A stretch of 47,090 nt of DNA from a virus: positions 1 to 47,090 of IMG/VR virus record IMGVR_UViG_3300030329_002192; one strand, written 5' to 3'. Of this stretch, positions 1 through 47,090 are shown one piece after another (position 1 is the first letter of the stretch; each line of letters starts with the position of its first letter). The notes under the pieces are model-generated. The model ran no database searches, was not told the origin of the DNA, and was given only the letters and a program-made list of their open reading frames with translations. A program made the translations under genes and the position numbers.

Positions 1-115
1 GACAAACATTAAGACCGATAATGCCTTTGATGGTGTTAAAGATCAATACATGTCTGATGAAGGTGTTGGTATACAGCTAATTGAAAGTCATCATCTGTTT
101 AAAATCACAGCGTAA
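1..115 (+). CDS. Major capsid protein, C-terminal end (gene split by the window edge)
   Basis: The open frame from base 2 encodes the last 37 residues of the capsid protein and stops with TAA at 113-115. Bases 1-99 are identical to 46992-47090, so this is the continuation of the frame that starts at 45778 and leaves the window open. Joined, the protein is about 442 residues. The stop is followed directly by the Shine-Dalgarno sequence of the next gene (AAGGAGG), so the two genes are tightly linked in the head-assembly operon. Confidence 0.9.
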   Translation, partial: TNIKTDNAFDGVKDQYMSDEGVGIQLIESHHLFKITA

Positions 116-126
116 GGAGGCTTATT

Positions 127-603
127 ATGGCTAGACCTTATTTAGGTGGAACAACAGCAGGTGTTGTAGATGTTACTGCAGATAAAACGCTTGTAAAAGC
201 TGATTCTGGTAAGATCATGTCTTTAAATAGCTCTTCTGCTATAACAGTTACATTACCAACGGATGCAAATGTTCATACTGGATTTACTGTAAAGTTCATT
301 GTTCAAACAGCGAATGATAATGCTTATACAATTAAGACAGGAGATATTGCAGATTCTGGTGGTGATGATTTTGTAGGAGGTGTGATACTTGCATCTACTA
401 CAGCTGGTTATGCTCATGCAGTTTTACCAGCAGCCAATGACTGTAATATTGTCCTTGATGCCGATCTTGCAGATACTGGTGGTGAAGTAGGCTCATGGAT
501 AGAGTTAACAAAGATAGCATCTGATCAATGGATGGTTTCAGGTTGTGTGTATTCTGATGATGCAGACTCCGATGGAACAGCATTGTTTACAGATAGTGAT
601 TGA
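127..603 (+). CDS. Putative head decoration / capsid-associated protein
   Basis: This 158-residue protein starts at an ATG seven bases after a strong AAGGAGG ribosome site, 11 bases behind the capsid stop codon. It is rich in Thr, Ala, Gly and Asp and has an alternating beta-type pattern, with no membrane segment and no cysteine cluster. Many tailed phages place a small beta-rich capsid-decorating protein directly after the capsid gene, and that position is the main reason for the call. I recognise no specific family. A short structural protein of another kind, such as a capsid fibre or a tail component, is equally compatible. Confidence 0.6.
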   Translation: MARPYLGGTTAGVVDVTADKTLVKADSGKIMSLNSSSAITVTLPTDANVHTGFTVKFIVQTANDNAYTIKTGDIADSGGDDFVGGVILASTTAGYAHAVLPAANDCNIVLDADLADTGGEVGSWIELTKIASDQWMVSGCVYSDDADSDGTALFTDSD

Positions 604-621
604 TAACTAAACAAACGAGTT

Positions 622-642
622 GGGGGAGCGTAATGCTCCCCT
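622..642 (+). terminator. Stem-loop behind the capsid/decoration genes
   Basis: GGGGAGC (623-629) pairs with GCTCCCC (635-641) around the loop GTAAT: seven perfect pairs, mostly G-C. No T-run follows (GACTTAAT), so it is not a classical intrinsic terminator. It may be a partial terminator or an mRNA 3'-end stabiliser that keeps capsid and decoration messages abundant relative to the genes downstream. Confidence 0.5.
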
Positions 643-653
643 GACTTAATACT

Positions 654-917
654 ATGACACAGAAACAATTAATAGAAACAGTACAGCAACATCATCCGCA
701 TCTTGGCGAGACACAGATCAGGATCTTTTTAAACAAAGCTCTGGATGAATTTTGCAGGAAAACAAGAATACTAAAACAGTTATATACATTTCCTACCGTT
801 GATGGTCAGCGTTACTATAACCTTGATGATGCTATAGTAGAAATTACAAGAGTAGATTATGACAACTATGAAATACCCAGATTGGTTCGACAACCTGAGA
901 AAATGGATACTACCTAA
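654..917 (+). CDS. Head-tail adaptor-like protein, N-terminal type
   Basis: An 87-residue soluble protein opening MTQKQLIETVQQHHP, with the helical segment FLNKALDEFCRKTRIL and then a short YYNLDDAIVEI strand region. This layout matches the front half of head-tail connector (gp4-like adaptor) proteins, which sit under the portal ring. The stop overlaps the next start as TAATG, so the following protein is probably translated by coupling. Together the two frames look like one adaptor of about 215 residues divided in two, either a true gene split or a frameshift. No convincing slippery heptamer lies in the 899-915 overlap. Confidence 0.55.
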   Translation: MTQKQLIETVQQHHPHLGETQIRIFLNKALDEFCRKTRILKQLYTFPTVDGQRYYNLDDAIVEITRVDYDNYEIPRLVRQPEKMDTT

Positions 918-1312
918 TGTCAACAGCGGAAAGAACAAGTGCGTTAAAGAAAGTATGGTGGACAGAGAGAGACGCTATAGCTATAGCAACTCGATCAGAG
1001 AGCGACAGCAGCACAGATTACGTATCAGTAAGCGAAGTCAAGACTGTCAATGTACATGCGGTAAAAAGGGATGAAGATTTTGTAGCATCTGGAACTGGCA
1101 TTGCACTTGCTGAAGAACCAGCTATTCCAGCAGAGTTTCATGATGCTTTAGCTTACTATGCTATCGCAAAAGGATATGAAACAAATCCAAATGGATTACA
1201 ACAGGCTACATATTTCAGGACACTCTGGAGAGAAGAATTAAATGAAGCAAAGAAATATGCCAATAAACAAAGAGATGGCTCAGGCTATCACATAAAACAA
1301 TACGACTTCTAA
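917..1312 (+). CDS. Head-tail adaptor-like protein, C-terminal type
   Basis: A 131-residue protein whose ATG overlaps the stop of the previous gene (TAATG). Its second half, with IPAEFHDALAYYAIAKGYE followed by a long charged helix, resembles the C-terminal helical part of phage head-tail adaptors, where a Pro-x-x-(F/Y)-H-x-A-L segment is common. Relative to the upstream gene it lies in the -1 frame. It is probably the partner or detached C-terminal half of that gene. The stop again overlaps the next start. Confidence 0.55.
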   Translation: MSTAERTSALKKVWWTERDAIAIATRSESDSSTDYVSVSEVKTVNVHAVKRDEDFVASGTGIALAEEPAIPAEFHDALAYYAIAKGYETNPNGLQQATYFRTLWREELNEAKKYANKQRDGSGYHIKQYDF

Positions 1313-1584
1313 TGGCTTTTACAGAATCAACAATAGACGCAGACGGAACTGTTTTTACATCAGTATCTAATGCTTCCGCTACTTTCAGCAGTGTCAATCC
1401 GATAGCAACAACATTTGATACAATCTTTTCAGAGACTTATTACTGGGAAGATCTTACAGCTACTAACTGGGAAGATGCTCTTGTAGCGTCCAGCAGCCTT
1501 CCATTAGAATGGGATGGCTTAACATCTTTTTCATCGGTTAATAATACAGCAACAACATTTACTAAAGTGGCAATATCAGGATGA
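1312..1584 (+). CDS. Small structural protein with internal repeat (hypothetical)
   Basis: A 90-residue Ser/Thr-rich protein in a TAATG overlap with the previous gene and an ATGA overlap with the next. It has an internal repeat: TFSSVNPIATTFDTIF near residues 24-39 and SFSSVNNTATTFTKVAI near 72-88, on either side of a Trp-Glu-Asp-rich segment. Position between head-tail genes suggests a minor virion protein. I do not recognise the family. Confidence 0.5.
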   Translation: MAFTESTIDADGTVFTSVSNASATFSSVNPIATTFDTIFSETYYWEDLTATNWEDALVASSSLPLEWDGLTSFSSVNNTATTFTKVAISG

Positions 1585-2648
1585 GTTTTAAAACACAAAT
1601 AGAAGATTTAATTGGATCAGTAGGAGATGACGACCTTATTACAACATCTATACAGGACATAGGTGCAGAAATTATTAGTGTACTCCCTCCTCAAAAATTA
1701 TTAGCAGTAGCAAAAACAACAGCTATTACTTCTTCAGGGCTAACAACAGCAGGGAAAAAAGTTCTTGCTGTAGATAAAAGTGATTTACCTGCTAAAGAAA
1801 TTAGATCTATTGAGAAAGCAAGATATAATGATACAGCTTCCATATATGCAGCGAGTGATACAAATCCTATTTATTACATAGAAGATGAAAAGGTGTATGT
1901 AAATGGAGCTGCCGGAAGTGGAGCTACTTCAGGGCATTTACATTATGTTCCTAAAATACCTACTTCAGACGGCAGTACAGCCATAGTTGAAGGTGGAAGT
2001 ACGGTTACTAATTTCCCACAGGAAGCAGAGCGTTTACTGGTTCTTGGCGGTGCAGTAAGATGTTTACAGCGTTTAATGGCTGATAAAACATCTGATCTAC
2101 CAACAGATATAAGTGATGTTATATTACCAGTATCTCCAGTACCGCCTGTATTAACTTCTAATTCAGTTACTTTTGACTCTACTGCTCCGGTTTATAATGG
2201 ACCTGTTGTTGCTCCTGCTTTTGGTACTGTAGATACTTTTATATCAACAGATGAAGATGTAGAACTTGCATCAGTAAAAATTCAAGAAATTAATTCTCAG
2301 ATTGGGGAATATCAGGCTAATATACAAAATGAATTAAATGTATTTAATGATGCTAATGTAGAATATCAAGCAAATCTTCAAATTGCTATACAAAATGCAC
2401 AACTTTCATCATCTGACGATGCTCAATTATTGCAAAAATATTCTTCTGAAGTTCAAGATTATCAGTCAGAAGTTTCAGCTATTATTCAAAAATTTAATGC
2501 AGATATTCAAAACTATAATGCTAAAATACAGAAACATTCTACTGACTACCAATGGAAGCAAGGTCAGTATAAACAGTTAAATACTGAATATAATCAAGGC
2601 TTACAACTATTAATTAGTGGTAAAACACTACAGCAACAGGGAGCTTAA
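1581..2648 (+). CDS. Head-tail / tail connector protein with C-terminal coiled coil
   Basis: A 355-residue protein. The N-terminal 190 residues hold mixed helix and strand with a PPQKLLAVAK segment and a FPQEAERLLVLGGAVRCLQ helix, the sort of alpha/beta adaptor domain seen in connector proteins. Residues from about 240 to the end are Gln/Asn-rich heptad-like repeats (EIxxQIxEYQxN, YSSEVQDYQSEV), which should form a coiled coil. It is coupled to the previous gene by an ATGA overlap and to the next by a 2-base gap. A structural role in neck assembly is likely; the exact part is not identified. Confidence 0.55.
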   Translation: MSFKTQIEDLIGSVGDDDLITTSIQDIGAEIISVLPPQKLLAVAKTTAITSSGLTTAGKKVLAVDKSDLPAKEIRSIEKARYNDTASIYAASDTNPIYYIEDEKVYVNGAAGSGATSGHLHYVPKIPTSDGSTAIVEGGSTVTNFPQEAERLLVLGGAVRCLQRLMADKTSDLPTDISDVILPVSPVPPVLTSNSVTFDSTAPVYNGPVVAPAFGTVDTFISTDEDVELASVKIQEINSQIGEYQANIQNELNVFNDANVEYQANLQIAIQNAQLSSSDDAQLLQKYSSEVQDYQSEVSAIIQKFNADIQNYNAKIQKHSTDYQWKQGQYKQLNTEYNQGLQLLISGKTLQQQGA

Positions 2649-2650
2649 TT

Positions 2651-3127
2651 ATGGCGGATAAAGGAATAGCAAGTTTATCAGCATCTGTTTTTATGGATGA
2701 TATAAGATCAGGTATAAGAGGAAATTGTATTTACGGACCAAAAGATGCAAACGACAAATGGCTTTTTGCAGAAGTTGCTGTCAGTTCAGCAGCTGATTTA
2801 GTAGCAGATAGAGATTATTTAGGAACCGCTGATACTACGGCTGTAGCAGATGATGATGTAGCTTGGATAGCTATTAAGAATATATCAACTACCAGTACTG
2901 ATGGTGTTGCTATAAGAACTGACGGAGGAACTCCAGCTCATAATACAGCAGGCAATATTTATCTTGGTGCTGGTGAAATGGTAGTTTTAAAAACTTATGC
3001 AACTCCATTAGGGTCTATTCACGCAATTGCTGTTACTATGGATGGTACTTATGGATATCCAAGTAATACTCATTCAGGAAGTGTAACTTGTCAGGTAGCC
3101 GCTATAGTTGATGACGGTGGCGTATAA
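2651..3127 (+). CDS. Putative virion structural protein (beta-rich, hypothetical)
   Basis: A 158-residue protein with a GGGAG-type ribosome site just upstream. The middle has strand-turn-strand segments (VAWIAIKNIST, NIYLGAGEMVVLK) typical of small jelly-roll virion proteins. There are no membrane segments and only two cysteines. It has the same length as the product of 127-603 but I see no convincing sequence similarity, so they are not called paralogues. Its function is inferred from position only. Confidence 0.5.
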   Translation: MADKGIASLSASVFMDDIRSGIRGNCIYGPKDANDKWLFAEVAVSSAADLVADRDYLGTADTTAVADDDVAWIAIKNISTTSTDGVAIRTDGGTPAHNTAGNIYLGAGEMVVLKTYATPLGSIHAIAVTMDGTYGYPSNTHSGSVTCQVAAIVDDGGV

Positions 3128-3192
3128 TAATTATTAACCAACATGCCCATGAGAATAGTCAAGCTCGGTAAGGCATAGAAAGGAGAAACAAG

Positions 3193-3561
3193 ATGGCTGG
3201 CGGAAAACAAAAATATTCAGTAGTAGAGGCAGGGAATCTAGGATTTGGTCAAGTAGGATCTATTTTTCTAGACGCAAGCGGAGCTTCAAGCCCTCCAACA
3301 GGAACTGTTTTTATAGCAATAACATTCTTAGAAGATACTGTATTTGATTCAAGCGGGGGGTTAGTAGCTGAAGATGAAGATCAATATGCGAATACGCAAG
3401 CTGCTGCTCATAATGAATCAGATGGAGCAGAAACAACTACTCAAGGGTCAGGCGGTTTGCAGATAGCAGATAGTAATACATTCCCACAGGGTGCTACGAT
3501 CTTTGGCAGGTGGACTGAGATTGATATTACATCTGGGATGCTAATAGCTTACATTGGATAA
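3193..3561 (+). CDS. Small virion protein (hypothetical)
   Basis: A 122-residue protein with a clear AAAGGAG site six bases before its ATG. It is acidic, Gly/Ser-rich and beta-type, with the block VGSIFLDASGASSPPTGTVF and a C-terminal IFGRWTEIDITSGMLIAYIG that looks like the closing strands of a beta-sandwich. Small proteins of this kind often sit next to tail-fibre genes in podoviruses. Its stop overlaps the start of the 41-residue gene that follows. No family recognised. Confidence 0.5.
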   Translation: MAGGKQKYSVVEAGNLGFGQVGSIFLDASGASSPPTGTVFIAITFLEDTVFDSSGGLVAEDEDQYANTQAAAHNESDGAETTTQGSGGLQIADSNTFPQGATIFGRWTEIDITSGMLIAYIG

Positions 3562-3686
3562 TGTTAGCATTAAAATTAGGTTTACGAAGTTTTGTTACCA
3601 GATCAGCAGCTATTGCCAGAGATCTTTGGCAGTTAGTAAATGATCAATGGGAAAATGAGCATCGTAAATGGGAAGACGTAACATAA
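3561..3686 (+). CDS. 41-residue Trp-rich small protein
   Basis: A short frame starting in a TAATG overlap with the previous gene. It begins MLALKLGLRSFVTRSAAI and ends with WENEHRKWEDVT. The basic-amphipathic start and the W-x6-W-x6-W pattern near the end argue for a real product, as does tight coupling to the upstream gene. It may cap or tether a tail component. Function unknown. Confidence 0.5.
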   Translation: MLALKLGLRSFVTRSAAIARDLWQLVNDQWENEHRKWEDVT

Positions 3687-3769
3687 AGAATTTTGATACA
3701 ACCATGTCAGAAAAGTTTCGGGCGGTAAGTTGTATTTGTAATAACAAGGAAACTTAACGGAGTAAAATT

Positions 3770-5644
3770 ATGGCAACTTTAAAAGGGCAAACAATAGCCG
3801 CATCATATCAAGACCTCTTAAAAAGGGCTGATACTTATAGCCAAACAGGCACTAATGTCGAGCTAATGAATGATAGTGGCGTAGTCGCCCCTACAGGATT
3901 ATATTTAGAGTCAGGTGCAACTACGGATAACGTAGGAATTGGGAATGCATCCCCACCAGTACCGTTGGCAATTACAAGTTCAGATGATACATCATATTCA
4001 GCTACTGCAATAGCTGGTACTGGTATCCAGTTATACAATCCAGAGTTTGAGGCATCTAACAGTCATTTAACTATTCGAGCAATCAATAGAAGTAGTGGTT
4101 CAGCTCATGCGGCAATTAACTTTATACAATTAGGCGATCGATTATCTGCTATTAGTTTTCAGACTCGAAACGTATCGGGTATCCTTGAAAATTTTAGACT
4201 CAATTCCAACTCCCGAATCAGCCTATCGAATAATGATAGTGGATCTGGTGGATTAGACAGTACCAGCGGGAACACCACGATGGGTTATTTATCCGGAAAT
4301 GCAATTACTACAAATGGTCACGATAATACATTATATGGGCATGGTGCAGGGAAGTTACTTACAACAGGTGATGACAATTGTGCTTTCGGGGCTGGGGCAT
4401 TAGCTGGCAGTCAAGATGGTGAAGGCAATACAGCTATCGGCTTTGAATCATTAGCAATATATGAAGGTGGACCCACAGAAGGTAAGAATACTGCATTAGG
4501 GTTTAAATCATCGAGAGGCTTACAAACAGGTCAGTCAAATACATCAGTCGGTTATAATTCTGCGGCTTTGATGACAACAGGTGATGGAAATGTTGCCATA
4601 GGCGCATTGACTCTTGGGGCGGCAGTATCAGCCGAATGTTTCAATGTCGCTCTGGGCTATAATAGCATGGGGGCGGCAGATGAAGGCACTGGTAACATTG
4701 ATAATAATATAGCTATCGGCTTTGAAGCACTGAATTTAAAAGCTGATGTGAATGCTAATTTATATAATAATATTGCGATTGGATACCAGGCTTTATATGA
4801 TCCTAATTATGTTGGTTCTGGAATGGTAGCTATTGGAAAAAATTCTTGTAAAGAGCTTGAAGATGGAGATGCAAATACAGCGGTGGGGAAAGATACACTG
4901 AAAGTTCTTACATCGGGGGATAATAATACAGCCTTTGGAACAAGTGCCGGAGATGTCATTACCACAGGGAGTAATAATACTTGTATAGGTAAAAGTGCAG
5001 ACACATCTGCAAACAACGCATCAAATCAAACTGTAATAGGCTCAGGGGTTACAGGGGTTGGTAATAATTCAGTAACTCTTGGAAACGCAGATGTAGACGC
5101 AGTTTATATGGCATCGGATAGTGGGGCTACTGTTCACGCAGAAAAATACTTCGCTGGTGTTAGCAGTACGTCTACTGCTGGGGCAATGCACATTAAGGGT
5201 CCAGAAGGAGGTACTGGGGTTGTAGATATTGAATGCGCTCTTACAAGTGGCACCAGGGGAATGATTGCTTTTCATGATGACGATGATACATTAGTTGGTT
5301 CAATTAGTTCTAATCTTTCCGCAAACACAACAGCTTACGGCACAAGTTCAGATTATAGATTGAAAGAGAATGTAGTTGATATGTCTGATGGTTTAAGTCG
5401 AATAAATCAATTAAAGCCGAAGAAATTTAATATGATTTCAGACCCAGATTCTACAATAATGGATGGATTTTTAGCTCATGAAGTGAGTGATATAGTCCCA
5501 GAAGCTATCTATGGTGAAAAAGATGCCGTAAACGAAGATGGCAAAATTAAGCCACAACAAATAGATATGTCGAAATTGGTGCCGATTTTAGTCAAAGCAG
5601 TACAAGAATTATCCGCTAAAGTAGCGGCATTAGAAGCTAAATAA
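3770..5644 (+). CDS. Tail fibre/spike with YadA-like repeats and S74 self-cleaving chaperone domain
   Basis: A 624-residue receptor-binding protein. Residues about 150-450 hold many copies of an N-T/N-A-(I/L)-G-(F/Y) motif (NTAIGFES, NTALGFKS, NVALGYNS, NNIAIGYQA), the left-handed beta-roll repeats of YadA-head type trimeric adhesins. The C-terminal 100 residues form an intramolecular chaperone of the peptidase S74 family: S527-D528-Y-R530-L-K532 marks the expected serine self-cleavage site, followed by the helical ELSAKVAALEAK tail. In this family the chaperone helps trimer folding and is then clipped off. The N-terminus (MATLKGQTIAASYQDLLKR) is probably the virion attachment end. It is preceded by GGAG. 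Confidence 0.85.
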   Translation: MATLKGQTIAASYQDLLKRADTYSQTGTNVELMNDSGVVAPTGLYLESGATTDNVGIGNASPPVPLAITSSDDTSYSATAIAGTGIQLYNPEFEASNSHLTIRAINRSSGSAHAAINFIQLGDRLSAISFQTRNVSGILENFRLNSNSRISLSNNDSGSGGLDSTSGNTTMGYLSGNAITTNGHDNTLYGHGAGKLLTTGDDNCAFGAGALAGSQDGEGNTAIGFESLAIYEGGPTEGKNTALGFKSSRGLQTGQSNTSVGYNSAALMTTGDGNVAIGALTLGAAVSAECFNVALGYNSMGAADEGTGNIDNNIAIGFEALNLKADVNANLYNNIAIGYQALYDPNYVGSGMVAIGKNSCKELEDGDANTAVGKDTLKVLTSGDNNTAFGTSAGDVITTGSNNTCIGKSADTSANNASNQTVIGSGVTGVGNNSVTLGNADVDAVYMASDSGATVHAEKYFAGVSSTSTAGAMHIKGPEGGTGVVDIECALTSGTRGMIAFHDDDDTLVGSISSNLSANTTAYGTSSDYRLKENVVDMSDGLSRINQLKPKKFNMISDPDSTIMDGFLAHEVSDIVPEAIYGEKDAVNEDGKIKPQQIDMSKLVPILVKAVQELSAKVAALEAK

Positions 5645-5658
5645 ACAAAGGAGAATAA

Positions 5659-5910
5659 ATGAATTGGTCACAATATAGTACACTAAAATCCGCAAGTAAA
5701 ACTTCGTTCGTGAAACAGGACGACGATACCATCTGTTTGGTGTCAAAAAGCTATGACGCTTTTACTGGCGAGGCATTGCCAGATATAAGCCGTAAGTATA
5801 GTTTATCTGAATTGGAGAATGAAAAAGCAAGATATGATAAAGAAATGGAACGTGCTAAATCTTACAGCGATGAACTCGCAAAGGCAATTGCAGATTTTAA
5901 AAAAGTTTAA
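5659..5910 (+). CDS. Small protein following the tail fibre (hypothetical)
   Basis: An 83-residue soluble protein with an AAAGGAG site. The first half is beta-like (DDDTICLVSKSYDAFTG) and the second is a charged helix (LENEKARYDKEMERAKSYSDEL) that probably forms a coiled coil. Its position directly behind the fibre suggests a fibre assembly factor or accessory protein. No family recognised. Confidence 0.5.
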   Translation: MNWSQYSTLKSASKTSFVKQDDDTICLVSKSYDAFTGEALPDISRKYSLSELENEKARYDKEMERAKSYSDELAKAIADFKKV

Positions 5911-5935
5911 TTAACAAACCACAAAGGAGATTGTG

Positions 5936-6163
5936 ATGGCGAAAAAAGAAAAAGAAAAACCAATCAATCTGTTTGGAAAAGACTATAAAGAGTCAGAACT
6001 AACTGATGAGCAGAAAACAATGATTAACCATATAGCAGACTTAGATAGAAAAGTTTCAGCATCTGAGTTTAATCTAACTCAGTTGCGATTTGGTAAACAA
6101 GCATTCTTAGATGCTCTTCAGGTAGATTTGAATAAGGAGCCTAAAGAAGTTGAAACCGAATGA
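5936..6163 (+). CDS. Small DUF6447-like protein
   Basis: A 75-residue charged protein. The AAGGAG at 5924-5929 spaces better to the ATG at 5936 than to the GTG at 5933, so the ATG is chosen. The pattern, a short strand motif (INLFGKDYKESELTDEQK) then a helix (IADLDRKVSASEFNLTQLR), resembles small phage proteins of the DUF6447 type, whose role is unknown. This family call is from memory of the pattern only. Confidence 0.5.
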   Translation: MAKKEKEKPINLFGKDYKESELTDEQKTMINHIADLDRKVSASEFNLTQLRFGKQAFLDALQVDLNKEPKEVETE

Positions 6164-6272
6164 GTTTAAAGTATTTGCTGGTTTTATTCTTATTCTACTT
6201 GGAATATTAATAATTACTGTAATCCTATCTGGATGTGATTCTGGATGGTCTGTTGGAGGGTTAGATATATGA
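6150..6272 (+). CDS. 40-residue lipoprotein (TTG start), possible outer-membrane spanin or lysis accessory
   Basis: Starts at TTG 6150, eleven bases downstream of an AAGGAG (6134-6139), overlapping the end of the previous gene in another frame. A hydrophobic signal (FAGFILILLGILIITVI) is followed by the lipobox L-S-G-C and a short tail, CDSGWSVGGLDI. Signal peptidase II would process it before the cysteine, giving a lipoprotein with about a dozen residues. It ends in an ATGA overlap with the next gene. Small lipoproteins in lysis regions are often o-spanins, but this one is not proline-rich and I see no clear i-spanin partner. Confidence 0.55.
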   Translation: MKPNEFKVFAGFILILLGILIITVILSGCDSGWSVGGLDI

Positions 6273-6391
6273 CCGAATCAGCAGAAGCTTTATTAAGGCA
6301 GAAAGCAATATTGATTATAGCCCGTAAAGGTTGGACTAAATATGCTTATAAAAGAGTAATAGATAGATTAAAAAAATGTTTAAATGGGTAA
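6269..6391 (+). CDS. 40-residue basic protein (hypothetical)
   Basis: A short frame starting in an ATGA overlap with the lipoprotein gene. It contains an ILIIARKGWTKYAYKRVIDR stretch, which is amphipathic and basic, and no full membrane span. The tightly overlapping arrangement is the main support. No family recognised. Confidence 0.4.
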   Translation: MTESAEALLRQKAILIIARKGWTKYAYKRVIDRLKKCLNG

Positions 6392-6476
6392 TCATAAAGA
6401 ATATTATTTCTGGCTTGGTGTTTTTGTTTTTGTGCTTGGAGCGTTCTATTTAATGGCATGGCTGACGAAGGCATAA
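6384..6476 (+). CDS. 30-residue single-span membrane peptide
   Basis: The frame begins with MGNHKEYYFW and has one membrane segment (LGVFVFVLGAFYLMAWL) closing with TKA. Its start overlaps the previous stop by eight bases and its end overlaps the next gene by 19. It is supported by coupling and a plausible membrane span only. It could be a holin-like or antiholin-like peptide. Confidence 0.4.
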   Translation: MGNHKEYYFWLGVFVFVLGAFYLMAWLTKA

Positions 6477-6793
6477 ATGGAAAACCTAACACTGCAAGAA
6501 GTTATCGTACTTCACTTATTGATGATAATGCCGTCATTAGTCTTAACCTCAAGTGGTTTGGGCAGATTATTGTACTTATCGGAGCATTGGTTTATGGATA
6601 CTGGAGGATTGAGAGTCGTATCACAGAATTGGAACAGCGTATGGGAAGTGCTGATGATCAAATATCCGATCTTATTTCTAGACATATTGCAGATGAGCAA
6701 TCTAGATATGCTGAGATGGAGAAAGAAATAGAATGGTATCAGAAAGAATTAAACTTAAATCCTTTTAGCTGGAAAAAGAAAAAGAGAAAATGA
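6458..6793 (+). CDS. Single-span membrane protein with cytoplasmic coiled coil
   Basis: A 111-residue protein. An N-terminal soluble part (residues 1-30) is followed by a membrane segment, WFGQIIVLIGALVYGYW, then a long charged helix (ESRITELEQRMGSADDQISDL) and a lysine-rich end. This topology is common among small phage lysis-region proteins. It may anchor or regulate lysis proteins. Its end overlaps the next gene by an ATGA. Confidence 0.5.
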   Translation: MADEGINGKPNTARSYRTSLIDDNAVISLNLKWFGQIIVLIGALVYGYWRIESRITELEQRMGSADDQISDLISRHIADEQSRYAEMEKEIEWYQKELNLNPFSWKKKKRK

Positions 6794-7071
6794 CTAAATG
6801 TTTATTATGCTCAGTAAAGATGGAAAAAACTAAGTTTTATGATCACCTTGAAGATTTTCATTTTATTCCTATAAGGAGAGAGAGAATTAACTTCAAAGGT
6901 AATCCTGTTGAGGAAACTCATAGACAGACAATGGAAAGATTTAAGTTTAATCATCCTGAATATGGTACAGAGAAATGTTGGTGTCCTGATTGTATCGGTG
7001 GAGAAACATTAGCAATTCTTAATAAAGCTGTGTCGAAGCATGGTTCACTTATAATTAAACATAAGAATTGA
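6790..7071 (+). CDS. Small zinc-ribbon/zinc-finger protein
   Basis: A 93-residue protein with an N-terminal C-x2-C (CLLC) and C-terminal CWCPDC, plus several His (FYDHLEDFHF). These give two likely zinc-binding knuckles. ATGA overlap with the membrane protein upstream. Zinc-binding mini-proteins are frequent in phages; no target can be named. Confidence 0.5.
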   Translation: MTKCLLCSVKMEKTKFYDHLEDFHFIPIRRERINFKGNPVEETHRQTMERFKFNHPEYGTEKCWCPDCIGGETLAILNKAVSKHGSLIIKHKN

Positions 7072-7178
7072 ATAAATTAAAGAAAGAAAAAAAGAAAGTA
7101 AAAGCCATGTCTTTTAGCGAGATACTGGCAAAAATACATAATTATGTAGAAATTCATAGTAAAAATGGAAAGAATTAA
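7068..7178 (+). CDS. Very small lysine-rich peptide (uncertain start)
   Basis: A 36-residue frame from TTG 7068 (TTGA overlap with the previous stop), or 23 residues from the internal ATG 7107. It starts strongly lysine-rich (KKEKKKVK) and then has an amphipathic helix, SFSEILAKIHNYVEIH. The end overlaps the next start as TAATG, which supports a translated frame here. Confidence 0.35.
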   Translation: MNKLKKEKKKVKAMSFSEILAKIHNYVEIHSKNGKN

Positions 7179-7498
7179 TGATAGACTTTTTAGCCGTTTA
7201 CAGCGAAGCTGGAATGATTGGCGTTGTGGGAGCCATGTTTGTTTATCTAGTAGTATCACTCAGTCAGAAAAGTTTAAAACAGCAGGAAGCCTTGGAAGAT
7301 TTACGCATTGAAAATAAAGGACAAAGTGAAACTCTTGAGAATATGGAAGGAATGATAATTAAATTAATAGACAGATGGAATAAATCTGATGATATCAGAG
7401 ATAGGAGACATGAAGATATGGTTAAAGAAATTAATGATCTTTCAGATGTCATGATGGAAGTTAAGGGAAATGTGAGCAGGATCAATGGCAGGCACTAA
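7178..7498 (+). CDS. Holin-like / coiled-coil membrane protein
   Basis: A 106-residue protein with an N-terminal membrane segment (GMIGVVGAMFVYLVVSL, residues about 11-27), then a long charged heptad-like region to the end. An N-in membrane helix with a long coiled coil matches holin-accessory or spanin-like phage proteins. It overlaps the next gene by 14 bases, in a tight run of four genes ahead of the endolysin. Confidence 0.5.
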   Translation: MIDFLAVYSEAGMIGVVGAMFVYLVVSLSQKSLKQQEALEDLRIENKGQSETLENMEGMIIKLIDRWNKSDDIRDRRHEDMVKEINDLSDVMMEVKGNVSRINGRH

Positions 7499-7721
7499 AT
7501 CAGTAGCAGACTATAGAGAAGATACTACAGCTTCACTTGTAAAACTTGGCGAGCGTCAGATTAGTATTTTTAAAAGTATTCAAAGAGTTGAAAAACATCT
7601 TGAAAAGCTTAATGGTCAGGTAGAAGAGAATAAGACCGATCTAACTATGATAAGAACAGTTGGTTCTATCGGTATTCTTGTGATGCCTGTAATTGTATCA
7701 ATAATAATGAGGTTAGTATAA
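7485..7721 (+). CDS. XhlA-like membrane protein (lysis)
   Basis: A 78-residue protein with a charged coiled-coil N-terminal part (IQRVEKHLEKLNGQVEENK) and a C-terminal membrane anchor, VGSIGILVMPVIVSIIMRL. This layout (coiled coil first, membrane helix last) is that of the haemolysin XhlA family, which works with holins in phage lysis. It directly precedes a holin-like gene with a 1-base overlap. Confidence 0.6.
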   Translation: MAGTKSVADYREDTTASLVKLGERQISIFKSIQRVEKHLEKLNGQVEENKTDLTMIRTVGSIGILVMPVIVSIIMRLV

Positions 7722-7960
7722 TGAGTGAATGGGTAAGTTGGTCAAATGCTTTTTATCTTGCAGGTGTAATCGTAGCAGGTTTTGCTACTTTTGTAGCTGC
7801 TAAGTATAAAAATATAGTTAAAGAATGTGTTGATGTTTTTAAGAAATTAGAAGAAGCTTACGCAGATGGTAAGCTTACTAAGAAAGAAAAAGATGCTGTT
7901 ATGAAAGAACTAATTGATGTTGGCAAAGCAGTTGTTAAAGCTAAATGGAGTATTTTTTAA
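7721..7960 (+). CDS. Putative holin (single N-terminal membrane helix)
   Basis: A 79-residue protein. Residues 9-27 form one membrane helix (AFYLAGVIVAGFATFVAAK) and the rest is a charged helix with paired lysines (KKLEEAYADGKLTKKEKDA). It lies immediately before the endolysin gene, where holins usually sit. It could also be a holin partner to the XhlA-like protein. Confidence 0.55.
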   Translation: MSEWVSWSNAFYLAGVIVAGFATFVAAKYKNIVKECVDVFKKLEEAYADGKLTKKEKDAVMKELIDVGKAVVKAKWSIF

Positions 7961-7961
7961 A

Positions 7962-8342
7962 ATGCCTAAATTTGGCAAGAGATCAAAAGAGCGTTTAAAA
8001 GGTGTAAATACAAAGCTTGTTAATGTATTAAATGAGCTTATTAAAATTATGGATGTTACTATTATTGAAGGTCTTCGTACTGAAGAGAGGCAAAAAGAGC
8101 TTCTTAAAAAAGGAGCTACAAAAGTTAAATATAGTAAACACATGGAAGGCAAAGCCGTTGATGTTGCTCCGTATCCTATCGATTGGAATGATCGTGAAAG
8201 GTTTCATTATATGGGTGGTATGCTACGTGGCATAGGGCAACAGCTTAAAATAAATGTTCGTTGGGGTGGAGATTGGGATTCAGATGGCGAAATTAAAGAT
8301 AATAATTTTGATGATTTAGTCCATGTGGAGTTAAAAGATTAA
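7962..8342 (+). CDS. Endolysin, peptidase M15 (L-alanyl-D-glutamate / VanY type)
   Basis: The ATG at 7962 is chosen; an in-frame ATG at 7914 would overlap the holin by 47 bases. The 126-residue protein carries the S58-x-H60-x2-G63-x-A-x-D67 motif and the C-terminal H121-V-E-L of the M15 zinc peptidases, with H60, D67 and H121 as zinc ligands. An EGLRTEERQ segment is typical of phage members. Enzymes of this type cut the stem peptide of peptidoglycan at the end of infection. Gene order after three small membrane proteins fits a lysis cassette. Confidence 0.85.
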   Translation: MPKFGKRSKERLKGVNTKLVNVLNELIKIMDVTIIEGLRTEERQKELLKKGATKVKYSKHMEGKAVDVAPYPIDWNDRERFHYMGGMLRGIGQQLKINVRWGGDWDSDGEIKDNNFDDLVHVELKD

Positions 8343-8360
8343 TGTACGTAGGAGTCACAT

Positions 8361-9122
8361 TTGAAGATCAAACATCAAGTGGTTGTCTTTCCAGACATTC
8401 ACTTTCCAAAAGAAGACAAGAAGGCGTTTGCATGTGCTTTGAATATTATCAAAGAGGTCAAGCCTAATGCTTTTCTCTGTCTCGGAGATTTTGTGGAAGG
8501 CGATAGTGTATCTCACTGGCAATGGCGTAAAAAACGCAGACCCCCTATTGAGTATCAACTTCCTATTATTTGGGAAGAGATAAATGCTGTTAATGAAAAA
8601 TTAGATGAAATAGATGAAGTTCTTAAAAAAGTCAAATGTACTAAAAAGATTATGGCGCAGGGAAATCATGAGCTTTGGTTTGATAATTTCGTTGAAGAGA
8701 ATCCCTATATGCCTCATCTTCTCTCTAGGAGAGCCTTTAAGATAAGTGAACGTGGATATGAGTGGCATGACTATGGTAAAGTATTTAAACTCTTGGGTAG
8801 TAAGCTCTATGTCTATCACGGAGGGCATTATAGCGGAATACATCATGCCAGAAACCATGCCTTACAGATGGGATGCAACATCATCTATGGGCACACTCAT
8901 GACAGCCAGAAAGCAACCGTCCAACACATTGACGGAGCACACATGGCATATTCAATGGGATGTTTAAGTGCAATGGATAAAGAATTTTTAAAAGGTAGAC
9001 CTACTAACTGGAGTCACAATGTTGGAATCATTGATATATTTAGCAATAACAATTTTAATATTGTTGTCCTTGATATTGTAAATGGAGTTACATCTTATGG
9101 AGGTAAGATCATAAGTGCCTAA
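8361..9122 (+). CDS. Calcineurin-like metallophosphoesterase
   Basis: A 253-residue protein started at TTG 8361, with TAGGAG just upstream. All family motifs are present in order: D12-I-H14, G-D43, G-N102-H103-E, H153-x2-H156 and G-H178-T-H180. These bind two metals in phosphodiesterases and phosphatases. Its position between the lysis cassette and the tail genes does not reveal the substrate; phage relatives have been tied to DNA or nucleotide processing, but that is inference. The end overlaps the next gene's GTG start by 8 bases. Confidence 0.85.
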   Translation: MKIKHQVVVFPDIHFPKEDKKAFACALNIIKEVKPNAFLCLGDFVEGDSVSHWQWRKKRRPPIEYQLPIIWEEINAVNEKLDEIDEVLKKVKCTKKIMAQGNHELWFDNFVEENPYMPHLLSRRAFKISERGYEWHDYGKVFKLLGSKLYVYHGGHYSGIHHARNHALQMGCNIIYGHTHDSQKATVQHIDGAHMAYSMGCLSAMDKEFLKGRPTNWSHNVGIIDIFSNNNFNIVVLDIVNGVTSYGGKIISA

Positions 9123-12100
9123 ACAAGTAGCAATATTGAATGATTTTTCTGGTGGTTTGAATAATTTAAAAAACGCCAGAGACATAAGTAATAACCAGCT
9201 TCATGATATACAAAATATGATGGTTGATATGCAAGGAGGCATGGGTATAACTCCAAGATTTGCATCTTACTCATCTACCGTTCCAGATATAGCAAATACT
9301 GTACCTTCCACTGCAGTCGGATATGGTCTTGGAGCATTTGAGACAGATTTTGAATATACTTCAACATCAACTACTATATATGCATTAGGTGCGGATGAAC
9401 TTAATGGAGCAGGTGCTACATGGTGGCAACTTGGAGATTCTGCCGGTAGTGCAACTCAAACAGGTTGGAATACCAGCAATAGTGATGATTTTGGTACTTC
9501 ATGGACTCTTGGTGGTAACACTGCTGTTCACAGTACTGGTAATACCACCACTTTGTTTAATGATGCCGATGATGGCTCAGGAAGATCAAATCTAACAGCA
9601 TCAGCTAATTATAGAATTATTTATACTATGTCTGGTAGAAGTGCCGGTTCTGTGACATTTAAGTGTGGTAACGGTAGTGCTTCTAGTGCAATCAGCACAA
9701 ATGCAACTAGCTATGTTGATGTAGTATGTGGTACTGGAGATCTAGATAAAATTATTACAATTACTCCTACATCTGATTTTGACGGAACATTAGACGATGT
9801 AGAAGTCAGAGTTCGATTTGGAGGTGGGGCTAAGGGTGGATTATTTTTTTCAACAACTACAGACTCAACTGGTGATAATGTAAACTTACTTACAGGCTGG
9901 ACATGGGAAAATTCAAATCAAAGTAATAATAATAACATTAATCTAGTAAATAGTTTCCCCGTTGGAAGCTGGATAAAAATATCAGATGCTTATGTTAATC
10001 AAGGTTTAGTTACTACTCTTAACTCCGGAAGAAGTGTAAATGAAGGATTATATCATGTTATTGGATCTGTAGCTGCTGGAAGCTCTGGTTCAAGTTTGTA
10101 CCTTCACAAGCCTGTTACAACGGAGAATAATGTTACAGCAACTATAACAGGTTTGAAATCAACGGGTGAAACATTAATATTGAATGCAGATGCTCCAACT
10201 GGCAATATAGCGTTATATACAAGGGTTAATCCTTCAAAAACTTGGGCAAAGGGGGATTCAGGGTCGCCTTATGCTAATGCTAAAATTGATTTAAGACCTG
10301 CACCTAGTGCTAATTATAGTCCAGCAAGTGAAATGCTTGTGCGTTACTATAGAGCAAATGGAGCTATTAGATGTTGTGATACAGTAAAAACTAATGGAAA
10401 TGTTATTAAATGGTTTGGTTTAATTAATTTTACTCATTGGAAAGGTACAGGAGCTGCTAATCCTATATTTGGATATGAGGAGCATAACAATAGATTAGAA
10501 ATGCCTACTGATGGTCATGTTTATCCAGATAACGATTTAGCTGATGCTACAGTAAATTCCCAAATAGAGCAACTAGATGTTGGAGCCGGTTTTAGTTTGT
10601 TTATTAAATCAAGTTCTGATGCTGGAACTTATAGCTTATCTACTGGTCAATCTTTTGAATTTTCTCAAACTTTTATTTATGACGGCAATCAGGAGTCTTT
10701 ACCAAGTGTTATGACCGATAATGCTGGTGCTGCAGAAACTTTTGATGTAGATGATTTAACAGACCTTAAAGCTTTAGACATGAGAGTTATTGCTAGGGGT
10801 CAGTCGGACTACAATAATAGAATAACTGGTGGTAGAATATATATTAGAATAAAAGACAGTGGAGATCCTTGGGCTTTATTAGTTGATATGGATTTAGAGC
10901 AAGGAGCAAGAACTTCTTTAGACTCAGAATGGATTGCTTGGTCTTTGGGAACAACTACTACATACAATAATTCTACCACATCAAACACAATGTATTTTGT
11001 TGGTTCTTCGGCAGGCACTTTACAATCTCATGAAATGTCAATAGTCACTTATGAGGTTATTAACGGATTTCCTGCAGATGTAAAAAGCAATTCTCTTGGC
11101 TATCAGATGGAAAACTGGAGCGATTCAGTTGTAACAAATAATAGAGCTTTTGTATGTAATGTTCAATATGTTGAAACAAACTCATCAGGTGCAAATACTC
11201 CAAGAAATTATCCAGATAAGATAATGTATAGTATGCCTAATAGATATGATACTTTTCCTGAAATGAATTTTATAGAAGCTGTTCGTGGAGATTCTGACGG
11301 ATATGTTGCATTGGTAGAGCATGCAGATAGATTGCTTGCTTTTAAAGAACGTAGTATGCAGTTAATTAATATATCTTCCCCAAATGATGCAAATTGGTTT
11401 TTAGAAGAGTCTTATAAGTGGATGGGGGTTCTTCATCCAGAGGCTGTAAAAGAAACTCCGTATGGCATTATCTGGATGAATCCTTATGGATTATATTTAT
11501 ACTCTGGAGGTGGAATTAGAAATCTTATTGAAGATACAATTGATCCTTCATTTTACAAGAGTCTTGTAACTTCATCTAGTATATTAGGATATGATCCAAT
11601 AAAAGCACATATTATACTTCAGTTTAATACACATGCATCTGCAACTAAAGGAGCTATTTTTGATTTAAAGAAAAATACATATGTAAAAATGGCTGGTCTA
11701 ATACTTGGTACTTATACAAATATGATAGTAAACCCAAATGATGGTTACTTGTTTTACGGAGTAAAAGATTCAACTTCTACTGATTTTAATTATTATGACA
11801 GCACAGATAGAAGCCTATCATCTGCTTTGAATAGTATTACCTTTACAACAAAAGATATTGATTTTGGAGATCCTTCATCTATTAAGAAAGTTTATAAAGT
11901 TATAATTACTTATAAAAGTAGCGGATCTCTTATAAGTAATTTAAAATATTATATTAATAGCATAATTCCTGCATATGGTTCTGCATCTACTTTTGATACA
12001 GGAGTAGCGGATGCAGCTTCTGATTGGGAAATTGGGACGTTTGAAATAAATAATGGAGTAGTTTGTCAAAGCTTTGGTTTAATTTTTGAAAGTACCGGAA

Positions 12101-12180
12101 CAACACTTACTTCTCTCGATATAAACGATATTTCAATTGAATATAGAGTTATTAGAGGCAGAAAGGTGGTTGCTACATAA
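9115..12180 (+). CDS. Large tail protein (tail nozzle/stabilisation type)
   Basis: A 1,021-residue protein starting at GTG 9115. The opening block, FSGGLNNLKNARDISNNQL, matches the conserved start of podovirus tail tube-B/nozzle and stabilisation proteins (SGGLN ... N/D-x-Q/E). Residues about 720-810 contain repeated blade-like segments (GYVALVEHADRLLAFKERSM, PYGIIWMNPYGLYLYSGGG) typical of the beta-propeller part of these proteins. The middle is Ser/Thr/Asn-rich and could hold a carbohydrate-binding insertion. It should form the distal hub of the short tail. The stop overlaps the next start (TAATG). Confidence 0.65.
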   Translation: MPKQVAILNDFSGGLNNLKNARDISNNQLHDIQNMMVDMQGGMGITPRFASYSSTVPDIANTVPSTAVGYGLGAFETDFEYTSTSTTIYALGADELNGAGATWWQLGDSAGSATQTGWNTSNSDDFGTSWTLGGNTAVHSTGNTTTLFNDADDGSGRSNLTASANYRIIYTMSGRSAGSVTFKCGNGSASSAISTNATSYVDVVCGTGDLDKIITITPTSDFDGTLDDVEVRVRFGGGAKGGLFFSTTTDSTGDNVNLLTGWTWENSNQSNNNNINLVNSFPVGSWIKISDAYVNQGLVTTLNSGRSVNEGLYHVIGSVAAGSSGSSLYLHKPVTTENNVTATITGLKSTGETLILNADAPTGNIALYTRVNPSKTWAKGDSGSPYANAKIDLRPAPSANYSPASEMLVRYYRANGAIRCCDTVKTNGNVIKWFGLINFTHWKGTGAANPIFGYEEHNNRLEMPTDGHVYPDNDLADATVNSQIEQLDVGAGFSLFIKSSSDAGTYSLSTGQSFEFSQTFIYDGNQESLPSVMTDNAGAAETFDVDDLTDLKALDMRVIARGQSDYNNRITGGRIYIRIKDSGDPWALLVDMDLEQGARTSLDSEWIAWSLGTTTTYNNSTTSNTMYFVGSSAGTLQSHEMSIVTYEVINGFPADVKSNSLGYQMENWSDSVVTNNRAFVCNVQYVETNSSGANTPRNYPDKIMYSMPNRYDTFPEMNFIEAVRGDSDGYVALVEHADRLLAFKERSMQLINISSPNDANWFLEESYKWMGVLHPEAVKETPYGIIWMNPYGLYLYSGGGIRNLIEDTIDPSFYKSLVTSSSILGYDPIKAHIILQFNTHASATKGAIFDLKKNTYVKMAGLILGTYTNMIVNPNDGYLFYGVKDSTSTDFNYYDSTDRSLSSALNSITFTTKDIDFGDPSSIKKVYKVIITYKSSGSLISNLKYYINSIIPAYGSASTFDTGVADAASDWEIGTFEINNGVVCQSFGLIFESTGTTLTSLDINDISIEYRVIRGRKVVAT

Positions 12181-12914
12181 TGCCCAATATATCAATAGAA
12201 AGATTATCGAGAAGAAATCAAAATATAAAACAAGATAAATTGTTACTTGTTAATATACATCCATCTGTTTCCACTATGCGTGAAGGTGAAGAAGTATTGT
12301 ATCAGGGTAAGAATAAGCCACTTAGGAGATATCGTAAGCAGAACGGCATTCTATGGTATTCTGATATGACTCGTGATGGCAATGAATTTGTAGATAAAAA
12401 TCTAAAAGTAGAAAAAAATATTATATCTAACGGGAATTTACAATTAAATAATATTCCTATTTTTGAAGCTTACAGCACTGGGCAAACCGATCTTGGAGTA
12501 GGAACAGGTAGTATTACGCAGATTCAGTTTGCATCTGAAAAAATAGATAATACAAGTTCTTTTGCGAGTCATAACTTTGTTGCTCCTGTAGAAGGATATT
12601 ATTATTTATACTACAATGTAAGTTTTAATCAAATAGATACAGCAATGGACGAAGCTTTATTAGGCATGAAACAGGGAAGTGCTTATTTTAATGTTTCAAG
12701 CCTTGATGATAAGGATTATTCTGCAGATACAGATTCTGATATAAATAAATCAGCATCTTGTGTTAGAAGTCTTGCTGTTGGGGACACCATAGGCGTTTAT
12801 TGGCTCCAAATTTCAGGGTCTGCACAGGTAGATGTAGTTGCTCATCGTGAAGCTGGAACTAGCCCCTATCCTGCAACTTCTGTTTTTGGTGGTTATTTAA
12901 TAAGTACATATTAA
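12180..12914 (+). CDS. Tail adhesin with C1q-like C-terminal domain
   Basis: A 244-residue protein. Residues 1-85 are basic (RRNQNIKQDK, GKNKPLRRYRKQNGILWYSD) and probably bind the tail. Residues about 93-244 fit a C1q/TNF jelly-roll: ITQIQFASEKID, then FVAPVEGYYYLYYNVSF, RSLAVGDTIGVYWLQISGSA and a closing TSVFGGYLIS strand. C1q-type heads form trimers and are used as adhesins. Coupled by TAATG to the large tail protein. The family call rests on the pattern of conserved aromatic and glycine residues. Confidence 0.65.
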   Translation: MPNISIERLSRRNQNIKQDKLLLVNIHPSVSTMREGEEVLYQGKNKPLRRYRKQNGILWYSDMTRDGNEFVDKNLKVEKNIISNGNLQLNNIPIFEAYSTGQTDLGVGTGSITQIQFASEKIDNTSSFASHNFVAPVEGYYYLYYNVSFNQIDTAMDEALLGMKQGSAYFNVSSLDDKDYSADTDSDINKSASCVRSLAVGDTIGVYWLQISGSAQVDVVAHREAGTSPYPATSVFGGYLISTY

Positions 12915-12933
12915 GCTTTATAGGAGATTTATT

Positions 12934-13989
12934 ATGTCAGTACAAAATCTATTCTTAACTCAACAGATGAAGGAGACTCAAAGAAATTTTGAGAATATTC
13001 AAGAGATAGAAGATGAAAGGCGAAGAAGAGGTGGGTGGTTTTCTTCTATTGGTGGAGGACTTGGTGGTACTGCTGGAGGATTACTTGGTCTTGCCTTAGC
13101 ACCGTTTACAGGTGGCAGTAGTCTTGCATTGGCTGGTTTGGCTGGTGTAGGTACAGCAGCTGGTTCATTGCTTGGTTCAAGAGCAGGTCTTGAATTAGGT
13201 GGTGGTAGGAGATCAGATGCAACACCTATTGGAATGAATAGAAGTGCGCTAACTGGTGAAGAAAAGGAATTTGGCAGAGATGTAAAAGATAGATATAGAA
13301 GAGATGTAAATGCCTTTCAGAAAAACTTAAATAATCAAATATTATCTACTGCAATAAAGTCGGGTATTAAGGCAGCTGCTTTTGCGGGGGCGAACCCAGG
13401 ACAGGCTGCTGAAATGGGAGCTAAGACAAGGAGTGCTCCTAATTGGTTAAGAAGTAAATTAGGAATGGCTCAAAAAGGTGGGCTTCAAACTGTAACTCCT
13501 GATATTGCAGGAGCACAAGCAATTCAAAAATCAATGATGGATCAATTTGCAAATGAGCCTGTTCAAAGATTAGCTTTACCCGGTCAACAGAAGTTAAATA
13601 TATTTGATGCAACTTATGGAAAAAATCCAACAGCTGTTGCAGATATTGTAGATCATACTAGAGATTCTGCTGCGGCTGCAAATACTATAGGCAGTGCTGG
13701 GTCATTACAATCAGCAATTCCAAGTAGCACTTCAGTAGCAGGTACAGCTGGTCCTAGTATTGATCCTGCACTGATATTATCTGAAAGTCCAGTTACAGGA
13801 GAAGGTAGCATTTTTGTTGATGATATTTTTCAAAATATGGAAAATACAGCTATAGACCCTAATGCTGTTGGTCCATTTCAAAATGCAACTTCAGGCTACT
13901 ATGGTAATGCTCAACAACCGAATAATTTACTAAATTTACTGGGGAATTGGTGGAGAAGCGATCCATTAAATCCTTGGAAAGGAAAATAA
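12934..13989 (+). CDS. Putative internal virion / DNA-ejection protein
   Basis: A 351-residue protein with a TAGGAG ribosome site. A charged N-terminal helix (EIEDERRRRGG) is followed by a Gly/Ala/Leu-rich hydrophobic stretch at about residues 34-90 (LGGTAGGLLGLALAPF, LAGLAGVGTAAGSLLG), a composition found in ejection proteins that insert into the host envelope. The rest is polar and probably disordered. It is the first of five genes leading to the giant protein. No homologue can be named. Confidence 0.5.
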   Translation: MSVQNLFLTQQMKETQRNFENIQEIEDERRRRGGWFSSIGGGLGGTAGGLLGLALAPFTGGSSLALAGLAGVGTAAGSLLGSRAGLELGGGRRSDATPIGMNRSALTGEEKEFGRDVKDRYRRDVNAFQKNLNNQILSTAIKSGIKAAAFAGANPGQAAEMGAKTRSAPNWLRSKLGMAQKGGLQTVTPDIAGAQAIQKSMMDQFANEPVQRLALPGQQKLNIFDATYGKNPTAVADIVDHTRDSAAAANTIGSAGSLQSAIPSSTSVAGTAGPSIDPALILSESPVTGEGSIFVDDIFQNMENTAIDPNAVGPFQNATSGYYGNAQQPNNLLNLLGNWWRSDPLNPWKGK

Positions 13990-13991
13990 TT

Positions 13992-14642
13992 ATGCCACAT
14001 ACATCTTATCATTTTGATTGGAATACTACACCAACTGGTGGTATCCCTCCTGCATCTACCGCAAGCCCTGAATCATTTTTAAGTGATTTTGCAGGTATTG
14101 ATGTAAAGAATTTAACTGATGAACATAGAATATTCTTACCAAGCTCTGGTCAAATGCAGCAAGAAATTGGTATGGCTAGGACTGGTCTTGGTTTTGATAT
14201 AACAGGACAGCAACTGGCAGGACAGCAGAATTTACTTGCAATGACTGGTGGACAGGGACTGGCAGGAGCTAGTGGTTCAGGCTTTGGCAGAGCACAATAT
14301 GGATTAAACCAAGGAGTAGGTAGAGTTATGGATGCATATGGACAAGGCTTGCAGAGATCAATGGCTAAGTATAGAAGTGATGTCTTAGGTTCACAGTATG
14401 GCTATCAGGATGCCTTAACAAGTGCTATAGCAAATATTATGAGAGCTGGTGAAGGCGATGAAATTGAGATTGGTAGAGTATCAGTAAATAATACCACTTG
14501 GTCACCCCCACAAAATGCCAAACATGGCAGTATATATAATTTTGGTGGTAATACTTATTATTGGAGTGATTTTGATAACAGTTGGCTTACTCAAGATGAA
14601 TGGAATCAAGAGCAAAGAGATAGAGATCCATATGATGGTTAA
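13992..14642 (+). CDS. Gln/Gly-rich internal virion protein (hypothetical)
   Basis: The frame is open from 13947, but the ATG at 13992 avoids overlap with the previous gene and is preferred, giving 216 residues. Residues about 55-160 are Gln/Gly/Ala-rich with helical segments (ITGQQLAGQQNLLAMTGGQG, VGRVMDAYGQGLQRSMAKYR), similar in style to small podovirus internal proteins. Its end is aromatic-rich (YNFGGNTYYWSDFDNSW). Its place between two other putative internal proteins supports a virion role. Confidence 0.5.
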   Translation: MPHTSYHFDWNTTPTGGIPPASTASPESFLSDFAGIDVKNLTDEHRIFLPSSGQMQQEIGMARTGLGFDITGQQLAGQQNLLAMTGGQGLAGASGSGFGRAQYGLNQGVGRVMDAYGQGLQRSMAKYRSDVLGSQYGYQDALTSAIANIMRAGEGDEIEIGRVSVNNTTWSPPQNAKHGSIYNFGGNTYYWSDFDNSWLTQDEWNQEQRDRDPYDG

Positions 14643-14715
14643 TTATGCTTAGGCGTACAATATATACAGTCAATTACGGATCTCCATTCAAGGATACAAA
14701 CAAAAGGAGTTAATT

Positions 14716-15288
14716 ATGGCAGTAGATCCAGCATTAGTAGGTTTTGATGTAGTAGACCAATTACAGAATACTTTACTTGGTTACGTTATGCAAAACAGAC
14801 AATTAGATGAACAAAAAAGACAGTTTGATCTTGGAGCTAGAAGAGTTCAGGATAGACTTGACAGGTTTGAAGCTAGAGATGTAGAAGATAGAACTAATTT
14901 AAAGAAGATAACTCAAGAATTAGGAAGAATGGCGAAAGAAAAAAGCGAGTATAAAGGGGCTTACGCTAAGGCTATAGACCCTTTAACTGAAACTTCTATT
15001 TTCGGAAGCGAGATACCAGAAGATGAGAAAAGATTCTATTTTGGTTTACCAGAGGAATTAGGAGGATCTAAAAGAATAGGCTTTAGAAGAGCTTCCCCAA
15101 GGCAAATAGCAGAATCACAAATTGCTCAACAAGGATTTCAACAACCTGTAGTAGATCCCAATATTCTATCAAGTTTTGGTGATCCGACATTATTAAATCA
15201 ATATTATCCACAATTACTAGGTGGATCACAAAGTGGTGGTAACTACTTACTAAGCCAAGTTTTAAATCAAATGCAAATGGGAGGATAA
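14716..15288 (+). CDS. Putative internal virion protein with coiled coil
   Basis: A 190-residue protein with a strong AAAAGGAG site. Residues 15-75 form a charged helix (NRQLDEQKRQFDLGARRVQDR, trimmed here) that suggests a coiled coil. The rest is Gln/Pro/Gly-rich and ends in a hydrophobic LLSQVLNQMQMGG. No enzymatic motif. Grouped with the internal-protein genes by position. Confidence 0.45.
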   Translation: MAVDPALVGFDVVDQLQNTLLGYVMQNRQLDEQKRQFDLGARRVQDRLDRFEARDVEDRTNLKKITQELGRMAKEKSEYKGAYAKAIDPLTETSIFGSEIPEDEKRFYFGLPEELGGSKRIGFRRASPRQIAESQIAQQGFQQPVVDPNILSSFGDPTLLNQYYPQLLGGSQSGGNYLLSQVLNQMQMGG

Positions 15289-15293
15289 AAACC

Positions 15294-15902
15294 ATGAATC
15301 CACAATTAATTGAGATGCTTATGCATCAATATGAAATAGATCCAAGGCAATTCACAGATAGACAAGCAGAACAAATAGCTATATTGGCTAGGCAATTTGG
15401 TTTAAGATTTCCAAGAGAGTCAAAACCTATTCGTAAATTTGCTTTTGATTTAGCAGACACTGCTGCTTTAGGGATGCTTCCTAACGAATGGCGACCAAGA
15501 TCTAGAGGTCAATCTGTATTCGGAGAAACAAGATCAGATCGTTGGGCTGGCGGTTTAGGTACTGGAATACCTTTAGCTGCTGGTGGATTACTCGCACTAG
15601 CTAATCCAGCAGCTGTAGGTAGTATGGTTGGTAAAGGCTTAGGCTATGGGGCTAAAGGGGCTAGAGCAACTAAAAGAGGTATAGAGTCTGCTATGGGTCG
15701 TGGTGGCATATTTGAACGAGCAGCAGAAGGGGCTGGTCGTACTTATAGGACAGCAAAAAATACATATACTAGCGGTTTACCCGGTAATGCCCAGTTTGGA
15801 CCCGGATTTTTGGGGATGATGAATGCCGCTTGGAATAGAGGTGCTGGAAATCCATTAGCTATGGCTGGTAGACCTTGGGGATTTAATCCTACACTTGTCT
15901 AA
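15294..15902 (+). CDS. Gly/Ala-rich virion protein (possible ejection protein)
   Basis: A 202-residue basic protein. Residues 1-60 are soluble and helical (EIDPRQFTDRQAEQIAILAR). A Gly/Ala-rich segment at about 87-115 (GLGTGIPLAAGGLLALANPA) could insert in a membrane, followed by basic repeats (GARATKRGIESAMGRG). The first residues resemble the first 60 of the giant protein downstream (short acidic and Gln-rich helices followed by RKQSPFSLRRAF there), a hint of shared docking, but similarity is weak. Confidence 0.45.
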   Translation: MNPQLIEMLMHQYEIDPRQFTDRQAEQIAILARQFGLRFPRESKPIRKFAFDLADTAALGMLPNEWRPRSRGQSVFGETRSDRWAGGLGTGIPLAAGGLLALANPAAVGSMVGKGLGYGAKGARATKRGIESAMGRGGIFERAAEGAGRTYRTAKNTYTSGLPGNAQFGPGFLGMMNAAWNRGAGNPLAMAGRPWGFNPTLV

Positions 15903-15908
15903 TAAATA

Positions 15909-16796
15909 ATGTCTGCTCAGTTTGAAAATATATTAGAATTAGCACTGGTTAATGAAGATCTTTTACGTAAGTGGTCTACAGATAGACCAACTTACAATCA
16001 AAGGTCATATGATGATCTTATTAAAGCCATAGAAGCTGGTAATGTTAAAACGAAAAAGTGGACTAGAGAAGATTGGGAAAAAGGTGGTTATGGACGGCAG
16101 GGACAAAAAGATTATGAGATAGGTGGTTTTTACCAAGACGATACAATAAACTATCCTGTTGGTAATGAAGCTTCTATTCCTCATGAACTACTTCATTATT
16201 TTGGTGGTCATACTCCGGGTGGCGGATATGGCGTTCCTGAAATAGATCCATACAACAAAGCTGATGTCGCTTTAGGCGGATGGTTGCCTTCTCTACATCC
16301 AGCGGGAAGAAGTCCTACTCTTCCCGGTAATAATCCTCTTAGTGATTGGTGGAATCAAAATTACGCTACACAAGATACTGAATATTCTAATGAGCAGGGC
16401 TATCATCCTTGGTATGATGAACATGCTTATGATACAACAGCAGATTTAATGAAGAAAAATTTATTAAATTATATCTCAGGGCAACAGTTCAAAGGTCCAT
16501 TTATTGATCCAAAAACAGGGGAATCTAGATTAGCTCCCACAACTCCCACTAAACCTATTACTAAACCTGCTAGTCCTCCTGCTAAACCAAAATGGCAATT
16601 TCCTTGGTTCAAGCCTAAACCTAAGCCTGTTAATACTACAGAAAAGCCATTAAGATATGATCAAAATATGTATCCTATATATCAAAAGCAGAGCCAGAAA
16701 GCACAATCCTTCAGAGATGCATTTAGCTCTGCAAGAGAATCAGGTAGTAATATTTTTGAATGGGATGGCAGAGAGTATACAACTGAGTTAGCTTAA
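15909..16796 (+). CDS. HExxH putative zinc metallopeptidase
   Basis: A 295-residue protein. At residues 92-101 it has H-E-L-L-H-Y-F-G-G-H, an HExxH zinc site followed by a glycine and a further His. Metzincin peptidases have HExxHxxGxxH, so this is that pattern with the last His one residue early. The acidic and glycine-rich surroundings (PGGGYGVPEIDPYN) and a likely disordered Pro/Lys tail (SPPAKPKWQFPWFKPKPKP) follow. It directly precedes the giant protein with a TAATG overlap. A virion-carried protease that processes internal proteins or cell-wall material is a reasonable guess. Confidence 0.6.
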   Translation: MSAQFENILELALVNEDLLRKWSTDRPTYNQRSYDDLIKAIEAGNVKTKKWTREDWEKGGYGRQGQKDYEIGGFYQDDTINYPVGNEASIPHELLHYFGGHTPGGGYGVPEIDPYNKADVALGGWLPSLHPAGRSPTLPGNNPLSDWWNQNYATQDTEYSNEQGYHPWYDEHAYDTTADLMKKNLLNYISGQQFKGPFIDPKTGESRLAPTTPTKPITKPASPPAKPKWQFPWFKPKPKPVNTTEKPLRYDQNMYPIYQKQSQKAQSFRDAFSSARESGSNIFEWDGREYTTELA

Positions 16797-19700
16797 TGCC
16801 ATCTCAATACGAAGCCTATAAAGTACAGGATTTAATCAATCAGTACAGGGCTAATCCTGATATGTTTAATGAGGATCAGCTAGATCAGCTAGAACGAATT
16901 GCTGCTGATAACCTCATAGAATTTAAGCGTAAGCAGAGTCCTTTCTCACTAAGAAGAGCCTTTCAACAGGCAACAGCAGGTTTTGTAGAGGGACTAACTA
17001 CATTAGACCTAATTCCGAAAGAGCCACGTAATACCGGAGAGGCTATATTTAGACAGCTTGGACATCTTGCTGGTTTTGCTCCCGGTATAATGAAAGCACC
17101 TATATATGGTTTAGCTAAGATCACATCTAAATTTACTGGAAAAGAAATGAAAGATGTTCTTGGCGGAACAATAACTAAAGCTACATTATCTGGTATAGAG
17201 CGTTTAGATGCTATAGCCATTCCCATGATAGCATCACGTGGCACAAAGAAGCTCATAGATCGTCAGTTAAAAAAGACTGGATTAGAATCAAGAGATTACT
17301 TGGCAAGAGGTGCAAAGACAAGAGCGATAGCAGAAGAAGCATTAGGGCTTGCATCAGCTAGTGCTGTTAGCAGTGTATGGAAAGGTACAGATGCTATTAT
17401 TGACAGCTATATAGGAGGTGCTATTGCAGGTGGTGCTTTTGGCGGTATAGGTAATTTTGTTTCTCTAGGCAACTTGTATAAAGGTACACCTCAACAAGTT
17501 GAGCGAGCAGAAAAGATATTACGTACTGGATTAGGTGCTATGGTTACAGGTTTGCCTGCTACGTTACGTAATGAACCTACAGAGATGCAGATCTATGAGT
17601 ATTTATTAGGTGGTTTCTTTGGCTACAATACAAGACCTGCACATAAAGCTGCAGCACAGGAATGGATTGTTAAACCAGAGCGTAAACAATCAGAGTTTCT
17701 TGATCCAGAATCTTCTAAAGACTTTAAAAATTATAATAAAAATACAAGAGAGTACATATTAAATGAGCACGAAGGAAGCATAAAGCCTAACTCTGAAAAT
17801 CTGCAAGGTTCTTCTGGAATGTCTTTGAGCTATTTAGAGCAGGGCTTTCCAAATGTTAATTGGAGACAAAGAGCAGAAGCTCATTTAAGTAAGCACAAGA
17901 AGGATCCATATACACAGCAGGATATAAATAGATTTTATAGAAATGAAGCTGGAAGATTACATTATGAAAAATCTACACAACAATTTATTGAAGCTATAAT
18001 CCGTGAGAATGCTATAGCCAATCCACAGAATGATGACTTCCATGATCCAGTTGTAATACGTAGAGATAAAGTTGTTAATCTTGCTAAAGGATTTTATGAA
18101 AAAGCAGATAAGAAACTATATCCAGATGTCGGGCTATTTGCTGAGGCAATGGAGGGTGCAAGAGATAAAAGTATTGTTCGTGGTAAGCCAGACCCTGAAC
18201 TATTTATAAGAGAAATAAAAAAGGTAGTTGGTGAAGATCAGGTTAATAGTAAGACTGAAGCTAAGTTAAGAAGTTTTTTCCTTAAAGATGTGGAGCCATT
18301 ACAAGAAGTTTTAGTTTTAAAACTTACTCCAGATAATGACTTTCATGTATCTATAGAAAAAATGAAAGGTCAGGAGGTTCAAAATGTTTCTATCGGTGAG
18401 AGATATAATGAACTTCCAATAAACCAATTAGGAGAGGGATTTCAATTTCTTACTCATGCTATAGATAGATTTGGAAATCCTCTAAAAATATTAAGTCATC
18501 GTATAGTAGATAAAGATATAGAATTTAACATTAAGCCAAACCAAGTTGGCTTAATGCAGGATGCGTTAGCCGAACAGGGTAAGTATATATATAGTGGTGT
18601 CAAAGATAAAGATATGTTAATGGTAGCATCTTTTAAAGATGAATATGGTGGTATTACTGTTACTAAAGACAATCTTATTGATCTATTGTCTAAGGGTAAT
18701 TACAGAACAAGAAAAGCTATTGAAGAATCATATAGGCTTTCTCTAGAAGCGGAAAAAGAAGTATTTAATAATACTGACTTACATGAGCGTAAATGGGTTT
18801 CTAATATTATGCATGATGCCATTAATAATGGTCTTGTTAAAGGTGGTAACCTTGAAGGTATTAGTAATTTATTGACTAGTGGCTTTGGTAAAAGCGTAGC
18901 AGACGTTAATAAACGAATGCAACTGCTTGCGAATAGAATGACACCAATGTCAGCATCTAGTTTTGCTCAAACTAATCCTGATGGCAAGATGCGTGTTATA
19001 ATTGTACCTGATATAAATACTACTGGCATAAGTGACACAGATGGAGGAATGATATACAGACAAAAGTTTTTTGATGCAGGATTGCATGGCGTAGGACTGG
19101 ACCCGCAAGCTGGTCATTTTAAGCCAGTTATTGTAGGCAGAACAAGTGCTGGAACTCTTGCGACAAAATCCAATGGACAAAGAGCTACTGAAGTGTGGAA
19201 TAGATTCATGGAAAAGCATGGTGTGGATGCTATTATGTTTGATAGCAGTGCCAAGTTAAGAGGCTTACATGAGAATAGTAATATAAGATATGAAAAGAGT
19301 TGGCTTACTGCTAAAGATGGCAGTAAAACGCCTCAATTTGAGATGTTCCCTGAACAATTAAAAGTATATGAGTTACCAATTGAAAGTTTACAAATTAGTC
19401 TTGGAACATTTGAAAAGCCATTCAAACAAGTTATGGGAGACGAAATCCCTATCCAGTTTTACGGACAGGCGAATGCAGATCAAGCCAAAGGTTTTAAAGA
19501 ACTCTATTTTAAAGAAGCAGTTGAAAAATCTATATTAGGAAGTTCGAGAGGTCAAAACCTTGTAGATGCTTATAACAAAGCTGTTGAAGGTAAGAAAGGC
19601 AAAGCGAAAGATGCTGAAATGGATGCCTTTGTTAAGCTGTTTAACGATCATGATCTTGGTGTCATGGAATTGCCGCTTGATTTTGTTGTTGAATATTTAG

Positions 19701-22700
19701 CTACAAATAAAGATCCGAAACTTACATCTTTATTTATGAATAAAATTAATAAGCTGGATAAAGATGGATTCTTCGATAGAGACTTTGAGTTTGATGCAAA
19801 CGCTGATTATGCAAAGTTTCATGACCAGAGAAAGGTCATATCAGAATCTATGCGTGATCATTTTATGACAAGAAATGCTTTGTTTCATAGTAACTGGCAC
19901 AATGCATTAAAGAAATATTTAGTTAGAAGATTCTCAAATCCTTTTATTGAGACTGGTGGCAAGTCTTGGCTTAAAGCATATACCCCAGATCAGATGTCTT
20001 ATGTTGAAATAGATCCTTGGCTTATAAAGCACAAAGGAGATAAAGCTAGGGAATTACGAGAAGGAGAAATTTATTTAGATGAATCTTTTAGAAAGATGCC
20101 TGTGGTATTTAGGGACAAGCAACTCACCCTTGGCGAACTTTGGAAGTTATATCGTAGGGAATACACCAAAGGAATTTCCACTAAAGCTATGGGAGAGTTC
20201 AATGACGCTCTTACTTTACTTGCTATACGTATACCTGCTGATTCTATGTCTGGAACACGCTCTCTTAGATTCAGAGGATTTACAGGGCAAAGAGGTGCAG
20301 GATCATTTACGCACGACAAAGACAACTTCTACCTTGGTGGCGCAGATAAAGACTCAGACTCAATTAAAATATTTCAGGGGTTCAGTAAAAAGCTGAGGAA
20401 ATATTTTGAGAATGTTAAAGATGAAAGAGCACATTTAGAATCAAATAAGCCTTATTCAGAGTTTTTAGACGGGAAGTTTACTGAAGTAACAAACCCAGAG
20501 ATGTTAAAGCGTTATAGGGGTGTTAAAGAATTTCTAGATCGAGAACAAAAAACAAAAAGAAATCCAGATTTCGAGCATTACAATGCTTTTAAATATTCAC
20601 CTGCATATAGATATAAAGCAGCACAAAATTCAACACGTGGGAAGTCTGGGCTTGGCTATGGATTATCTTCTGCAGTTGTTATGCGACAGTGGGTAGATTA
20701 TGTTAAAGCTAAAGATGGTGCTTACAGTTTTGATTTTTATCATCCAGAGAGGAATAAAGAGTATTTAGTAGACATCACTTTGAAAGAAGAAATGATTCAT
20801 GGTATTCCTAATGAACAATATTTCCGTGATCTTATTTTTAAAATTGTAAATAAGTCAGCAGATGCAAGCAATGATCCAACGGTTATTCCTTATAATAAAT
20901 TTCGTGATTTGCTTTTTGACTCTATGCTTGATGTTAATGTATATGAAAAAGGATCAGGTAAATTAGCCAGTTCTGGTGAATTTAAGTATCAGGATATTCT
21001 TGACTGGGGTCCAAGTAGTGCTCTTGGTTTATTGCGAGAAGCTGTTAATGTATCTAAACCTCTTTCAAAAGTTCGCTCAATAGCATCTAAAAGACTTAAG
21101 CCTTTATTGGAGGAGAAAATTGTAAAGGGAAAAAAGGTTACTATTTTAAAAAAAACAGGCAACAAATTAATAGCTGATCTAAAGTGGAATGATTATATAG
21201 GCTTATCTAGAGGTGAGTCAGCTAATATTTATTTAGAAGGCAAACAGGTTTCTATAACAAATATAACTGGGGCTACTCCAAATAAATTAGTATATAAAAT
21301 TAATGAGTTTCCTAAGGATTCTATGAGTTTATTTGATGTTGTATTTACAAATTCTAGAGTAGCAGCAAAAGCTTTAGGAGATAAAGCTTTTAATACATCT
21401 GTAATACCTCTACTTCCACTACGCATGGAAAAAGCTGGTATTAACTTTGAAAAGTTTCAGTTTTCTGATATTAATAAAGCATATAAAAAATTATATACTA
21501 CACTAGATGTTAAATTATTAACACCATCAGAAGGTATTAAGGGTAAAGACTTTAAAGGTAAACTTGTTTCCTATTCTAAAAAAGAAATTCAGAAATTTGT
21601 CAATGATCATTTAGGTATCCTAACTGAAGATATGCTTATTTCATCTTCTGGAGCTATTGGTAATTTAAGATTAAATAGAGAGATGGGTTATGCATTAGAT
21701 TTAACATCTAGGACATTCGGGCAATTTGCTGCCATAGAGCTTGCAAATAAACATTTCCTAGACATACACCAGGCAATGGCAAATAAGGGCGTTAAGGGCA
21801 ATATAACTAAGGAATTTATTCCTCAAATATTTGAGATGAATAAAAGACTTAAAGAAATGATCCGTTCAAAAGAAGATGATATTGAAATAGATATTCTTAT
21901 TGAGAAAGGCAATCAGAAAATTATGGATCTTGCTGATAAATATGGAATAGATCCTAATCCAATGATGAAATACTTTCATACAATTTTACTTTCGCCTATA
22001 ACTGGCTTAAAGCAGAAAGGTGGAAAAAACTTTCCCCTTGTTAGACATGATGAGAAAGTACATGGGTCTAAAAGTATAGACCCAATGACAAGGCGTGAGT
22101 ATTATTCCAGAATGGAAGATTTATATAACAGATCTAAAGTTCCTGATAAAGCTGTTGAACTTGATGTTAAAGTTGATGTTAAGGTTCCAATGGATGTCTT
22201 TGAACCAAAGGCTACATTAGATGCCTTTAAAGAAATAGATCATGTAATTAAGTCAGATGCATTAGACCTTATGGCTATAAACAAGCCGCAGGTAAAGGAG
22301 ATTAAGAAGTTTAAAAAATTCCTTAAAGATCATCCTTTTTTGGCTGATAACTTTAATGAATGGTTCAAGTTCTTTACTGGAGAATTATCTGGTAGAGGCA
22401 TACCTAGGAGTGCTACAGATTTTAAGATGGAGGATGTTGTAGCTATAAACAGATTCATGGAACAATTTCATGATCCAAAAAATCTTGAGTTTAAATTAAA
22501 ATACTGGCATTTAGATCCAAGGTTTGTTGATAGTGAAATGGCTATGAAGGGTATCATAAATAAATATAAGGCTTATCATTCTCCAGTTAAACATGGATCA
22601 GGCAAGATTAAGAATGAACCTGTATATAGGTTTATGTCTCCTATAGGAGCTATATCACAATATGTTCTTAAATCAGAGCGTGGTATATCTAAAGATAGAA

Positions 22701-25276
22701 ATGCTTCAGAAAAAGTTTTTAAGCCTATTAGTGATATTTTATCTAAATATACTATAGATCAGGGACATTCCATGTTTGATAAACTTATAACAGCCAGAGA
22801 ATCCGGCAACAAGGAGAATCTTTCTCCTGTCTTAAAGAAGTTAGATGCTGAAGTAACAAAATTCTTTAGAGATATGGGTGAAAAATGGATATATACCTAT
22901 GACTCAAAAATGAATAGAGTATCCGATAAGCTAGGCAATTGGGAACTCGATAATGATTTTGATGCTTGGTATAAAAATACCAGAGGTAAAATGAACAAGC
23001 ATATGCGTTGGAATAAGGATGGTATATTTGATTTTAAGCATTTTAGAGATACTGTAGTAGATAAGGACATGACAAGACCTGACCTTATAAAAACTGTAGG
23101 CATTGATGGTTTGAAGCGTTATGAATATGAAAAAAGATTGATGGAGATTCTCAAAGCAAGACTTGAGAAAACTCCAGACATGAATGTAGGTAAATTCATT
23201 AAAGGATATCGCTCTGGTAAAAATAAGTTTTCAGGAATAGGTCAAAGAAATGCTGAAGAATATATACCGCATTTGAACTTTGGTTATAATGATGCTGCAC
23301 AGCGTGATTTTATTAAATCTATTCAAGTAGAAGCTGACAGAGTAGAGAATAGAGTTTTCAAAGAAACTAAAAGTGTAAAGCAAGCTGAAAAAGCTAAAGA
23401 GTTATTTATCAGAAGAATGGAGAGAAAGGCTCAGTTTTCTACAGAGTTTTTTGGCATTAAAGATTTAATAGATACTCAAAAAATAACAGATGCAGAGCTA
23501 GATGCTAAACTTGAACAAATGGGCTTTGACAGTAAGATTTCTGTATTGGAGGCTCGTGAATTAGATCTTAAGGGTTATGACAGACGACCAAATCTTATAG
23601 CTGATTATCATTCAAAACTTATTAATGGATGGTATAAGAATCTTGTAGCTATAAAGGGTGACTATGAGATAAGTAATATGAAACATAGAATGCGTAATTA
23701 CAAAACAAGTAAAGTTGAAAAGAAGAAGTTTAAAAACAGTAAGCGTTATAATAATTATATAGACGTATGGAGTGATTATGTTAAGCTTTATATGCAGAGT
23801 GCTTTAGGTCATCAGTCTTATTTCCCTCAAGAAATAATGACTGAAATTGAGAGAGGCATAGATCCTCTCTATCTAAAAGATAAACGAAATTTGTTTTATC
23901 TTACATCTGATCAGAATATGATTAAAGCCTATGAAAAACTATGGCAGTCAAAGAAGTGGAAAAAAGTTCCATTTATAGGTAAAACATTAAGGGATGCTCC
24001 TAAAGATAAGGAAGCAAGAAAAGAGTACTTTTCTCGTAAGATACATGACTTCGGCAGGATGGAAGCACAATATGAATTGATGACTCTGTTAGCAAACACA
24101 GGGACATGGGCTACTAATATATTTAGTGGCAATCTTATGACACTCGGCAGTGCTGGCGTTAGAAACTTTAAGAATGCTTTTAATAATGAAAAGATATATA
24201 GTAGGCTTCTTTCTAACGAAAAAGGTAAGCCAGTATTAAAGCTTTTTGACGGAAGTTCTGTTAAGAATAAAAAAGATCTTCATGAATGGCTCAAGGAACG
24301 TGGTGTTATAGACAACTTCATACAAAATGAATTTGAGTATAACGAGGGTTTAAAAAACAGCCTCAAGAAGGCTGGTGTAAATATAAGTGATTTTAAGCGA
24401 GATATTAGTAAGGCTATTAAGAGTCATCCGAAAGTACGTGAAGAAAGCATAGGTCAGGTTATTGAGCGTTATGGAGTAAAAGATGCTATGCTTAAGTATG
24501 GATCTTTCTTTATGCAGCATTCTGAGCGTGTAAATCGTCTAAATGCTTTCATTGCTCACGGGTTACAAGCTGTTGAGAAGTTTGGACCTGAAGGTAGAAA
24601 TCTTAGCATTGCTGATGATTTTGTTTTTGAGATGGCTATGAAAGGCATAGAGAATACTCAGTTCTTATATCAGAACGCATTACGTCCTGCTTTCATGCGT
24701 ACAGCTACAGGTAAGGTTCTTTCAAGATTCAAACTGTTTGTTTGGAACTCTGTAAGAGTTCGTAAAGAATTTTACAACCAAGCAAAGCTATATGGATTTA
24801 GAAGTGGAACTCCTGAGTATGAAAGATTTAAGGATATGTTTATGATAGACATGTTTATGATGGCACTGGGCAGTGCTTTCATGTTTAGTATCTTTGATAC
24901 TGCACTAGCACCTCCTTATGATTGGATCCAAGCTATGGCTGATTGGACATATGGTGATAAGAGAGAGCGTGACATGGCTTTCTTCGGATCAAAGCTTGGT
25001 CCAGCTAATCTATTAAAACCGCCTATAGCTAGAATACCTGAATCAATGATAGAGCTTATGACGGGTGATTGGGAAAAGTTTGCTGATTATTCTGTCTACA
25101 CTATGTTTCCATTTGGCAGAGCAGTGAGACAAGCTAAACAAATTTATGAAAGACCAGAACGTGTAGGTGAAGTATTGTTAAGACTACCTGTTAATAAAGT
25201 ACAGTCACGTATAGATAGAGCTAAACGAAGAGGTCAACAAATGGAAGAGATTGAGCAATTCTTAGGAGAAGCTTAA
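16796..25276 (+). CDS. Giant virion protein with two-barrel RNA polymerase-like core
   Basis: A 2,826-residue protein, by far the largest here. Seen: N-terminal helices with hydrophobic stretches near residues 83-108 and 202-222. A first motif block has D747-T-D-G-G-M, K776-P-V-I, A-T-K791-S and D816-S-S-A-K820-L. A second block has R1145-I-P, F-R-G-F-T-G-Q-R-G and G-G-A-D1184-K-D1186-S-D1188. A C-terminal part has a hydrophobic segment near 2683-2702. Known: single-chain polymerases of crAss-like and other large phages have two double-psi barrels, the first with catalytic lysines and the second with D-x-D-x-D metal ligands; the R-x-P to aspartate spacing (about 40) fits. Inferred: a packaged RNA polymerase injected with the DNA. 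The usual glycine of D-x-D-G-D is Ser here, so activity is unproven. Confidence 0.75.
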   Translation: MPSQYEAYKVQDLINQYRANPDMFNEDQLDQLERIAADNLIEFKRKQSPFSLRRAFQQATAGFVEGLTTLDLIPKEPRNTGEAIFRQLGHLAGFAPGIMKAPIYGLAKITSKFTGKEMKDVLGGTITKATLSGIERLDAIAIPMIASRGTKKLIDRQLKKTGLESRDYLARGAKTRAIAEEALGLASASAVSSVWKGTDAIIDSYIGGAIAGGAFGGIGNFVSLGNLYKGTPQQVERAEKILRTGLGAMVTGLPATLRNEPTEMQIYEYLLGGFFGYNTRPAHKAAAQEWIVKPERKQSEFLDPESSKDFKNYNKNTREYILNEHEGSIKPNSENLQGSSGMSLSYLEQGFPNVNWRQRAEAHLSKHKKDPYTQQDINRFYRNEAGRLHYEKSTQQFIEAIIRENAIANPQNDDFHDPVVIRRDKVVNLAKGFYEKADKKLYPDVGLFAEAMEGARDKSIVRGKPDPELFIREIKKVVGEDQVNSKTEAKLRSFFLKDVEPLQEVLVLKLTPDNDFHVSIEKMKGQEVQNVSIGERYNELPINQLGEGFQFLTHAIDRFGNPLKILSHRIVDKDIEFNIKPNQVGLMQDALAEQGKYIYSGVKDKDMLMVASFKDEYGGITVTKDNLIDLLSKGNYRTRKAIEESYRLSLEAEKEVFNNTDLHERKWVSNIMHDAINNGLVKGGNLEGISNLLTSGFGKSVADVNKRMQLLANRMTPMSASSFAQTNPDGKMRVIIVPDINTTGISDTDGGMIYRQKFFDAGLHGVGLDPQAGHFKPVIVGRTSAGTLATKSNGQRATEVWNRFMEKHGVDAIMFDSSAKLRGLHENSNIRYEKSWLTAKDGSKTPQFEMFPEQLKVYELPIESLQISLGTFEKPFKQVMGDEIPIQFYGQANADQAKGFKELYFKEAVEKSILGSSRGQNLVDAYNKAVEGKKGKAKDAEMDAFVKLFNDHDLGVMELPLDFVVEYLATNKDPKLTSLFMNKINKLDKDGFFDRDFEFDANADYAKFHDQRKVISESMRDHFMTRNALFHSNWHNALKKYLVRRFSNPFIETGGKSWLKAYTPDQMSYVEIDPWLIKHKGDKARELREGEIYLDESFRKMPVVFRDKQLTLGELWKLYRREYTKGISTKAMGEFNDALTLLAIRIPADSMSGTRSLRFRGFTGQRGAGSFTHDKDNFYLGGADKDSDSIKIFQGFSKKLRKYFENVKDERAHLESNKPYSEFLDGKFTEVTNPEMLKRYRGVKEFLDREQKTKRNPDFEHYNAFKYSPAYRYKAAQNSTRGKSGLGYGLSSAVVMRQWVDYVKAKDGAYSFDFYHPERNKEYLVDITLKEEMIHGIPNEQYFRDLIFKIVNKSADASNDPTVIPYNKFRDLLFDSMLDVNVYEKGSGKLASSGEFKYQDILDWGPSSALGLLREAVNVSKPLSKVRSIASKRLKPLLEEKIVKGKKVTILKKTGNKLIADLKWNDYIGLSRGESANIYLEGKQVSITNITGATPNKLVYKINEFPKDSMSLFDVVFTNSRVAAKALGDKAFNTSVIPLLPLRMEKAGINFEKFQFSDINKAYKKLYTTLDVKLLTPSEGIKGKDFKGKLVSYSKKEIQKFVNDHLGILTEDMLISSSGAIGNLRLNREMGYALDLTSRTFGQFAAIELANKHFLDIHQAMANKGVKGNITKEFIPQIFEMNKRLKEMIRSKEDDIEIDILIEKGNQKIMDLADKYGIDPNPMMKYFHTILLSPITGLKQKGGKNFPLVRHDEKVHGSKSIDPMTRREYYSRMEDLYNRSKVPDKAVELDVKVDVKVPMDVFEPKATLDAFKEIDHVIKSDALDLMAINKPQVKEIKKFKKFLKDHPFLADNFNEWFKFFTGELSGRGIPRSATDFKMEDVVAINRFMEQFHDPKNLEFKLKYWHLDPRFVDSEMAMKGIINKYKAYHSPVKHGSGKIKNEPVYRFMSPIGAISQYVLKSERGISKDRNASEKVFKPISDILSKYTIDQGHSMFDKLITARESGNKENLSPVLKKLDAEVTKFFRDMGEKWIYTYDSKMNRVSDKLGNWELDNDFDAWYKNTRGKMNKHMRWNKDGIFDFKHFRDTVVDKDMTRPDLIKTVGIDGLKRYEYEKRLMEILKARLEKTPDMNVGKFIKGYRSGKNKFSGIGQRNAEEYIPHLNFGYNDAAQRDFIKSIQVEADRVENRVFKETKSVKQAEKAKELFIRRMERKAQFSTEFFGIKDLIDTQKITDAELDAKLEQMGFDSKISVLEARELDLKGYDRRPNLIADYHSKLINGWYKNLVAIKGDYEISNMKHRMRNYKTSKVEKKKFKNSKRYNNYIDVWSDYVKLYMQSALGHQSYFPQEIMTEIERGIDPLYLKDKRNLFYLTSDQNMIKAYEKLWQSKKWKKVPFIGKTLRDAPKDKEARKEYFSRKIHDFGRMEAQYELMTLLANTGTWATNIFSGNLMTLGSAGVRNFKNAFNNEKIYSRLLSNEKGKPVLKLFDGSSVKNKKDLHEWLKERGVIDNFIQNEFEYNEGLKNSLKKAGVNISDFKRDISKAIKSHPKVREESIGQVIERYGVKDAMLKYGSFFMQHSERVNRLNAFIAHGLQAVEKFGPEGRNLSIADDFVFEMAMKGIENTQFLYQNALRPAFMRTATGKVLSRFKLFVWNSVRVRKEFYNQAKLYGFRSGTPEYERFKDMFMIDMFMMALGSAFMFSIFDTALAPPYDWIQAMADWTYGDKRERDMAFFGSKLGPANLLKPPIARIPESMIELMTGDWEKFADYSVYTMFPFGRAVRQAKQIYERPERVGEVLLRLPVNKVQSRIDRAKRRGQQMEEIEQFLGEA

Positions 25277-25307
25277 AAAAAAAGGGAGGACTAGCCCCCC
25301 TTTTTTT
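25275..25307 (+). terminator. Bidirectional intrinsic terminator between convergent units
   Basis: An A-run (25275-25283), then GGGAGG (25284-25289), loop ACTAG, CCCCCC (25295-25300) and T-run (25301-25307). The stem has one A-C mismatch, and the A and T tracts extend it. With a T-run on each strand it can end both the late unit (stop at 25276) and the early unit (last stop at 25341). Confidence 0.9.
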
Positions 25308-25340
25308 ACGCATATTGATAATTTCTTTCTAGATTCTCTT

Positions 25341-25661
25341 TCATAGATTCTTCAATCCATGGTACGTAACCTGTTCTTGCATTAGCCAGTCTTCATCTGG
25401 GTCCCACTCTTCAAACAGTATATTAATCGGAAGATTATCCTTCTCTAGCATTTCATAAGACCAATAGTATTGTTTCATATACCACTTTAATTCAGCAAAA
25501 GTATGGCTATTTTCAAGAACACTATTAACTACTTCATTTAAGAGCTTATCAAAAGCTTCTTTATACTCTTTACTAGTTATATCTACCTCTTCAAACTTCT
25601 CAGTTTTAGATAGATCAGCTTTAAAGTATTCAATATCTGGTGTTTCTACTCTATCTTTCAT
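25341..25661 (-). CDS. Small acidic early protein (hypothetical)
   Basis: The last gene of the leftward unit, 106 residues, with an AAAAGGGGATAAA ribosome region. The protein is acidic and aromatic-rich with helical pattern (EYKEAFDKLLNEVVNSVL, KWYMKQYYWSYEMLEKDN) and no catalytic or membrane motif. Small acidic early proteins often inhibit or redirect host enzymes. No family recognised. Confidence 0.5.
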   Translation of the reverse strand: MKDRVETPDIEYFKADLSKTEKFEEVDITSKEYKEAFDKLLNEVVNSVLENSHTFAELKWYMKQYYWSYEMLEKDNLPINILFEEWDPDEDWLMQEQVTYHGLKNL

Positions 25662-25701
25662 TTCTAGTTTTATCCCCTTTTTTTAGGGATTTATCCCCTT
25701 T

Positions 25702-25890
25702 TTACTTGACATCTGGAGTATTTGGATGCCATTTTCTTTTTGTATCTTTTTTTTGAATATTCCAGCCCCATTTTCTAAGGTGTTTTACTCCATTTATAGT
25801 ATGAGACTGGAAAATTCCTTTTTGCAGGTCATAGGTAGCTATTACTGTTTGACCATCTGTGTTTACAATATAAACAGATTTACAGATCAT
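25702..25890 (-). CDS. Small early protein (hypothetical)
   Basis: A 62-residue protein. Its first half is beta-rich (SVYIVNTDGQTVIATYDLQKG) and its C-terminus is basic (KKDTKRKWHPNTPDVK), so a small nucleic-acid-associated fold is possible. The direct repeat AAAAAGGGGATAAA lies just downstream (25667-25701), once as a ribosome site for the next gene. No family recognised. Confidence 0.4.
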   Translation of the reverse strand: MICKSVYIVNTDGQTVIATYDLQKGIFQSHTINGVKHLRKWGWNIQKKDTKRKWHPNTPDVK

Positions 25891-25911
25891 ACTCGGTAAA
25901 ATAGATCAGCT

Positions 25912-26274
25912 CTATCTTTCATTGTTTCTCCTAAACAATTTATAAAACCAAGTAGATTTAAAATCATCTACGATTGGTTTATTGTATTCGTATTTTTGTT
26001 TATAATACCTTCTACTATTCTGAAGAGTAAGTCTAGTCTTTTTAAGATTTTTTATTTCGCTGTTTAAAAGAAATCTTTCTCTTTTCATCAACTGTATCTT
26101 TTTTTCGTATTTAATTTTAATATCATGATCTTTGATTTCTTTCTTTCTTAATCTTATTAACTCTTCAGATGGTTTTTCTGGTACTCCATAATGATCAAAT
26201 ACATATTGAAATCCTTTTTTATACCAAGGATTTTCCATGTTTCTCTCATGTTCATTATAATATGGATTACTCAT
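25912..26274 (-). CDS. Basic coiled-coil early protein (hypothetical)
   Basis: A 120-residue protein, strongly basic. Residues 38-100 are a long helical run of Lys/Arg/Glu/Leu (IRLRKKEIKDHDIKIKYEKK onward) consistent with a coiled coil. The start overlaps the previous gene's end by eight bases. No known domain seen. Confidence 0.5.
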   Translation of the reverse strand: MSNPYYNEHERNMENPWYKKGFQYVFDHYGVPEKPSEELIRLRKKEIKDHDIKIKYEKKIQLMKRERFLLNSEIKNLKKTRLTLQNSRRYYKQKYEYNKPIVDDFKSTWFYKLFRRNNER

Positions 26275-26743
26275 GATAGGATATTTTAGCGTGTCTCACA
26301 ATCCTTTTACCGCCACGCATTTCTATCTGTCCCAAGTCTCCACTTTCTTCTCCGTCCCAGTAAACTGTTCCACTAAGATGATAGCCTTTGGGGTCTAATA
26401 TGGCTTTTTGGATGTACTCTATCCATTCTATATAGTCGTAGAACTTCTCTCCACCATCCCATTCAATAGCTGTACCGTCTTCGTTTGGTATCCACTGACA
26501 CCACATACCTGGTTGTGTTCTGGGAGGGTTGTTGCCATCAATAACTGTTTCGTCTTCGTTTTGACCGAATGGATCATCTTCAGTTGCTGCGTCTACATAG
26601 AACTCGCCTTGAACTCCGTACTTAGGATCCATTCTTCTTTTCATTCTCCTAGTGCTTGCTAGTTTAGTTAGAAACTCATGAGTCTCTTTGTCTAGTGGTC
26701 TATTTAGGTTGAACTGTCCTTGAAATTCTGTGTGATAACCCAT
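26267..26743 (-). CDS. Conserved phage protein of unknown function (MGYHTEF family)
   Basis: A 158-residue protein beginning MGYHTEFQGQFNLNRPLD, with PGMWCQWIPNEDGTAIEWDG and FYDYIEWIEYIQKAI in the second half and a closing YHLSGTVYWDGEESGDLGQI. I recognise this pattern as a widespread phage and bacterial hypothetical protein whose function is not known. The acidic, Trp-rich surface suggests protein binding rather than catalysis. Confidence 0.65.
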   Translation of the reverse strand: MGYHTEFQGQFNLNRPLDKETHEFLTKLASTRRMKRRMDPKYGVQGEFYVDAATEDDPFGQNEDETVIDGNNPPRTQPGMWCQWIPNEDGTAIEWDGGEKFYDYIEWIEYIQKAILDPKGYHLSGTVYWDGEESGDLGQIEMRGGKRIVRHAKISYHE

Positions 26744-26744
26744 A

Positions 26745-26933
26745 CTATTTCACGTTCTTTCCAAGAGCTGCCCACATAAGTTCTGGTGTCAGTCTCTTTA
26801 TGTTGTGCATTTTGCATCTGTTAGCCATTCTTCTAACATGCAGCTTTAGTTCATACTCTATATTCTCTAGAGCTTCCTTACCTAACTGAACTCTTTTGTC
26901 TTTAAATTCAGCTTTGATCTCCTTTTTTGTCAT
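26745..26933 (-). CDS. Small histone-fold-like protein
   Basis: A 62-residue protein with the AGGGGATAAAC ribosome region before its ATG. Residues about 13-58 read as short helix, long central helix (ALENIEYELKLHVRRMANRC), short loop and a final helix after the KRLTPELMWAAL block. The K-R-L-T-P-E-x6-L ending matches the loop and third helix of histone-fold proteins (R/K-T-(V/L)-T-x-E/D-D-(V/L)-x2-A-L). It could bind and compact DNA as a dimer, or act as a small transcription factor. The fold call is my pattern reading; no structure was computed. Confidence 0.5.
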   Translation of the reverse strand: MTKKEIKAEFKDKRVQLGKEALENIEYELKLHVRRMANRCKMHNIKRLTPELMWAALGKNVK

Positions 26934-27114
26934 GTTTATCCCCTTTTTTTATTCCAAGATGTTCTTTGATATCTCTTATTCCTTTTCTTATAGAAATGTT
27001 TGTTATGATAAATGTGATGCAAGTAATTGCAAATACACACATCATCAGCCACCAAGCATTAGCCTCTGAGGCTGTGAACATTTCCCATGCATACCATTCT
27101 ACTGTTTTAGTCAT
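26908..27114 (-). CDS. Single-span membrane protein
   Basis: A 68-residue protein with an AAAGGA site. The N-terminus is polar (MTKTVEWYAWEMFTASEAN), residues 21-40 form a membrane helix (WWLMMCVFAITCITFIITNI), and the C-terminus is basic (RKGIRDIKEHLGIKKGDKHD). It overlaps the histone-like gene by 26 bases in another frame. Such early membrane proteins may alter the host membrane. No family recognised. Confidence 0.5.
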   Translation of the reverse strand: MTKTVEWYAWEMFTASEANAWWLMMCVFAITCITFIITNISIRKGIRDIKEHLGIKKGDKHDKKGDQS

Positions 27115-27301
27115 ATGTATTCCTTTTAGTTAAGTTATTGTCGCATTTTTTACAAGTTACTCTTGGTAGTTTATATGAAGGCATATTACCATATCTTAGA
27201 CAAGTTCCTTCTGTAGATATTTCCCATACATATTTACAGCTATTGCAGAATCTTAATTTACCATTAAATCTCTGCCTTGGTTTTTTAGTTGTAGCTTTCA
27301 T
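27107..27301 (-). CDS. Small zinc-ribbon protein, copy A
   Basis: A 64-residue basic protein with CNSC and CKKC pairs about 31 residues apart, so a zinc ribbon. The spacer contains WEISTEGTC and PSYKLPRV. It resembles the protein of 27924-28190, which has C-x2-C-x3-W-E-x2-T-E-x-R and PSY at matching places, so they look like paralogues. The ATG follows the upstream stop directly. Likely a nucleic-acid or RNA polymerase-binding protein; the target is unknown. Confidence 0.55.
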   Translation of the reverse strand: MKATTKKPRQRFNGKLRFCNSCKYVWEISTEGTCLRYGNMPSYKLPRVTCKKCDNNLTKRNTYD

Positions 27302-27778
27302 TTAGCATTCAGGGTCATTTTGAATACCCTTCTTTGTATCTTTATGAGCAAAACCAGTCCCTAAAGGATGATCTTTAACAGAACTGTTCACTATCTTATG
27401 TAGTTTGGCTGTTAACTCTCTGCTTCTTTTTAGCATTGGGTGTTTTAATGAATAACCTTCCTCTTCAATAAGACAATCGTGTAAGTATTCAACAGTTGCA
27501 ATGTCATAATCTTCAATCTTTAAACTTTCACCAACAGGTTCTCCAGATGGATTAGCCATTGAGTATGGTGGTCCATGATCTTGTACTTTATTAAGATCAT
27601 TTTCATCACCGGGGTCGTTTGGTGACACCCACGTGACTCCATCGTTAAATTCATCAGCAGTAGTGGGTTCTGTATACTCTTCTTCAAGACAGTCATAACA
27701 CATACGCTCATCTGTATTCATTTCTGTTTCGTGAAATTTAAATTCACATTTAATACAAGTCCATATGATAAATTTCAT
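27302..27778 (-). CDS. Zinc-finger early protein with acidic middle
   Basis: A 158-residue protein with an N-terminal zinc-binding site (CIKC near residue 8 and CYDC near 27), followed by an acidic low-complexity region (EEEYTEPTTADEFNDG) and a C-terminal helical part with a HDCLIEEEGYSLKHP motif. The start overlaps the upstream stop (TAATG). It may use the acidic region to contact a protein partner. No family recognised. Confidence 0.5.
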   Translation of the reverse strand: MKFIIWTCIKCEFKFHETEMNTDERMCYDCLEEEYTEPTTADEFNDGVTWVSPNDPGDENDLNKVQDHGPPYSMANPSGEPVGESLKIEDYDIATVEYLHDCLIEEEGYSLKHPMLKRSRELTAKLHKIVNSSVKDHPLGTGFAHKDTKKGIQNDPEC

Positions 27779-27945
27779 TACTGCTCCTTTAATACATGAT
27801 TTAGTGCTTGACGAGCGATAGCTTTAAGAGTACCGCTGTCAGCATGTGTTGTTATTATCATATCTAAAGCGTCTATTAACAATTGTATCTTTTTAAATAG
27901 ATCATCTTCAAGATTTTGTTCTTTTAGTTTTTGCAAGTCTGACAT
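27778..27945 (-). CDS. 55-residue helical early protein (hypothetical)
   Basis: A short frame starting MSDLQKLKEQNLEDDLF and continuing as helical (QLLIDALDMIITTHADSG) to ALNHVLKEQ. It fills the gap between the two zinc-ribbon genes, overlaps the next start as TAATG and overlaps the upstream gene by 22 bases, so coupling is complete. No family recognised. Confidence 0.5.
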   Translation of the reverse strand: MSDLQKLKEQNLEDDLFKKIQLLIDALDMIITTHADSGTLKAIARQALNHVLKEQ

Positions 27946-28190
27946 ATTGCTTCTTCCTTTCCATATGAAGGGAAATCATTATATTTATTTATCATTGTAT
28001 TTCTTTCCCTAGATGGTCCACGTTGTTCAGTCCACATTTCCCAGCAGCTTTCACACTTAGGACAGTACTTTATTTTTTTGTCTGCATTACGAGAATCTTT
28101 TTTCCAGTAATTTTTCTCAGACTTAATGTTTTTTGTTTGACTATCATTAATAGTCTTTTCCATAAAGTATTTCATACTTTGCTGCATCAA
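27924..28190 (-). CDS. Small zinc-ribbon protein, copy B
   Basis: An 88-residue protein (or about 79 from an internal Met) with basic N-terminal helix and a C-terminal ribbon: CPKCESCWEMWTEQRG, then PSYGKEEAICQTC. The ribbon spacing and the W-E and PSY residues match copy A (27107-27301). The spacer is a few residues longer here. It overlaps the 58-residue gene upstream by up to 44 bases, less if a later Met is used. Confidence 0.5.
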   Translation of the reverse strand: MMQQSMKYFMEKTINDSQTKNIKSEKNYWKKDSRNADKKIKYCPKCESCWEMWTEQRGPSRERNTMINKYNDFPSYGKEEAICQTCKN

Positions 28191-28323
28191 TATCTTCCTT
28201 TATTTGTTTAATAATTATATCTGCTGTTTTTACATCAGATAGTTCAATTTTGTATCCTTGTTCAGCTTTTTTTATAAGCTTGCCAATAATATTTAAAAGT
28301 TCTTTAATTTCGGCTGCATTCAT
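28147..28323 (-). CDS. 58-residue helical early protein (hypothetical)
   Basis: A short frame with a well-placed ACGTAGGAGT ribosome region. It opens MNAAEIKELLNIIGKLI and ends DAAKYEILYGKDY: amphipathic helices with an acidic surface. The same ribosome-site context occurs before the primase gene (31287) and, with one change, before the gene starting at 36233. First gene after a terminator-like hairpin (28356-28387). No family recognised. Confidence 0.5.
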   Translation of the reverse strand: MNAAEIKELLNIIGKLIKKAEQGYKIELSDVKTADIIIKQIKEDIDAAKYEILYGKDY

Positions 28324-28353
28324 AGTGACTCCTACGTTGCATTAGAATGTGTT

Positions 28354-28387
28354 AAAAACAGGGGATAGTGCCAACCGTCCCCTGTTT
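28354..28387 (-). terminator. Terminator-like hairpin between early genes
   Basis: AAACAGGGGA (28356-28365) pairs perfectly with TCCCCTGTTT (28378-28387), loop of 12. Read leftward the stem is followed by two further T bases and AAC, making a T5 tract with the stem end. It lies after the resolvase-like gene and before the gene starting at 28323. Confidence 0.65.
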
Positions 28388-28434
28388 ATCATTTGTCAAC
28401 CTTTTTCCTCCACATACATGGTTTTCAAAAAGTT

Positions 28435-28767
28435 CTATCCTGTGATCATCTTTAAGATGTTCAACAAGTCTTTGTATCTTATAACGACATATGGATCTGT
28501 ATCTCCATCTTCTCTTAGTATCTGTCCATCTACATGTTTACATGGTTTTAGATAATCAGCTATGGCTTTTCTACCTTTTACTTGAAACTTTAGGTTGCCT
28601 TCAAAGAAGCCATTAGTTTCTATTACCATGTCTACTTCTTCATGCCAGCCCAGTGATCTGCCATCAGATCCCCATGCTCTACGTGATTTGAATCCGTATC
28701 CTTGTGCTAAATTAACGCACTCTCTTTCAATTCTATTACCTTTTTGCTTAGGTGCTTTACCACTCAT
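28435..28767 (-). CDS. PD-(D/E)XK nuclease, Holliday-junction resolvase-like
   Basis: A 110-residue protein beginning MSGKAPKQKGNRIERECVNL. The N-terminal K-G-x-R/I-E-R-E helix, E14 or E16, D46 (EEVDMV) and Q62-V-K64 fit the PD-(D/E)XK nuclease core of Hjc-type resolvases and related phage nucleases, in which the last acidic residue may be Gln. It should cut branched DNA made during recombination, matching the ERF gene in the same unit. The stop is followed by a hairpin. Overlaps the upstream gene by an ATGA. Confidence 0.7.
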   Translation of the reverse strand: MSGKAPKQKGNRIERECVNLAQGYGFKSRRAWGSDGRSLGWHEEVDMVIETNGFFEGNLKFQVKGRKAIADYLKPCKHVDGQILREDGDTDPYVVIRYKDLLNILKMITG

Positions 28768-28973
28768 TTTTTGCTCCGATCTGTTTTATTCCCTGATATT
28801 TGTTCCTGACTTTGCATTCCCAGAAGATTCCATATCTTACCTAGATAATGCCTTCCGTCACTGCTTAAACGATCATAATCAGAGCTTTCAAGATTTGCTA
28901 AGTTTTCTATCAACTCTCTCATTCTTTTGTTTTTTGGCATTGGATATACCTTAACTCCGGGTACTTCTTTCAC
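28764..28973 (-). CDS. Small early protein (hypothetical)
   Basis: A 69-residue protein started at GTG 28973, with AGGTGG just upstream. It is basic and helical with a NKRMRELIENLANLESSDYD segment and a C-terminus rich in Lys/Ser. Its end overlaps the resolvase-like gene by an ATGA, so the two are coupled. No family recognised. Confidence 0.45.
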   Translation of the reverse strand: MKEVPGVKVYPMPKNKRMRELIENLANLESSDYDRLSSDGRHYLGKIWNLLGMQSQEQISGNKTDRSKK

Positions 28974-29254
28974 TTAAACCACCTATTCTTTATTGTGAAT
29001 GAAGTGAATATCTCCAATTTAGTTATTCCTATTTGTATTAATATGCTATCGCCTTCAAACGAAGAATATCCTATACTTAGTAAGAATATATTAAATAGTA
29101 TAATCTTATATTGTCTTAATAGACTATTTTTGTAGTTCTTCTCTTTTGTTATTATCTTGATCAAAGGGATACCTAGCAGGGTCCACGATCTTCCTTGTTT
29201 CATATTTATGTTCCTGTTTTTTGAAATCCATATGTACTGTTCTGTCATCGTCAA
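28970..29254 (-). CDS. Doubtful frame upstream of 28973 (possible small membrane protein)
   Basis: An open frame ending with TGA in GTGA overlap with the next start. Only its last 50 codons (28970-29123) lie outside another gene; this part encodes a hydrophobic stretch (KIILFNIFLLSIGYSS). No ATG, GTG or TTG with a ribosome site opens that part, and the full frame would overlap the gene at 29124-29330 by 131 bases. The 150 bases may be non-coding. Confidence 0.2.
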   Translation of the reverse strand: MTMTEQYIWISKNRNINMKQGRSWTLLGIPLIKIITKEKNYKNSLLRQYKIILFNIFLLSIGYSSFEGDSILIQIGITKLEIFTSFTIKNRWFK

Positions 29255-29330
29255 GTACTTCTACTTGAGTATCGTATCCTTCAATACTATGGATCATATT
29301 ATTAATTACCTTAATTGTTATTTTTCCCAT
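29124..29330 (-). CDS. Small early protein (hypothetical)
   Basis: A 68-residue protein with an AAGGAG site before its ATG. It starts with a beta-type segment (KITIKVINNMIHSIEGYDTQ) and ends charged and polar (PFDQDNNKREELQK). The first gene after the primase-helicase and its downstream hairpin. No family recognised. Confidence 0.5.
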   Translation of the reverse strand: MGKITIKVINNMIHSIEGYDTQVEVLDDDRTVHMDFKKQEHKYETRKIVDPARYPFDQDNNKREELQK

Positions 29331-29352
29331 TATCTACTCCTTGGTATGCGAT

Positions 29353-29393
29353 AGAGAGGCACAAATAAAGTAAAGAGTAATCTGTGCCTCTCT
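29353..29393 (-). terminator. Stem-loop behind the primase-helicase gene
   Basis: AGAGAGGCACA (29353-29363) pairs perfectly with TGTGCCTCTCT (29383-29393): 11 base pairs with a 19-base loop. Read rightward a TTTT follows; read leftward ATCGC follows, so it is not a strong leftward terminator. It may be an RNA processing or stabilising hairpin between the primase-helicase message and the gene at 29330. Confidence 0.6.
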
Positions 29394-29466
29394 TTTGAGT
29401 ATATCCGGCTTTATAAAGTTTCCTTTGCACACAGTCGGTTTTATTACTGTTGGCTTCAATACTCAT

Positions 29467-31287
29467 TTAGTTTAGTTTGTCAAAACTGAAAGTTTCCCAG
29501 TTGTAATTTACTGTAAGCTTGAAATGTGATTCATCTCTTGCTTTCAGGGACTCTATAGTTCTGATTTTACTTCTCTCAACACCTTCAAAACTTATGTATT
29601 GATCTGATTTCTGTTCAATAGCACTATTTCCTTTACCGCTATGCACATCTAAACGCTGTCCTTCTTTCGTACCGTAAGACGCACTTTTAGATATGTGATG
29701 TACCGCTAAGATTATCACATCTTCTTTCATTGCTATATCTTTTAAACCATTAGCTATTATTTCTTGTCTTGCAAAGTCGTCTTTACCAGCATACTTAGCT
29801 GGAACACGATCTATTGTATCAATAACAACAATCTTAGCTTCACTTTCAGATATAAATGCTCCAAGATCTTGTATATCAGGGCTTGAAGGCTGTAATGAAA
29901 TATGAGATATAGATTCTATAGCTCTTTTTGCTACTTCAGGGTCTTTTAATTTTATTAAAGTTTCTTCTTTAGTCATATTAAGAGATGCCTGTACAAATCT
30001 TCTACTCATTGTTTCGTCATCTACTTCCAGTGAAAAGAACAGTGTTTTTATCTTTTTAAGTTTTACGATTAGGTATTGAATGAATGCTGTTTTACCCAGA
30101 CCGGTATCACCTATAAGAGTGATAAGCTGTCCTGCGTTAAACATATGCTTTTGTGGTAAGAACGGAAATACTTCCTGCAGATTGAATGATCTATCTGTGT
30201 AATCAGAGTTTATACTTTCCAGTAATTTGTTGATCATATCTTCAGCATTAAGTAATTCTGCTGTTTCATCAAGGTTCTTATACTTGAACAATATACATTT
30301 ACTATCGCAGTATGGCTCTAATGTAGGATGGTTACATCCATAATTGTAGTCACTCTTAAACACATCAGAAACAACCTTACTTGTTTCTTCTGCAGGGAGT
30401 GGTTCATCCATTCTTGCCATATATGCTCTTGCTAAATTATCACAGCCGTGTTTATCCAGACCCCATTTCTTACGCCATATACTGGCTAATGCAAGAAGAT
30501 GTTTATGTCTGTTCTTTGGTACGTAACCTGCATTATATATGTGTTGTGCACATGTAATATATCTACTGGTCTGTCCTTTGGCATTATCAAACACTTTACG
30601 CACTTCTGCTACGTTTTTACGGCTCATATCCATAGGATCTAAACCTTCAATCTTTCCGTGTTTGATTTTAGTTGGTGCTGCATGCCCATTCATTCTTCTT
30701 GCGTCTTCAGTTATCTCAGCATAAGAAGAATTTTCAAGAACTAGATAGGTTACTGGTATTTTAAACAAAGCTGATTTTGTATTGTAAGAGTATCCTGCAC
30801 GTATCAGTCTCCTTGAGTCATAGATTAAATCTATATATTCTCCCCAGTCTCTTTGCATTGTAGCACGAACCTGTTTAGCTATATTAATGGATGGTTCAAA
30901 TCCATAGACATTTCCAAGATGTATGTGAAATCCTGTTCCAGAAAACCATATCTGATAGTGAACATCACGCCAGATCTCCTTCTTTTCCATTGCATCCAAT
31001 AGATCTAAAACTGCCTTAATAGTTAGTTCATCTCCATTGGTTCGGTCTTTAACATAGTCTATATCTATTACAATCTTATCTACTGCCTGTATACCGTTAA
31101 ATCCTGTTACTGTATCATTTTCCGCTACATATGCTACAATATCAGGAGAGTATAAGAACATGCTACGGTAGACTTCCCCACCTGCATGTTTTTGTGCTAT
31201 TTCTGGAAAGTTTTCCAGTCTGCACAAATGATTTCTGTTACTTACATTCCCTGTTGCGTATTCTAAATACCAATCTTGCTTTTCCAT
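29467..31287 (-). CDS. Primase-helicase (AEP-like primase fused to RecA/DnaB-type helicase)
   Basis: A 606-residue replication enzyme. N-terminal half: V-I-D75-I-D77 metal-binding motif, S116-G-T-G-F-H121-I-H and the D157-S-R-R-L-I-R block match the three motifs of archaeo-eukaryotic-type primases. A C-x-H ... C-x3-C cluster near residues 318-331 may bind zinc. The C-terminal half has Walker A G393-D-T-G-L-G-K399-T, a Walker B-type IVVIDTID and VHHISKS, as in DnaB/RecA-fold helicases. It should unwind and prime phage DNA. The ATG follows an ACGTAGGAGT site. SSB-like and ERF genes lie upstream in the same unit. Confidence 0.8.
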   Translation of the reverse strand: MEKQDWYLEYATGNVSNRNHLCRLENFPEIAQKHAGGEVYRSMFLYSPDIVAYVAENDTVTGFNGIQAVDKIVIDIDYVKDRTNGDELTIKAVLDLLDAMEKKEIWRDVHYQIWFSGTGFHIHLGNVYGFEPSINIAKQVRATMQRDWGEYIDLIYDSRRLIRAGYSYNTKSALFKIPVTYLVLENSSYAEITEDARRMNGHAAPTKIKHGKIEGLDPMDMSRKNVAEVRKVFDNAKGQTSRYITCAQHIYNAGYVPKNRHKHLLALASIWRKKWGLDKHGCDNLARAYMARMDEPLPAEETSKVVSDVFKSDYNYGCNHPTLEPYCDSKCILFKYKNLDETAELLNAEDMINKLLESINSDYTDRSFNLQEVFPFLPQKHMFNAGQLITLIGDTGLGKTAFIQYLIVKLKKIKTLFFSLEVDDETMSRRFVQASLNMTKEETLIKLKDPEVAKRAIESISHISLQPSSPDIQDLGAFISESEAKIVVIDTIDRVPAKYAGKDDFARQEIIANGLKDIAMKEDVIILAVHHISKSASYGTKEGQRLDVHSGKGNSAIEQKSDQYISFEGVERSKIRTIESLKARDESHFKLTVNYNWETFSFDKLN

Positions 31288-31307
31288 TGTAACTCCTACG
31301 TTTTAGC

Positions 31308-31352
31308 ACAAGGGACATAAATTAAACCTGCTAGTCTATCTTATGCCCCTGT
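31308..31352 (-). other. Leader stem-loop before the primase-helicase gene
   Basis: ACAAGGGACATAA (31308-31320) pairs with TTATGCCCCTGT (31341-31352), about 12 pairs including one G-U pair and one bulged A, loop of 20. It lies in the 87-base spacer 20 bases upstream of the primase start. No T-run follows. Possible attenuator or RNA processing site. Confidence 0.55.
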
Positions 31353-31374
31353 ACTTTTTACCACTCAATCAATG

Positions 31375-31956
31375 CTATATATCTAAGTCGAAATTTGCAG
31401 TTTCCTTTTCAGGTTCTGTAGTTTCGGCTTTCTGACCATTAGCATTGTTACCATAATCAAAATCAGTTGATGGATCATCAGACTGATAATTCTTGATATA
31501 GTCACCTTCTACATCTTTGAGTATCTTATTTTGTAAAGTACCTGGCAATGCATTAGGTGGTGCTACAATAGAATATGTATTCCAAAATGGTTTCCCATTT
31601 CTTTTTACTTTATTGGTTTTATAAGATGCTACCATGAATTGCTTACCGATTACTTCATCAAATAATGATTCAGGCACAGTGTAATCATCTTTCATTGCAA
31701 TACTTCTTTTCCCTGTACAGGATTCAAAGAATGTTCTTACTTTAAATGCAGATCCCCATGATTTCTGGTCAGTTATTGGTAAGTTTTTCTTTACGTTGCC
31801 GTAAACTTCCAATTCCTTATCCCAGCTTTGACCGTCGTTATACTTGACGGTTAGGAATATGTTCCATACTGGGTTCCAATTTCCCCAGTTTTTCTCTACA
31901 TCGTAATCTATATTTACAGATTTAACTGTACCTATAGTTTCACTTATTGCTGGCAT
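31375..31956 (-). CDS. Putative single-stranded DNA-binding protein
   Basis: A 193-residue protein. The first 140 residues show a beta-type pattern with aromatic residues (NWGNWNPVWNIFLTVKYND, WNTYSIVAPP), consistent with an OB fold. The last 40 are acidic and disordered and end in ANFDLDI, reminiscent of the acidic hydrophobic tip that SSBs use to recruit partner proteins. Directly downstream of the ERF gene (TAATG overlap) and upstream of the primase-helicase, the usual SSB location. Inferred, not motif-proven. Confidence 0.6.
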   Translation of the reverse strand: MPAISETIGTVKSVNIDYDVEKNWGNWNPVWNIFLTVKYNDGQSWDKELEVYGNVKKNLPITDQKSWGSAFKVRTFFESCTGKRSIAMKDDYTVPESLFDEVIGKQFMVASYKTNKVKRNGKPFWNTYSIVAPPNALPGTLQNKILKDVEGDYIKNYQSDDPSTDFDYGNNANGQKAETTEPEKETANFDLDI

Positions 31957-32576
31957 TATGCAGTCTCCTTTTGTTCTTTTATTTGTTTTGTAAGTTTCTC
32001 TATAGCAGCATTAGCTTCTTCTTCAGTAGGGTTCTTATCTATGAAGGATCTCACTTTCTTAGATTTATCTTTATCTGTTTTGTTAAATACAGGATTTCTG
32101 CTTAGTCTTTCCAGTTTAACATTCTGATCTACTGTAATATGACCTTTAACAGGTTTTTGTCCATTGATCAGTGTTTCTTCACGGTTATCCATACTGTCTG
32201 CATCTTTAGTATCGTCAATTGCAAATAGACCGTTACAGGCATATTTACGTGCATAAGATGATGTAGCTCCAGTAATCTGGCTATCGTCCATACCTTTCTT
32301 AGTTACAGACTCTCTAGCCCATCCTTTTACAGATATAGAATCATTGCCATCACTAAATGTTGCTGTTGCCTTGATATAGTTGAATCCATTGATACATACA
32401 ATTTCATCGTCTACAGTTAAAAAGCAACCTAATTCATTGAGTAGTGGTTTCACACCTTCAAAGATATCTGCAAGATTGCGATAGTTATAGTTTCCGAAAT
32501 TGTTTCTGTGACCCTTCTCTACTTTAAGAGATGTCTGAACAATATTCAGTTTTTGAAATACATTAAGTTCTTCCAT
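31956..32576 (-). CDS. ERF-family single-strand annealing protein
   Basis: A 206-residue protein. NIVQTSLKVEKGHRNNFGNY and NYRNLADIFEGVKPLL near the start, then ITGATSSYARKYACNGLFAI and DDTKDAD, are the signature blocks of the ERF superfamily (phage essential recombination function), ring-forming proteins that anneal complementary strands. The C-terminal 60 residues are charged (KKVRSFIDKNPTEEEANAAI) and probably hold a helical domain. It probably works with the putative SSB and the PD-(D/E)XK resolvase-like nuclease. It lies after a 386-base structured non-coding region. Confidence 0.85.
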   Translation of the reverse strand: MEELNVFQKLNIVQTSLKVEKGHRNNFGNYNYRNLADIFEGVKPLLNELGCFLTVDDEIVCINGFNYIKATATFSDGNDSISVKGWARESVTKKGMDDSQITGATSSYARKYACNGLFAIDDTKDADSMDNREETLINGQKPVKGHITVDQNVKLERLSRNPVFNKTDKDKSKKVRSFIDKNPTEEEANAAIEKLTKQIKEQKETA

Positions 32577-32962
32577 GTATTTGTTTTCCTTTCTTATTGT
32601 TTAAACCGTTGGGAACAAAGGTCGGCTCACCTAGGATGTGTTGCCTAGTGTCTGTTCCCGCAGGTTTCTTTAGTGTGAGACTCTCCCCAGAGTTCCACCA
32701 CTGAAATTAATTTAGCAAAGCAGTAAGAACCATGCTACGAGTTTAAGCCATCCACAGTTATATTCGGTTCTCATGTACTTCCTTCTTCAACTGGGGGCAT
32801 ATGTACTTTATTAAGCCATCTACTTTGCTAATCTTAAGCTGTGGTATTGCAATACCATCTTACTGGTTCCTGTAGTCGTAACCTGCCAAAAATGAAGGAA
32901 GCAGTATCTCCATTAGACTTTGCGGAGTCCTTGGTGTGTGTGCAATACTACTTCCTTCGAGG
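32577..32962 (-). other. Structured non-coding region upstream of the ERF gene
   Basis: No gene of useful length. Leftward it holds: a long hairpin (32894-32958); a perfect 16-base palindrome TGGTATTGCAATACCA (32842-32857); a long-range pair of TTAGCAAAG-type arms (near 32701-32712 and 32822-32833) enclosing two copies of GATGGCTTAA; and a nested hairpin, GGGAACA (32611-32617) with TGTTCCC (32653-32659), around CCTAG/CTAGG. Such dense pairing in a compact genome suggests a structured RNA, leader or replication element. Unclassified. Confidence 0.6.
32894..32958 (-). terminator. Hairpin directly behind the DUF932 gene
   Basis: GAAGGAAGCAGTAT (32894-32907) pairs with ATACTACTTCCTTC (32945-32958): 13 of 14 positions, one mismatch, 37-base loop. 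Leftward it is followed by ATTTTTGGCA, a T-rich tail, five bases after the DUF932 stop. This fits an intrinsic terminator with a large loop. It shares the CTGC(C/T)TCCTT ... ATTTTTGGC block with the terminator at 36269-36304. Confidence 0.65.
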
Positions 32963-34015
32963 TTATGAATAGTAAACAGGTCCAGCTTCAGTATGATAGC
33001 TATTAGAGTATTGTTCGGCTACTTTGTAAGCTGTGACTTTGTAGTCATAAGGCTTACCAAACTGTGTAGCCTGTACCCAGTCTTTATACTGTTTATCATG
33101 TGTATAGTATTCAGTCACGGCATTATAGGCATCCCATAGGGTTTTGCCTTTGTTTCCCTGTCCTTTACGATACAGATGTATCAATCTATCATATACTGGT
33201 TTAGCAGTATTTCTGAAGAATATTCCTTTTTCTGGAATACTCTCTTTGTTCCTGTTCTTTAAGAATGGTATAACTGTTTCTAAATATAGATCTAATGTAT
33301 GATCATTAAGTTCTATATCCTGAAATCTATTCATACTTTCTATAGCTTTAGCAAAGTTACCTTCACTTTCAGCTATAGTTTCTTTCAGATTCATTACACG
33401 CTGTTTAATACTGCTTGTATGTTTTAAGCTATACTCGAAAGTACCTTTCTTGCTTAATGCATAGTCCAGTGTATTGTAACATACAATACGGATCATCGTA
33501 TCTCTAAAGCAATTACCAGTGCTGCCGTCATGTGATGTAAACATAAATACGTAACGATTTATTCTATCATCACCTACGTGATACTTTTCTGGTGCTTTAG
33601 CCAATACCCATATCTTTTTACCATTTTGAACTGCTCCTGCAGTTTCCAGTGTAAAACCCATGTCAAGCATAGGTTCAAATGGTTCAAATGCGTCTCTGTT
33701 TTGTAGTATTTCATACCTTGATGACACATTGCCTAATGGTTCGCCTGTATCTGTTCTATATGTTACATAGTGACCTGTTTCTTTATGGTATGATTTTTTT
33801 ACAGATCCCAGATTCCAGAATTTTTCACCTAGATTCTGGTAATACCTACTGTCTTCTTTATTTACTTCGAAATAAGTAGGTGCTTTTCTTACTTCCCATT
33901 CTAAACCTGCTAATTCTATAGCATCTTTTATACTGGGTGCTTCATGTACCATAGTCCCTTGTTTATGCCAAGGTATCTCTCCTACGTACATCATTGTATC
34001 AATATAGTCAGGCAT
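32963..34015 (-). CDS. DUF932 phage/plasmid-like protein
   Basis: A 350-residue protein. PWHKQGTMV near the start, YVTYRTDTGEPLGNVSSRYE, then MFTSHDGSTG and IRIVCYNTL are recognisable blocks of the DUF932 family (TIGR03299 type), common in phages and plasmids. Biochemical function is unknown; it is usually found near recombination and ssDNA genes, as here. The ATG overlaps the stop of the winged-helix gene upstream by eight bases. Confidence 0.8.
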   Translation of the reverse strand: MPDYIDTMMYVGEIPWHKQGTMVHEAPSIKDAIELAGLEWEVRKAPTYFEVNKEDSRYYQNLGEKFWNLGSVKKSYHKETGHYVTYRTDTGEPLGNVSSRYEILQNRDAFEPFEPMLDMGFTLETAGAVQNGKKIWVLAKAPEKYHVGDDRINRYVFMFTSHDGSTGNCFRDTMIRIVCYNTLDYALSKKGTFEYSLKHTSSIKQRVMNLKETIAESEGNFAKAIESMNRFQDIELNDHTLDLYLETVIPFLKNRNKESIPEKGIFFRNTAKPVYDRLIHLYRKGQGNKGKTLWDAYNAVTEYYTHDKQYKDWVQATQFGKPYDYKVTAYKVAEQYSNSYHTEAGPVYYS

Positions 34016-34325
34016 TTTTATTCTCCTTTATAAAGTTGTAGCTTGGAATTGTCCAGATATACTCATCTCTTCCGTAATATCCTTTACGTTTCTTTTTAGT
34101 TTTGTATAGCTTTCCTTCTTTAGTAAGGTTTGTAATACTTCTCCTTATTGAAGTAATGGGTACGTTACCAACATTTTTACTGCTGAACCATACCCATACT
34201 TCCGATGGTGAGGCTATGACATGCTCATGAAAGTAGTTTAATATCATATCATCTTGCGTACCAGCTTTAGAATGATATTCTTTTAAAACTCCTGAACTCT
34301 CTTTTGTAGTATTATAATATGACAC
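34008..34325 (-). CDS. Winged-helix DNA-binding protein
   Basis: A 105-residue protein. TQDDMILNYFHEHVIASPSE, then ITSIRRSITNLTKEGKLYKT and a basic wing (KKKRKGYYGRDEYIWTI) match a winged helix-turn-helix: a first helix, a recognition helix ending in the hydrophobic E-G-x-L-x-K turn and a beta wing. A small phage transcription regulator or DNA-binding accessory is likely. It is coupled to DUF932 by overlap. Confidence 0.6.
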   Translation of the reverse strand: MSYYNTTKESSGVLKEYHSKAGTQDDMILNYFHEHVIASPSEVWVWFSSKNVGNVPITSIRRSITNLTKEGKLYKTKKKRKGYYGRDEYIWTIPSYNFIKENKNA

Positions 34326-34326
34326 T

Positions 34327-34533
34327 TTATTCCCCTTGTTCTTTATCGAAGAGTTTTATACAGTTTTCGACTACATCAATTAATGTTCTGTAATACTCGT
34401 CTATTTTATTGTTATTCCTATCTATGTGTTCATAGCGATAGGCATTTAAAGCGTCTAGGATAGCCTGTACTTCACTTTTTTCATCAAAGGCTATAGCAGG
34501 TCGCTTATCGGGAGATCTTGCTATTTTAGGCAT
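34327..34533 (-). CDS. Small helical protein (hypothetical)
   Basis: A 68-residue protein with a basic start (MPKIARSPDKRPAIAFDEKS) and helices after it (EVQAILDALNAYRYEHID, YYRTLIDVVENCIKLFD). The start overlaps the AbrB-like gene's end by eight bases. No family recognised. Confidence 0.45.
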   Translation of the reverse strand: MPKIARSPDKRPAIAFDEKSEVQAILDALNAYRYEHIDRNNNKIDEYYRTLIDVVENCIKLFDKEQGE

Positions 34534-34741
34534 TATTTTGTTTTCCCTTAGTTTTCTTAATGAATGTTAATTTTACAGAACCTGCTGTAGATATTTCCCA
34601 ATCGTTATAACTTATTTCACTTCCTGTTATTGCCGTTACAGTTACTGAATAATCTTTTGGGTTAATGTTGTTTGCGTGGAAGAAAGCTAATGGTAATGTT
34701 ATTCTTCCTCTTTGATCTATGTTGCATTTAGCTATATTCAT
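34526..34741 (-). CDS. AbrB/SpoVT-type swapped-hairpin DNA-binding protein
   Basis: A 71-residue protein. Residues 7-40, with IDQRGRITLPLAFFHANNIN then PKDYSVTVTAITGS, follow the SpoVT/AbrB pattern (x-D-x-R-G-R-I-(T)-(I/L)-P ... L/I-x-P-(G/K)-D). This swapped-hairpin fold binds DNA as a dimer and is used in regulators and antitoxins. There is no toxin gene beside it, so a phage regulator is more likely. It overlaps the 47-residue membrane gene by 14 bases. Confidence 0.6.
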   Translation of the reverse strand: MNIAKCNIDQRGRITLPLAFFHANNINPKDYSVTVTAITGSEISYNDWEISTAGSVKLTFIKKTKGKQNNA

Positions 34742-34871
34742 TGTTTTTTATTTTCCTTTCAATGTTATCATATATAAATATGAAACCCATTATTGAACAC
34801 ATGACCAGAAATAGTCCTGCACCAAACATAAACAGGTTAATTATGACTTCCATTATTTCAAATATTATCAT
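34728..34871 (-). CDS. 47-residue single-span membrane protein
   Basis: A short frame with GGAG six bases before its ATG. It has one long membrane segment, running from FEIMEVIINLFMF through GAGLFLVMCSIMGFIFI, and a polar tail (IERKIKNNEYS). The tail end lies inside the AbrB-like gene in another frame. Early phage membrane peptides are common but this one has no named family. Confidence 0.5.
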   Translation of the reverse strand: MIIFEIMEVIINLFMFGAGLFLVMCSIMGFIFIYDNIERKIKNNEYS

Positions 34872-34873
34872 AA

Positions 34874-35140
34874 TTACTCCTGCTCATGTATGATTACACC
34901 AGTAATGCCGTAGTCTTCCATGTGTTCTAATGTTCTTACAATATCTTTACTGGTTTGATTGTCTTTTGTTTTTAGCGTTGCTCCATCTACAATTAGTTCA
35001 ATCTTGTATCGTTTAGCATTGGTTATTGTGTCTGCAACAGCCACAGATCCGCTTTTTACAGCCTTAAAGACCTGATTTATAGCGAATGCTGTATAACCTA
35101 AGCCTTTAGCAACTCCTGTGTATATTCGTGCTGTACTCAT
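34874..35140 (-). CDS. Small alpha/beta early protein (hypothetical)
   Basis: An 88-residue protein. The first half is helical and Ala/Gly-rich (GVAKGLGYTAFAINQVFKAV), the second alpha/beta (RYKIELIVDGATLKTKDN, EDYGITGVIIHEQE). It is basic. The stop is two bases before the start of the membrane peptide gene, so the genes are linked. No family recognised. Confidence 0.5.
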   Translation of the reverse strand: MSTARIYTGVAKGLGYTAFAINQVFKAVKSGSVAVADTITNAKRYKIELIVDGATLKTKDNQTSKDIVRTLEHMEDYGITGVIIHEQE

Positions 35141-35167
35141 TCTTTATCTCCTAAGAATTTTTTTAAA

Positions 35168-35338
35168 TCACGTTAAATCACGATCCGCTAGATAAGTAAA
35201 GAATAGTTTTGCAACTGTCTTTATATCTACTTCATGCTCATGTGCTATCTCATTTACTATACGTTTCCATTCTTCTTTAAAGACCGGTTCTAAGTAGATA
35301 GCAAGGTTGTCATTTATTACATCCTGTTCTGTTATCAT
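35168..35338 (-). CDS. 56-residue early protein (hypothetical)
   Basis: A short frame in ATGA overlap with the gene upstream. It starts MITEQDVINDNLAIYLEPVF and has an amphipathic acidic helix, EWKRIVNEIAHEHEVDIKTV, followed by a LFFTYLADRDLT end. The last codons overlap a perfect 10-base direct repeat (TTAAATCACG twice, 35163-35182). No family recognised. Confidence 0.5.
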   Translation of the reverse strand: MITEQDVINDNLAIYLEPVFKEEWKRIVNEIAHEHEVDIKTVAKLFFTYLADRDLT

Positions 35339-35751
35339 AGTTTAATCCTTTCTATTTCATCAGCTATATCGTTAAAACTCCATCCTTCTTCATCATTGTA
35401 TCTCATAATTTCATCTATGAAATCACTTAATAGTAGATAATGGAGAAGTTGTTTTGGTATTTTGTCTTTAGTTTTCTTATCTAGCTCTCCTATTGTTTGT
35501 GCTCCTAGCATTTCTTCATTGCTAATTCCTATACATTCGTTTAATGCTACTCCGACTGCACAGTGAGAGAATTTTCTATCTTCATCTAAGCCTGTATCAC
35601 ATAAAGAACCATCCATTTGAGAATAGTATGGTCCTCTTAGTGCTTCAACCCATTTAGTATAAAACTCATTGAGAACAGTTTCTAAATCCGTATTCATATC
35701 TATAGGTAATTTTGTTTCTATAGGTAATTTATATATAGATTTTCCTAACAT
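35335..35751 (-). CDS. Conserved phage protein of unknown function
   Basis: A 138-residue protein. The block KWVEALRGPYYSQMDGSL, later FSHCAVGVALNE and WSFNDIADEIERI, follows a pattern I recognise in a common phage hypothetical family (W-x3-L-R-x2-Y-x-Q ... C-x2-G-V ... N-D-x3-S-F). Its role is unknown. No membrane segment. ATGA-type coupling to the gene downstream. Confidence 0.55.
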   Translation of the reverse strand: MLGKSIYKLPIETKLPIDMNTDLETVLNEFYTKWVEALRGPYYSQMDGSLCDTGLDEDRKFSHCAVGVALNECIGISNEEMLGAQTIGELDKKTKDKIPKQLLHYLLLSDFIDEIMRYNDEEGWSFNDIADEIERIKL

Positions 35752-35991
35752 TTATTCAAACTCCTTTAGATCTTCAACGGATCTTTTTAAGGTTTCAATT
35801 CTAGTTACGAGTCTTTTTTGAATTGTTTCCATTGCGTAGTTTAATGTATCAAATTTCGATATGACTTCATCAATCTCTTGAGATGTTTCATTCATATCAT
35901 TAATACTTGATCCTACAGTACTTACAGCTATTTCAAAGTCCTCGCTGTCTTTTGTAATTGTTTTTAAGTTGTTAAATGTGTTCATTTTCAT
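35752..35991 (-). CDS. Small coiled-coil protein
   Basis: A 79-residue, mostly helical, acidic-basic protein whose C-terminal heptad pattern (FDTLNYAMETIQKRLVTRIE then TLKRSVEDLKEFE) should form a coiled coil. ATGA-style overlap with the zinc protein upstream. Might act as a small adaptor. No family recognised. Confidence 0.5.
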   Translation of the reverse strand: MKMNTFNNLKTITKDSEDFEIAVSTVGSSINDMNETSQEIDEVISKFDTLNYAMETIQKRLVTRIETLKRSVEDLKEFE

Positions 35992-36233
35992 TTCCTTTCA
36001 TCGATTTGTGATTCGATACAGTAATCTATTTGTGATTCCCAATATTCTAAATCTGATAAAGAAGTAATAAGATCATGTTTCATTGGTTGTCCTTTTTCAT
36101 GCTCTTCCCAGCATTTAGGGCATACATATGTATCACGATATGTTATAACTGGTTCATCTGACCAAGGTACTTGATCTTTTATTGTGGTTTCTATTGTTTC
36201 TAATTCAGCTTTTGGGTGGTAGCGACATTTCAT
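35988..36233 (-). CDS. Small zinc-binding protein
   Basis: An 81-residue protein with C3-x2-H6 (CRYH) near the start and CPKC near residue 38 followed by W-E-E-H, so a likely CCCH/CCHC zinc site. The rest is acidic and helical (LEYWESQIDYCIESQIDE). It has a TAGGAGTCA ribosome region matching that before the 58-residue gene at 28323, and follows the hairpin at 36269-36304. Confidence 0.55.
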   Translation of the reverse strand: MKCRYHPKAELETIETTIKDQVPWSDEPVITYRDTYVCPKCWEEHEKGQPMKHDLITSLSDLEYWESQIDYCIESQIDERK

Positions 36234-36268
36234 TATTGACTCCTATGTTTTGTAGATTTGCCAAAAAT

Positions 36269-36304
36269 AAAGGAGGCAGTTCTTGTTATGAATCTGCCCC
36301 CTTT
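36269..36304 (-). terminator. Intrinsic terminator behind the EVK nuclease gene
   Basis: AAAGGAGGCAG (36269-36279) pairs with CTGCCCCCTTT (36294-36304), one A-C mismatch, 14-base loop. Leftward it continues into ATTTTT, giving a good T tract. It overlaps the nuclease stop codon at its base. Confidence 0.75.
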
Positions 36305-36752
36305 ATCGCCACTCATTAAATGTATGATTATTAACTAATATTGAATTAGTTTTTAACATATCTAGTTTCATTAGGTATGCTTTTTTTGAACAATAATCTC
36401 CTCTACCAGTAAATTCTACTGTTGAGAGATTATATTTATTAATTAGTTGTTTAATTCTTTTTGGTGTGGTAATTATCATTTCTTCTTTGGTATAGAATAC
36501 CCATCTATATGCTTTAGTAGTTGAAAGAGCAGATGGCTTATTGTTAAAAGTAACTTCTATAACGATATTACCAGTTTCTTTAGACATAGGATCATATTTG
36601 ACTTCTACGCCTTGTCCTATTGATGGTATGTAGATATCCCAAGCTTTGCAGTATCCATCCACAATATAAGCATCAGCGTATTTTCTTTTAATATATTCTA
36701 GTGCAGATCGTTCTGCTTTTTTACCTCTGATTAAGTCTTGTTTAAAACTCAT
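36303..36752 (-). CDS. PD-(D/E)XK nuclease (VSR/Hjc-like core)
   Basis: A 149-residue protein. MSFKQDLIRGKKAERSALEY with E14, D39 in AWDIYIPS, and E50-V-K52 in GVEVKYD give the E ... D-x10-E-x-K core of the PD-(D/E)XK fold. A beta and helix pattern continues after it. Such early phage nucleases can process recombination intermediates or degrade host DNA. It follows a long promoter-containing gap (36753-37222) and may be the first gene of its unit. Confidence 0.7.
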   Translation of the reverse strand: MSFKQDLIRGKKAERSALEYIKRKYADAYIVDGYCKAWDIYIPSIGQGVEVKYDPMSKETGNIVIEVTFNNKPSALSTTKAYRWVFYTKEEMIITTPKRIKQLINKYNLSTVEFTGRGDYCSKKAYLMKLDMLKTNSILVNNHTFNEWR

Positions 36753-36910
36753 TGCTAGAATAATAATTCTCGTGATGGTTTTATTTTTAGATATGCTGTA
36801 AGTATAGTAATATTAAAGTTTAAGAATGGTTTATCTTGTTAATAATTACCTGTATATTGTAGTCACAAATTAGTGATTGTTTGTGTTTTAATCAATTAGT
36901 ATTTATTAGT

Positions 36911-36988
36911 ACTTGCTTGTTTGCAAGTCATGGGCAAGCCCTACTGCAGTTCTGCAGTTGTGTATAGATATGGGTTCGCTCTGCGAAC
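36911..36988. repeat. Cluster of four tandem stem-loops
   Basis: In 78 bases four short inverted repeats follow each other: ACTTGC/GCAAGT (36911-36928, loop 6), GGGC/GCCC (36932-36941), ACTGCAG/CTGCAGT (36943-36958, loop 2) and GTTCGC/GCGAAC (36974-36988, loop 3). The arms are perfect and unlike each other in sequence. The stretch is richer in G+C than its AT-rich surroundings. It lies between a leftward terminator and the start of the nuclease gene. Confidence 0.7.
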
Positions 36989-37000
36989 ACCTTTTAAAAT

Positions 37001-37032
37001 AAAAAAGCCACGCAGGATATACCCACGTGGCT
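37001..37032 (-). terminator. Intrinsic terminator (leftward)
   Basis: AGCCACG (37006-37012) pairs with CGTGGCT (37026-37032), 13-base loop; leftward a run of T6 (37006-37001) follows. It probably ends the transcript of the 37223-37567 gene, 190 bases after its stop. Confidence 0.8.
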
Positions 37033-37157
37033 AATTTTCACTTAATCTGGTCATACAAGCTATATATGAGTAACTATAATAGTTCTGTATATTTTTGCTA
37101 TTTTCAGTGTGAACGCTTTCACCTGTTCATCGCTCGATTGAGTGGTGGTTCTTATAA

Positions 37158-37198
37158 CCTAACTAATAACCATAGCATGTAGAGGGCTATTAGTTAGG
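37158..37198. other. 11-base-pair stem-loop
   Basis: CCTAACTAATA (37158-37168) and TATTAGTTAGG (37188-37198) are perfect complements around a 19-base loop. It lies 25 bases after the leftward stop of the 37223 gene. No T-run follows leftward, so an mRNA 3'-end or processing structure is more likely than a terminator. Confidence 0.6.
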
Positions 37199-37222
37199 TG
37201 TGCTCAATATTACTGCACTTAT

Positions 37223-37567
37223 TTATTGGTTACCAACAATCATATATCTTATGGCTGTGCCTTTCTTTGATACCATCTGTGTCTCTGGTAGCATACTTAA
37301 ACCAGCAGGTACAAGTTCATTCTCTACAAAAGATTCATAATCTTCTAATCCATCTTCAGTAGCATTATGCCAGATGTTGTAGATATAATCATCTGTTACA
37401 TCTTCGAGCATGGCTTTTATAGAAGATGGTTGGTTGAGATAATCTCCATCATCAGTTTCTTTGGTTCTGTTGATCCATACATTGCTATAACTGTTTTCTC
37501 GTACTTCTTCAGCAACTTTTTTAGATGCTTTAAGTATTTTCTTCAGTTCATTTTTTAATGTAGCCAT
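37223..37567 (-). CDS. Early protein (hypothetical)
   Basis: A 114-residue protein with an AAAAGGAGTCA ribosome region. N-terminal basic helix (LKKILKASKKVAEEVRE), then an acidic middle (EDVTDDYIYNIWHNATEDGL) and a beta end (TAIRYMIVGN). It is bracketed by non-coding stretches on both sides and may be an independently transcribed unit. No family recognised. Confidence 0.5.
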   Translation of the reverse strand: MATLKNELKKILKASKKVAEEVRENSYSNVWINRTKETDDGDYLNQPSSIKAMLEDVTDDYIYNIWHNATEDGLEDYESFVENELVPAGLSMLPETQMVSKKGTAIRYMIVGNQ

Positions 37568-37860
37568 TATTGACTCCTTTTATTTTGATTGAGTGGCAGA
37601 ATTGCCAGAAATAGAGGAGACTGTTCTTAGTTAAGAAATTTTTCGTTTATTAATTAGGCTATACTTTAGTTGAAGTTATAAATATAGTGTGCAACATAGT
37701 GTTGCACTCATTTTAAGGGGTAGGAAAAGGGGTAGAATATTAGTTTTTTACCCCTTTTTTAGACGGTGATATAGGCAAATCATCACGTGTTCCGTGCTTG
37801 TTTATTTGCCCCTGATCCCCTATGACTGAGCAGAATGCTCAGAAATAGAGGAAGCAGTTG
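37568..37860 (-). other. Non-coding region between tRNA and the 37567 gene
   Basis: No gene seen. It contains two copies of the recurrent leftward block (near 37599-37620 and 37831-37860), a hairpin GTGCAACA/TGTTGCAC (37689-37707, loop TAG) and a bidirectional terminator (37725-37760). Leftward, the block copies read C-T-C-C-T-C-T-A-T-T-T-C-T-G and continue into small hairpins whose arms differ but still pair. Confidence 0.55.
37725..37760. terminator. Bidirectional intrinsic terminator
   Basis: AAAAGGGGTA (37725-37734) pairs with TACCCCTTTT (37749-37758), ten base pairs and a 14-base loop. Rightward a T-run follows (37755-37760); leftward CC follows the stem, so the rightward side is better formed. 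Confidence 0.7.
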
Positions 37861-37939
37861 TGAGTGTGGCAGGATTCGAACCTACTTGATGGTTAAACGG
37901 TTTTACAGACCGCCCCCTTTCCAATCGGGCTACACACTC
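37861..37939 (-). tRNA. tRNA-Tyr (anticodon GTA)
   Basis: Reading leftward, GAGTGTG (37939-37933) pairs with CACACTC (37868-37862). A short D stem CCC/GGG follows, then anticodon stem GCGGT/ACCGT around CTGTAAA (anticodon GTA, tyrosine), an 11-base variable region and T-stem GTAGG/CCTGC with TTCGAAT. D-loop and anticodon layout closely match bacterial tRNA-Tyr. The CCA end is not encoded. It lies just downstream of the 37946-38089 gene and directly before the recurrent intergenic block. Confidence 0.93.
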
Positions 37940-37945
37940 AATCAA

Positions 37946-38089
37946 TTATTTACTCCTTTTTAATTTGTCATATAGGTTAAGCAATGTCATATCCGATAAA
38001 TAAGTAAGTTCGTCTATAGTATCCCTTTTAATATTCCTAGAATTGGAATTTATTAGCCTCTCTAATGCACTTATTATTAACTCTCTCAT
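37946..38089 (-). CDS. 47-residue helical early protein
   Basis: A short frame with AAGGAG eight bases before its ATG. It opens MRELIISALERLINSN and has a DELTYLSDMTLLNLYDKL helix at the end: amphipathic, basic. The stop is seven bases before the tRNA, so tRNA and mRNA are probably cotranscribed. No family recognised. Confidence 0.55.
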   Translation of the reverse strand: MRELIISALERLINSNSRNIKRDTIDELTYLSDMTLLNLYDKLKRSK

Positions 38090-38170
38090 TTTTATTTCTC
38101 CTTTTTTTTGTTAAGAATCTTGTAATGGTTTATGGCAAAGTTGCTAAAAATAGGGGAGAAAGATCTTAAG

Positions 38171-38361
38171 TTTTCAACTTAAAGTTTATCAAAATACAAT
38201 TCCGTTTTTCAACTTAAAGTTTTAGAAAACGCAATTCCATTTTTTAACTTGATTTACTTTATAATCAAATACCATTTTTTAACTTAATTGTTGTTGATTT
38301 GTAATATCATATACAAGTTTTTAACTTGTTATTATTGTTTATAAGAAACCATTTTTTAACT
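38171..38361. repeat. Iteron-like array, six copies of TTTT(T/C)AACTT at ~35-bp period
   Basis: Six copies of T(3-6)(C/T)AACTT end in AACT at 38179, 38214, 38249, 38284, 38326 and 38361: spacings 35, 35, 35, 42 and 35. Flanks also repeat partly (CAATTCC before copies 2 and 3; ACCATTTTTTAACTT at copies 3, 4 and 6). The region codes for nothing. Regularly spaced direct repeats in a control region can bind a replication initiator or a regulator. Confidence 0.65.
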
Positions 38362-38364
38362 AAA

Positions 38365-38390
38365 AAAGGGGGATTTTACAACCCCCCTTT
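38365..38390 (-). terminator. Intrinsic terminator behind the 38394 gene
   Basis: AAAGGGGG (38365-38372) pairs with CCCCCTTT (38383-38390), ten-base loop. Leftward the stem runs into TTTTTT (38367-38362), giving a good T tract. It lies four bases after the leftward stop at 38394 and overlaps the edge of the repeat array. Confidence 0.8.
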
Positions 38391-38393
38391 ATT

Positions 38394-38657
38394 TTATAAT
38401 GTATCCCCTTTTTCTATCTTCTTTTCAATTATCTTCTGCAAAAGATCATTCTTTTTAATTAATTCATCTATTCGTTTATCATTATCTTTATGATAGAATT
38501 TGAATGAATCAGAAGCTTTATCGTTAAACTGTTTGAAGTGTTTTTTAGCATCAGTTTTAATAGATGTTATATTCTTAACAGATTTAACAGTATCTACTGC
38601 TTTTTCAGTTGTTACTATTAAAGCTCCGAGAGTGTATAGTGCTATGTTTTTAAACAT
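38394..38657 (-). CDS. Membrane-anchored coiled-coil early protein
   Basis: An 87-residue protein with AAGGAC before its ATG. Residues 2-17 may be a membrane anchor or amphipathic helix (FKNIALYTLGALIVTT); the rest is a basic helix-rich region with KNITSIKTDAKKHFKQF and a heptad-like end (IDELIKKNDLLQKIIEKK). Bracketed by two terminators. No family recognised. Confidence 0.5.
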   Translation of the reverse strand: MFKNIALYTLGALIVTTEKAVDTVKSVKNITSIKTDAKKHFKQFNDKASDSFKFYHKDNDKRIDELIKKNDLLQKIIEKKIEKGDTL

Positions 38658-38693
38658 GATTTGTCCTTTTTAGTTAACTATAAATAGAGGAGA

Positions 38694-38715
38694 AAGGGGG
38701 AATGGTTACCCCCTT
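38694..38715 (-). terminator. Intrinsic terminator between 38723 and 38657 genes
   Basis: AAGGGGG (38694-38700) pairs with CCCCCTT (38709-38715), 8-base loop. Leftward the stem is followed by TCTCCTCTATTTAT, another copy of the recurrent block. It lies eight bases after the leftward stop at 38723. Confidence 0.7.
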
Positions 38716-38722
38716 AATCTAT

Positions 38723-38944
38723 TTATGATTTAGATATGATCTCTTCTATGTTTTTAAATGATTTGATCATTGATGGTAATGATTTTTCAAATGATTTAAT
38801 CGTTCCAGTTAGAACTTTCTCCAAGTTCTCTGGAAGTTTTTCAATTGAATAGTTTTGATAATCAAATAAGGCTCTCTTAACACCTAAGGTTACAGAAGTC
38901 TCTATCTTTTTGAATGTATCGTCACTTAATGTGATATCTGGCAT
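38723..38944 (-). CDS. First leftward gene: small helical protein (hypothetical)
   Basis: A 73-residue protein with AAGGAG before the ATG, the first gene on the left side of the divergent control region. It has a SDDTFKKIETSVTLGVKRAL start and a Lys/Phe-rich helical tail (KSFEKSLPSMIKSFKNIE). Position suggests an immediate early product. No family recognised. Confidence 0.5.
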   Translation of the reverse strand: MPDITLSDDTFKKIETSVTLGVKRALFDYQNYSIEKLPENLEKVLTGTIKSFEKSLPSMIKSFKNIEEIISKS

Positions 38945-39265
38945 AGTTATTTCTCCTTATGTTATGCTATACATAGGGGAGACAGACATATGTAATAGTT
39001 CTCCTATAGAGTGTAGGGATTAGGTAAAGGGTCACACACGCATGTGTATTAGAGGATAGACTGAGTGAGTGCGTTAGGCTACTCACACATTGTGAACCGA
39101 ACTCAATTAACTGAACTCAACGTAGATTAGGCAACCCATCCCGAATTAACGGGGGGTATGTACTCTACGTTTCCCTCACACGCATTCTTGTTGTACTTTT
39201 TAAAAGAGTACTGGAACTATTCTGTCTTGTAGCAGTACTATAGAGTACTTAACTTAAAGTGTAGC
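38945..39265. promoter_or_regulatory. Divergent early/late control region (321 bases)
   Basis: No gene; it separates the leftward early genes (38944) from the rightward late unit (39266), so it must hold promoters for both. Seen: hairpin arms ATAGGGGAGA (38973-38982) with TTCTCCTATAG; a nested hairpin AACGTAGA (39119-39126) with TCTACGTT (39164-39171), enclosing ACCC-AT-CCCG and CGGGGGGT; direct repeats GAACTCAA at 39099 and 39113; and AGTACT hexamers at 39207, 39234 and 39244 with GTACT at 39160 and 39193. Promoter elements cannot be set with certainty. Confidence 0.6.
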
Positions 39266-39475
39266 ATGAAGACAAAAGTGAAGCGGGAATATGAGGTGTT
39301 TAATTTAGAGACAGGCACATGGGAGAAGCGTATCATGTCAGATAAGCAATACAAGGAGTTTACCAGTAAAATGAATGCTAATGTAGAAGAACTAGATGCT
39401 GAATATGAGATCGTTAGCCGTATAGTAGCTCATAAAATGGGTGTAGAAATGCCGCCCAAAAAGAGTATGGATTAA
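39266..39475 (+). CDS. First rightward gene: small protein (hypothetical)
   Basis: A 69-residue basic protein (opening MKTKVKREYEVFNLETGTWE), no ribosome site visible. The pattern is beta then helix (LETGTWEKRIMSDKQYKEF). It precedes the terminase genes and follows the AGTACT cluster, so it could be a regulator or a packaging accessory. No family recognised. Confidence 0.5.
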   Translation: MKTKVKREYEVFNLETGTWEKRIMSDKQYKEFTSKMNANVEELDAEYEIVSRIVAHKMGVEMPPKKSMD

Positions 39476-39555
39476 AGTAATACTATTATATAATAGTAGT
39501 AGAGCTATACTATAAGTAGAGCCTCTCTAATAGAGTAGCTATACATGGATCAACT
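39476..39555 (+). promoter_or_regulatory. Spacer with palindrome before the small terminase
   Basis: ACTATTATATAATAGT (39482-39497) is a perfect 16-base palindrome; it contains a TATAAT core. Further on, TAGAGC and GCTATA arms occur around 39500-39545. Possible promoter with operator for the terminase genes. No ribosome site is visible directly before the ATG at 39556. Confidence 0.4.
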
Positions 39556-40329
39556 ATGAAAATAAAACGCAGGATTAACGGAAAAACCAGCAATTATGAT
39601 GTCTTTACAAAAGTAGAGGCAGCAAAGCTGGGGCTTGCCATAGTTTACTGGAAAGAGGCACACGAGGATGAATGGGCTTACACAGATGATGACTATGTAG
39701 CCAAGTGTTATGACCGCAAGGACTACACAGATAAGCATGGAAATACGAAAACATTTATAAAGCTTACTTGCGGGGTTGGATGGGTCAGCAGATTCTCCAA
39801 AATATTATTTGAGAAAAATCACAAATATGGAGTATACAGCAAGACAAATCCTAAGAGGAGATGGGATGAAGAAGAATCTGGTACTACCAGGGCTAAGAAT
39901 ACTGTTACATCTTATGCACATATGCTCCTTAGTAATGGACAAGTGGACTTTAATGCTCTTGGAGAGATATATAGACCAGATCAAAAGATCCCGGCAGCAA
40001 CGGTACGCAGATTTCTTAAACAAAAGGTAGCAAAGCGTATGATAGAGAAAAAACTAAAGGAATTACTAAAAGATAAGGGGATAAGCAAGGAGCTTGCAGT
40101 TGATAATGTACTCCGTGCCCTTCATATGGCAGAGAGTAAGGGTGATGTTAATAATTTTTTAAAAGCAAATGACTGTTTAATGGACTTATTGGAGATGAAG
40201 CCTAATAAAAAGATGATAACAGACACAATACAGGTAGATGTGACTAAGCAGATAGCCGATACTATGGCGAAAGAGGATAAACGGCTTACATTGCAGAGAA
40301 AAAGCGAAGAAAATGAAGCCTCAGAGTGA
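39556..40329 (+). CDS. Small terminase subunit-like protein
   Basis: A 257-residue protein next to the large terminase. The C-terminal half has helices typical of small terminases, with KRMIEKKLKELLKDKGIS, LRALHMAESKGDVNNFLKAN and LLEM; in that family this region helps form the ring that recognises the packaging site. The N-terminal half is longer than usual and lysine/tryptophan-rich (KEAHEDEWAYTDDDYVAKCY). It overlaps the next gene by 17 bases. The call is from position and pattern, not a strict motif. Confidence 0.65.
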   Translation: MKIKRRINGKTSNYDVFTKVEAAKLGLAIVYWKEAHEDEWAYTDDDYVAKCYDRKDYTDKHGNTKTFIKLTCGVGWVSRFSKILFEKNHKYGVYSKTNPKRRWDEEESGTTRAKNTVTSYAHMLLSNGQVDFNALGEIYRPDQKIPAATVRRFLKQKVAKRMIEKKLKELLKDKGISKELAVDNVLRALHMAESKGDVNNFLKANDCLMDLLEMKPNKKMITDTIQVDVTKQIADTMAKEDKRLTLQRKSEENEASE

Positions 40330-40522
40330 ACTTGAGAAAGAATATAACGGAATTACAGAGAAGAATCTCAAGGATCAGCAATTGGAGATAGCTATAAAGG
40401 CTCTTCATGTATTAGCCGTTATGCATAATGGCAATCCTGAGTATATGTCTACCCTGGCTATAGAAACACTGCGAGAGATGGAAGATGTAGGCTATTATTA
40501 TGAACAATATAGTGATGATTAG
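40313..40522 (+). CDS. Small protein between terminase genes (hypothetical)
   Basis: A 69-residue acidic helical protein overlapping the small terminase end by 17 bases and ending five bases before the large terminase. It contains LEIAIKALHVLAVMHNGN and a Glu/Tyr-rich end (REMEDVGYYYEQYSDD). Its location suggests a packaging helper. No family recognised. Confidence 0.45.
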   Translation: MKPQSELEKEYNGITEKNLKDQQLEIAIKALHVLAVMHNGNPEYMSTLAIETLREMEDVGYYYEQYSDD

Positions 40523-40527
40523 TTTCA

Positions 40528-42003
40528 ATGGATAAAGATAGATCATATATCAAAAGAAAACTGAAAGATAATATGATTATGTTCGGAAAGGTAATCATGC
40601 CGAATATGTTTTCAGCTGCATCTCCAGAATTTCACTATCAAATAGCTGATGTTCTTATAGATGATGATATAAGGCAGGCGAATATTATTGCCCCACGTGG
40701 TCATGCTAAATCCTCCATTGTTGGAGGTGTATATCCCCTATATCATATCATGAATCATAGTGGGGCAAAGCTCATTGTGCTGGTTTCCCGTACCCAAGAT
40801 CATGCTATCAAGCTCCTTGGAACAATCAAGGACACCATAGAATACAGCGATTCCTTCCGGCAGATCTACGGGTACTGGGGACAGCACAGTGCAAGGCAAT
40901 GGGCTAAAAGCGAGATAGAGCTAAAGGACGGTTCTATGATTATCTGCAAGGGCACGGGACAGCAGTTACGTGGTATTAAAGTTGGCTCACAGCGTCCTAC
41001 GCTTATTATAGTAGATGATCCTGAAGATGAGAATAATACCAAAACAGCCGAAGCTATGGAACAGAACCTGAGATGGCTGTTACAGAGTGCTGTACCTTCA
41101 CTGGACCCTCAAAAAGGGAAGATATGTGTTATTGGCACTCCACAGCACCAAAGATGCATGGTTGAAGTCTTAAAGGGCATGAAAGGCTGGAAGAATATGC
41201 ATTTCAGCCCCGATATAGATAATAATAAAGCCCTATGGGAAGAATGGCAGCCTGTAAAAAAATTAATACAAAAAAAAGAAGAATTGGACTCTATAGGCAG
41301 GACTTCAGTCTTTTACCGTGAGTATATGTGCCAAATCACTGGAGATGAAGACCAGTTATTCAAACAGGACTATATTCAGTATCATAGCTATAAACTAAAA
41401 TTTGATAATAATAATAACCATTATTTAACTGATGGGGATAAAGAGTTTCCCGTTAATCTATTCATGGGGGTTGATCCTGCTTCTTCGGTACGCAAAACGG
41501 CAGATTACTCTGTAATCATGCCTGTTGCAGTAGACGAAAACAATAACAGGTATATTCTCCAGTATTACCGCCAAAGGGCAACTCCCATGCAACTTGCTGA
41601 AAGCATTATAGAGTACTTTAAGCTATTTAAGCCTGTAAAGGTAAGGGTAGAGAGTGTAGGCTATCAGGAAATGCTTAGGGAATACCTTCGTCAGCGATGT
41701 GATGAAGAAAAGATCTTCATATCGGGTTTAGAGATTAAAGAAAGCCCAAGAACAAGTAAATCATCAAGACTTGAGACTATGCAGCCATACTTTGCACAAA
41801 AGAAGATGTATATGCTAAAAGAAATGACTGAACTCTATGATGAGCTTCTACTCTATCCAAGAGGTAAGCATGATGACCTTTTAGATGGATTATTCTATGC
41901 TATGAAAAAATGTTACCCTCCTAATCATAAAAGTGTTGTAAAAGAAAAAAAGATTCGTTATACTTATAATGAAGATCAGGATATAAGCTGGAAGATAGCT
42001 TAA
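40528..42003 (+). CDS. terL: Large terminase subunit
   Basis: A 491-residue packaging motor. ATPase part: A55-P-R-G-H-A-K61-S-S, a Walker A-like loop, and L159-I-I-V-D163-D164-P-E-D-E Walker B. Nuclease part: G-V-D316-P-A-S-S, the first RNase H-like aspartate, and H448-D449-D450-L-L-D-G near the C-terminus. This gives the two standard domains that pump DNA and cut it. Length is typical. Upstream the small terminase and downstream the portal are in the usual order. Confidence 0.93.
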   Translation: MDKDRSYIKRKLKDNMIMFGKVIMPNMFSAASPEFHYQIADVLIDDDIRQANIIAPRGHAKSSIVGGVYPLYHIMNHSGAKLIVLVSRTQDHAIKLLGTIKDTIEYSDSFRQIYGYWGQHSARQWAKSEIELKDGSMIICKGTGQQLRGIKVGSQRPTLIIVDDPEDENNTKTAEAMEQNLRWLLQSAVPSLDPQKGKICVIGTPQHQRCMVEVLKGMKGWKNMHFSPDIDNNKALWEEWQPVKKLIQKKEELDSIGRTSVFYREYMCQITGDEDQLFKQDYIQYHSYKLKFDNNNNHYLTDGDKEFPVNLFMGVDPASSVRKTADYSVIMPVAVDENNNRYILQYYRQRATPMQLAESIIEYFKLFKPVKVRVESVGYQEMLREYLRQRCDEEKIFISGLEIKESPRTSKSSRLETMQPYFAQKKMYMLKEMTELYDELLLYPRGKHDDLLDGLFYAMKKCYPPNHKSVVKEKKIRYTYNEDQDISWKIA

Positions 42004-42073
42004 TTTAGGAACTTTTACTTGAAGTAATAGTTTAAGTACTGATTAATTAGTCAATTAACCCTTTTCACATACT

Positions 42074-44296
42074 TTGCACGGTAATAAGACTAAAACAGAA
42101 GAAGTACAGCTAACCCAAGACCTGCTATCAGACTATTCGTCTGCTAGGCAGAACTGGGTTAAACAAGCAGTTGAGGATAATGAGTTCCGAAACGGCAAGC
42201 AATGGACAGATGATCAAGTATCAGCTCTCAGGAAGAGAGCACAAGAGCCATTGGTTGTTAATGTAGTATATAGTGCAGTTGAGCAGGCAAAAGCAATGCT
42301 CACATCTAATAATCCAAAATTTCAGTCCACAGCGAGAGAGAATAGCGATGCTAAAGTCGGTAGGATGTTCTCTGACCTAATGGCTTACATCTGGGATCAT
42401 TCCAATGGCAATGTAGAATTAAAACAGGCTATTGATGATTATTATGTGAAGGGTATGGGCGTTATGATGGCACATATTGACCCAGATGCTGATTTTGGGG
42501 CTGGGGAAGTTAAGTTAAAATCTATTGACCCTCTGGAATTATATATAGACCCCAGCTCCAAAGATCCTTTTGCCAGAGACGCTGCACATATCATTGTTGG
42601 TAAGATAATATCTCAGACACAGCTTATAGAGACATATCCAGAGTTTGAAGATCATATACGTGAAGCTGCTGAAACAAATTATATTAATATAGCATCAGAA
42701 TCACGATATGCTCTTAAGAGTGAGGATGTTACTCTAAAGAGGCGTATAAGCGGGACCACTATTACTGATGAGCGTGAGTTAGAGTTATTTGAACGCTATA
42801 GTAAAATAAGACGACCATACTACAAGATATATGATCCATTAAGCGATGAACAGAAAATTTTAAATGAAGTAGATTTTGAGGAATACAAACAAGAACCTAT
42901 AGTTTTAATCACCAATGCGGGTGAGCAAACCGTTCATACGGATAAGAATAATGTCAGTACTTATATGGAAATACAAAAGCAATTTGGTAATACATATCAC
43001 CTTATGCTTGATCCAATGACTGGTCAGCCGTCCCCTATGGCAGGTGAAGAGCATCAAGGCTCTATTCCCGGAAGTACTACTACCATTGATGTTTTAACCA
43101 AGGCTGACCTTATAGAAGATGGCGGTATCATGGTAAATGAGATAGAGATGACCCAGATACAGCAATGTGTCAGCGTGGGTGATGTACAGTTGTTTATGGT
43201 GGACCTGCCAATCGAAGATTACCCTGTTGTTCCATTTATGAATGGTTTTAACAGGAATCCTTATCCAATGAGTGATGTAAGACTGGTGAAAGGCTTGCAG
43301 GAGTATATTAATAAGATAAGATCCCTGATTGTAGCTCATGCATCCAGTTCGACCAATGTTAAACTTCTTATACCACGTGGAAGCATGGATAAACAGCATT
43401 TAGAAGAAGAATGGGGAAAAGCAGGTACAGCAGTAATAGAATTTGATCCAGAATTGGGGAAGCCCATTGTTGCAGGTCCAGTCCCTTTACCTAACGAGCT
43501 GTATAAGAATGAGGCTGACGCAAGAGCCGATATTGAAAGAATCCTCGGTATCTATGCACTTATGCAAGGCGATGTCGGCTCTGCACCCCAAACTTTTAAA
43601 GGGACTGTAGCCTTAGATGAATATGGGCAAAGGAGAATTAAATCCAAGCGTGATGATATAGAAGAATGTATAAATCAGCTTGCCAGGGTTGTAGTTCAGT
43701 TAATACAGTTTGTTTATACCGATCAAAAGGTATTCAGGCTAATGCAGCCGAATAACAGACCATTAGAGATGCAGGTGAATAGTCCTTTATATGATGACGT
43801 TGGAAATCTTATTGGCAAAATAAATGATATTACTATTGGTAAATATGATGTTGTTGTGTTATCAGGCTCAACTCTTCCATCTAATCGCTGGGCAAGGTTT
43901 GAGTACTATATGCAGTTATATCAAAGCGGTCTTATTGATCAGATTGAAGTTCTTAAGCAGACTGATGTTGCAGATATGGAAGGTGTGTTAGAGAGGGCGG
44001 GACAGATGCAGAAAATGCAACAGCAGATGCAGGCTCAGTCTGAAGAAATCAAAAAGCTCAAGGGAGATCTGCAGACAGCACAAAGAGAGTCCTTACATGA
44101 TAGAAAGCGTGTAGAAGTAAAAGAATTTGAAAAGAAACTGGCTAAAGCAGAGGCTAAAGTCGAAATGGCTGCAAAACTCTACCAGACAAGATTACAAGAT
44201 GAGCTTAAGAGTGCTAAAGAAGATATAGAAGATTTTGATGAAAGACGCAATACTCAGAGACGCTTAAATGAAGAAATTCTAAGCATAGAGGAATAA
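42074..44296 (+). CDS. Portal protein, P22-like, with C-terminal coiled coil
   Basis: A 740-residue protein. The start is TTG 42074 because an in-frame stop lies just before it and the next Met comes much later; no clear ribosome site is seen. QLTQDLLSDYSSARQNWVKQ near the start and the region around residues 415-560 (GLQEYINKIRSLIVAHASSS, ADIERILGIYALMQGDVGSA, KGTVALDEYGQRRIKSKRDD) follow the P22-type portal family. The last 110 residues are a Gln/Lys/Glu-rich coiled coil, like the P22 barrel. It forms the DNA channel at the capsid vertex. Confidence 0.88.
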   Translation: MHGNKTKTEEVQLTQDLLSDYSSARQNWVKQAVEDNEFRNGKQWTDDQVSALRKRAQEPLVVNVVYSAVEQAKAMLTSNNPKFQSTARENSDAKVGRMFSDLMAYIWDHSNGNVELKQAIDDYYVKGMGVMMAHIDPDADFGAGEVKLKSIDPLELYIDPSSKDPFARDAAHIIVGKIISQTQLIETYPEFEDHIREAAETNYINIASESRYALKSEDVTLKRRISGTTITDERELELFERYSKIRRPYYKIYDPLSDEQKILNEVDFEEYKQEPIVLITNAGEQTVHTDKNNVSTYMEIQKQFGNTYHLMLDPMTGQPSPMAGEEHQGSIPGSTTTIDVLTKADLIEDGGIMVNEIEMTQIQQCVSVGDVQLFMVDLPIEDYPVVPFMNGFNRNPYPMSDVRLVKGLQEYINKIRSLIVAHASSSTNVKLLIPRGSMDKQHLEEEWGKAGTAVIEFDPELGKPIVAGPVPLPNELYKNEADARADIERILGIYALMQGDVGSAPQTFKGTVALDEYGQRRIKSKRDDIEECINQLARVVVQLIQFVYTDQKVFRLMQPNNRPLEMQVNSPLYDDVGNLIGKINDITIGKYDVVVLSGSTLPSNRWARFEYYMQLYQSGLIDQIEVLKQTDVADMEGVLERAGQMQKMQQQMQAQSEEIKKLKGDLQTAQRESLHDRKRVEVKEFEKKLAKAEAKVEMAAKLYQTRLQDELKSAKEDIEDFDERRNTQRRLNEEILSIEE

Positions 44297-44739
44297 TGAG
44301 TTATTTAAAAGGCACATTAGGAATGATTGGTGGAGGAATGGGAGCTATGGCTCTTTTAAATGAAGGAAAAGGAGAAACTTTTACTTCTTATCCAGAGCCT
44401 AGTAGATTAAAGCAGTTTACCGGATGGAACAAAAGATTAAGAGATAAACAAACTGTAACTATGGATCTATATAACAAACATCAAGATATTATGAATCCAA
44501 CAATTGAACAATATGGAGATGGCGATATAGGTTATTCTATAGGAGCTTTACGAGTTGCTGCTGGTAATAACATTATTAAACCAGATATGTCTGTAAAAGA
44601 AGTTGCAGAAATAATGAAAAGAGAAAACTTAGAACCATATGGTTTTAAGTTAGATGAGTCAATATTAAATGAAGTATTTAATCCTTTTACAAAAGATTTA
44701 CCTCAAGGCAATACAATGATGCCAGAGGATTTTAGATAA
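44296..44739 (+). CDS. Head-region protein (hypothetical)
   Basis: A 147-residue protein in TAATG overlap with the portal gene. The first 23 residues are Gly/Met/Leu-rich (GTLGMIGGGMGAMALLNEGK), then soluble helical with an LEPYGFKLDESILNEVFNPF end. Possible role in head assembly. No family recognised. The stop overlaps the next start (TAATG). Confidence 0.5.
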   Translation: MSYLKGTLGMIGGGMGAMALLNEGKGETFTSYPEPSRLKQFTGWNKRLRDKQTVTMDLYNKHQDIMNPTIEQYGDGDIGYSIGALRVAAGNNIIKPDMSVKEVAEIMKRENLEPYGFKLDESILNEVFNPFTKDLPQGNTMMPEDFR

Positions 44740-44843
44740 TGCCAAAAGTAGGAAAGAAAAAATTTTCGTATACTAAAAAAGGCAAACAAGCTGCAAAAAA
44801 GTATGCAAAGAAAACCAATAAAAAGGTTAAGAGTAAATATTAA
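44739..44843 (+). CDS. 34-residue lysine-rich peptide (MPKVGKKKF type)
   Basis: A tiny frame starting MPKVGKKKFSYTKKGKQA and ending KKTNKKVKSKY, with 16 lysines. Start overlaps the previous stop as TAATG. Very short basic peptides of this kind (M-P-K-V-G-x-K-K-(F/Y)-x-Y-T-x-K-G) are familiar from marine phage genomes near portal or capsid genes; function is unknown. They may bind packaged DNA or capsid. Confidence 0.75.
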   Translation: MPKVGKKKFSYTKKGKQAAKKYAKKTNKKVKSKY

Positions 44844-44892
44844 ACTTGAAGAAAGCGGTTGCTGGAAATAACCAAATCGCAAAGGAAATAAA

Positions 44893-45741
44893 ATGGAGAA
44901 TATCTTAGAAACACGTGAAGCTGATCGTCCCGTTGTAGAGAACGCTGGATTGCAAACAGAGCAACCCAGTATCCCTATGGGGGAGATACCTACAGAAAAT
45001 CCTGTAGGTACGGGCGAACCAATCACGGAAGAACAAACAAACGAAGTCTCCCCCAGAGACGACTCAACTCGTTTTGAATATTGGCAATCACAAGCTGACA
45101 AAGCCAAGGGAGAGCTAAGAGCTTTACGGAGCGAATTGGATTACTACAAGACTAATACAGTACCCCAAAACGCTGACCAGCAAGGCTCGCCCTCCAACGG
45201 ACAAGCTCAAGGACACCCGCAAGGACTCCAAGAGCCTTCATTGAAGGAGCCTACAGCACCTGAAAGACCACATTCATACAATGAGGTCGATGCTTATAAT
45301 GATCCTGAATCGGATTCCTTTAGGTATCGAATAGCTAAAGAGTCATACAGGGACCAGTACATTGACTTTCTCACAAAGAAAGATCAGGTACGGGATCAGG
45401 AAATGCAGGCACAGTACCAACAGCAGATGCAACAGCAACAGCTACGTATGGTACAGTCTCAAGCCATGAGTCACGCTGTGAACAATTTTGGTTATGATAA
45501 TCAAAAAGCTGCACAGTTTGTAGAATGGTCGCAGAATCCTGATAACCTTACTCTTGACAATTTAGCCAAGTTGTTTGAATTAAGAACTAATCCCAACCCA
45601 GTAGTAAAACAGCGTACTGAAGAGATGCAGAATCAAGCAGGTCGTTTAGCGGTTCCTAAAACTGCAGCAGTGCAGACAGGACAAGCTGAACAGCCTAGAA
45701 CTGAAGAGCAATTATTTAGTGATGCTTTACTGGGGAGGTAA
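44893..45741 (+). CDS. Putative scaffolding protein
   Basis: A 282-residue protein directly before the capsid gene. The N-terminal 90 residues are acidic and Pro/Glu/Thr-rich (likely disordered), then a helix-rich middle with a Gln-rich coiled coil (MQAQYQQQMQQQQLRMVQSQ) and a C-terminal region ending LFSDALLGR. No cysteine or enzymatic motif. The position, acidity and helices are those of scaffolding proteins, which direct capsid assembly and then leave or are cut. Confidence 0.75.
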   Translation: MENILETREADRPVVENAGLQTEQPSIPMGEIPTENPVGTGEPITEEQTNEVSPRDDSTRFEYWQSQADKAKGELRALRSELDYYKTNTVPQNADQQGSPSNGQAQGHPQGLQEPSLKEPTAPERPHSYNEVDAYNDPESDSFRYRIAKESYRDQYIDFLTKKDQVRDQEMQAQYQQQMQQQQLRMVQSQAMSHAVNNFGYDNQKAAQFVEWSQNPDNLTLDNLAKLFELRTNPNPVVKQRTEEMQNQAGRLAVPKTAAVQTGQAEQPRTEEQLFSDALLGR

Positions 45742-45777
45742 TAGTTATAAAGTAAACTAAAATAAAAGGAGAATAAA

Positions 45778-47090
45778 ATGGCAGCTACAGAAAAGCAGCT
45801 ATATAATGATGGAGCTTCTAGTATACTTTATACGGATCGACGAAATTTTTACGTTGATCCGCAGGTAACTAGGGAGCTTTGGACAGACGTTGCTCCGTTT
45901 ACTACATTGATTAGTAATCAGGAAATGCGAAAAGTTCCAGATCCAACGTTTAAGATGTTTGAACATCGTAATCCTTGGGTAAAGCAAACATGGCTATGTA
46001 ATAGCGATACTGACGATATTGATTCTGATGGTACTACTACCACAACTGTGACAGTAGATACACCAACCAATATCAGTATAGACGATAGCTTAAAAGGTAT
46101 CATCGCAGAAGTATGGACAACTGGCTATGGAAGTAAAAAAGCCCTTATCAGAGTTCAATCAGTTACAAGTTCAACAGTAATTGTTATTACTGGTTTATGG
46201 ACTTCAACTGGCAATGATATTGCTTTGGCTAACAATGACATCTTTCTAGTCGTTGGCAATGCACAGGGCGAGGGTTCCTCTGCTCCAGATGCATGGTCAG
46301 ATGAATTGCAGGTTGTTTACAATTCTTGTCAGATCTTTAAGACCCCTCTGCAAGTTACAGGAACTCTGGAAGCAGCAGTTCTTCGTGGAGAGTCTTCTGA
46401 ACTAGCAAGATTGCGTAGGCAAAAGGCGCAAGAACACAAGATGCAAAAAGAGAAAGCATTTCTTTTTGGTGTTCGTTTTGGTGGTACAGGACTTGGTGAA
46501 GCAGGTCCAGACGGAACACCTGATGAAACATTTGCAGATGGTGTTGCATTAGATTCAGATGGCAATCTTGTTCGTACAACTTATGGTATTATCTCCGCAT
46601 TGGAGAACTATGCTATTAGTTCAGGCGATGACCAGAACAACTTTACAGTTTCCTCAAGCTACGGCTATGGAGATTTTGTAGATGACATGGAAAAAGTATT
46701 CCAGTACGTACCAGAATCAGGTTTAAAGCGTGCTTTTTGTGGCGCTGGTGCTTTGGGTTACTGGTCTAAAATGGCTGGTTCTTCAGGAATTGCTGGCAAC
46801 TCAGGTTGGACAGTTTCTCTTGGAGATATGAAGCGTGATGCTCTTGGTTTCAATTATCGTGTACTTGAGACACCTCATGGAATGTTGCAGTTGATTCCAA
46901 CTCCAGCATTACGTGGACCATATAACAAGTACATGGCAGTTGTATCTGATGAGAATCTATTCCATGCAGTTTATCGTCCATCTATGTATCAGACAAACAT
47001 TAAGACCGATAATGCCTTTGATGGTGTTAAAGATCAATACATGTCTGATGAAGGTGTTGGTATACAGCTAATTGAAAGTCATCATCTGTT
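45778..47090 (+). CDS. Major capsid protein (continues at the window start)
   Basis: Starts at ATG 45778 with AAAAGGAG nine bases upstream and stays open to the end; the last bases repeat the window start, where the stop is at 113-115. The joined protein has about 442 residues. N-terminal part: SILYTDRRNFYVDPQVTREL, followed by beta-rich segments (TTTTTVTVDTPTNISID) and an ELARLRRQKAQEHKMQKEKA helix. An HK97-type capsid fold is expected from length, position after scaffold and the long N-terminal arm. I could not confirm the fold. Confidence 0.85.
   Translation, partial: MAATEKQLYNDGASSILYTDRRNFYVDPQVTRELWTDVAPFTTLISNQEMRKVPDPTFKMFEHRNPWVKQTWLCNSDTDDIDSDGTTTTTVTVDTPTNISIDDSLKGIIAEVWTTGYGSKKALIRVQSVTSSTVIVITGLWTSTGNDIALANNDIFLVVGNAQGEGSSAPDAWSDELQVVYNSCQIFKTPLQVTGTLEAAVLRGESSELARLRRQKAQEHKMQKEKAFLFGVRFGGTGLGEAGPDGTPDETFADGVALDSDGNLVRTTYGIISALENYAISSGDDQNNFTVSSSYGYGDFVDDMEKVFQYVPESGLKRAFCGAGALGYWSKMAGSSGIAGNSGWTVSLGDMKRDALGFNYRVLETPHGMLQLIPTPALRGPYNKYMAVVSDENLFHAVYRPSMYQTNIKTDNAFDGVKDQYMSDEGVGIQLIESHHL
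46992..47090. repeat. Terminal direct repeat (99 bases, identical to 1-99)
   Basis: The last 99 bases equal the first 99 exactly; base 46991 and base 100 differ from their counterparts. The repeat lies inside the capsid gene, so it is not a typical packaging terminus. It is best read as the overlap left by an assembler when a circular, or circularly permuted, genome is opened. Confidence 0.95.

Follow-up and report, generated by a model that had tools for sequence, protein, structure and literature searches.

The giant open reading frame that closes the late/tail gene cluster of this phage raises the question of whether its product is an RNA polymerase that is carried in the virion and ejected into the host, as an earlier note on this DNA had proposed.

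The phage and its relatives

The window, by which we mean the whole stretch of 47,090 nt analysed here, carries a 99-nt direct terminal repeat (positions 1-99 are identical to 46992-47090) and, since this repeat is present at both ends, the genome is complete. The portal is of the P22 type (E 4e-58) with Vibrio P22-type phages as nearest relatives; its identity is mostly 73-90% within the group and about 28% at best to cultured phages. The terminase is nearest to N4-like phages, at 24%, so that the designation as a P22-like phage in the earlier note holds for the portal but not for the terminase. With these nearest relatives, the phage falls outside the Crassvirales: the window is the complete genome (~47 kb) of an uncultured phage that is not a crAss phage. 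A T7-type RNA polymerase (PF00940) was sought in the window phage without a match, and the control genomes likewise gave none; as the cellular controls were silent, this negative leans in addition on family scans and on the list of ORFs, where none of the unassigned ones resembled such an enzyme. A family-A DNA polymerase was searched for as well and not found in the window phage.

Relatives of the giant protein, complete or in part, turned up on about 30 contigs in scans of IMG/VR. One homologous fragment lies on a contig binned as Flavobacteriaceae UBA5079 (L047, DIAL01000052.1), a weak hint at the host. In the L044 record (G019, 88,986 bases) the portal gene occurs twice, with 86% and 55% identity to that of the window; this contig may have arisen by chimeric assembly or by the joining of genomes.

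Conservation, homology and predicted fold of the core

The motifs listed in the earlier note were all present at the residues given: DTDGG (747), KP (776), TKS (790-792) and DSSAK (816-820) in block 1, RIP (1145), FRGFTGQRG (1159) and GGADKDSD (1181) in block 2, and both blocks fall within coordinates 18998-20420 (Table 1). Their conservation was determined in an alignment of 16 full-length proteins of about 2,650-3,300 residues, comprising the window protein and 15 others that are 37-72% identical to it. Invariant in block 1 were K776, P777, K791, Q795, S817 and K820. R1145, P1147, D1149, S1150, R1158, R1160, G1161, Q1165, G1167, G1169 and H1173 as well as G1181, G1182, D1184, D1186, D1188, S1189 and K1191 were invariant, too. 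Thus, K791, K820 and the three aspartates, which the earlier note had named as the residues to look at, are conserved throughout; of its block-1 motifs D749-G750 and K820 stood, but D747 (D/K/N) and D816 (D/N/T/E/L) turned out to be variable. Within the entire giant protein, no 60-residue stretch is better conserved than block 2 (mean conservation 0.84), and dN/dS of the core was 0.08-0.18. Judged from this alignment, the motifs are not chance occurrences. The fourth position of DxDxD, canonically Gly, is occupied by S, A, I or G among the 16 homologues, and one homologue (L020/L044) has the canonical DKDGD.

Table 1 Position of the giant gene, its parts, its shared-module neighbour and the early-strand element in the window
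Feature	Position	Strand	Remark
Late protein, 202 aa, with shared N-terminal module	15294-15902	+	profile match E 2e-4 (window copy)
Giant ORF, 2,826 aa, last gene of late/tail cluster	16796-25276	+	proposed ejected virion RNA polymerase
N-terminal module of giant protein, about residues 5-90	16808-17065	+	common to ~200-aa upstream late protein
RNAP-like core as modelled, residues 629-1600	18680-21595	+	
Block 1, residues 746-823, DPBB-A-like	19031-19264	+	invariant K776, K791, K820
Block 2, residues 1141-1194, DPBB-B-like	20216-20377	+	R-x-P ... GGADxDxDS
Predicted metal-binding loop D1184-K-D1186-S-D1188	20345-20359	+	three Asp invariant in 16/16 homologues
37-residue helix after block 2, residues 1269-1305	20600-20710	+	present in both models
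Strongest hydrophobic segment, residues 2682-2700	24839-24895	+	in highly conserved C-terminal region
Early element, weaker copy	29352-29387	-	within 14-bp hairpin
Candidate early promoter element	36254-36289	-	upstream of ORF 35988-36233
Candidate early promoter element	37598-37633	-	upstream of ORF 37223-37567
Early element copy	37832-37867	-	at 3' end of tRNA-Tyr
Early element, divergent copy	38137-38172	-	before small ORF
Early element, weaker copy	38671-38706	-	before ORF 38394-38657
Early element, weaker copy	38960-38995	-	before ORF 38723-38944

Pfam and PHROGs gave no match in the core of the window protein, sequence searches of the PDB, with the giant protein or its profile as query, returned nothing useful, and the whole giant gene found no match in INPHARED by tblastn and megablast, so that the full-length protein has no relative there that could be recognised. 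With block 2 as query, the sole match in the phage database was the RNA polymerase of the crAss-like phage cr111_1, which is non-significant alone (E 0.5). The two sequences align without gaps from R-I-P to D-x-D-x-D, 39 residues in each, and have L-R-x-[KR]-G-F-x-x-Q-x-G-x-G in common. The same R-to-D spacing of 39 is found in 6VR4, the virion RNA polymerase of phi14:2, in line with the earlier note, which had seen in the order of lysine block and aspartate block and in the RxP-to-Asp spacing the pattern of single-chain double-psi-barrel (DPBB) polymerases. A profile was then taken from ten aligned Crassvirales RNA polymerases (it retrieves 6VR4 at 2e-91) and compared with that of the window family. 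Block 2 matched with P 3.1e-6 and the AKLRG end of block 1, which aligned to the lysine block of the crAss enzymes, separately with P 4.2e-6; the score of 62.2 exceeds all those from 60 column shuffles (at most 26.5) and from the reversed profile (23.3), and with block 2 removed it still amounted to 46.7 vs a shuffle maximum of 21.8. 6VR4 reads DFDID and lacks the canonical Gly, too; therefore, Ser in place of Gly in the window protein is no sign of inactivity, and the doubt about activity that the earlier note had attached to it is unfounded. The core is homologous to crAss-like virion RNA polymerases in both catalytic blocks, and we regard its homology to two-barrel RNA polymerases as practically certain.

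The predicted fold pointed to the same enzymes. An AlphaFold2 model of residues 629-1600 (pLDDT 73, pTM 0.73) had 6VR4 as top Foldseek match in the PDB (E 8.3e-10, probability 1.00), followed by plant RDR2, Pol IV and bacterial beta'. With a second, poorer model of a trimmed core (pLDDT 68) 6VR4 again came first (E 9.4e-8, probability 1.00), and the matches behind it were nearly all cellular and viral RNA polymerases. Over the two models, the cellular or RNAi enzymes next to 6VR4 were RDR2, Pol IV and Pol II or bacterial beta'. Among the predicted viral proteins of BFVD 22 matched at E<1e-3; the best were unnamed A0A516 entries, and most of the named ones belong to the Crassvirales, including S0A2C3 of phi14:2. 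TM-scores to 6VR4 were low (TMq 0.28-0.33) and the whole-chain rmsd was 23-24 Å. Given these scores and the moderate pLDDT, the arrangement of the domains and each barrel individually remain unproved; the barrels were not dissected one by one. What the models support is a similarity of the predicted core fold to solved two-barrel RNA polymerases, without proof of domain placement. At this level, neither of the two refuting conditions of the earlier note that computation can address, a different predicted fold and poorly conserved aspartates, came true. The long helix that follows block 2 is, from its modelled position, a candidate bridge helix.

Location in the tail cluster and proposed role

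Of 14 genomes scanned with a profile of the first 130 residues of the giant protein, 13 had a single upstream ORF that passed the inclusion threshold, with E-values of 4e-7 to 1e-3 over about 90 residues of these ~200-aa proteins. Hence, both neighbours share an N-terminal module, a likeness that the profile alone detects (BLASTP of the giant N-terminus against the 202-aa protein was insignificant) and that is possibly a packaging/ejection signal. The giant protein is hydrophobic around residues 206 and 2682. The last place in the tail/ejection cluster and the module common to a neighbour are compatible with an ejected giant protein.

Other proteins of the cluster and parts of the giant protein gave additional observations. 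A 295-aa late protein adjoins the giant protein upstream (15909-16796); its HExxH zincin-like motif (HELLHYFGGH) is found in the closest relatives (L002, L007) and was undetected in most others. A tail-cluster protein encoded at 12180-12914 has a C1q-like domain. Towards its C-terminus (23936-25273) the giant protein bears a weak resemblance, at E 0.05 or worse, to PLxRFG/DarB-like proteins from podoviruses of Klebsiella and Serratia. Among the 16 homologues, 4 carry an AlkB-type 2OG-Fe(II) dioxygenase domain as an insertion in the giant protein and 2 carry DUF4326 (L002 and L020/L044 among the giant ORFs concerned); neither is present in the window protein.

Known delivery systems offer partial counterparts. 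Like the window protein, for which the barrels are predicted, the crAss-like virion polymerases (phi14:2 gp66, crAss001, cr111_1) are giant single chains with both barrels and with the KP/K/AK lysine block ahead of RxP...GxDxDxD, but these phages have genomes of ~95-100 kb and not 47 kb with a P22-type portal and an N4-like terminase. Further, the window protein has extra ejection-type regions at both ends and is a single ORF, whereas three adjacent genes of cr111_1 are annotated as RNA polymerase or its subunits. Gp50 of N4 (Schitoviridae), the last-ejected protein of about 3,500 residues, has a membrane-type N-terminus, a central polymerase and a large C-terminus (PMC12633501); its layout resembles that of the window protein, and the terminases are similar as well, but the N4 polymerase is T7-type and the core found here is two-barrel. 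Gp96 of P23-45 is a two-barrel virion polymerase fused to the tail tape, for which an early promoter motif was reported (PMC10770324). Both it and, by inference, the window protein are two-barrel RNA polymerases fused into a giant DNA-delivery protein, but gp96 is a siphovirus tape measure, has DFDGD at residue 779 and is clampless; it was not among the Foldseek matches listed for the giant core. Polyvalent proteins (PMC5512222) are likewise giant, multidomain and of the injected type, and the inserted domains and the weak C-terminal similarity mentioned above recall them; in the portion of that survey available, the virion polymerases described are of the N4 type and a two-barrel core was not seen.

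By analogy with N4 gp50 (PMC12633501) and P23-45 gp96 (PMC10770324), we infer a single-chain two-barrel RNA polymerase that is packaged in the virion and ejected, with a core homologous to phi14:2 gp66 but in an unrelated podovirus lineage of ~45 kb with a P22 portal. Although presence in the virion and activity are both inferred, we hold this to be likely, and with the same good confidence take the protein for an injected early polymerase. It would be packaged in the virion and pass through the tail, its N- and C-terminal hydrophobic regions would sit in the envelope, and the core would refold in the cytoplasm. There, D1184, D1186 and D1188 would bind Mg2+, the lysines of DPBB-A would contact NTP and RNA, and the minus-strand early genes would be transcribed ahead of the takeover of the host, with the ACTGCTTCCTYTATTTNTG elements described below as the probable start signals.

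Since its virion location is only inferred, the protein could also be a two-barrel RNA polymerase that is made late and acts in the producing cell without entering the virion, as gp64 of P23-45 does (PMC10770324). We consider this improbable: the gene is the last of the tail cluster, the proteins are 2.4-3.3 k residues long with conserved hydrophobic ends, the N-terminal module is common to a late neighbour, and the giant fused phage RNA polymerases treated in the same paper (P23-45 gp96, crAss-like, N4-related) are virion enzymes. A catalytically dead fold, kept as a structural or ejection protein, would agree with the frequent replacement of the canonical Gly, yet neither the three Asp nor the three Lys vary, L044 has DGD, the solved phi14:2 enzyme itself manages with DFDID, and conservation is highest at the active-site block; we give this reading very little credence.

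A repeated element on the early strand

If the giant protein is an injected early polymerase, its start signal may lie among the early genes. In a de novo search of early regions the same repeated word recurred in several relatives. This ~19-nt element, ACTGCTTCCTYTATTTNTG, is located on the early strand of the window (29352-38995, minus) and also in L086-L089, L094 and L095. A matrix built from 15 sites of three genomes scored >14 at 43 sites in seven genomes, four of them outside matrix construction; all 43 belong to the early strand, the opposite strand of those early regions being without any, and most are 30-60 nt from the ATG. With a lower cut-off, the whole window gave nine minus-strand matches and a single plus-strand match. 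A degenerate pattern with three mismatches had about 109 matches in 22 records vs 8 for the reversed pattern, and its strand bias tracked the early direction in most records. The bias was weak in the clade of L009-L017, where upstream regions carry the reduced form TCCTTTATCTYTG; the motif is also reduced in the clade L090-L093. The exact 24-nt form of the window is absent from the relatives, and the degenerate form alone is shared. Inverted repeats around element copies are similar in L087, L088 and L094, and a hairpin of -11 kcal/mol (z -5.4) overlaps a weak copy in the window (29340-29395, minus). A hairpin promoter as in N4 was considered and rejected: a short GC stem follows the motif at 9 of the 43 sites (2.2 expected; at most 6 in 300 shuffles), at best a subset. 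Separately, a repeat with CCATTTTTTAACTTAA, spaced at ~35 nt, occurs four times in an intergenic region (38164-38364), possibly as origin iterons.

The ACTGCTTCCTYTATTTNTG element is a candidate early promoter and may be the start signal of the giant polymerase, its promoter use being inferred. Its core, TATYTNTG, resembles TAnnTTTG, the Bacteroidetes -7 box, so that host RNA polymerase might be able to read it. A host promoter, or a processing or terminator element as the copies in hairpins would allow, unrelated in either case to the giant protein, is therefore a real rival, with the homologue fragment in a Flavobacteriaceae bin adding to the host reading; we lean slightly away from it but cannot set it aside. 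No conserved upstream TTTG box was found near the element, the conserved ACTGCTTCC half lies outside the known host box, and the early genes have strong Shine-Dalgarno sites, which are unusual for Bacteroidetes. The usual position of the copies ahead of start codons, on the early strand, also speaks against this rival. Whether the giant polymerase uses the element is thus evenly balanced in our judgement. The same balance applies to the full proposal, in which uncultured podoviruses of ~45 kb outside the Crassvirales inject a two-barrel RNA polymerase fused to the last ejection protein and transcribe the whole early region from a dedicated ~19-nt promoter, independent of host RNA polymerase; we see it standing about midway between acceptance and rejection.

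With the giant protein, two-barrel virion polymerases reach beyond the Crassvirales into a lineage of small podoviruses, which suggests either that the core has spread horizontally or that a polymerase became fused to the DNA-delivery machine more than once. Since the genome is small and complete, no T7-type polymerase was found in it and a candidate promoter set is at hand, a single protein fragment and a DNA of ~40 bp would suffice for a direct test of how a single-chain two-barrel virion polymerase recognises its promoter.
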